DNA from: Centroberyx gerrardi
Lineage: Eukaryota > Chordata > Actinopteri > Beryciformes > Berycidae
NCBI RefSeq assembly: GCF_048128805.1
Contig: NC_135997.1
Span: forward strand, 4,193,116 to 4,257,115
DNA length: 64,000 nucleotides
Direction of reading: 5' to 3'
Below are positions 1 to 64,000 of this stretch, in pieces (the first letter of the stretch is position 1; every line of letters starts with the position of its first letter). A program made the translations under genes and the position numbers. The notes under the pieces are model-generated. The model saw only the letters and a program-made list of their open reading frames with translations, had not been told where the DNA came from and made no database searches.

Positions 1-335
1 ATTAGAAGTGTTTGGGTTAAACAATTCAAACACCTTTTTTAAAAAATTAAGTTACATTTTAAAATATTAAATTAATTTAAAAATAAAGAAAAACAAAAAC
101 CATGTTTTTTTTGCTTTGTCTTGTTTTTTCTTCATTTTCCCCCACAAACTGCACCTCGTCCCTATTGATCATAAACAAACATGATAGTTGAAATTGATCA
201 AGGGACAGTGTTGATGGGGCAGCAGGGGTGAAAGCTTTATAAATATATTTCAATGGAGAATTCACCATGTGTAACTCTTGTATTATCAGTCGCTGTGTTT
301 AAGTCGTCCACCTCTCCTTCTCTCTCCCTCTCTCC

Positions 336-399
<64 letters not shown>
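336..399. repeat. (TG)n microsatellite beside a pex16 acceptor
   Basis: An imperfect TG dinucleotide run, interrupted once by TTTTC, ends about 18 bases before the acceptor of the first visible pex16 exon. It takes up most of the space where the polypyrimidine tract should be. It also produces spurious Cys/Val open frames on both strands. Confidence 0.9.
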
Positions 400-403
<4 letters not shown>

Positions 404-417
404 CCTGGTTGTTCCAG

Positions 418-2751
418 CAGTCCCCGCCCTGCAGGCTAGACTGTGGGGAGCGCCGAGTCAGGAGAAGAAGAGGAGCAGCCTGAAGGAGGAGAAGCTCCAC
501 AGCAAACCCACACAGCTGGGGCTGCAGGAGACCATGGCCGAGTCCATATTCATCGGACGACCGCTGGTTCACTGTATCCTTCCCTTGTAGTCCATTCAGT
601 TGCAGGATCACATATTAAGCTGTTCTTGTACACACCACAGTCCGGTTTCCACAACTGATCCCTAAAAATATAGTAATGTTATTCCCTTTTCATCGAGCCA
701 AAGACATGTTCAGTCGACCCGGGCAAACCTCTGTCCGCTCAACCATTTTTACACAAAACAGGATGAGCAAGACACTCTGAATACTAAATGATTTTTTTAG
801 ATTGTAGTTTCATAGTTCGTCCCTACCTGAGAATTGTTCGTTGACTGTTTCTTTTTCCTTGAATCAAAACTTCCTGAATGCAGTACTCTGCCTTGGACTT
901 TGTGGGAAACAGTCCTGGAAGCCTTGGCTCGTGTCTGGAGTCCTCGAACTTTCCAGGTCAGTTAAGCGCTTCCTCTGCAATATTCTGTTCTCAGTTTACT
1001 AATGAGAGCCATCAGGACCCTGTTTGTCCCAAGATGTCTGCCAGACGTTAGAAGAAATGTTTGAGTTCCAATTCAGTGAAAACGATGAAGCACAATTTTC
1101 TTTTTTAGGTTTATGTTTAGGCTTATTAAGTACTGACATGGCAGCTGACAATTCATCTGAAATATGTGAGCATCACAATAGTGTTTAGTTTAAAATATAC
1201 ACATCATGGTGAAAAGGAAATAATAAATTAGAAAACATAATAAAATAAGAAGGCAAACATTTCAGCACATAGCCAGGTTAAAACAAGAAACAAAAATTGC
1301 ATCAAAATATGAGCAAATATGTTTCCACATACAGAATATACCTGCACATGTATGCACACACCTATACATACGTAAATATATATACACATACCAATTTGTA
1401 TACTCATCAGAAACAAAAGTTGACTAATATCACTTCACTACTCCATCCTCTTTTTCTTCTGTGAACATTGACACACAATTTTGACTCTACAGACTCACAA
1501 TATGAGTCACATTGACATTGAGCTTTGAAAATTATGATTTGCATGACATCTGGCACTTGTCTGTCTGTTTTCTCTAGTTTTGGTTTGCTCAGTGATACCA
1601 ACTTTCAGAATCGATGGGAGAGGGCAGAGATGAGGAGAAGAGCCTTTCTCTTGCTGTACTACCTTCTCCGTTCACCCTTCTATGACAGATACTCAGAGTA
1701 AGTGCCTGGCTGGTTAATGCTGCATTTTACTGAAGAGGATCTGTTTTCCAAGAATGGATGCAATTGTAAATATTTTTTGGTTGGTAAAATGTGTACCTTG
1801 CCAAAGGCCTGCCCATTAAATACTTGAGAACTTTATCTCCATTATCACGTTTCCCTTTAAATGATCTTAAATTGTGTCTCTGCTCTTTCCTGTTTTTCCC
1901 AGAACAAAGATTATTTTCCTGCTGAGACTTCTGGCTGATCACGTTCCAGGAATCGGACTGGTAGCACGTAAGTACTCACAACATCTCTGACTGACCTCCG
2001 CACATCATTTTAAAGGGGAAATCCACCCTAAAGCACTAGAACACTGTTAAAAAAAAACTGTTACTGGCAGCGTTCCTTACAGCTCTGGGCCCATTTTGTT
2101 GTTTAGTGGAGTATTTTTCTTCCTCCTCATGGATAACGATAATAACAAATGTTTCAGCGATCTAAAACGTCAGCGGTAAACGTCAGGTTTTGGTGTCAGT
2201 CCCTCAGAATCAAAGAGCGAGGGCTTCTTTCTAGAGCCGCCATTTTTGCACCAAGAGACGTTCAACAATCATACAGGGAGGAATCCATCGTAGAAGAGGA
2301 GAGAGACCAATTTCTCCACCGACGGTAGCCTCAATAGACCAGAATGCAATGCAGCCACAAGACAGGTTGGGTTTTGAGTAAGAGGCAATTCTCAAAAACT
2401 CGCTCTCCTGCTCTTACTACACGATCACAAAATAACTCCTGGAATGCATTGAACATCACAAATTGAGTCTCTAAGTTTGGATTTTTCCTTTAAGACATTT
2501 CAATTTGAATAATCTAATGGCTCTTCAGAATTATTGCATAATGTATCGGGACAAACATGCATTAATGGGAGCAGTGCCTGTTTTCTATGCTGAATATCAG
2601 TCATTTTAATTTTCTCACTCAAATAAACAATTCAGAATGTATTGTTGCCAGGTTTGATTGTGACTGATTGATCCCGCTGTCTGTCTGCTCAGGCCCTCTG
2701 ATGGATTACCTCCCCATCTGGCAGAAGATCTACTTCTACAACTGGGGATAA
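418..2751 (+). CDS. pex16: PEX16, peroxisomal membrane biogenesis factor (3' part, last five exons)
   Basis: PEX16 is an integral peroxisomal/ER membrane protein that works with PEX3 and PEX19 to bring membrane proteins to peroxisomes. Exons read 418-573, 884-956, 1578-1697, 1903-1967 and 2693-2751, all with AG/GT borders and matching phase, ending in TAA at 2749-2751. They give about 157 residues, the C-terminal half of a family that is usually about 336 aa; the 5' exons lie left of the window. I recognised it from remembered vertebrate PEX16 landmarks: [36 protein letters not shown] and the C-terminus [17 protein letters not shown]. The first exon here starts at a tandem CAGCAG acceptor (415-420), so it may begin at 418 or 421; both keep frame. 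A (TG)n tract lies just upstream. It points tail to tail at arfgap2, and both genes are also close together on human 11p11.2, which fits conserved synteny. Confidence 0.95.
2010..2493. mobile_element. Non-autonomous DNA transposon (MITE-like) in the last pex16 intron
   Basis: The ends TTAAAGGGGAAATCC and GGATTTTTCCTTTAA are imperfect inverted repeats about 480 bp apart, lying between the exons ending at 1967 and starting at 2693. Both ends carry TTAA (or TA) flanks. No transposase frame is present. Similar ends occur at 25726 and near 34050, which suggests a dispersed family. The superfamily is uncertain. Confidence 0.55.
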
Positions 2752-5700
2752 GACTTCCTGGATCTGCTGAGATCTTGGGACATATGCAAGAAAAAGAGGA
2801 AATGGCAAGAAAGGAACTGTCAGTCCGTTGCTGCAGGCAGAAGGACGTGTTTTTCACTGAAAGACTTGCCACATTGGACCAAAAGCTATTTCCTATTCCA
2901 TCAAGGATCGATGTCAGGCAGACAGTGAGCACCTTAAAGTCGCCCTTAGCCTTGAATGGTTAATTATTTCTATTCTGGCAATTACATTTAATAAGAGCTC
3001 TCTTTGATTTAGAGGGATATATACTAACGTGATTCTCATAACATTCTTTTTAGTAATTAAGAAAGAGATTCAAGTTTTTCTGTTGTGTTTTCTCTGTGTT
3101 TTCTGGTGGGTGGCACCACAGAGCGGTGGCTCGATAAAAGCTAAACTTCTGCCTCATGTCAGGTGAATACTGGAGAACCTTTCTTCGGGTTCTTCAGGAT
3201 GTGTTCTAAGACGTTCTCTGATCTGTGCCATCGTCCATACAGTGAAGACATCGCAATACAAATGGATAAAATTGTTTGTATGATCATTTGTTGCATATTA
3301 TGTTTGTGATCAATGTTTCTTTGTTCTTTTTTTTTTATTTCATTGATCTTGCCAAAAGTCCTTGCAGTGGTTTTATTTGTCTGAAGAATGCAGGTGATTA
3401 ACATCCTTTCACCTGTTGAAGCAGCTGTGTTTCTGTCACTATCCGCACACAAAAAACTGCAGCCAACAAGAGACCGCTTGAAACCAAGCAGCAGTGAGTT
3501 TGTCCTCCACTTGTCAGCTAAAGTGAGCAACACTTAAACACATAAAACTAGAGCAACAAACTGAACAACCCTCTCCTCCACCAGCAGACATGGAGCCTGC
3601 CTTCTGGATCAAATATCAGAGAGACTTTTTCATGCCAAGCTAAGGGTGCAGGACAGGTACACACACACAAGTAAACTACAGTACCAATGGAATCAAATCA
3701 AAATAAGTAACATCTGTCAGATAATACGAAAAGTACAGGAAGAACTTGTTCAGATGTGTCTCTTGCGTGTCTCTGATTCATCCACCTGGGTCTCCAATAT
3801 AAATCACCGGAAGATTTCATGAAGTAAGGCTTCAGCCCTTTCTGCCCCATCTCTACCCAACACCTTTCTTACATTGTACTTCTACCTGCAGCAGTTCAAC
3901 ATCATGACTGATTAGATGGTGTAAAAGGGAAGCTTTGCTGACATCACCATCGATTTCTTACTCATCGAGAAAGAGACCCTGTTGAAAAAGTTTAGATGTG
4001 TTCTTTAAAGCAAGTGTTGGGTTTCACATTTAAAGACTCCATGAAATGGCATCCTTACTTCCTTGATTTGATGTATTTCCTGTTGAAACATTGTTCAAAA
4101 ATCTGTGATGGTTTTATTGGTTGGAATTTAGATTTATGCCTACTGGTGCAACATGAGATCACGATTAAAGATGCTCTGTTTTCCAGGAAGAAAAAGTAAT
4201 GGGAGTTCATTTCATGGAGACTCTAAAGGAGCATTGAGTAATTATTACTTTTAGCGACCGGTAGGAATTACAGCAACATCAACAGGTCTCTGGAACAGCT
4301 TACTGTGGGCTGTAAGTGACATATAAACAAATAAAGTCACATTTACAAGTAAGGTTTAGAGGGAAGAAGCAACAGAAACGTCTAGCGAAGAGGTAAAATG
4401 TGGTGGGAATTTGTTATTTTACTTAATGCAAAGAATGTCGGGATTACAAACCAAAACCCAGATACAACACAGGACTTTAAAAGTCTACAACAAACAACTT
4501 CTCACATTACTAAAGCCAACAATCCAGAGATTTAGATCATGAAAAGCAGGTTTCAGTCTGTGTGTATGGGAGAGCGGAGTCAATGAAGACAGGAGCAGGC
4601 CGCAAAGGTTTTCGATCTTTATTAACATATCGAATAAGTTTATTTTTGTAGCCTACAAATAAATAGTTGAATGTTTCATCCTTTCAATCCATGTGTTAAT
4701 TATCTTTTTTGGACAGTTTATCACAGGCGGGACATACATAGTCAGGCATGGCCACAGTAGGGGAAAAAATATGACACTCAAATCTATTCCACAGCCACAA
4801 AGAAAGAGAGATGAGGAAGTTTACAAAAGGTTTCCAGACCTTTTCGTCTACTGGATCCTGTCAATAATAATCAATCATCATAACTGTGAGCGTCGAGTCT
4901 GCCTGGAATGCAAGGTGAAGGGACTGCGGCTTTGGGACGGTCCCACAGAAGAGCCGCATCAGTGACAGAAAACTGATTTGATCCATGTCTGCCTTCCCAC
5001 TGTACTTAAACAATTCAGAATGCTGTAGTTGAAATGAGACACATTTGGTTATATTCACTTACACACCACTTACCCTACAAATTTATTGAATTACAGCTGC
5101 TTATTGCGTATACCTAACTAACCTCTGGTGGAAGTACTAGGAAAAATAGCAGGACAAGGGCTGGTTTTCGGTGTCATTTTCCATCACAGTAGGTAGTATA
5201 ACAAGTTTAGGAAAATAACGGGGTTGTCTTCATTTCCTTTTTCTGCCACGGTTAGGTAGAAATACTGAAAGGGTTCCTCGTCTCCAGTCAGGCATACCAG
5301 TGCCTTGTGTTACAATTAGAGCCGCCTTAAGTGGTTTATACCAAACAGAGTCAGGAATATTTTCCATTGGCCAATATGTCTATGAGACTGAACAGATGGA
5401 AATGGCAAAACTAAGATATTTATTAGTCTCCCAAAATTAAAGATGAAATCATTGATGGGGGGGAAAAGAAAACACAAGAAACCTTTTCATGTCTTTACAG
5501 AGATGAGGCAGACTTGGATTCAACTGGCAGAAAATGACAGTGAAGTTGTTCCTTCAGTTTTCCCTGAAGGTCGGAAAATGGAAATGCATAGAAAATACAC
5601 TATAGTTTTTTGAGCTTGGAATTATAAGGTTCCATCTAACTTAAAAAACGGAGTTATCTTTGAATATTTCATGCTTGTGCTGTGTTATTTAAAAAAAACA

Positions 5701-6533
5701 AAAAACAACAACAAACAAAGAACCGTTTGGGGTTAAATATTTTAAAATGAGAGAAAGTGTTTTCCCAGCTCAGGCATCAACTATTTGACGCTTATTATCT
5801 CAGAACTGCACTCCACCCAAATCAAACCTTATAATTACAAGCTCACGTTTTATCAGGGTGAGGCAAACCCATTGAATCCAAAACAGTGAACACCCACTTT
5901 TTCTTGGCTGCCAGTGCGTTATGTAAATTAAAAAATTAACTAGTGGAAAAACTGTACTGTAAGTGAGCAGCAGGGAGCTGAACACTGAATGCAGTTCATG
6001 AAACATCTTGGATTCTTGTTCAAATTAACGCTGAACGGTTAAAATATATACTGCTCCTTTCCTATAACATCCACAGTAAAACAAAAACCGACATAAGCAT
6101 GAAATAATATTTGATAATATGAATCAAAACAATACCTTGATTCATTTATAAGGAATAAAATATAGTAGAATTAACTCGGACAAATATAATTTTGAAACCT
6201 AAGACCAAAAACTCTTTCTGACAGTAAATTACAACAAAATTCTTGGTTTAGAAAAGACTATACCCCTCCAATGGTTTTTCCTTTATGAAAATAAAACTCA
6301 AGAATCTGCTAACGAGAATGAGAAAACAAAAATACTGTCTCACTCCTGCAAATTGTCTCTAAAAGACGGACGGGCGAGAAGGACGATTTCTCTCTCCATG
6401 CAATCTTTTCTACTTCCCGTCTCTCTCGTCCCGTCTCTTCCGCCCAAATGCACACGTCAGTCAGGAGGCTGGTTTGCTCTACGCAGTCGTTAGTACGTCT
6501 TCCCACAGGCCGCCGCTCGTCTCCCAAGTCTGT
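2752..6533. other. Tail-to-tail spacer: pex16 3' UTR and arfgap2 3' UTR
   Basis: I see no coding exon here; the small open frames have no family signature. The pex16 3' UTR starts at 2752. AATAAA at 4331-4336 is a possible plus-strand polyadenylation signal. For arfgap2 on the minus strand, TTTATT at 4616 and 4636 (AATAAA on the minus strand) are plausible signals and would give a 3' UTR of about 1.9 kb. Transcript ends cannot be fixed without RNA data. Confidence 0.5.
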
Positions 6534-18729
<12,196 letters not shown>

Positions 18730-18732
<3 letters not shown>

Positions 18733-18767
18733 CTTGCCACTCTGACAATTTCCACACGCTGACGTCA
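18730..18767 (-). promoter_or_regulatory. arfgap2 core promoter: CRE palindrome and YY1-like start context
   Basis: A perfect TGACGTCA (CREB/ATF site) lies at 18760-18767, 27 bases upstream of the ATG. The start codon itself sits in CAAGATGGCTAC on the minus strand, which resembles the AAGATGGC core of YY1 elements that overlap starts in many housekeeping genes. No TATA box is evident. That is the expected layout for a constitutive gene. Confidence 0.6.
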
Positions 18768-20679
18768 CGACGGGTCCTCATAAGCCCCAAACCTATCGAA
18801 GGTAAAACACAACTGACACGTAAAAATAAAAAGCCAGAAACGGTGTTAAGCTGTGCTTCTTCTTCTTCTTCGTCTTCTTCTTCTTCTTCTGCTTTTTCTT
18901 TTTCTTCATTTTCTTCTTCTTCTTCAAATTGTAGGAATGTTACCTGAGTAACATTTTGTAAAAGTTTTCCTTATAAATATACACAATTAACATAGTTACA
19001 TACCAAACAATGAACAACCTACATAATCAACAAAGGTAAAGTAGTATCACTTTAACTGCCACATACATTGATCGTCTAACCATTTGTCTTGGTGCCACCG
19101 GTGCCAAAGTTCTTTGATGGAGGGCAGCTGACAGCCAGTGACCTGCTTTGCATTATGGGCAATCTGGAGGATGTGAGTGGGCTGACTGTTTATCAATCTT
19201 TATGGAATAGGATTGGCTGTAAGACATTGAGCTTTCTATGCTGCTGCAGGATGAACATCCTCTGTTGGGCCTTCTTGATTAGGCAGAAGATGTGATGAAA
19301 GTCCTCAACAACTGACCCATTGATCTCCTGAGCCTTGTATGCAGCGGTGCACGACTCCCACATTTCTCAATCAGTCAATTCTGATTGTGGGAGTCGCTGA
19401 AATCGACTCTTGCTCCTTGAAGCCTTGCGGAAGTTGTGTGGATACAGCCGCCTCCATGGTACGTTATGTAGGGATTATAAAGACCAACAAATGATGATTG
19501 CTGCAGAAGACCAAATAAGTTATACCAGCATTGCATGCCAGCCATCTTTAAATACGCACCAAGCAAATAAAGAAAAACATCTTCCTCATCCTCTCTGTAG
19601 CCTACATGCTGCTGACCGGAATGAATTGGAACCATGAAAAGCCAGTCAGTGTACAGAGTGTCCGGAAACTATTGAGTCTCCGTACATAAATCATAAATCA
19701 TAAGCCGAAATCAGCCTTAACATGTGGTAAATCTTTTGCGAGAGAATAGCCTCAATTCACACAAATACGAAATGTGAATAATGTTGCAAGACCAATAATA
19801 CTTTTACACCAGTTTACCCTAAATCTCCTCTATATACCATTCTACTCCATGCTCAGCTCAGTACCGCTGGCTGCATGTATGCTTTCCCTCTGCTGTATGG
19901 AAGTGCTATGGAAACAGAAAATCATGAGATATGAAGAAATCAATCAGGAAAACTCTCAGCTGTGACCAATCAGCTTTTTTATGATACCAAGACTCTGTTC
20001 TGATCAGTTTTGACTCCCAGTCAAAACTCCCAGTCGTAGGCTGAGAGTTGACGCCGGACTCTAGATCTTGTCGCAGTCGAGGAATCGACTCTCTTGGGGT
20101 CGACCCTCCACCTCTAGCAACTGCTTTATATGACCAGTTTGCCTCCCTAAAGGCACTTTTGCTTTGCATCCATAAAGTCAGTAGAGGAGAAAATAAATAC
20201 CAGAAATACCATAACCTACCCACCTCTTGACATTCTGGCCAAAGTCATGGCAGTGACCTATGAACTATATGTAGAGTTGATTTTCTCTTTAAGGCCTTAT
20301 AAGTAGGATATAACCTGAGTATGACACTCCAAAGCAGTTGTGTCTGGGAGTTTATGGAAAACAAAGGCCATAATGTGACTCCCCAAATTTAAAACTTCCT
20401 ATTTTCAGTCATCTCTGCTTCTGTTGCCATGCCGTCTCTTCTGATAATAGCAGTAACAAACAGTATGTTTACTTCCTCCTTCACATCATTTGTTGTCATT
20501 GTTGAAAATTACCTGTTAAATGGTTGAATGGTTTCTTATTTTTACAAAGCATATCAGAAATTCTTATGGTCCAGCCCTGATCTGGTTATTCCAGTTGAGT
20601 GAACTCCAATGGGACCGCCTCACACTGACATGGAAACTGACTGAACAAGCTTTTGCACGAACAGATGCTGCGAGACGCC
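18733..20679. other. Divergent intergenic region between arfgap2 and ZP-A
   Basis: It starts with the arfgap2 promoter, then has a (TTC)n tract (18856-18926) and a stretch with scattered GACTCC and GTCGAC words (about 19345-20115) that may be an old DNA transposon. I could not find convincing ends for that element. No exon is supported here, and I could not pick out a TATA box for ZP-A. Confidence 0.5.
18856..18926. repeat. (TTC)n polypyrimidine microsatellite
   Basis: An interrupted CTT/TTC run of about 70 bases, roughly 125 bases upstream of the arfgap2 start. It is a homopurine/homopyrimidine tract that could form triplex DNA. Confidence 0.9.
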
Positions 20680-23600
20680 ATGGAGGCAAGTGCAATAATC
20701 CTGCTGTTGTCTGCAGTACTAAGTATTGCTTCAACTCAGGTCGAGTTTTATGGAGAAAGCGTTAATTTTATGCCTTTTCAGAAGAATAGGGATGGGACAT
20801 TTCAGGTAAGTTTTTCCATGAATTCAGAAACTGACATTTAATTTCTTTAATTTCTCAACAAATTACTTTCAATCAACAGAACAGCAAGATGGATCATAAA
20901 ATTGGAGATATGACATAAAAGTAAAAAAAATCTAAAAACTTTATGTCTGCCAGAGCTTAACCTTTCAAATTGTTATTCGACAATTAAGCTATGCTGTTTG
21001 AAAACAATATGTCTACATGAGTAAATCGTGTTCATCCTATATTTTTAATTTTCCTTCTGTGTTGCCTGGCAGTTTGAGAAACTATTAATTTACCAGAGGT
21101 TCAGATTAGCTCCTTGTGATATCTATGTCCATCCACATCAAAATGCGTTTGGGCAAATCACTAAGCCTCCGCCTGCTTCACAGGCACTGCTACTATTGTA
21201 ACTCTACTGTACTGTGACTAACCCTAACTCCTCTGCTGTAACACATACTGTATGTGTGAGAAATAATGTAAACTAATCAACGTAATTCACCACTGTATGC
21301 AATATGGTGTTCTAAAGTTGCTTAAAGAATCGTACAGCCATAAAGAAAGAGTCACAGAGATGCCAATAAATAATTAATAACTTTGTGATTCACTTCTACC
21401 TCATAATGTCCCATACACAGTATTTATTGACATGTTTTTACAAAACATTATGAATTTTTTTAAACCTTTATTTATCCAAGACCAAACGTCCCGCTTCACA
21501 TCCACACAGTTAACACACCTTGTCTAGTATTGTTTTTTTTTTTTTTTTTTATCTTACTGAGGACGCATAGTGCTATTTCAAACAATTCCTTCATAATATC
21601 AATGCTGTATCTTCCCAAACCCTGTAGGTGAGCTTCTATTATCGAGAGAATGGCAAGGGCAGCTGCGAAAATCAGCTATCCTACAGCTGTGACAACGGCG
21701 TCTGCCCAAGCTTTGACAGAACCGCGGCCGTGGAAACAGACACGGACGACTCTGGTCAGGACAGGTGGTGCCAGTCTGAGGGACACGGCACCGCAACCGT
21801 CCCAGCTGACAAGTCCTCCTTTTCTCTGAGGTAAGGCCACATGAGAGAAAACATCATCAGGCATCTAGACATCAGGGGTATCGTGGGCGTTTCATCAGTT
21901 TCATGTGAAATGAAACAAACACCCTCCTACCGCTGTTGTGCAAGCTGCTGATTTGCTGCAGTTTCAGTTTCACTGAAGAAAGTAATTAAAGCTGTAATAT
22001 GCGAAGTTCACCCTTGACGTATGCAGTGTATTTTTAGCCCTTCTCTCCTCCCTTTCACTTGGTTAAGTCCCCACCCTAACACTTGCCACCTGGATGAGCT
22101 GTCTACCTTGAAACAGCATGGCCTTGAACAGGCCTTGAAGAAGCAGATGACAACGCGGCCAATCGTCTTGACGTTTACGGTCACATTCCTTTCATTTCTT
22201 ACTGCTTTCCTCCATTGTTGTTGCGGTTATGACGTCCCTACGCCGAGCCTTGCCCTGATAGTCACATCCGCAGCAAATGGCAAACGGCCAAAAACATCAA
22301 GAACATTAGTGAGAAGCCAATGTCAGGCAAACAGGAGGACTTAAATATGAACACACAGGGTCACAGACAGACACAGACCGATAATGTATTTACTGTTATT
22401 TTAAAGCTGGAATCCAGGACTTTTTTCCAGTAATAAATAATGGAATCACAGACAGAATTACTGACGGATAGATTTCTGTCTACTTCAATGGCAAGATTCT
22501 CTGGTGTGCTAGTAATTTTTTCATCGGGTGTTCCTGCAGCTGTGGGACGAGTGTTAGTAACAACTATCCAATTGTATTGGCTATTTTGATCATGTGAAAT
22601 GGAATGATCAAAATAGGCAATACAATTGGATAGCCAATATCGAACGTTCCCTTTGATGTTCGAATATGGCAAGTATTGAATGTCAGTGTCACAGCACTTG
22701 TGGCTATTAGGGCTGCCCTTCTACCAATGTACCAAGATTGTGGGTTACAACTATCCCATGTTACAACTATCCCCGGTCTCCCCTACCCAGCTCCTCTCTC
22801 AGCTTGTTCCCTGGTTGTTCAGCTCATGAGGGGTGAACGCCATTTAAGATAAGCTGTTCCCTCTTGGGACTGGCCTCAGTTGTTGTAAAATCAACCCTTG
22901 GCCACTGTGGAGTGAATTACTAAATATTATTCGAAACTATGAAAGACAGCATACCTTATGTTCTGGTTGGACAACTAAAAGAGATCACAGAAAATGGGAG
23001 GGTCTTGAAAATGTGTGTGTGTGTGTGCAATGCAATGTGCTTCCCATAAAAAAAATTCTGTTGGCTAATCTCTTCCAAATAGATGTTTCAGAGATTAAGA
23101 GTTATAATGGAAAAGGAGCATTTGTGGGTGACAACATGTACTGTATATTGTGGGATTGTACAATGAACCAATTATTTTTGTCTATTATCATGTGAATTTC
23201 TGTAATATTCCAGTAGGTTTCTCATGATGCAAAACTTCTAACACATTCCACCTGCTTCGTTTTAGCTCTTCAGGCTGCTGCTGGGCGTCTAACATTGGTG
23301 GAGAAGCAAACTGGATTGCTTCTGCAGAGCTGGACCTGGGAACTCGATCTGACACACGCACCTTCAACAACTGTCCTGTCACAGCAACGGTGGCAACTTT
23401 ACGGTACAAACCTTTCCTTTCAGTGTGGGAAATAAGAAATACACCATGGGGCACAGCAGGTAGAACAGAGCACCAACACAACCAGTCCATACAGATACAG
23501 ATCTGTGTCTGCACATACACACACAAAAACATGCAAATACAATCACAGAAATAATGTAATTTGGACTTTGTTTGTTGAGTTGTTTTTGTAGTATACTTTA

Positions 23601-26600
23601 AATATATTTTTTTATAACTGTTTTTAATCATCCTTACTTTTTACATCAGCAGTGCTATAATTTAAAGATCTTTCTCAGCTAAAAATGATCAAATGCAACC
23701 AAATATCTCCTGTGACATCTGGAGCTATAGATGGAAAATATAATTCAACACTTACCACAACCTAAATATGAATTCTGAGACACTATACACAATATACTAT
23801 AAGAAACTAAACAACGCTCTAAGAAATTTTGAACAAATATTTGCCAGAAACATATTTTAGCCGAAATTAAATTCAGTGAATTCTGTGTAGATCTAAATTA
23901 AAAAATTCCCAAATAATTTAATCTTTAAATGTACAAGTCAAGGGGTTTTTGCACAATTTTGCACAACTAATTTCATATGATATAACATTATATGAAGTAA
24001 TGACATTCAAATTGAGGTGAATTTTTGTTCAGAGACTGTATGAAAACCTTGTGCTCATGCTCCATACATAGATATGAAATTATACCAGTTATTACATTTA
24101 TGGTAGGCCTACATTTAATGCGCTCCAAATGGATTTTCATCTCACAACATGTAGTATTCTTTGAAAAACAGTCTGGATTTCAAAATGTGTACCAATGAGC
24201 TTTATCTATCTGTAAGCCATATTCCAAACCATATTGTGTGTTCATGCTGTGTAGGGCGCCTCAGAACTGTTTTTCAAGGCTTCGTCTTTTGGCTCACGAT
24301 CCGGATGGAGATCATGTGAGATGCCGCTTTGCTGCAAATGCCAGTATAGACGCAAACGTTGAGCTCGATGAGGTAATACATTTCACGTAATAAATACATA
24401 CAGTACATCATAACAGAGCAAAAATAGGCCTAATATGAAGACTTTTGACTTGGAAAAATCAGTGTAAAAAACAATTAATCAAATGTTTAACATTATCAAT
24501 GCCAACTGCAGGACAGCTTAAATCAATGTTTCACTTTAGTAGAACATTTTTACGCAGATTTATTTTATTTAACCATTATTTAACCAAAGCCTCACTGAGA
24601 TACAAGATCTCTTTTACAAGAGGGACCTGGCCAAGAAAAGCAGCATCAATGACAGACATAAAGGTTTCAGACACACAACATAAAACAATATAAAGCATAA
24701 AAACATCAAATAAATATAACACCAAATAGCTTATAACAAAAGAGATCAATTGAAGTCCATCAAGTCCATAAAGTCCATATAAACAATCTGTCCAAGCCGA
24801 GACAGCTTCTTATGGATCTGCCCTAAACTTGTCATCAGTTTTAAATTCTCCCAGAGAGATCAGATCCCGAAATATTTCAGATCAACCTGCAAAGACTTCC
24901 AGATAGTGGGAGCAGAGTATTTTAAGGCACATTTTGCCTTATTCAGTTCGCATGTTAGGGGCAGACAGCAAGAACAAGTCACTAGAACGATAATTTTGAC
25001 CAATAACTGATTTGTATTGAATACTGCATAATGGATAATATTAACCCTGGTTTTATATCACTAGCATTCATTTTCAAAACAGTACAAAAAGTCATACTTC
25101 TAAACTTTTATATGAACTATGGTGATGTGACCTTTGATTTTTTTTTATATCCTCTGCTTATAATTTTCCAAGGAATAATTTAGCCTCTTTGCAATTATCA
25201 AATTTAAAAATGTTATTATCAATGATAAAAAAAAAGTTAGCTTTTTTATCAGAGAGAAACACTGCTTTAATTGTATATAGTAAAATTGATGAGTGATGTC
25301 ATTAATTCCTCTCTGTAAAACAACAAGTGCTTCAGATGAATGCTAATGATCATCTTCATTTGATTTCTCTGTATCTGCCCAGAATGAGTGCACAGTGAAA
25401 ACCAACGGCCGGTTAGGCGTGGGTGTCCATGTGTTTGATCTGGTGCTGGAGGACTTCTCCACCCAAAGCGTCACCTTGTCCTACGCAGACGGAACATCGG
25501 CGGTTAGAGAGGCCTTCAACGAGTCTTCCAGCAGCAACCCGCCCCCCTTCTGCCAAGTCGCCCTGCAGTTTACACTGGAGAGTAAGGGACTCAAACACAC
25601 AGCACCTGCAGTGAATCCATCAGTCATATCACTTTTTTGTTCGAGCCAATAAACTTTAGATTTTATGGACTGAAACAATTCCCAGACAAGACGAAAGACA
25701 ATGAAGATGGCCAAAAAATAGCAGTTAAAGGGGAAAACTGGTGTCATTTAGAGTTATAGCCCATTTAATACTGTCGACATCTACTTTACATTTCCCCCAA
25801 TTAATTTGCAATACATGTCGTGTGTAATTCGAGTCTTTAACATTTACTTGTTTTTCATTGTTTTTAAAAGACAACCTTCACCGTGTCAAACCTACATAGT
25901 TTGACATTAACAGCTGTCCCGGCTAACAAAGACGCCCCAAATAAAAAGACATGGATGTGACAGTAAAGTTTTAGAGGCGACCTGTTTTTGAGGGATTATT
26001 TCCTGGAGGAGACTTCCATTTCTTCCTGTGGTGCCAGCTGACTGATGGGAAGCAGAGCGGAACGTAACGCAGCGCTGAGATGAAAACACTCGACTCAGCT
26101 CAATGAAAAAATGAGGAGAAAACAGAAAGTTTGACCAAACCAAATGAAGGCTTTGTGTTTACTGTGATGGATTCTCTCGCTCTGTGGAAGTTGTTTTTCA
26201 TACTGAACAAGAATGAATGGCAGCAAATGTCTTCTTCTGAAGAGAGGAAAACGAACCTGACATCTCCAACTATGCTGACTGACTGTGTGCAGACACCAGT
26301 AATAATGTAAAGGGAGGGAACATCGACCATTGGCACAAACACAAACTTAAAAATATTGTTTTCTTTAAGCTCTCAGCTGACCAATAGTTCCCTCCTCACA
26401 GAACAATTTGAATCACTGTTTGTAGATACAGTATATGCCTATTTGTGATCTAATTAACTCCGAAATTGTCTTAATAACCTGTAGTGTCTGTGTTTCAGTC
26501 CTTCCTTCGGTGCCAAACTGTGTCGCCGGTCATGTGCAGCCCCAGTTCCTGTCCCTGACACCCTCGTATGGCGATGTTCGTCACGCCACTGTGGGCGCCA

Positions 26601-29600
26601 AATTCAACCTTTACGCCCAAGCACAGGCCCACCACGCTAAGTACATACCTCCTACTGCATCACAGAAAAAAGATCATCCTGCATTTCGGGAACCAGCATT
26701 ATGCAGAATGTACAGTATGATCTTGCATTCCAAATAAGCTGGATGGATAATCATTTCATGTTTCTTCCTCTCCATTTTCTTGAAGGATCTATGACTTCCA
26801 GGTCAGCGGCCCCCAGAACATGACCAAAGAGTTCAGGGACGGTACTTTGGGGAAAGCTGAAGTCACTCTGAGCTGGACGCCACAGCTCAAGGACCTGCAC
26901 CGAGTCGTCCCAGTCTGTTTCACTGCAGAGACAAACGAAAGGTGTGTGTGTGTGCATGCGTGTGTGTGTAGAAATATGATCAACTTCCTGGTTGTTGCAC
27001 CATCGGCTTTGTGTCGTATTAGTAAGCTTCTTCCCTTGAATATCCTGAGGTGATCAACCAGCTCTAATAATTAAACAAAACATGCAATGGGACCTACTGA
27101 CTGTTACTCTGGTTCCTTACAGCTTCTTTGTGCTATCAGGATATTCTAAAGAGCAAATGGTGGCTAACAAATAGTTCACAACAATACACAACAATAGTTC
27201 ACCCTCTTGTTTTACATCAAAGTGAAATATCAGTATTTTAGTCAAAAATATTGATATTTCACTTTGGAGGGTTACAAAAAATTGGTTTGCAGAAGGGTTC
27301 TGCACTCTTTCACATTGTGACCCCAATTTGTGTCATGTCACGAGTCTCTTATAAAAAAAAAGTCCAAAAAAAGTGAAAATGTTTCAATATCCTGGGTCTG
27401 TTCTCTATAATATATTCACACACCTGGCTTTTTCTGTCACAACAACATAACAACAATAACAATAACGAAAATAATATCTTCTTGCATTGGCTGTCATGTA
27501 GCCTTTACGCCTTCTGTTTTGTTGTCATTCAGCCAATCAGAGATGAGGTGTGTCGTCGTCACGGTGACCAAATCATCTGACATTAAAGGTTTGCTGAATC
27601 ATTTCTCATTTTTGGAACATTACAAAGATGTATGTGATGCCACCTTATGAGCGTTGCGACAAGTCATATTTCATCTACTGGTTTGGTTTAACGCTTGATC
27701 AAACTGAGAGCATATTCCATATTCATAAAGAACACAAGCACTCGTCAAATAATCATACTTCATATGTTTTAATACTTCCATTTCCATTTACTAATAACAT
27801 CACAGACAGCTTAATTCTCAGTATTAATGAAAATGTTACAATTTTCCTTCAACTCTGACAAACCGGGTTCAATTCCCAACTCAGTTTTCTACTGAGAGTG
27901 AGGTTTTAATTTTTAGAAGAAGTTTTTATTTAACCATGACTAAAACCTTAACCCTAACCAAATAGTTTCAGCTGCCTAAACTTTTTAAACCCTAACCTTA
28001 ACCAAAGTTGCTTTAACCATTAGCTAACATTTTCACATAACAAACAGGTGAAAATGGCGTGTCCAATTCCTGCTATTGTCACATAATCCAATTGTGGTGG
28101 AGGAACTTAATCCTCGTATAATTCGAGTTTGTGCTCATTTAATGAAATCTGATGAGACTGTGTTGTACTGATGGATATGCAGTTGATACGCAGTGTGATC
28201 TACAGGTAATGCCATAGTAACGTGCTCGGCCAACCGGATGACAGTGGCCCTTGAGAAAGCTTCCATGCCTGACATCGACAAGAACTGGCTCAAGCTGAGA
28301 GACCCGACCTGCTCTCTCACTTCCAACGACACTTACATCATGGGCACCATGTCGTTCAGCACCTGTGGCACCAAAATCGAGGTATGAGAAGACGATGAAG
28401 AGGAAAAACGATTCGATTTTTTCACCTATGTGATACAGATATTATTTATGGCAGTCTAAAAATTTACCCACTGAGCAATTTTACATTGATTAGCAGTTTA
28501 AAAGACATCTAAATGGCTATAGACATCTACACTACAGATGCAAAATTAGGCTACATAAGGTTTATAAGTGAAAGTTTAGTAGACTTCTACATCTTTTGGG
28601 GTAAATGACAAAAATGTGGCATTACCTTGTACATATGGACTTCACTGGTGCACATTTTTTATATTTACAGTTCTTTATGCATTGTTGAAACATGCAATAA
28701 TGTATTTAGTGCTTAGTCTAAAACTTGGCTATACATAGTCCATGATACTGGGAATGAAACTGAAATGAGAAAGAAGAATTTAGGGATCTTATTTTTTTGA
28801 TAGCAATGAAAGGATTAGATATATATAATTTTCATTGTATAGGTGAAAACAGTAAAGCTGTCAGGGTAAGCCCAAAATTCCTTTCCTTTTTCATTTCACT
28901 TATTGAAGGGTTTTCTCCCGCCTCTATTTGTCTTGTACAGGATAAAGGTGACTTTATTCTGTTCAAGAATGAGATCCAGTCCTTCGAGCTGCCCAACACA
29001 GTTATAACCCGGAGGAGGAGGGTTAATATCGACTTCTCTTGCCAGTTCCCCAAGACCATGAGCATCTCAAGTTACTACCAGCTCCACAAGTCTGACTATG
29101 TTTTCACTGAGTCCAGCTTCGGCAGCTTTGGCTACACTTTTGAGATCTTCTCCGATTCCAATTTTACCAGCAAGGTACCGGCCAGTGCATATCCAGTGGA
29201 AGTCAAGCTGCTGGATATGATTTATATGGGCATTGAGGCTGAATCTGAGCTACCGGATGTGACTCTGTTTGTGGAGTCATGCAAAGCCACTCCTGATGAC
29301 AATCCTGAGGGCAGCCTCTTCTACAGCCTCATCGATAACGGGTGAGTGCTGAGCTGAACACGTAGAGAAATATGTGAAATATGTGAGCAAACATGTAAAT
29401 CACAGCTTTCTAAAATGGTGACCAAAAAATGAAAAATGAAAGAACTTGGGTCTTTGATATACCTTGTGTGTAATGTATTGAAATTCATTTTTGTTAAAGG
29501 TGCAACACGGATGAGACTGTTAAAGTCCACTCATCTGATCCAAAGTCATTCAAGTTTGAGGTTCAATCCTTCAAATTTACTGGCAACTATGACCAGGTAA

Positions 29601-30838
29601 CTTTTCTTTTTATTCATTATACTAAACTAATACCAGAATATTATTTACACAGCTGGGAAGATGTGAAGTATTGTCTTAACAATGGGGAAGAGCCAAAGAA
29701 CCACAGTTTTTCTGACTAATGCCACGTTCACGTCAGATTTACTGTAATTATAACCTGCCGACTGGGAAAACCCTAATTGCAACTGGGTTACAGGGGAATT
29801 TTTTGATCTCCTGCTTGGTATCATAAATTGCGTAAGTTTGTCAACACAACATAGAGAAGCCACTGATATTGGCAGTCCAAGGTAATACAAATGAAAATTA
29901 TCAGTTATATTCACAATATAATCGAACCTACTTATGAAAATAAATATCTGCTGCAGTTAATTTATGGTTGATTTTAAATTCATAAATAAAAATGTGGATG
30001 TTCCAACAAGTTAAACACTTGAACGCTTTCAAGTTGTAGCAACAAGATGATCATCCCATTCATCTGCTTCTTCCGATATGATGTGAACGCGACATAAACG
30101 TTAGACTGAAGCCCAGTGAAAAGGGCAAGGGGTAAGGAGCTATAATATTAAAGACTAGCACTCTTGCTACTAACTGAAAAAATTGAATCTAGCCATACTA
30201 GTATCTAGGTTAGCTAGTTAGCTTAGCTGCGAAGTCCAAACTAGCCATATGTAAGCTAACTAGCTAGCCTGCTGACCTTCCAACATCATGAACGCCATGG
30301 TCATGAGTGAAAAGAAGTCATTTCCATTTATATTTTTATTTATATTATATTTTGACCACAAGTTTCTTATTTGACATTCAAGTTTGCCAGTTAGCCAACT
30401 TGCGCTCGAAAACTGTGATTCTTTCGCTCCGCCCACTGAGGTTTAACTCAACCGATGAATTACCCAGAAGAAATGTTTGCAGACCTAAAACTCTGATCTG
30501 CCACCGCTTAACGCCTTCCCACGCCATCTGCAGGTGTACATCACCTGCTCCGTCATCCTGTGTGAGACCGGGAACCCCGTCTCCAGATGTGCCCAAGGCT
30601 GCCTGAGCAGTCCAGGACGCAGACGCAAGCGAGCGCTGTCCGTGGAGACGGCCAGCCACTACATCAGCCAGGGGCCCCTGCGGCTGGTCCGGCCGGCCGT
30701 GCCCAACGCAGCTGTGGATGAGCTGCCGATGCCGAGGCAGGCTGATCAGCCCATCGCAGGTTAATATGTGCATCTTCTGTCACTTCCTCTTGTTCTGTAC
30801 GTTCACTTTTGTTGAACACTGATGAATAAGTGAGTCTT

Positions 30839-30896
<58 letters not shown>

Positions 30897-31151
30897 GATC
30901 TATCTCCAAACTAAACTATGCTTTCTGTCATTTGTCTTTCAGTGGAGTCTCCAGCATATCCTCCAGGCACCGAAGCACCCGAGAGACAGCAGGGAGGCTG
31001 GGCCATCCTCGGCACCAACATCAGCACCGCAGTCTTTGCCAGCTTGTTCACTGTAACCATAGTGGTGCTCGCTGTGGTTATTGGTTACTTTGCCAGGAAG
31101 ACGAGAGCAGGTGACCGCAATCCCCTTCTGGTTACAGGCTGGGAGAACTGA
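20680..31151 (+). CDS. ZP-domain type I membrane protein, paralogue A
   Basis: Thirteen exons: 20680-20805, 21628-21830, 23266-23403, 24255-24372, 25383-25581, 26499-26640, 26786-26941, 27533-27588, 28206-28381, 28941-29341, 29500-29596, 30534-30759 and 30943-31151. They total 2247 nt (748 aa), with all phases consistent. The start is the ATG at 20680 (context GCCATGG), giving a signal peptide of about 19 aa; an in-frame ATG at 20665 is less likely. Residues 43-260 form a Cys-rich module with DLGTRSDT and DPDGDHVRCRF. Residues about 380-605 look like a ZP domain (CSTCGTKIE-like ZP-N, FSCQFPK, FVESCKATPDDNP, CETGNPVSRCAQGC). RRRKR (633-637) is a furin-type site after the ZP-C cysteines. A transmembrane helix spans about 708-730, followed by a short tail. 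ZP proteins polymerise into extracellular matrices after cleavage at such sites; that role is inferred here. The family name is not recognised. Confidence 0.88.
22564..22633. repeat. Near-perfect hairpin, 30-bp arms
   Basis: The arms 22564-22593 and 22604-22633 are complementary at 29 of 30 positions around a 10-base loop, in ZP-A intron 2. It could be the palindromic core of a MITE, but I did not find outer ends. Confidence 0.85.
24545..24990 (-). mobile_element. Rex1-type LINE 3' fragment (antisense)
   Basis: ZP-A intron 4 contains TTATTTAACC followed by CTCTTTTACAAGAGGGACC and TGGCCAAGAA. This is the complement of the 3' end typical of fish Rex1/Babar LINEs; the plus-strand relative at about 60040 reads AGCCAGGGCTCCC. 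No intact reverse transcriptase frame remains. Confidence 0.6.
25726..26370. mobile_element. MITE-like repeat in ZP-A intron 5
   Basis: It starts TTAAAGGGGAAAACTGGTGT and ends near TTGTTTTCTTTAAG. Its interior shares GATTTAGAGTT-type sequence and the block CTGACTGTGTGCAGACACCAG with 42199-42415. The start also matches the complement of about 34010-34055. It is a dispersed non-coding family with at least three members in this window. Confidence 0.6.
27218..27266. repeat. Short hairpin, 22-bp arms
   Basis: The arms 27218-27239 and 27245-27266 match at 21 of 22 positions around a 5-base loop, in ZP-A intron 7. The RNA would form a stable stem. No miRNA family is recognised. Confidence 0.8.
30838..30903. 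repeat. (TATC)n tetranucleotide microsatellite
   Basis: About fifteen TATC/CTAT units in ZP-A intron 12, about 40 bases upstream of the last exon's acceptor. Likely length-polymorphic. Confidence 0.95.
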
Positions 31152-32119
31152 GCAGTGGGATCGGAGATTTAGTGGAGGGGTGTACCCACCTTTTGAGGCT
31201 CATATACATCTTTAATAGCACACATCATATTAAATAGTATCAGACAGATGCTAGGGTCTTTTAAGGAAAAAAGCATCAACTTTTCTAAAAGTGTCACTGA
31301 TTTTGGTTTCTATTTGTAGTTGTTTGCCATACGGCGATCACCAATAGAGCTCATAGTTCACCCTCCTTTTTTAATTTCCACTACATCACTGATGGGGATT
31401 TCACAGATGTCTAGACACATGCTACATAGAAATTCTTATAAGCCAGTTTCAAGTTATAGTAACATAAAAAAAACACACATTTATATTAATCATGAGGGAA
31501 ATCTGACGAAATTATCTTCAGGTGTTGGAAGTCACTTTTCTGTTAAACGTTTTTGTATTTCACTACATTCATTATGGGAGAATAACATATCTATTTTAGA
31601 GTTTCGGTTAAGTAATATTTACAGTAAGACTTTTGTGATGCAAAGTCCTCTAATAGATTTAATTTGGGAGACTATGAAATATTTCGGGAGACTATGAAAA
31701 GTTTTAATTTGTAGTTAAAACACTTTCATACGTTCTCGTCACCTTACATGCTGCTTAGCATTCATTTTTGGTTAGTTGGAAATGTTATGTCTGACTACAA
31801 AATGTTCCATTGTGTAAACAGTTTGTTGCAGAGTTGAGTCGTTCCTACATTGAGAAATAGGGCAGAATCTTTGCTCCTTGCTTGCCTTTTTAGCATTCAC
31901 TGCATGTTTTACTATCAAATGTCATACAGGACTGGTGGTGAAGATAATGAGTAGTGCAAGCAGTCCATGTAAAAGATGGGATAAACAAAAAAACCTCCTG
32001 GCTTCATAGTTCACTATCATAAAGATTTATTTCTGTCATTTGAATGGGAAGTGACTTTTTTTCACAATATAAAGGGAAATATGTATTTTATCGATATTTG
32101 AGTTAAATCTTGATCACAT

Positions 32120-32125
32120 AATAAA
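32120..32125 (+). terminator. Candidate polyadenylation signal of ZP-A
   Basis: AATAAA about 970 bases after the ZP-A stop, followed by a GT-rich stretch (about 32137-32175) like a downstream element. The assignment is by position only. Confidence 0.5.
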
Positions 32126-33813
32126 CATTAAGCTATAGTGTGTGTGTGTTGTTTGTGTGTTTTAGTTTGTGTGTCATGATTCATTCTTTATTGCAACCTC
32201 CATTGTCTTTTCCTTTCCAGTAAAAATCCTCATACAGCACAAATATACTCATTTTACTGCTATAATTTTTTTTTATAATACATGGTATGTTTAGAGGGAA
32301 CGTGGTGTAAGGCTGGTGACACACTTTAAAATGTAAGTGTAAGAATGTAAGTTACAAGCCTATCTACTGTTACCTTTTTTCCGATGAAGTTGACTCACTT
32401 CCAGCTCTCACTGAAAAGTGTTCAGCACACATTAACCACTTCTCTCCAGCCAGTGTTTTTTTGTTTGTTTTATTCCACTGCACATTCATGCACGTTGCAT
32501 TTATGTGCATATTAATACACACTGACTCGTTGGATCATGCGAGTTCCTGTGAGTTTAGAGGGCCTGATGTCAGTGACGTCTCAGGAGTCAGCAAGATCAT
32601 CTTAGTTATATTGTTAAGTGTGATTCCCCTAATTGTCTAGTGTGAGCAGATTTACTATATATTATTATTATATTATTATATGACTATTTAACCGATAACC
32701 GTGTCGTAATGCTTCAGTGCATTGAATTGAATTGAACACACACTTGTTTATTCAGAACATAACATAGGAACCATTCCTACTTTTACAGAGGTTAAGATAC
32801 AGAAAACTGATATTTTATAAAAAGCTATTTAAGTGAAGTTATGCCCTTTTTGCACCAAATGAATGTAAATTAAATGTGTTGTTTTGATCATCAGATAGAG
32901 CTCAACAGCTTTCCAATGATATATAATACTCATTTTTCGCCAAAATCTCACTGATGCCCCTTTAACACCAAACCCTTAATAATTCTATGAAGCACCAGGC
33001 TTATTTACAAGTTGTAGGTAAGATGAGACCGAACTTACAAGTAAAAAAGATTATATCTACTCTTTTGACCGACATAACACTTTCAACTCAGTCAACAAGA
33101 TTAAATCAAAGCAATGGGAAACTAAACGAGCAGGAAACTACATAATTGGTGTAATCTTGATAGTCATGCACTGATGAACAGATTTACAGTGTGGGTGGAA
33201 GATTATGAAGAACTATTTGTCTGCTGAGATCAGAGGCAAAATTCCAGTCATTCAGTTCCCTGGAGGTCAAGTATCGTACTAATATCATACTCTTATAATG
33301 TTCTCATTTTCAGTTGGAAGGAGGGACATGTCATTCAACATTTCAAAAGGTAGAAACCCTTAAGGCCAAAAAAGAAACTAAGAAATTCTGAGCATTTATC
33401 TAATTTAACCAAAGGTCAAACTATTCAAAATCTTTTAGATTTCTTGTCCCCTGTGCAATGGAATAACAAATTACACTGATTGGCCTGATGAGGGTGCTAG
33501 AATTCAAATTCAAGGCCCTATCTCCTACACTGTAAGTCTGATTGAAATGAAACTTGCTTGTTTACTGATAACATAACCAAGAGGAAGCATGTACAGATTA
33601 AACAGAAGAGGCCCAAGGATTGACCCCTGTGTGACAATATATCAAATTTAATATCGCAAAGGAGACAATGAAATTCCAGTGGTTCAAACAATTTTAACAA
33701 GGACACACAGCGTAAGAGACGTGAAGCAGCCTACACAGTTCAGCAGTGTTGCAGAGAGCAGGCGAGTGATGATCCTGGATCAGTGTCTGGAGACATTGCC
33801 ATGCCTCCTGACG

Positions 33814-33828
33814 GCCACTAGAGGGCAG
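33814..33828 (+). promoter_or_regulatory. CTCF-like motif
   Basis: GCCACTAGAGGGCAG fits the core of the vertebrate CTCF consensus (CCASYAGRGGGCR type). It lies between paralogues A and B. It could equally be a chance match or belong to a repeat. Confidence 0.4.
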
Positions 33829-35159
33829 ATAGGCCAACCAATGGGATGTGAGTGAGTGAGTGAGTGAGTTACTTTGCAGGTCCATGAGTTGCTAAAACGA
33901 TGTCATCTAAAAACAACAAAAAGCAAGTAAATGTTAAACAATGTAATTACACACAGCATGCGTTGTAAAATGATTGAGGGAAATGTAACTAGACGTAGAC
34001 AGTAATACAGTATGGGCTATAACTCTAAATGACACCACTATTCTCCTTTAAGTTCTTGTGTGTACACCCACAAATTTTTATGTGTTTTACATTTTTATTC
34101 ACCCAGACTGTCTTCTTCTGCAACATAAGCCTGAAACCTGTGACTTTCCACTCACTGAATGGTCTTCCTTAGCATGGTGTTAATGAACCAGACTTCTCGT
34201 TAAACACTGTTAGAAAAAAGGCTCTATTGAATGGATGAAGTGCACAAAACAGATAGGGCTAAAACAGCATGTTATTTTCAATCATTAAACACATTTTTAT
34301 ACAGTTTTATGGTAACTGCAACTACAATAATTCATCAAACTAGATACAATTAGTGCCTACTTAGACATTCATTCATGTATATTACTACTGTGTTACATCT
34401 ATTCACTGAATAAATATTTTTAAGACTGAAATGCTGAAAAAAATAAATGCAAATAAAAAGCATAATTGTTGAGATGCTATTTTCACTGAATGCTTATTGA
34501 CTTTTCCATTCAGATCTATGTAAGTACACCACTGAATTTGTCATTTTTTGAACGTTCCATGCAGGTTTGCTTATCAATGCTCTGCGAGCAACTTTCAACT
34601 TTACAGATAACTTACTAACAATGTGTCTTTCAGTCAGGAACACTTTAGTCACAAGATAAAACCATTAATCACAAGATAAAACCATTAATTGCAACTAATG
34701 GTAATACAGTTATGTTTGGCGGATATGGCCCTGCTCTATCAGCTCCCTGCTTACCCAGCAAGCATGCTGAAGGTACAGCAGGGGCGCCATGCAAATCCCC
34801 CCATGGGAGAATACAGAGCAGAGCCAGAGCAGCAACACTCAGCAGCGTTGACACTTAAGAGCCACCGTGGCTCGACTGCATATAGACTATAACAGGTGGA
34901 GGCTGGGGAGGTGGAGGTAAAGCTTTACCAACCATTTAAATAGACCGCCTTGTTATGAGAATGGATTATGATTGGTGTGCGTGGCGATCAGCTGGTAGAT
35001 GACTAGCAACGCGTGACGTCTGTGCCCTGCCTGACAGTCATATGATCTTCTTGCTCTTCCACTTGTCTTCATTGTATGTGCCACAGTTTTCTCACAGGTA
35101 TTTTTCCCAAAATTCCCATCAAGTTTTAAGGATTGCGGAAGAAGAAACCTTTGAAAATA

Positions 35160-35600
35160 CAGTTGAAACTTTAGAGCGCAAACCTCCGCCAACGCTGAAC
35201 AATTCGCCAACTTGCTGTTACACCTGAAAGCCATCATTCCTATCTCTTAACTATTTTTTTTTTAAAGGCATTTCTGCTTTATTAGACAGTCACAGTGGAG
35301 AGAGACAGGAAAGACAGGGCAGAGAGAGGGGATGACATGCAGCAAAGGGCACAGGCCGGATTCGAACCCATGCCACTGCGATTAGGACTTAGGACATTAA
35401 TGGTTGATTTATTGACCGTGCAAACATGCCCTTAGGATTTGGAATCAAGTCTCTATCTCTGCTAGTTTCATAGTTATGGCTAAAAAACAATAATCCTTGA
35501 TCCGGATCACCACGAATGTCTAATCAATTGTCCACCAAACTTTATGGAAATCCATTCATAAGTTTTTGAGAGAATAAACGGGGCTAAACTCCCTGCCACA
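35160..35600 (-). repeat. Old dispersed repeat, minus copy, split by a SINE
   Basis: The complement of this stretch matches 49140-50170, for example TAACAGCAAGTTGG..GAATTGTTCAGCGTT and GACTTGATTCCA. The match breaks between about 35251 and 35400, where a SINE-like element sits. Confidence 0.7.
35251..35400 (-). mobile_element. tRNA-derived SINE-like element
   Basis: Read on the minus strand it has the B-box-like GGGTTCGAATCC, then CTTTGCTGCATGTCATCCCC, CTCTGTCCTTTC-type pyrimidines and a poly-A end (poly-T at 35251-35260 on the plus strand). This is the usual build of a fish tRNA SINE. A partial relative lies at 16660-16730. Confidence 0.65.
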
Positions 35601-38169
35601 TAACCTCACAACTGGAATTTTGTCCGAGGATGAAAACAGAAAATTACTGCTACAGCTTCTAAAAAAAGTACTCACTCTTGGTGCTCTGATGAAGGCTTTA
35701 TGCTGAAATGTATAAGCCCGATGAGGCCAAAATTAAAATAAAATGGTATACTGAGACCAGCTCTTGCTGTTTTATGGATTTTTAGAGTGCCGCTATCCCA
35801 TGTTCCCCTTGGCTTTTTCTTGATGTTTTATCATCTGCAATTTTTGTCTGACCTTTGCAAAATTATAGTCTTTCAAATTAAAAAAAAAAAATAATCCAAA
35901 AATGTAAAATGAAGTAAGGTCTGAAACACAAAGGAATGTATACAAAAAAGATTTGGTTGATTCACCATTTATGCTGATGATGTCATCATTACACTGTACT
36001 AAGGTAACTGAAATCATTATTTTTTTAAATTCTTCTGCCTTTCTTGTTTTCTTCAGCCTTCCCAAGCTGATTTCACATCATGTAAATGCATTTTTAAGGG
36101 TGTATAGGTCGCCTCAGCTTCAGGATCCTCATTCAAGGTTTCCAGTGAAGTGTAACCCAGCACCCTGCCACTCTATATAAAAATACACATGGTGAATTTT
36201 CAGTGATTTCCTCCTATCTTATTTTGATCTTTATCGTACAATTAAGACAGGAATTGTTTACACTACCCTGAACTTGTGAAGTAAGTACACTGGCTTGAAT
36301 ATAATTACACAGTGTGGAGCCTCAGCAGCAGGCAGATAAGACACACAACTGACTCCAGAGGGGACCTTCAGCACCATGGACAGCACCCGCCAGAGAGGAG
36401 GCTCGTCCAGGTATGCGAGGGGCGGTACCTCCGTCTGCACTAACTGCAGACTTGGAGAGAACACAGCTGTTAACCACCAGTTAACAATCATCTCCTTGCA
36501 AGATAGAGGCGAGCCAGTCTGCTTCAGAGGGAGAGCAGTGGTGTGGGAGGGGAGACGCCGGAGCTAAGCGAACACGCCAAGAAAGACAGTAATTTATTAT
36601 GCTGATACTGGCGACTGTGGACCTGTCTCTCTGTTTCTGCATTGCTGAAGACAGTGGGCGATCCTGACGCAGACAAAGATGCCCAGGTGCCGCCCTGCCA
36701 GTGACTGCCAGTCACTGCAGCCCCGGTCTGGGAAGAAGTTAGTTTCCTCCTCCATGTCCCCTCCCCTCACTTTTTACTAATAAAGAACCCTTTATGTCTT
36801 GGAAAAGACTGTCTCCGCCTGCTTCTACCAAACTTGCCAGAGTGCAATTGTCACAACAGGCATTGCATGAGCATCTTTTTCCTGCAACTTGATTGGTTGC
36901 AGAGAGCATAGAGTATAGATCTGATTTACAGCCAGTTGATGGTGGTGGAGCTGGCCCAGCAGTTAGTGGAAACTTCCACTACACAGCAGCCCTGTGTCCT
37001 GTTTATTCATTGATTTATTTATTAGTTTATTTGATAGAGACAATGCAAATTAACATTCCTGAACTAACATTCCTGCTGTTTCCTTGAACAAGACACTGAA
37101 CCTGCTCACTCAGTGTATGTCTGTCTGGAAAGAGAAACAGCTAAACAATGAAAATGAAACAATGAAATATATCTGCAAGTTGATTGCATACAGCTAAAAA
37201 ATAATATGTAATGCTTTGCAACTGCAGTAGTGACCTATATGCAACAGCCAAACATATTCTTTAAAACCTGTAATCTATATGAAGATCTACAGTATGTCAT
37301 ATTAATACATTTCCCCAGTGAACGTCTTTACACAAACACACTACTTTTGATTTCACAGAGACATGCATAAACAAATTGGAGTGTAAATTTATAATATTAC
37401 AGTATTCATTAATAGTGACATACATTCACATTGTCAAGATCATGATCAAAAGTCAAAAACCTGATGACTGGAATTTGCATCAATCTAGCTGATATATCTG
37501 ATCTCCACAAAGGCATCAGAGCAAAGTTACATTCATGCCTTTTACCAAACTAAATATGAGTTGCTTCCTGGAACGGAGACAGCGAGGAATGTCACCTAAC
37601 AAGAAAGTGACAAGAAAGAATGTGACGAAGCGTATCGATAATCTCCCATTTACTGGAAGTTGAATCTGAAAGTGCAGCACAAGTTTACACGCCTGCATAG
37701 AATACACACGTTTTAAAAACTACGGTGACGATTACAGTTTTGTGTGATAACCTGCTTTTGCACGGTACTTTTCATCAGCAGCAGGTGTTTTCAGTAAATT
37801 GCTTGAAGAAAAAGTTTGTGGCTTCAGCGTCACATGGGGAGTGCCACCTGCATGGTTTAAGAGATACTGAAAAAAATAAGACCAGCAAAGGGTACAAATG
37901 GAGACATGCGAATGGAGCCTGCATACAATAGAGTAGTGTGGGAATAGTCTGTACAAGTCAGTAAAAGAATTTCATAATTTTATTGGTAGCCTGCGTAAGC
38001 ATTAGAGTTATATGTTCATATCTTCAAGCATCTCTAAGCATCTTTACAATGAGCTCATGTGGCAGCACAAGCTTTGGTGTGTCATCGTTTACTGACACCA
38101 AATAGGTGGAAAGACACACTGTATATTCCTACAATAGGCTACATTCACATACTGTAGGACAATTGCACA

Positions 38170-38310
38170 AGAGGATTAGGGCCGCATGTGGAAAATTCAT
38201 TTGAGTTAAAGTCAGAATGTTTAATCTCAGAATTCTGACTTTAATCTCAGAATTCTGACTTTAATCTCAGAACTCAAATACATTTTTCACACGTGGCCCC
38301 AATCCTCTTC
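38170..38310. mobile_element. Short fold-back MITE
   Basis: AGAGGATTAGGGCCGCATGT at the left is complementary, with few mismatches, to the right end ACGTGGCCCCAATCCTCTT. The roughly 38-bp arms extend to TTTGAGTT/AACTCAAA. Between them are three TTTAATCTCAGAA / TCTGACT units. No coding capacity. Confidence 0.85.
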
Positions 38311-41300
38311 CTGGGTAAAATAATTCAATGTTTAATACTTACCTGTGTCTAACTTGTTGCTCACCCGTTGAAGCTTTAAGGAGATTGTCTCTGGAATTGA
38401 TGCCTGTATTTAAGCAGTTGAGGACTGTAAGGTTTGGCAGTGCAGATGTCAGTGCGCGTGCTGTTAATTTGATTTTGTGTTAATATGAGTTTCCATTGTT
38501 CCATTGTTTCCATTGTTCGGGTTACACTGTAAATAAATGTTCAGCTTGCCAACTGAGCCTGCCTCCTGCTCCACTATCGGCCCTCAGGCTACAGCTGTCT
38601 CATTCTCACTCTGAACTGCTCTATGCATCTGGATCCAAGCCAGACAGTCTTCAGTTGAATATGTTCTCTGAAAACATCTGAATGATGAAAATTCTGAAGG
38701 AACTACTAATTAAGCAAATAAATACTCATTTAAAATGCGTTATTTATGCTTTGCCCTAGTTTGTGGATGAGAGCAGATTCCTTGATTTTATTACAGTGGT
38801 TAATATTGGAAGTTAAGAAAGTTCAGCATGTGGCGATAGAGGAGCTGCACCCCAGTTGATTTTTGGGGTTTGTTGGCTAACTGCGGTCTCTCTGAGGGGC
38901 GTTTTGGACGAATAGGCTTCTGACACTTCCTGACTACCCGCCGAAATCAGACACAGTTGTCCACATGATAAGTCTCCTGATCTATGTAATCTCCTGTTCG
39001 GGATTGCGAAATTGACTTTCAAGCTGCAATGTGTAGAATATTTACCTCAGTATATCATCTCAAATTAATAATGGCTGTAGAAAAACAAGAAAATTGGTTT
39101 ATTTTGTGTTTATTCTGTTTGTTCGATTTGCCGCTAATTATGCGGGATGTGCAGTATTAGTTAATACTTGCTAATAGTAGCTAATTGTGCAGGATGTAAG
39201 GTGGAGGGATTTTATGCAATTGATTTTAAACATCAGTGGCTAAATATTCAAATTATAACATTGCTTTACCAGGAAGACTCTTTGAGCTGTTGAAAAACAA
39301 TAAATAATAAATAACAACATCTAATTATTAATTCACAATTACTGGATACACTTTTATATGTTTAAGAAATGCAACTGAGTTTACAGTGGACTGAGATTGT
39401 ATTATAATAACAACACAATTAGACTATGTGAGTAAAGTTTGCGCAAGCTTTGTCAGGAGCAGAAACTTCCAACACACCTGTCAGCTGAGGTTATAACTCA
39501 GGGTAAAAGTTTCCACTCTTTATCACAAGAGACAACGTGAGAAAGCACCAAGACACATGAAATACTGCACCTTGGCATCAACCAAGTCACAGGATTACAT
39601 TACTGCCGCAATAACGAAACTCTCCTCAGATTTCTGTTTTTTTGTTGTTGTTTTTTTCTGACTGCTTTGACCAGTTCACAAAAAGGTCAATATGCAAAAC
39701 TTGATACAAAGAGCTAAAATGAGTTGCCAAAATCTTACCTTAAAGTCACACTGAAATAACAAATGACTTTTTAGCTCATACCATTTATCATACCATGCCT
39801 CCTAGACCAGGAGGCATCAATACAAATTCCAGGTAACCCTTTAAGTTACAGGCCATTAATTACACAGTAATGACAGCGGATTATGAAACAAAGGGCCCCT
39901 GGGCACAGATACCTACTAAGGTACTACTAACAACTGAATGCCCTCATTCGTATATAATATTGCTATGCCTTATGGGAGAGAAAACTAAATAAACAATTAC
40001 AAAGGAATTACAAGGTGCAAACACATATTATTCTAGGCCTAAAAAACATATTTTAAAGTGCAAAATGCCTGATTGCCTGCATTGCCCCAAAATCTACTGT
40101 ATGGCCACATAGTAGCTGCATGGTATATGAGTGGGCCCTATTATGACAGATCAGGAGTGGAAAACAACATTTCGTAAACCATGAGTTTATATTACGAGGC
40201 CTTTGGACAATAATACAGCGCTTTACTGCTAAAGCGCTATAAATAAACTGAGGGGAACACTTACTGTGACAGTGCCATGTTGACACCTTCAAAACAAATG
40301 TTTAGGTTATTATAGGGGGGATTTTGGGGCTTTGGTGTTGATATAAATGACTAAGCCCTTCGACTGCAGGGCAGTAAATGTAAAGTTAGTGACAGCATCA
40401 TCATGTGTCAGGCTCTGGCTTAGGGGCCCCCCTGAGCTCTTGGGCCCCTGGGCCTTTGCCCGGTTGGCCCGTTCAGTAATCCATCCATGATGACTGGACA
40501 TAAGTAATATTCAAGTAAAATAGATGTAGCATTACAATGACTGGTAGTTACTGCATAATATACAAGTAGGTAATAGGTGGTATACAACAAGATAATAAGT
40601 GTTATATAAAACTGAACCATCACCAATTTTTGAACAGTCCAGCCCCTCCGCCCCTCCGCCCCTCCCATCACATAACACTGCCTTTCTCTCCCTAACAGAT
40701 ATCACATTGGTTTACACTATTGGATAATCCTTCGCCCCTGCCCCAGTATCCCGTTTCAACAGGAAATACATCACATTAAGGAAGCATGATGCTCTTAAAA
40801 TGCTGTTTCACTGTGACCTTAAGACTCAAAATGCTGCTCAGATACAAAGTGCACAACTCACTTCTCAGAATAAACCCACTGCATATAAGTACAGTGTTCC
40901 TGTGGTTATTACTACACATGCAGATCACAAAATCAGTTCACTCTCAGTCATGGCTCCAACATCACTGCCCAGGTTAGTCGTGCTGCAGCATAATGGCTAA
41001 TTACTTCACCACTGCATTACAGGCTGATAGAAAGCCTGCATGGCTGTTTCTGACAACATGGAGCAGGTCAGTGCAGGTGGTATTGAAAGCCTTGGTTGTG
41101 GTCACAGTTACTATGAAATAGTAACAGTATTTTTGGTTTCACACCTGCGTTTCACACCTGAGAGTATTGTGTTGCTTGTGGAAAGACTGTACCACTGTAT
41201 ACTGTACTCTACAGTATTTGTATGCACATATTACTGTATTTGATCATCTTCAGTGATTACAGTAATAGTAAATAAATGAATTCCTGAATGACAAATAGAA

Positions 41301-41852
41301 CGCTCACTGTACATAATTTCATTATTGGTGGCATAATTTAATAATGAACATTTTATTTAAAAATGCAGCAATGACTAAAATTCAGCAAGGGACAAATCCA
41401 ATGTTCTGATGCCGGGATAAACGTTTTGCATAATGCAGCACCTCATTTAATACAGTTGTTCTTATTTTCTTTGCTACTTTATATGTCATATTGAGCCCAA
41501 AATGAGGACTATCACATTTTGCGTTGAGTTTTGCACTTTGAAAAAGTCAGTCATTAAAAATTGTAATAACTTCAGCGGTGCTCATGAATGTGATGATACT
41601 TCTATTACACATGATGACCTCTTCAACTGTAATAGCTATACTGTGATAGGCCCACACGGCTAAAAGGACTCTTTCACACATACTTTAGTTTTCCTGCTTT
41701 GGATAAATAACATGAATGATGTATTTCTAGTGACGTGTAAAAGAGGTCATGTTTCATGTCCTGTTGGCAGGAGATGTTGTTCAATAACTGGATGTTTTTC
41801 TTCCCCTTGTTACAGTAACGTATCTCTACAATACCATTTCCTTGTAGTAGGG

Positions 41853-41860
41853 TTTATAAG
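41853..41860 (+). promoter_or_regulatory. TATA box of ZP-B
   Basis: TTTATAAG starts 58 bases before the ZP-B ATG. The same box, flanked by matching TTCCTTGTA and ACAGATA words, precedes ZP-C (63143-63150). That shared spacing supports it as the core promoter and implies a very short 5' UTR. Confidence 0.75.
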
Positions 41861-41910
41861 AGGCATTTCTATTAGGGGGACAGATAGAGGGGGGCAGCAT
41901 TGAAAGGACC

Positions 41911-43087
41911 ATGGCTTCTCTCACACTGCTGCTGCAGCTGCTGGTTCTGGTCTCCAGTGTGTCTGCATGGAGACGAACGCACAGTTATACGTACTATGGA
42001 GGATCAGTGACCTTCACCCCAAGAGGCCTGAATTCAGATGGGCTATATGAGGTAGGTTCAAGTTAAACTTTAAGCAATGGCAGGTAATGTTGTTCTAATG
42101 AGAGAGGAGATGAAGTGTTTTGTGGATGTTGCATCATCCTCATGAATTTAAAAGAACAATACTCTTCTTTCTGTGGGTTCTACACCATCCCATGCTTGAT
42201 GGGAAAATAATGATGTGATTTAGAGTTACAGCCCATTTACTTCTGTCTACGTCTAGCTTACATTTCTCACAATCGTTTTGCCATGCATGCAGGAGGAAAA
42301 CGAGCGCTGATATCTCCAACTGTACTGACTGTGTGCAGACACCAGCAGAATGGACATGAACCTAGACCATTGACACTAATGTAAAAAAAACACCGGTATT
42401 ATCCTTTAATATCTCAGACTGTTGGTACAGTCACTGGTGTCACATCCAGGGTATCTCCAATCCAACTGTATTTCATTGCATTACCTAAAAGAAAAGTATT
42501 CCAATTGCAGATACATGTTAAAAATTTGAGGATTACTTCTTTTAAAGTGAAAGCCAGAAACTGTGTGAGAAAGTGTCGCACAAAAGAAAATTTGTATGCA
42601 GACTTGAACTTTGTAATTTATCACGTTTTGTTATCTGTATACCTCAAATATGGCAATCTGAAAGTAATCAGAATGCATCAGTGAGTTTGGGATAATCTCT
42701 TACGTCACTGATTATTACAGTTTTGATGAGGTAACTAGTAACTGGAATGGAGTACATTTTTAAAGTAATCTGCCCCAAATCTCCTGACATTGAATTCAGT
42801 TTGTTTTTGTGTGGCTATATGAAATAAAGTTAAAGACAATTTAAATTGATTTACACCATGTCAAAAAATGTTTTTTGAGTTTAACATTTTCTTCAAATGT
42901 AGCTGTTCAGTAGTTACTTCAACAGCTGCTTCAGTAGCTGCTTCAAACCTATAGCAGTATTTAATCAGCACAAAATGGGTAGCAAATATGGCTACCAGTA
43001 ACAATGCTGACCAATGGTTTGATGTATAAACTCCAAGAATGACATGGGAAACAACTGTAAATGGGGGTAAATATTTATTCTGTTTTC

Positions 43088-43123
<36 letters not shown>

Positions 43124-46100
43124 GCGTGTGTGCCTGACTTATTTGTAGGTGGAGCTTCGCAACAAGCAAACCCATAAGTACTGCTACCAGAATGGCTTCA
43201 CTTGTTCCAGTGGTAACTGTGGGACTGAGACCAGTACTACAACTGCAACCATTGCCAGGAATTCCTATGGTCACTACTGGTGCCAGTATGAGATTGTTAT
43301 GACAAGAAAGCTTCACAGCAACCGGCCCTTTGAGATCAGGTGAGAAATTATTGGTGAGATGAGAGAAGAAAGGGAAATGACCAATGTTTATTTTTTTATT
43401 TTTTTCATAAATCAACAACAATAATTTTGACGACAACAAATGTTTCATGCATAGCATTTCTAAAGAAATGGTTACAAACAGCTTTACAATAAACAAAATA
43501 ATTTTCTGATGACACTGTGTGAGCAGTTGGGTTGCAACTATTAACCATGCGCCATGCTCAGAATGCTCAGGATCATCCGCATTCGGAGGGTTTCATTTCC
43601 CAACCTGACAGTACCATCAAACCTGCATCATGGCCTTCTTCATTGTGTGGCAACCATGTACCAATTTGTCTGCCCTTGTTTTACATGTGGATTTTTTTCT
43701 TTTTTTTTTTTCTTGAACGAATGAATGGATGAGTTTGTATTGTAATACATGGCCTCGGAAGCAAAGGAAAACAGAAAATGCCCACCTTTGAAGATTCCTT
43801 TACTAAATTGGGTTGAGAAATATATACAGATATAAATAGCTACTGTTGAATATTCACAATGTGACAGTGGAAATCTAAACAACATACTGTACATGATATA
43901 AAACATAGCAAAGTCTACATGGTGGAGGAAGTGCTTGATAATTAACAACTCCAGGAGGTCAAAGTTGATCCAATCCTGCAACAAATTAAAAAACAAGATC
44001 ACAAACATATAGTTTATACATATGCATATAGACAATTTATCATGTCATGGCTAAGAACAACATGGTTAAAAGCGATTTGTTATGGAGTTGGAAGCTACCT
44101 GATGAGTACTGTCTGTGCCACAACAAAGATTCAACAAGTGGTGAAAGATATTTATCTCATTTGCCAAAAGAAGGCCATAACTTCTGCCAACTTTTCAGAA
44201 GAACAAGAGGAAAATAGGAGGTAGAAATGGTCAAAATGATATACTGTAGACTTTAGGTCTTCCATTGGTTACCTTTCAGAAGGATATGGGATTATGGAGA
44301 AAACAGATATTTAAATTTACAGTAAATATACAGAATGTGAAAATTCAGTTGTCATACTCACATTAAGAAGACTACAGAAGGACATATGTATTAAAAGTGT
44401 CTAGCCATGTAGATGTGCTTTGAAAAAAAATACACACCCTATCAAAATATTCATTTACAGTTCCCCTCTCATTTACAAATGTAGGTAACACATGTACAGA
44501 ATGTGCCAATTCGGATATGTGCATAGCTGTCTCCTAGCAAGAAAACTGTAGTTACATTAGAAGTGTGTAACATTAACATTATCTTACATGTATTTTTCCA
44601 AACAGACATCCCAACTACCATAATAATTACCATGGCGCGGGATACTGGATACCAAACAACAGATACAGCTACAGTTATTGGATAATGACAACTCATGTGG
44701 ACCTGGGAACCCGATCTGATACTGGTGAATCTAACAGATCTCCCATCACAACTAGTGTACCTCTTCTCCGGTAATGACCAGAATCATCAATTCTTGTTTT
44801 GGGCTGTTGCAGTAAAGTGTCACCTCACATGTGAAGTTTAACATGAAACTAGTAAAAACTCCAAGTATTGGTTTCACAGACATGAATTAGCTTTGCACAG
44901 GCACAATTCTGCGCAGCCCGTCTGGTGAAATCTTAATAAAATAATACGTGGCCATGACTTAGTAACGTGTGGGAACAGGATCTTAATGGGTGGCCACGAC
45001 TTATGTCAGGTACACATTACACAACTTCTAGTTGGAGAGTATGTCAATTTTAACGACCGCAGTTTCTGAATCTCGCTGGGTGTCAGAGTTGACGACTAGG
45101 CATCACAAGGGATGACTATTGATTCCAAATCTGGTATTGCGCTGCAAGAGTACGTTGACCTTGCAGTACTCTTGCATGCAATCACCGTGAGGCACCGTGT
45201 GCAAGTACAAACAAACAAAATGGCCACGACTTAGAAATGCGTGGAAACGACTTATTAAAGTGTGGGAACAAGATCATTGTGGTCTGTTAGCAGAAGGCGG
45301 GATCGTCTGTTGTCCAAGTAGGAGTTGGAGTTAGCCTATGCTGATGGTCATGCAGTGGAAATTAATTCAAAAATAAAAGGAAATCAATTCAAACCTCTCC
45401 ATGTTTGCAGTATCCTGTATGGAGCCCCTGAGGCCACATTCTAGGTTCTCATTGTCTTAATGATCTTGTTCCCACACGTTACTAAGTCATGGCCACACAT
45501 TCATTTTATTAACAAGATATGTCACCAGACGGGCTTCGTACAATTAGGGTGCTTTGCCCTGTCACTGACAATGTACCCTCTGAAAATATGGTGATTCCTG
45601 TATTTTTTTGGCTTATACTTTTTGTTAATAATATCTATGCTTAATATTAGACAGCATATTCATGAAAAATCTACGTAAAAACAGGACCCTATTCCTCTTC
45701 AGTAATTATTTTAGGTGTTATTGCCATTTCTTTTGCAAAAGCCCTTGTCTAGCTCTTTGTGATGATGCTCTTTGTCATAGATTCCTACTTTAACTTTAAA
45801 AGTTAAAGTTTTAACTTTAACAAAAATACTTAAATATAAATTGAGTAGTTGTTCCTGATTCAACTGGTTCCCACTTTACAGAATAACCCGGAACTGTCCA
45901 AGGACATACAGTCTGGCAGTTTTTGATCCTGATGGTGATCAGGTCAGATGCAGGTATGGAGCATCCACCGAATCTGAGTGCAGGCTGTGCTACCAACCTG
46001 ACGGTTTCTCTTTAGATCCGGTAAGAGATAATGCAAAATCCTTACACTTACTTTGCAAAATGCGAACATAGGAAGTGGAAAGTGGGAAGCTGTCACATGA

Positions 46101-48120
46101 ACTTCAGTATAGAGCTGAAATTTGCCTTGTTTAGAGAAGAGGTTGTGGACAGGGTAATGCATGAATATTTCGTAAACCCCTTTCCTAACTAATAGGAATT
46201 CAGTTCTTTTACTACCAAAAGGCATTTCTGCTTAGTTCTAGATGTAATAAAGTAATCAACAAGATTGTATAATCTGTATCCACAGTATAGAAAGGCTTTG
46301 ATTGGTCAGTTAAGGTTCAACAACGTGTTGCAATGTCCACTTGAACTTGATTTGATATCAGGGATTGCATTATTGCTCCAATTAAACACCTTTCCACCCC
46401 TGCCCAGCTAAGATTAAAAATGAAAGGCATTAAGGCAACATAGATCCGCACTGAAATGGTGTTAATGCTCAATCTCAAAAAGGCACAGTTAATGGTCCCC
46501 AAGAAGAAAACAACTGGATGTGATACCAACATGACACAATTTTAACAGCTATTGCAGCCTTTGTTATTTGTGTGTCAAAAATAATGTTCCTTATTCTTTT
46601 CATCAGAATTCCTGCTCCCTGTCATATACCACCAGTAGTCGAATTGGACTTAGTGGATTTGAGCTAGTAGTGGAGGACTTCCCTAGAAAACGCATCACTG
46701 TCTCCTACTCTGATGGATCCTTCACCTTGAAGAATCCCCTTTCAGTAGGAAGGCGTAAACGTGACACAAACAATACAACCTCATCATTTTCATTGAGCAC
46801 CACTACCGCCGCAACAACGACCACAGCCGCAAGCACAGGTGGAGCAACAACGACCACAGCCGCAAGCACAGGTGGAGCAACAACGACCACAGCCGCAAGC
46901 ACAGATGGAGCAACAACGACCACAGCTGGAGCAACGACCACAGGTGGAGCAACAACGACCACAGCTGGAGCAACAATGAGCACAGGTGGAGCAACAACGA
47001 CCACAGCTGGAGCAACAACGACCACAGCTGGAGCAACAATGAGCACAGGTGAAGCAACAACGACCACAGGTGGAGCAACAACGACCACAGCTGGAGCAAC
47101 AACGACCACAGCTGGAGCAACAACGACCACAGCTGGAGCAACAACGACCACAGCTGGAGCAACAATGAGCACAGGTGAAGCAACAACGACCACAGGTGGA
47201 GCAACGACCACAGGTGGATCAACAACGACCACAGGTGGATCAACAACGACCACAGGTGGATCAACAACGACCACAGGTGGAGCAACGACCACAGCTGGAG
47301 CAACAACAACCACAGGTGGAGCAACGACCACAGGTGGAGCAACAACGACCACAGGTGGAGCAACGACCACAGGTGGAGCAACAACGACCACAGGTGGATC
47401 AACAACGACCACAGGTGGAGCAACAACGACCACAGCTGGAGCAACAACGACCACAGGTGGAGCAACGACCACAGCTGGAGCAACAACGACCACAGGTGGA
47501 GCAACAACGACCACAACTAGATCAACAACGACCACAGGTGGAGCAACAACGACCACAGGTGGGGCAACGACCACAGGTGGAGCAACAACGACCACAGGTA
47601 GATCAACAACGACCACAGGTAGATCAACAACGACCACAGGTGGAGCAACGACCACAGGTGGAGCAACAACGACCACAGGTGGAGCAACAACGACCACAGG
47701 TAGATCAACAACGACCACAGGTAGATCAACAACGACCACAGGTGGAGCAACAACGACCACAGGTAGATCAACAACGACCACAGGTGGAGCAACGACCACA
47801 GGTGGAGCAACAACGACCACAGGTGGAGCAACAACCACAGCTGCACCAACAACGACCACAGGTGGATCAACAACGACCACAGCTGCACCAACAACAACCA
47901 CAACCACACCACCACCAACAACAACCACACCACCAACAACAACCACAACAACAACAACAACAACAACAACAACCACAGCTGCACCAACGACCACAACCAC
48001 CTCTCACCTCTACCGTCCATCAATTGCTGCTTTAAGCAAGATTCCTCTGCAGTTCTCTATTTATGGTTTGTCAGCAATTTTTCCATTGTAGCATTTATTT
48101 TTTTTTATTTCATTTTCACT

Positions 48121-48161
<41 letters not shown>

Positions 48162-51100
48162 TTTTTGACTTTCAGTTGACTCACACTACGCCCCTTCATG
48201 TCTCGATGGTGATTATTTCCCCATTTTTCTGTCTCCAACTCCAAGTAATGGAGTGAATCTTCCTGCCTTTGTCAACAACACACTCGAAATCAAAGTCAGA
48301 GCCATAGCAAAATACGCCACGTAAGGAAATTCCACATTAAAATCTTGTTATAATTTTGCTGTTTTTTGTTATGTATGAGTTAAATAGAAGAATCATGTCC
48401 CAGTGCATCATTCGGAACGTACAGTATCATTTTTCATAGTATTAGCCAGTAGTTCAATATACTTTAGATGGATTTTAACAGAATTAGCTTGCAGAATATT
48501 GCTGTCCTTGTTGACCGGGGCAAGTTTATGAAAACATTGTTCCTCTTGTAGGATCTACGACCTCCTTGTCATTGGACCAAAGGGCATTTCAAAGCAGAGG
48601 ACCTCCACAGAAGAATATACCATAAAATGGACACCAGCGGATAATGAAGTGGATGACCATTTCCCCATTTGCTTTTATTTTGAGGCATTAGATAGGTGAG
48701 CTTCACATAAACTATCCAGTTTATTCCAAATCACATTAACCAGATGACCAGTTGATACCAATATGCAAAAATCTTCACAGGATGTTGTATTTGGCTTCTG
48801 CTTACATATTTTTGTATTTTCATGTTAAATGTGTTACATGTAGCATTTTTAAACAACAATATATCATTGTCAAATTAATTGTTTGTGCCAGTTGTTTTTG
48901 CCTGTTTTGTGCCATAAAGCAATCCAGCAAATTTCCTGCAAAACAATGGCAAACAATGTAAAATACATTGTAAAGGCTGCCATTCTTCTCAGTGGATGGT
49001 TTTGTTTGTTTATGGTAATTAGACTAATATCTCAAACTTAATGTGTTAATAATTTATTAATGTTAAAATGCTACATGGAGGACCTTTAACAGTTCACTGG
49101 TGAAACAGTTTGTACCATTTGAACTCCATCCCCCCAGACGTATGAGTGTTTGGAATAATTACCTTTGCCAAGTAGGTTATTTTTATGCCTGTTAGTTTGT
49201 CTGTCAGCATTAGGGCTGCCCCCTAATAGTCGACCAAACGTTAGTCGATGAGAAGAGTCTTGGTCGACCAAGTTTTCATTGGTCAGTTAGTCGCAGGGAA
49301 AACCCCCCCCCAAAAAAACAAACTCTCAAACTTCATTCGGGAGCTGCGCCTTGTGGTTAAAACAGTTATTAGACCAGGATTGCAAGGACGTGCAGTGTCG
49401 GATTTTGTGCAATTTGGACACACAACACGTTCAATATTAATAAACTTTGAATAAACAAGCGGACAGCGCTCTGTGCAGCAGCGGGGCTCAAAGCAAGCGA
49501 CTAATAGCCTACGCCTATTGTATGTTTTTTTTGGGTGAACCAGAGTGTATTTCACCGGTGTTTCTGACCGCTAGAAGCCGCGACTTGGGTGTGTTTTTTC
49601 CCGTGAACCAGAGTGTATTTCACCGGTGTTTCTGACCGCTAGAAGCCGCGACTTGGGTGTGTTTTTTCAAAAAAAAAATTTTTTTTTAAATAATTAAATG
49701 AATATCATAAACGTGCTACGACTAGTCGACGAATGGCTTGAACTAACGACTACTAGTCGACTAGGAAAATCTTTGGTCGGGGGCAGCCCTAGTCAGCATA
49801 ATATCTCAAAAACTTATGAACGTGTTTCCATGCAATGTGGAATTTACAATTTGACAGATAGATCTTGGGCCAAGGAACAATTGATTAACTTTTGGTGGTG
49901 ATCCAGATCTGGGATTTCCACCATTAGACAATTATCGTTTTTTAACCAAAACCATGAAACTGTAACTGTAGCCATTCAGTCTGAATATCAGGCTAGAAGC
50001 TAATGGACATAGACACTTGATTCCAGATCCTAACGGTATGGTTGCATGATCAAGAATTCAGTTTAATTTATGGTGATGGGAATGATGTCTGTGGGCGTAA
50101 CAGCAAGTTGGAGAATTGTTCAGCGTTGGCGGTGGTTTGCACTCTCTGAGTGCCTTCTAGTTTTTTAGTATTCAGATTTGAGACCATTGATTTCCAGATA
50201 ATTGACATTACAGACTATATTGAGGGCAACTTAATTGAATAATTTACCACCTTTAATGTTCTATTCAAGACACTACAGAGTCTATCATTCAGAGCTGCGC
50301 TGTGTGATTGCTGATGTTGGACACCATGGTGAGTTGATACACTTTTAACTCCTCAGAAAATTAGCAAAGCATCCCGGTGAAACAAATGCTAGGTTTCATG
50401 AATAATTTAATGCTCAATAGTTTGTTTTGACTATTGGATATTGGCTGTTCTTGTAGGTGCTGAAATGGGATGTTTTAGGAAAGAGGGACACATGCAGAGT
50501 TATGGACATTTTTAACCCTCATGTACAGTAGCTGCACAAGTTAACACAGAACATATTCTTAGGGTTATATCCCGCTGAATGAAACTGAAAAATATTCACA
50601 TATTCATATATGTTTTGGCATGAGATCTGCTTTTCCTTGACTAGACTGAGGTGATCTACCGGTGCCAGTTAAGCAGATTCAGTGAAAGCAGGATGACTAT
50701 CCATAACCAGTGACATTTTCCCCTTGTTTCTTACCTGCCCATGTTCTGTGTGCCTCAACATATGATCGACAGCTTTTTCAAAATAATTTAAAAATCAAAG
50801 AATAGCTATTAATGTTTAATATAAATGTTCTGGAAACACATTTTCCCAGCGATCATTCTGGAGAAGGGTTCTGCACTCAATCAAATTTCAAGTCATCGCT
50901 ATTATGTTGTGCGTCACACTTGAGTCCAAGTCACATGTCTCAAGTCTTCACCTCTGTTCACACATCATCACAACGGAACAGAAATAAATGTTACGTACTG
51001 TATCTCACACTTTTCAGAGACCGTTGTACGCTGCAATGAAACCACGATGACAGTGGAAGTGGCGAAGAGCTACCTCATCAGACGCAACGAGGACAACTTA

Positions 51101-52956
51101 CACCTGAAAGACTTCAACGATCCTGCCTGCAACCTGACAAAACGCTCCAACTACACCCACCTGGTCGCCATCATGTCGCTGAACACCTGTGGGACCACAC
51201 TGGAGGTACAGCACACTAAACTAACACAGTGTACTCTGTTTGCAGGTGTACATGGCAAGGCAAGGCTTACCAAAATTATGGCTGAGAAAGGATCACTTTT
51301 GTTCAGTTGTCAACAGCCGTAGACAATCTTAGTTCTTTGCAGATTTTGGGCCCTAAGACCTGGTTTCTTAAAGTTTATGTACAAAGTTAGGGTAGATCAT
51401 TGTTTGGAGGAGCTTCTAAAAAGCATCACTATAAATGTAATAGTGACAAGGCTAGTGAACCTTCTCTGCAGCACAAAAATCATGTATCAACATTCAACAT
51501 TCATGAAAGATGAAAACAATACACTTTGCTAAGAGATTTAATGGTAGAATTGTATAGTTTTAAGTATAATCAGCATTCTAATATCCACAAATAAGACACT
51601 GATTTGAGCAAGCCAGTGGGGAACAACCTGCTTTGCCATCATTACAGCTGAGCCAATTTTGGGACATAACATACATAATATCCTGTACATTCTGAAATTT
51701 CACTATTTAGCATATTTGACATGGTATAAGGTACATTAGCGTCCAACACCAAGAGAAGTCAACCTTGGTGTAGGACGTAAATTAGAACAGGATGCATTTT
51801 GGTTTAATCATGGCTAATGATGTGAATAACTCAGCTATAAACTGACAAAACTGTTATGGAAACTGAGCTTTGTCTATTACAATACACAACTGAAAATAAT
51901 GCTAGTAATAATGGTGATAGTAATGTCAGCTTGGTTGTAAATGTTAGCTAGTTGATAAATCTGAGCTGAAAAGTCTGGTCACCTAAAAATATCTTTCTGG
52001 TAATATTTTCCAGTGCAACATTAAAAAGGGCGTTTGTGTTAAGGTGTTTTTCGCTGGGCTTTATATAATGTGCTATTTCTTATCAAAGCAATGAATCAAT
52101 CAATAAATCCACCAGCCGAGTGTTAGAATTGTAATTCACGCTAGCAACATCTATTGCTTCCTCTCAAAGTTACTCTTCCCAGTCTCAAAAGTCCAGGGCT
52201 TTCCAACATGATAAATTAATATTTTCTTTCACTTTTAGGAAGATGAAGACAACCTTGTCTTCAAGAATGAGATCACATCTGCTGACCCAACTGAAATTAT
52301 TTCCAGGCAACATGATGTTGAGATCGCCTTTTCATGTGTCTATCCCAAACGGGCCAACCTGACGCTGGGATTCAGACACAAAAACCCATATGCCTTTACA
52401 GAGAGAGGCTTTGGTTCTTTCAGCTTTCAGTTTGAATTCTTTGAGAGCAAGAGGTTCAGGAAACAGAAGGAGGCCAGCACTTACCCAGTGGAGGTGTACC
52501 TGAAACAGATGATCTTCTTGGAGATTGATGCAACTACCTCCATCCCCAACACAGAGCTGTTTGTGGAGTCCTGCAAGGCAACTCCCTATGATAACCCAAA
52601 CTCTCGCATCACCTACACCATCATTGAAAATGGGTAGGTGTACGCAGTGATGAAGCCAAGGGCGGATATTTCATTTCACTGTTGGGGGGGACAATAAACA
52701 GAAACATTTCTCAAGAGCAATTCCTGAAGGGGACACCAAAGGTGCCGCCAAAAGTACTGTTGTATTAAATGTATATAGAGGTCCATTATGAAACATTTCC
52801 ATAAGCACTTCATTCCTTTCTTCTGAAGATTTTATCAAATTGCCTTTGATATTACTGGGGTCTTTCTACTTGGCGTTTCGGTGCACTGAAAAATGATCGG
52901 ATGTCTGTTTTTCTTTTCTCTGCCATTTTAACTGACTGGCTGACAAATAGACACAC

Positions 52957-53001
<45 letters not shown>

Positions 53002-56000
53002 CATGCAGGTTATTTACAGTAGTAGGTGAGATGCAACACCCATTAACTGAACTAAAGCTAATATATGCCTAATTAGATTTAGTTTTCCCGAAAAAGCAGA
53101 TCTCTAATGTTTTGCTGTCAATGTGTAAAAGTCCAGAACGCTATGAAGCCTGCCAGAAACTTACTTCAGGGTCTTTTTTAAGAATTAAGTCTTCATTTAT
53201 TTCCAAAATTATAAACAAAATTACATAGTGGCAGCCATTTTACATGCAGTAAGAAAAAAAGAATATACTTAGAACCTAATTACGTAGGGTAAGTTCATCT
53301 TAAATAGCCTATTATATTATAGAAATATTACTGTTACCATCTACAAAAGATAATTTTGGTATGAAAACCCGCATTTTAATTTAACCAAGTATCCTGTATC
53401 ATAAATACATGTCTGGCATTTGTAACAAACCAAACCGCTTGAAAATCGGTCGAAAATTCAGTGAGTTATGATGATTTTAATTGTGGATAGACCTCCTGCC
53501 TCCATAGATGTACATGCATTAGGAGACGCGGCTGCTCCGTACCAACACGCTGACGCACAAGATTCAACCGCGAGGTAATGGAGCGAACAAAATGTAGTCT
53601 GGTTACAATTGTGAATGTGTTTTATTCTATTGAGTGGTAGAAGTAAAGAAAAATGTCTGACACATACTTTGTTTTAAGTTAACCTTTGCGAAGCAGCTAC
53701 TTACTGGAGGTCAGCCACCACTGACACACTTCCAGAGATCCTCCACAGACACTCGTACCGAGGGCTAATGTGTGTGTGTGTGGGTTCGGGGAGTCAGGTA
53801 GGCAGTGGACCAAACCACTGTCAGGCATATGAGAAGGGGGGGTTATGTTAGTTATGTTTACAATGATATATTGAGGGGGACAACTCTCTGTTTTTCCCAG
53901 GAAGGGGGGGTCCGGACCCCCCTGTCCCCCCCGTAATTTCCGCCCATGGATGAAGCATCCAATTCCTTGTGTGTTACATGTATTAGACATCACTATATGT
54001 GCACATATATTATTCCCTTAGATTGTGTCCAGTGTAGTTATTATGAGGAATGCTAGTATTTCTATTTCTAAACCATTATTACTGTATTATTACAGGTGTG
54101 TGAGGGACAACACAGTGCAAATTTACCCTGGCTCCAAGTCTCAGTTCAGATTTGGAATGGAGGCTTTTGAATTCATTGGTGCTCATGAGGAGGTAAAGTG
54201 AAACATACCACCATGTTGTTTACAGTGAGATGTGTAAATGTACTTTTGGTTTAGTTAAAGTGATGGGCCATCACAGCATGTCCCCAGCTGTGCCCAGGTA
54301 ATCTGAGGAGGGAGTGACTTCAGCCCACTGTGTCCGTAGGTCTACATCACCTGCTCAGTCGTCATGTGTGAGACTGGGGTTCCTGGGACCAGGTGCACTC
54401 AGGGCTGCATCAGGTCCAACTCAGGGAACCAGCTCCACAAAAGGGAAGCTATCGCCGAGACTTCCATGCACTCCATTTCCCAGGGACCTTTGCATCTGAT
54501 TAAAACTTCTGACAGCCAAGGTGAGTGTGCATATACACTACCACTCAAAAGTTTGGACACACCTAATTGAATGTACTGTGTTTTTCATTCTCTTAAAGCC
54601 AATTTGATCTAAAGGCTTATGCTTAAATGCTTGAAATTAGTTTCTTAGACAAATATAAATAGTGAAGTTGATCCTATGTATGAATTTCTTTCCAAAGCCT
54701 TTGCCTTTCCTTCAATGCAAAGGGCGGCTACTTTAAAGAAACGAAAATATAAGATAGTTTTGATTTGTTTAACACTTTTTTGGTCACTGCATAATTCCAT
54801 TTATGTTATTTCATAGTTTTGATGGCTTTATTGTTATTCTAAAAGTGTTCAAAATAGTAAAAATAAAGAAAATGTGGTGTGTCCAAACATTTGACTGGTT
54901 GTGTATACACATACAGTATATCAATGAAATCAAAGTTTATTTGTCAAGCTCCCATATATGTACTGTATATAAAGTCAGTTTGCCCACTGCATTGTGCTTA
55001 TGTACATTCATTTGTCAGTGCGTATGTTTACCAGCAGGGTGGTAAATCTGTTTAACCCAGACATTGCCACATTATTGTGGGTGGAAAATGCAAAATGCTC
55101 TCTCACAGTTGTTGAGTTGCATGCGGACCATGCATCCATGGCACAGTCATTTTGCACTATAGTTCTGCTTCTGACTGTTCTTAACTGAATAATTGCATCA
55201 GGTTGCAGCCAAGACTGTCTGTTCAGTGACACAGAGACTTTTTGACAAGTTCTTGGCCTCATGGAGTAGATTCTTTTAAATTATAGGGATACTAGCGAGA
55301 GGCAAGCATATTATTGTACATCTCTTTAGGCACAGATGTAGTAATAATAATGCACCCAATGTTGGACTGATGTCTAAATTCAATAAGTTAAGTTACACTG
55401 TGATACATCAAACCATGGCCTGTTGCTCCCACAGCAAACCGTAGTAGCATAGCATATAGCAGAGCTGGGAGTGAGCCAAACAACGCTGGGATTAACATTT
55501 TCATCTGTCCATAAAAAGACTCATCTGCACAAAAACATGCGTGTCTCATAATAAACAAGCATAATGCAGTGGGGAGATCACAGAAGATGTGCAATCACCA
55601 TGGCATAACTCAAGAACTCTGAGAAATCTTTATGTTCCTCTCCAAATTAATTGGACAATGTGCATATTCACATATATATATTAAAATGTTAATGTACAGA
55701 TTCACCACACATTTGATCTGACCATGTAGTTTGTAAATGTCCACATCAACCGATCAATACGTATTACGCACTTTTACAGTTTTCCCACATCATATATATA
55801 ATTGACTGATTGTTATTTGGTTTTGTTGGATCTGAATTCCAGTCTGGCCTCTAACACACTTCTCTTTTTTTTTGTATTTCTTTATGTTTGTATTTCCCTT
55901 TTAGCCTCTGGACCAAGCCTGCATGTGGGCATGAACCTAATGTTCATTGTCGGCTGCCTCCTGGTGTGTGGAGTGGTGGTCTACCGGTCCAGGAGGTCCA

Positions 56001-56041
56001 AAGCTAAATACCAACCCCTGCCAAACTCTGACTCCAACTGA
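41911..56041 (+). CDS. ZP-domain type I membrane protein with mucin-like repeat, paralogue B
   Basis: Thirteen exons: 41911-42051, 43149-43339, 44606-44770, 45882-46020, 46607-48065, 48176-48320, 48552-48695, 50279-50328, 51018-51205, 52239-52633, 54096-54192, 54340-54520 and 55905-56041. They total 3432 nt (1143 aa). Exon 8 may instead start at 50270 (+9 nt, in frame). Order: signal peptide (1 to about 20); Cys-rich module with DLGTRSDTG and DPDGDQVRCRYG (about 21-260); RRKR (261-264); mucin-like Thr-rich repeat (about 276-673); linker; ZP domain (about 812-1061, with FVESCKATPYDNP, CETGVPGTRCTQGC); LHKR (1070-1073); transmembrane helix (about 1107-1125); basic tail. Exon sizes and phases track ZP-A one to one except exon 5 (1459 versus 199 nt). 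The probable role is a glycosylated cell-surface or shed matrix protein, by inference from the architecture. The family is not named here. Confidence 0.88.
42199..42415. mobile_element. MITE-like fragment in ZP-B intron 1
   Basis: It shares GATTTAGAGTTACAGCCCAT and ACTGACTGTGTGCAGACACC with the ZP-A intron 5 element (25726-26370), but is internally shorter. Confidence 0.55.
43089..43132. repeat. (TG)n microsatellite next to the ZP-B exon 2 acceptor
   Basis: A TG run ending about 16 bases before the exon 2 acceptor TTTGTAG, in place of an ordinary polypyrimidine tract. Confidence 0.9.
44908..45545. mobile_element. Non-autonomous DNA transposon with long inverted ends, ZP-B intron 3
   Basis: The left end (GCAGCCCGTCTGGTGA, then GTGGCCATGACTTAGTAACG and TGTGGGAACA) recurs inverted at the right end (TGTTCCCACACGTTACTAAG, GTCATGGCCAC, TCACCAGACGGGC). 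The arms are roughly 85 bp. The interior repeats GTGGCCACGACTTA-type units. No transposase frame is seen. Confidence 0.8.
46751..46762 (+). other. Furin-type site RRKR directly upstream of the mucin repeat
   Basis: AGG CGT AAA CGT codes RRKR at residues 261-264, followed by D and then an Asn/Thr/Ser-rich lead-in to the repeat. It matches the R-X-K/R-R consensus. ZP-A has no such site at the equivalent place. Confidence 0.7.
46797..47990 (+). repeat. In-frame minisatellite coding a Thr-rich mucin-like domain
   Basis: Units of 21 bp (GGAGCAACAACGACCACAGGT, coding GATTTTG) alternate with 18-bp units (GATTTG). Variants carry AGC/GCC (Ala), GGATCA (Ser), AGATCA (Arg-Ser) or ATGAGC (Met-Ser). There are roughly fifty units by eye, ending in a Thr/Pro-rich ACA/ACC run. 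All indels are multiples of three, so the frame is kept. Dense Thr suggests O-glycosylation. The lack of stops in other frames and on the other strand produces long spurious open frames. Confidence 0.95.
48123..48160. repeat. (CT)n microsatellite acting as a polypyrimidine tract
   Basis: A pure CT run 15 bases before the exon 6 acceptor of ZP-B, in a very short intron (48066-48175). Confidence 0.9.
49140..50170 (+). repeat. Old dispersed repeat, plus copy, split by a hAT element
   Basis: Flanks such as CTGTTAGTTTGTCTGTCAGC and AATATCTCAAAAACTTATG, GGTGGTGATCCAGATCTGGG, and GTTCAGCGTTGGCGGTGGTT belong to one unit that also occurs reversed at 35160-35600. The hAT element 49211-49791 sits inside it. 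Confidence 0.7.
49211..49791. mobile_element. hAT-type non-autonomous element (581 bp)
   Basis: The ends TAGGGCTGCCCC and GGGGGCAGCCCTA are bracketed by a perfect 8-bp target duplication GTCAGCAT (49203-49210 and 49792-49799). Inside, a 68-bp unit is tandemly duplicated (49535-49602 and 49603-49669). ACTAGTCGACTA-type words lie near both ends. No transposase remains. Confidence 0.92.
52657..53948. mobile_element. hAT-type non-autonomous element (1292 bp) in ZP-B intron 10
   Basis: The terminal repeats CAAGGGCGGATATTTC and GTAATTTCCGCCCATG are flanked by a perfect 8-bp duplication GATGAAGC (52649-52656 and 53949-53956). It begins only about 24 bases after the exon 10 donor. Subterminal G-runs (GGGGGGGAC) mirror the C-runs at the right end. 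It carries the (CA)n tract 52958-53000 and no transposase frame. Confidence 0.9.
52958..53000. repeat. (CA)n microsatellite inside the hAT element
   Basis: A CA run of about 43 bases, carried within the 52657-53948 element. Confidence 0.9.
54536..54903. mobile_element. Tc1-like MITE, copy 1 (ZP-B intron 12)
   Basis: It begins CACTACCACTCAAAAGTTTG and ends with the complement (TTTGACTGGTTGTG), flanked by TA on both sides. It starts 16 bases after the exon 12 donor. The interior is nearly identical to 56806-57107 but keeps about 65 more bases. Confidence 0.9.
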
Positions 56042-56805
56042 GGACCGGAGCCTTTTTTATCCAGTCAGATCTTTAAGGTGATGGGAGGGATCCACAGGTC
56101 AATTTGAGCACACAGTCCTGTTTTTCTACTGACAATGTTTAGTATCTTTTCTTGGATTTGGGTAGTTTGAATCATTATTAGACAATAGGGGCTCGATTCA
56201 GACTTTGTGAAGATGCGCATGTTTGAGCTGTTCCTGTTCAGTGTGTGAACGGAGGACTGGGGCGTGTCTTCACCTGCACACAGGTTCATTCAAAACCTTG
56301 GTTGCTCTGTCCTTCCCATCAAGATAGTGGAAGACTGGCCACGGACTTTTTTGCATTTGCATGTCAGTTGTCATGTTAATTCAGGTTTGTTTAGGACAAC
56401 TGTGCTTGAAAATTAAATTGGCAACTTGTCCATGGGTCATTCATTGGATAAAAACATTATGCTTTACAAAATGTGAAATCATTTAAGCTATTCCACATTT
56501 TTTGCCTAGAAAAATCACTGATTTCTTTACATCAAAAATATGTTTTATATCAAAAGATGACAACTACTTTCTGCTCAACTCACTGATATGACACTCTCCA
56601 CTTCATTTCTCATGTTGGTGGCCAAACCAGAGCAACATGATGGGCAGAACCTGGAAACTTTGAGCATCACATACCAATCCAAACTTAATGGAATGTTGTC
56701 TTTTCCTTTTGCTAAAATTTTGTTCCTTTGTGCTTCTGTGATGCAACAGGAAGGAATTTGTCCTTAATTGTTTGTCTTCGTACATCAGTGTCTGGTCAAT
56801 ATATA

Positions 56806-57107
56806 CACTACCAGTCAAAAGTCTGGACACACCTGATTGAATGTATGTTTTTCATTATCTTAAAGCCATTTTGATCTAAAGGCTTATGCTTAAATGCTTG
56901 AAATTTGTTTCTTAGACAAATATAAATAGTGAAGTTGATCCTATGTATGAATTTCTTTCCAAAGCCTTTGCCTTTCCATCAAGGCAAAGGGCAACTACTT
57001 TAAAGAATCTAAAATATAAGATAGTTTTGATTTGTTTAACACTGCATAATGTGGAAAATAGTAAAAATAAAGAAAAATGCATGTGTCCAAACTTTTGACT
57101 GGTAGTG
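56806..57107. mobile_element. Tc1-like MITE, copy 2 (ZP-B 3' UTR)
   Basis: It begins CACTACCAGTCAAAAGTCTG and ends CAAACTTTTGACTGGTAGTG, with TA on both sides. It has the same orientation as copy 1 and lies inside the predicted 3' UTR. Confidence 0.92.
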
Positions 57108-57505
57108 TATGTATATTGCTTCTTCTCATTGCCATTAAGAACTGCACTAGGCAGCGGGAGAGAAAGGTCAGAATCTGAATCTGCATATCAAAATGTGAAG
57201 CGGGACACGCCTCGACATAAGATGATGATATCCGTCACCTGAAGTGCGCACACTGCAGGACACTAATCCCACGTGCAACTCCAGCGTTTGATTCACATAT
57301 TTAAAAACTGAACTTAGCATCATTGCACGGCACTTAAGTGAAGTCTGAATCGGGCCGAACATGATTACTTTAACATTAATTCTAAGTCTTTATGTCAAGC
57401 TTCACTTCAAATGTCTGTTGTGTTGGGATAATCACCTGGTAACTGAAATAGAAAACATGTTATGCTACAGTTTATAAAGACAACAGGGAAACGTCTCTGA
57501 AGAAC

Positions 57506-57511
57506 AATAAA
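57506..57511 (+). terminator. Candidate polyadenylation signal of ZP-B
   Basis: AATAAA followed by TTTTATTTGC and a TGTCTTGTCTG stretch, about 1.47 kb after the ZP-B stop. It is a good positional candidate; earlier cryptic ends are possible. Confidence 0.55.
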
Positions 57512-58940
57512 GTTTTATTTGCAATATTCCTGTCTTGTCTGAGTCATTTAGAACCGGGCATGGCTGCATGGCTTTTAGTTTTAGTGAGCCTCTCATTCCT
57601 TTAGATTGAATTTGTGATTGATAAATATGAATGTGTGTCAATGAAGTGAGGAAAAAACTGTGGGAAGGTGAAGATGACTTATTCAATTTGGTAAAATGAC
57701 AAGTAAAAAAAAATGTGTTATTCAGGCAAAAGCAGTGTATTCTTCAACTTCACATCCTCTTCAATATGTATTATCACTATTATTTGAAATTTGATGAGTG
57801 TGGACTGCCCATACTCATTTTGTCATGAATAAGCAAAACAATGTGGCCTTACGCTTAATTCATTTTAGACCATTTTTACATCCATGCAGATTACTGTGAA
57901 GATTGAAACTGAAAGGATTCTACTTGCTGTAAACATGCCAGCGAAATGAAGGAGGAGCTGGTTTCGCCCTAGCCTTTGTTTAGTGAATCAGGTCTGGATT
58001 ATTAAAACACCGCAATTGTTATTGCTTGGCTCTTGAGCCAACTGTGGTTACTTCCTTGTAGAATTATATATTGAAGAATTAAGCACCTATTATTTTTCAC
58101 TGGAACATTATGCCCTAGATTTCTATACTATATTAGCTGCTGTCAGTTAACAGTCAACTCTTGATGAGAAGGATTTCCATTCTATCATTATTATTATTAT
58201 ATGTAGCTAATAAGAAGTCTAGCAGTTGGCAGCAGGCAACAGAAAACAATATAAACAGTCATGTTGAAATGACAGTAAAGTAGCACAGGCATAAGCTGGA
58301 TGGACACAGCAAACAGGGTGACAAATAACAACAAGGACACCACTAAAAGTAATTATTATTATAATTATCATAATGTATCTCTCCATGCACATTCCTGAAG
58401 ATACTCTGGGAGGGAGCGATACCACTCTCGCGGTTGAGAGGAACCATCATATTAAATAGTTTTAACTTTAGGCCTTTTGTATATGCACACACATTATTGC
58501 GCAATATTAAACAAAAAGTGTTTTCTTAACTGTGCAGATGAGGAAGTGACTATAATCTGTCCTCATCCTACTTCTGTCAAGTTGATCAGGTCAGGTTTCT
58601 CACAGCGTTCCCTGTAAAATGATACCTAATCACTGACATTGGTATTCTTTACGACCAGCATGTGTCAACTGTGGATACTTCACTTTAGATGTAATTGTAG
58701 AATCATTAGCCTGACCAAGTAATGTAAATCAAAAAATGTTTTGTTCTACAATGATCTGAATTTTAATAGAAATGACTGTCTAATGAGACAATCCAAGCCT
58801 GTCTTTGTAGTCTGGTGTTAATTCTACAGTATATCACAATGTGACATCATAATGAAGATGTGGGCGTTTAGTCACTTTAGTCTCATTGAGTAACCGGCTT
58901 TAGAGATGGGCTAGGGGTTACGTTTCTCACATAAAAGCTT

Positions 58941-59523
58941 AAAGAATAAGTTTGGCGATTTTGGAACTATATATAATTTGTCTCTTACATACCTGTAGTA
59001 CTTGGACCCGCAGACGGGGTTTATCAAAATATCTCCAAAAAAAGCCAGTCTGTGAAAACGATATGGGACTAACCGTCGTATTTCTATCCACAGAGCGGAA
59101 AGCAGCAGCACTGCACCATTTCCACTCAGTGGATCATCTTCTACCAAACTCTACTGTTTACAATCTCACCTGACCGTCCAAAACCAGATCACTCCACCAG
59201 TAACGACCTTTCACCCCACAGCGGTCTGTGCTGCGGCAGAGAAAAATAGTTCTGTTATTTCCCTGATTAGTGAAAGTGTGCGTAATAGAGGAACTGAGTC
59301 ATGAAATCAGAGCTCATTTTCATTTATGATCTTTTCCATTCACTCTCAACGCCCTGTGGAGCCTAAAATATGGCTTTTTTAGAGATATTTTGACAAACCC
59401 CAGTTGGACTCATTGTTAGCAGTAAGAGGCTACGGAGCTCGCCGTTGCGGGTCCAAGTACTACAGGTATGTAAGAGACAATATACAATTATATAAAGGTC
59501 CAAAATCGCTGAGCTTATTTTGA
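58941..59523. mobile_element. Fold-back element (about 580 bp)
   Basis: The left GGCGATTTTGGAACTATATA, GTCTCTTACATACCTGTAGT and ACTTGGACCCGC recur inverted on the right (GCGGGTCCAAGTACTACAGG, TATGTAAGAGAC, CCAAAATCGCTGAGC). A second pair, TATCAAAATATCTCCAAAAA and AGAGATATTTTGACAAA, lies further in. No coding capacity. Confidence 0.85.
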
Positions 59524-59659
59524 GTGTTGATAAGGAGAGTTACCCTGCATTCACACTGACTGATGGGTCGCTGTATTCTGACTGATTTTGGGTGGTGTGA
59601 GACACTCCTATTGCATTTTGCTAAATCTCTCACACATCATTGTCAGTATGAAAGGGTAG

Positions 59660-60115
59660 GTCTGACCTCATTACATACCTAGATGGCTTCATTGGTATTT
59701 TGTATTTACAAAGCCATCATAGGGCAAGTCCCTGGTTATTTAAATTTCCTTTTTATTTGTTGTTCTCAGAACTTACCACTTGCCACTGTTCCTCGCCCTT
59801 TCATGGAATTTGGGAAGATGACTTTTAGTTATTATGCTTCATGGTCCTGGAATCAGCTCCAGAAAGATGCAAATCTGGATCACTTCATCCCTCTGGGTGA
59901 TTTTAAAAGTCTAATGCAGTCCTTAAAAACTGAGGTTTGCAGATGTTTTACTTGAGAGTGTATAATGTGTAACTTGTTGTATTGTGGTTTTGTGTTGTAT
60001 TTTACGTATATTGTAATATCTGCTTACAGTGCATGGTTAGCCAGGGCTCCCTTGAAAAAGAGATAGACATTTCAATGGGACCCACCTGGTTAAATAAGAG
60101 AAATAAAAACAAAAC
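59660..60115 (+). pseudogene. Rex1-type LINE: reverse transcriptase C-terminal remnant and 3' end
   Basis: The frame 59683-59955 reads like the tail of a LINE polymerase protein (IYKAIIGQVPGYL, VPRPFMEFGKMTFSYYASWSWNQLQ cut to its key words, ending with a FKSLMQSLKTEV-type stretch). It is followed by AGCCAGGGCTCCCTTGAAAA, AATGGGACCCACCTGG and TAAATAAGAGAAATAAAAAC, a typical Rex1/Babar 3' end. It is 5'-truncated and inactive. Confidence 0.7.
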
Positions 60116-60409
60116 AAAACTGTGTAGTGGTCTGCAGCTACAAATTTTTGAACAATCAAATTGTGTATTTTTTACTGCTTTGGTGTTGCCTTTTTGAACA
60201 TTACATCATTTTGTTGAGTAAGCATAGCATCATTTTTGCGATGTTTATTCCTGTAGTCTTTCAAATAAAAATTGTAGAGAACTGGGAAACCTTGAATGGC
60301 TGTAATCAACTTCTCGTCCATTTTGCTCTTGCTTGGGGAGATGTGAGACCCACCAGGAGAGGAGGGCCAGAGTCTGTTAACATCTTCATCCAATATGCCA
60401 AAAAGTCCT

Positions 60410-61135
60410 GTCCATCACCTCTGTCCTTTAAGGAATACCACAGTTCATTCTGGTCGGTGCACTCTTATTCTTCCCATTTTGATTATTGTAACGCTCTTTT
60501 TACCTGTTTGAATAAAACTTCTTTGGACCGTCTCCAAACTGTCCAAAATGCAGCTGCTCGGCTTTTAACTAGAAACAAGAAATCACATATTACGCCAATC
60601 TTATCCTCTCTGCACTGGCTTCCAATAAAATTCCGGATCCATTTTAAAGTACTGGTCCTAACCTTTAGAGCCTTGCATGGTCAAACACCTGAGTATATTG
60701 CTGACCTTCTCCTCCCTTACACGACCAGTCGGGCTCTTACGTCTTCCGAACAAAAATTACTGGACGTCCCTCGAACCCGTTTAAAAACCCGAGGTGACCG
60801 TGCATTTCAAGTTGTTGCACCCAATTTGTGGAATGCCCTCCCCTTATCGTTGCGATCCTTAGACTCTTGTGACATCTTTAAAAAGCAGCTGAAAACGTTT
60901 TTATTCAGACAGGCTTTTGGTTAGCCTGCGGTCATTTGTTCCATTTGATTTTATTTTGCTCTTATTGGTTTTATTTCCTTGTCTGTGTTTGGAACTTTTG
61001 TCCTTTATACTGTACTTGTATATGTGTCTGTTCCTGTTTTTGTCTGTTGTTGCTGGTATTTTAATTTGTAGGCACTTGTGATTCTGTATCTGTGAAAGGT
61101 GCTATACAAATAAACTTTACTTACTTACTTACTCA
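60410..61135 (+). pseudogene. L2/CR1-type LINE: 5'-truncated 3' end
   Basis: The frame ending at 60924 carries the conserved C-terminus of L2-like LINE polymerase proteins: FDYCNALF, LQTVQNAAARLLT, SLHWLPIKFRI, FKVLVLTFRALHG, APNLWNALPLSLR. The 3' end reads GTGCTATACAAATAAACTTTA and finishes in a (CTTA)n repeat at about 61112-61131, as expected for this clade. Only the last part of the protein survives. Confidence 0.88.
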
Positions 61136-62266
61136 ATCAAATACATGGCACTCTCTTTGCCCCAAGACGCCCACACTTCTCTTTTGCTGCTGCCTGTTTA
61201 CTGTAAAAGAAGGCAAGGGCACATTCTTCTGGATGTGGTGAGGTGATTACTAAACCAACTGGCTTGGCAGCGGCCCTCCGCCTTTATTAGGAGCATCATC
61301 TTACCTGGAGTCAGACTATGATTATTATTCCATGACGACAAAATCTGTCACAAACTCAGATAGAATCAACTTCTATCTGTAGGACATTGCTGTTAACATC
61401 AGCCTTAATCAACAGTCCTTCACATCGTCTTCCTCTAGGTCATTTATACGTCAGCCCCGTTCTCTCAGTAAACTGTAGTTTACTGTCGCCCCTGCCTTCA
61501 TTTTTGTGTTCATGTAGAAGCCTTTGCTCGTTCAGCTCTCACCCTGCTGCTGCCACATTAAGAGACAGATGTTCACACTCTTAGTACTTCATCAGTTTTA
61601 TGTCTGTAGTCCAAAAGTGTTTGTATTCTGCACTGCATGTTAAATGCATTCATCATTGCGTGAGTATTGCAAATCATTCTTTGCCATTGTTATTGTCGTC
61701 TCTTGTTTCATTTTATCCAGTCTTACCTAATCTAATCTTCAGGTTTAACAGTGGCTCGCCACTCAGGCATTCCCATCATGCATGAATGCCATGGAGTCAG
61801 TTTGTTTTGGCTGTGAGATTTAAAAACAACCGGAAAAAAAACTCCCATCACTAACACAAATCAATCAAACTGAGTGGGAGTAGGAAATCTTGACAGCATT
61901 TACTGTAATAAAATTGATGTGTATTCTGTATTTTGCTTACAAAATACTTATTTTGTTACTAGATCACTCCTATTGCACTTTTATGCTGGCCTCTAATTTA
62001 CCTGAAGTACTTGAAGGACATTAAGTATCTCTTCTACAAATTGTTTGATTATGGAGAAGCTTGATGCACAACTCACTCCAACAAGAACTGTGAAGTTGTG
62101 GTTGTTCAGTATACTCCACTTTGCATTTTTCACTGTTGTTTGCTTTTCAGTATTGTTTTGATACTGTTATGTCTTCAAAGATAGAATCCGCTAAATTTTA
62201 TTTTTCTATTGTTTTACTTGTGCACAGTCTGCTCAGATACACTAAATACCAAAACTGGAAGTAACT

Positions 62267-62680
62267 ATTTACTCACATTATTGAGTAGTTTTTGAGTATT
62301 AAAGTCAGTAATTTCACTTATAGTTAAATACATTTTTGCGGAAGTATTGTACTTCACTACTATTTTAAATCATATCCAACATAAATTGTCCAACTGTGGA
62401 GCCATTCACAGTGAACAATAACTCAGCAAAGAAGAGTAATCAGGATTTACTTTGTGCACTTTATTTTGTAATATCTAATTTTTCCAATTAAAAGAATACT
62501 GTTTGAACTCTGTCCTCTCATCCTTTTAGAATTACATGGAAAAGATCACAGCTAACAATGTTATCTTCAAATGTACATTTTAATCGAAATACTTTTTACT
62601 TTTAAATGAGATACTTTTTACTTTTACTTAAGTAGATACTTACACCTGTAATTTTACTTATACTTAAGGTAACAGTGCTT
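62267..62680. mobile_element. Probable DNA-transposon remnant rich in TACTTTTACTT words
   Basis: It contains GAGTAGTTTTTGAGTATTAA at the left and ACTTTTTACTTTTACTTAAG and GTAATTTTACTTATACTTAA at the right, like a common fish repeat. The ends and superfamily are not resolved. Confidence 0.35.
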
Positions 62681-63142
62681 CTTGAGGAGGATGTTTTAAT
62701 GCTCTTTCTACTCCTTATTACTTTAATTGCAATTCAACTTTTATTGTACTCAGCTGCAGATATTGTCATCTTCTCTCATATGAGCAATAATTTGATCCTG
62801 ATGAGGTATAGTGTCTTAGAATGGCTTTCAAATCACTGGCAAACTGCACATGATTCATAACTTCAAGTATGAGTAAGTGACAATGGTGCTGATAAATTTG
62901 TTCAGTAACTTAAGGTATTAGCAGGTGACAATCATGCTGATGAACTACTATATTGTAAAAACTTTGTGATAAAAGCCCCTTGTGTTTGAGAGTATGAGTC
63001 AGAGGTGCAAAAAAATGTTGCTTTCCTGCTTTCCTGCAAATATGCATTTGGACATGTGGACCGGTAAAACCTGTCACACCACAGTCTATCGGTAAATTAT
63101 CAAGATTTTTAACCCATGTCAACTCATTTCCTTGTACTAGCC

Positions 63143-63150
63143 TTTATAAG
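63143..63150 (+). promoter_or_regulatory. TATA box of ZP-C
   Basis: TTTATAAG starts 55 bases before the ZP-C ATG, within a block that matches the ZP-B promoter (TTCCTTGTA upstream, GGGACAGATA and AGGACCATGGCTTCT downstream). Confidence 0.75.
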
Positions 63151-63197
63151 AAGCTCTGTTTAAGGGACAGATATAGGGAGACAGAACTCACAGGACC

Positions 63198-63338
63198 ATG
63201 GCTTCTGTCACACTGCTGCTGCAGCTGCTGGTTCTGGTCTCCAGTGTGTCTGCATGGCGTTACCGAAATAATTATGTGTACTATGGGGGATCAGTGACCT
63301 TCACCCCAAAAGGCCAGAATTCAGATGGGACATACGAG
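63198..63338 (+). CDS. ZP-domain protein, paralogue C (exon 1 only, cut by window end)
   Basis: The 141-nt first exon starts at an ATG in GGACCATGG context and ends at a GTAAGT donor, exactly the length of ZP-B exon 1. The 47 residues open with MASVTLLLQLLVLVSSVSAW (signal peptide) and continue with YYGGSVTFTPKGQNSDGTYE, differing from ZP-B at only a few places. The start of intron 1 is also alike (CAAGTTAAACTTTA), as is a block near 63690-63770 (AATCAGCACAAAATGAG, TGCTGATCAATGGTTTGAT). The rest of the gene lies to the right of the window, so whether it has a mucin repeat is unknown. Confidence 0.85.
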
Positions 63339-64000
63339 GTAAGTTCAAGTTAAACTTTAGGCAGTGGCAGGTGAATTTTTACTAGTAAGAGCATAGATGC
63401 TGCCTCATCCTTGCACACTTAAAGGACTTTGCTTGACAATGCCATAGCTCATCTGAAGAGGAAGAAAAGAATGTGGCTTTCATCAGAGACACAATAATGC
63501 TTTTAATATTCAGATCTTTGAGTAATTTCTCATGTTTTTGTGTTGAGCCAAGGTGAAATGCCTTTATAACAACATTTTTATCTAATCTGATTGGCAGCAA
63601 TCTTCATTTTTCATTCAACTGTGTTTTTACATGTTTATTTTTATATTTTGAGTTTTTTCTTAAGTTAATTCACAGATACACTGGAAGCCTAAGGCAATAT
63701 TCAATCAGCACAAAATGAGCATCAAACATGGCTATCAATAACAGCAAAAATGCTGATCAATGGTTTGATTATTTCCTGTCAAGACATAAAATGCATAAAT
63801 CATAATTATATAACTTTTTGCATGTGTGAATGTAACAATGTATGTGAGTGTGAACTTTAAAGGGAAAATTAATTGTGCAAGTTATTATGTTTTTACATGT
63901 GCAAAGTTATTAAATGCCTTCAAAATTACATTCTTCATTACTTCATTCTTGACAAAATGACCCTCTTTGGACATACACACGAGCAAGCTTCAGATCTAAT

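Follow-up and report, generated by a model that had tools for sequence, protein, structure and literature searches.

Three different repeats at one point of exon 5 in tandem ZP-domain genes, and a coding minisatellite that may build a mucin-like stalk in ZP-B

Two neighbouring fish genes that match exon by exon, except for one exon that is swollen by a Thr-rich repeat in one of them, raise the question of how such a repeat comes to sit inside an existing gene and what it adds to the protein. The stretch analysed, C1:4193116-4257115 of a searchable 779-Mb genome and 64 kb in length, is called the window here. Exon-by-exon reconstruction of the two genes, ZP-A and ZP-B, yields 13 coding exons for each, with GT/AG borders, matching phases and no internal stop (Table 1). 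Outside exon 5 the largest length gap between them is 72 nt, in exon 13, so that the remaining twelve exons differ only modestly, as a preliminary description of this DNA had stated, and its lengths for exon 5, 1459 nt in ZP-B against 199 nt in ZP-A, are recovered from both rebuilt genes. An Rfam scan of the window gave no match, and searches of prokaryote and viral collections gave no relative. Among the surroundings of the genes are a 68-bp unit in 2.0 copies with 100% matches in intron 7 of ZP-B (49535-49668), in a stretch whose ends, by eye, resemble a transposon inverted repeat; a 276-codon open frame (60094-60924) that by eye resembles the end of a LINE reverse transcriptase and has no Pfam match at E<=0.1; and a dispersed element, again judged by eye, with two similar copies (near ACTACCA[GC]TCAAAAGT) at 54530-54910 in intron 12 and at 56810-57110 downstream of ZP-B.

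Table 1. Positions of the genes, exons, repeats and motifs discussed; positions are those of the window unless preceded by C1.
Feature	Position	Strand	Basis or remark
ZP-A gene, 13 exons, 748 aa	20680-31151	+	Reconstruction from the window
ZP-A exon 5, 199 nt	25383-25581	+	Short linker NESSSSNPPPFCQ where the insert would sit
RRRKR after the ZP domain of ZP-A, candidate cleavage site	30618-30632	+	Motif match only
ZP-B gene, 13 coding exons, 1146 aa	41911-56041	+	Reconstruction; Pfam ZP-N and ZP-C domains
ZP-B exons 1-4	41911-42051, 43149-43339, 44606-44770, 45882-46020	+	
ZP-B exons 5-8	46607-48065, 48176-48320, 48552-48695, 50270-50328	+	
ZP-B exons 9-13	51018-51205, 52239-52633, 54096-54192, 54340-54520, 55905-56041	+	
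ZP-B exon 5, 1459 nt	46607-48065	+	Array flanked by conserved N-terminal part and LSKIPLQFS stretch
RRKR, furin-type R-X-K/R-R motif directly ahead of the array	46751-46762	+	Motif match
Thr-rich mucin-like segment, 409 codons	46775-48001	+	Residue count
36 CAG|GT donor-like sites in the array	46838-47861	+	All in exon-5 donor phase
Minisatellite, regular part, 21-/18-bp units	46900-47902	+	Repeat search and unit parsing
3' tail, Pro-containing and poly-Thr units (AAPTTTTTTPPPTTTTPP...)	47889-48000	+	Repeat search and unit parsing
ZP-B intron 5, 110 nt	48066-48175	+	Weak donor ATG|GTTTGT; (CT)18.5 run
ZP-B counterpart of the post-ZP site, QLHKR	54430-54444	+	Without R-X-K/R-R
ZP-C exon 1, sole part of ZP-C inside the window	63198-63338	+	
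ZP-C whole gene	C1:4256313-4266257		Mostly past the window end
ZP-D whole gene	C1:4274950-4282868		Entirely past the window end
ZP-D exon 5	C1:4277571-4278933		Trp-rich mucin-like repeat; WWWW in several edge units

The Thr-rich segment of ZP-B contains 226 T, 77 G, 63 A, 21 S and 8 P among its 409 residues, and the array that encodes it was parsed into 55 units, of which 39 are 21 bp long, 11 are 18 bp and two are 12 bp, with one each of 24, 33 and 96 bp, the 33-bp unit beginning at 46811 ahead of the regular part. These figures uphold the preliminary account of an 18/21-bp repeat coding about 400 Thr, Gly and Ala residues, and TRF scores the array at 1460 (threshold 50) with a period of 21 and 49.2 copies. 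The commonest unit is GGT GGA GCA ACA ACG ACC ACA, and the 48 core units are highly uniform, with substitutions at 9 of 21 positions and one codon missing in 10 of the 48; the units of the 3' tail are probably older. An open frame through the array is weak evidence of coding, because stop-free units of 18 or 21 bp stay open in several frames. The stronger argument for coding is that the flanking exons are homologous and that a matching insert is found in two sister genes; the array is real and, on all the indirect signs that the sequence offers, coding. Unit types are segregated along it, 11 GCT-type units all preceding 6 AGA-type units (p 0.00016, for classes picked after the order had been seen). 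Block duplication was considered as a mode of recent growth and rejected, the longest repeated run of units being 3, a length reached by 812 of 1000 shuffles, and identical neighbours numbering 7 where shuffles average 6.0, which is no excess. CpG content was dropped as a clock because the observed/expected value of the array (0.58) falls between those of the other ZP-B exons (0.35) and of the ZP-A exons (0.62).

A genome search with exon 10 of ZP-B returned four matches, namely ZP-A, ZP-B and two genes downstream, ZP-C (97% identity in this exon) and ZP-D (52%). Each of the two resolves into 13 exons with the phases of ZP-A and ZP-B and no internal stop, and they encode 922 and 1114 aa, respectively. 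Exon 5 measures 787 nt in ZP-C and 1363 nt in ZP-D, and the Thr-rich repeats of B, C and D lie between homologous flanks at the same point of this exon. The preliminary description had taken the array to be specific to ZP-B and had proposed exon 5 of ZP-C as a comparison; ZP-C itself turns out to hold a Thr-rich array, as does ZP-D, and the claim of specificity falls. Because these arrays occupy an identical site, the gain of the insert is most likely older than ZP-B. The three arrays are differently built. That of ZP-C, of 190 residues, consists chiefly of the heptads TTTT-APP, TTTT-FPP and TTTT-ASP, and that of ZP-D, of 382 residues including 53 Trp, contains a unit of 72 bp, in 9.2 copies with 98% matches, that encodes 24 residues with WWW, NPPWWWGHRTSSTYPTTTSPPTTT. 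A genome search with three copies of the ZP-D unit gave five matches at E<=0.001, none of them outside the ZP-D array, and no Pfam family matched exon 5 of ZP-C or ZP-D. Among the tandem genes ZP-A is the most distant, with 36-38% identity to B, C and D, compared with 50% between B and D and 86% between B and C.

The array lies within an N-terminal module of about 320 residues, extracellular in position and encoded by exons 2-8 (21628-27588 in ZP-A, 43149-50328 in ZP-B), between ...EDFPRKRITVSYSDG... and LSKIPLQFS. The module found no relative in the PDB and no convincing match in Pfam, where five families, each matching one of six members at E 0.0068-0.13, were treated as chance. Genome-wide, relatives were sought with exon 4 of ZP-D (7 matches at E<=1) and exon 10 of ZP-D (5 matches), four matches in each search being the cluster genes. 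The new loci are two on C23 (C23a and C23b), one at C1:6.11 Mb (C1x) and a ZP gene on C15, and complete or partial copies of the module occur at seven places in the genome. The exon-4 match of C1x reaches an E of only 0.26, but ZP exons and further module exons come after it. The C23 loci (C23:2138000-2157999 and 3807500-3827499) carry the N-terminal module, with no convincing ZP exon in the 20 kb read of each; in C23b exon 8 runs on into a long Thr-rich repeat (LTTTTTTPTAATTGQNSTSTLSTTTP), and in C1x a Thr run (TTPAPTTTAVITTAAAATTTTT) at C1:6123200-6123330 stands right behind the ZP part.

In these new module carriers exon 5 is bordered by splice sites and free of any array, at 178 nt in C23a, 178 nt in C23b and 151 nt in C1x, the last of which was absent from the first scan and is a weak profile match (E 0.04), called from its position, its splice borders and the motif CMLSF...LVLMVED...PLSSVPV. 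A genome search with exon 5 of C23b gave six matches and no copy beyond those already known. A short exon 5 (151-199 nt) is therefore found in ZP-A, C23a, C23b and C1x, that is, in four of the seven module copies in which exon 5 was located, and for this reason the short exon is probably the ancestral form. The proposal that a mucin domain grew de novo within an existing extracellular protein thus keeps its core, in that growth took place within an exon of a ZP gene and the short form looks ancestral, and loses its restriction to ZP-B.

We consider it fairly probable that the insert is an in-frame coding minisatellite, acquired a single time ahead of the B/C/D split and subject to fast turnover since, which adds a mucin-like stalk of about 400 residues to a ZP protein. 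A single gain in the ancestor of the three genes is the simplest and most likely reading, although the trees do not settle it. The best module tree lacks a B+C+D clade, and forcing one costs 0.27 log units (AU p 0.43), while a grouping of D with C23, at a cost of 0.44 log units (p 0.38), is equally allowed; C1x was excluded from the tree used for these tests, a first tree with C1x having been discarded after long branches met. A tree of the ZP part places B, C and D on one side of a branch, with weak support (61/79) and two very long outgroup branches. The openness of the trees on the placement of D, and the ZP-D unit, which resembles those of B and C only in Thr/Pro richness, count against a single gain and in favour of separate acquisitions in a linker that tolerates inserts, one by the ancestor of B and C and one by D, whose Trp-rich 72-bp repeat would then be unrelated to the heptads. 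The Thr-rich stretches that two relatives carry at other points, C23b behind exon 8 and C1x behind its ZP part, also speak for separate gains, which we nevertheless judge unlikely, as B, C and D agree in exon, in insert point, in the R-X-K/R-R motif ahead of the insert and in a PL.V flank. An array ancestral to the whole family and later lost from ZP-A and the other short copies is improbable: the Ser/Pro-rich linker of ZP-A, NESSSSNPPP, could be a remnant, but several losses would be required to leave A, C1x and both C23 genes short. Growth in ZP-B alone, after its split from all paralogues, was rejected for the array as a whole once ZP-C and ZP-D were examined, and is scarcely credible in view of the arrays at the same site in these genes and of the Thr core, period and 5' edge that B and C have in common; it holds just for the Gly/Ala unit chemistry, which is absent from C and D.

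The comparison of B with C indicates how a unit has changed since the gain. Common to the two arrays are the 21-bp period, a 12-nt Thr core (ACA ACG ACC ACA) and the 5' edge STTTAATTTTAA, whereas the spacer reads GCC CCA CCA or TTC CCA CCA in C and GGT GGA GCA in B. Between the consensus units, with the APP unit standing for C, the five differences are all confined to the nine spacer sites, leaving the 12 Thr sites unchanged (Fisher p 0.006); inside the B array, variable sites make up 3 of 12 positions in Thr codons and 6 of 9 in the spacer, which is not significant (p 0.09). The 3' tail of the B array contains AAP and PPP units resembling those of ZP-C, suggesting that the Gly-type unit of B is a later take-over. 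The passage from the C to the B spacer takes five substitutions, or one in-place 8-nt inversion plus one substitution, and inversion explains only 133 of 30618 (0.43%) random five-substitution spacer variants equally well. Spacer inversion and template switching are both reported for yeast coding DNA (PMC8604942). Micro-inversion is kept as a side idea only, because it was noticed post hoc and because a stepwise path from AAP through AGA to GGA, by three C-to-G changes, is available; in the repeats on C19, AAA and AGA units stand one C-to-G-type change apart, which counts against any need for an inversion.

Outside the array, B and C differ with a dS of 0.121 and a dN of 0.089 (736 codons). 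Exons 9-11 are near-identical (94.7-98.2% of nucleotides; window 51018-54192 against L005:7838-8784), which may reflect gene conversion or strong constraint, and exons 1-5 are only 77-91% identical. Summed over exons 1-5, changes amount to 96.6/660.4 nonsynonymous and 33.4/203.6 synonymous, with dN about equal to dS, and dN/dS of single exons ranges from well below 1 to above 1. These sums, the 224 codons that differ between B and C in exon 5 and the nonsynonymous character of seven of the nine variable sites within the B units would fit a mutational by-product, that is, a neutral and unstable minisatellite tolerated in a fast-evolving linker. Such a by-product would be compatible with the other readings, but no Thr codon differs between the consensus units of B and C and the frame is intact in all three arrays, although unit lengths divisible by three would suffice for the latter, and we find it doubtful.

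Another part of the array's effect could lie in RNA. A donor matrix trained on 46 donors of the four genes, exon 5 of B and C excluded, places the exon-5 donor of ZP-B second weakest among 48 donors and below every one of the 36 donor-like sites inside the array, and a second donor matrix also put all of these sites above this donor; exon 5 of ZP-C has no CAG|GT site, and that of ZP-D has two. Because the 36 sites are in phase, shortened in-frame ZP-B isoforms are possible: splicing from the CAG|GT of the GGT-type units to exon 6 would leave 21-362 array residues and omit the LSKIPLQFSIY stretch. Splicing of this kind could strip much of the array from the mRNA, which counts against the stalk. 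A partial role of the array in RNA, again compatible with the other readings, seems to us rather unlikely, however, since the weak donor type also occurs in C (ATG|GTTCGA), where it has no competitors and is maybe good enough, since all but one of the in-array sites lack G at +5, since the matrix derives from only 46 sites, and since agreement in phase follows from the unit length and has a chance of one third.

At the protein level, Pfam identifies ZP-N and ZP-C domains in ZP-B (E 3.3e-15 and 1.1e-28) and in ZP-A (E 9.3e-14 and 4e-29), and a scan of these two whole proteins at E<=1 gave only these domains, with neither VWD nor SEA. By sequence search, the best PDB relatives of the ZP part of ZP-A are GP2 and uromodulin, which are the nearest solved structures for that part only, their N-terminal parts being without a match. 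Defining features of ZP-domain proteins are a membrane anchor at the C-terminus and a basic cleavage site downstream of the ZP domain. ZP-B begins with a hydrophobic segment and has another such stretch close to its C-terminus, and the post-ZP site reads RRRKR in ZP-A, QRRKR in ZP-C and RRKR in ZP-D, with only HKR in ZP-B. A further R-X-K/R-R motif precedes the array in all three array genes (RRKR in B, RNKR in C, RGRR in D) and in none of the four short copies, and is best read as a candidate cleavage site at the base of the stalk.

The tandem repeats are high in Ser plus Thr (60% in B, 59% in C, 44% in D), as expected of a PTS-type mucin domain, and in ZP-B the excess of Thr over Ser and the density of potential sites agree, by counts, with criteria given for mucin domains (PMC9209528). 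The array is also confined to a single large exon, as are the PTS domains of previously described mucins according to one account, which excepts chicken Muc13 (PMC1552070). Pro, at 21.6% in C and 17.5% in D, makes up only 2.0% of the B array, which is low for a PTS-type domain and argues against that assignment for B. On balance, ZP-B is best read as an extracellular ZP protein with a putative mucin-like stalk and a predicted cleavage site at its base.

The proposed sequence of events begins with a short linker between two conserved stretches of the unnamed N-terminal module, a linker that is still short in ZP-A and in three remoter copies, and into which the insert would have been gained once, in the ancestor that ZP-B, ZP-C and ZP-D share. 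Rapid turnover, with gain and loss of length by whole units, would then have given each sister gene a private unit, the Thr4 core being retained in B and C. In ZP-B the minisatellite would encode a stalk of about 400 residues on a membrane-anchored ZP-domain protein, whose Thr clusters, probably O-glycosylated, would stand out as a hydrated and stiff brush. Cleavage of the furin type at RRKR/RNKR/RGRR, where the stalk begins, may free the N-terminal part, or disulfides may retain it, and the ZP domain would polymerise the protein into a surface layer. A more elaborate version treats the linker as a recurrent nursery of coding minisatellites, in which one furin-flanked gain was followed by private chemistries (Ala/Pro, Gly/Ala, Trp/Pro), and in which an 8-nt micro-inversion in ZP-B, GCCCCACC to GGTGGGGC, replaced Ala-Pro-Pro by Gly-Gly-Ala without loss of frame and seeded the 36 in-phase donor-like sites, so that stalk length became adjustable by splicing; as a whole this is a long shot.

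The kind of event, a mucin repeat growing within an existing gene, is already known. A review describes such 'mucinization' by exonic VNTRs (Pajic et al. 2022) and names proline-rich proteins as recurrent precursors (PMC12776774). ZP-B resembles the cases described there in that an in-frame Thr-rich repeat expands within the gene of an extracellular protein, and departs from them in its host, a membrane protein that combines a ZP domain with an unnamed N-terminal module, in the presence of three different units at one site in three tandem sisters, and in being nearly free of Pro. The Thr-Ala-Ala tripeptides of fish antifreeze glycoproteins, treated in the same review, are likewise a short Thr-rich coding repeat, but ZP-B has heptads, TTTT+GGA, and hexads. 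In C. elegans, LET-653 is described as a ZP-domain glycoprotein with a Pro/Thr/Ser-rich mucin-like stretch, insufficient for function, and a furin consensus site (PMC4970718). It shares with ZP-B the combination of ZP domain, mucin-like part and furin-type motif; as described, however, its mucin-like linker lies between ZP-N and ZP-C domains and is splice-variable, whereas that of ZP-B lies upstream of ZP-N in one large exon. Classical mucins with VWD or SEA domains also carry Thr-rich tandem repeats in one large exon, and differ from ZP-A and ZP-B in these domains.

Thr-rich open frames of up to 4229 codons at about 24.38-24.40 Mb on C19 and about 11.56-11.64 Mb on C3 presumably belong to giant mucins. 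Exon shuffling from these was rejected as a source of the array, seven 10-kb stretches read from parts of these loci containing no convincing family exon and giving two matches to family exons, both at E about 0.02 and both in repeats. Their repeats are TTTT-A[AP]P-like, with a commonest Thr codon order unlike that of B and C; convergence suffices to explain the likeness. A literature search for fish ZP genes with a mucin array gave, among the papers listed, nothing on this family, with most subscription journals outside its reach, and is weak evidence of novelty. Several features stand out as unusual: a single site that holds three differently built repeats, a basic motif that is conserved, a repeat with Trp triplets in ZP-D and, in ZP-B, donor-like sites that are all in phase.

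The window alone implied an oddity of one gene, and the cluster points to a repeated process: the exon-5 linker looks like a place where mucin-like stalks grow and change rapidly. Of seven related exon copies in one genome, three carry a repeat and four lack one, and together they make up a compact natural series for the origin of mucin-like stalks. Since each of the three repeats is differently built, it can be asked what selection keeps, perhaps the Thr core, and what it lets vary, and the same series allows one to ask whether a coding repeat tunes splicing.
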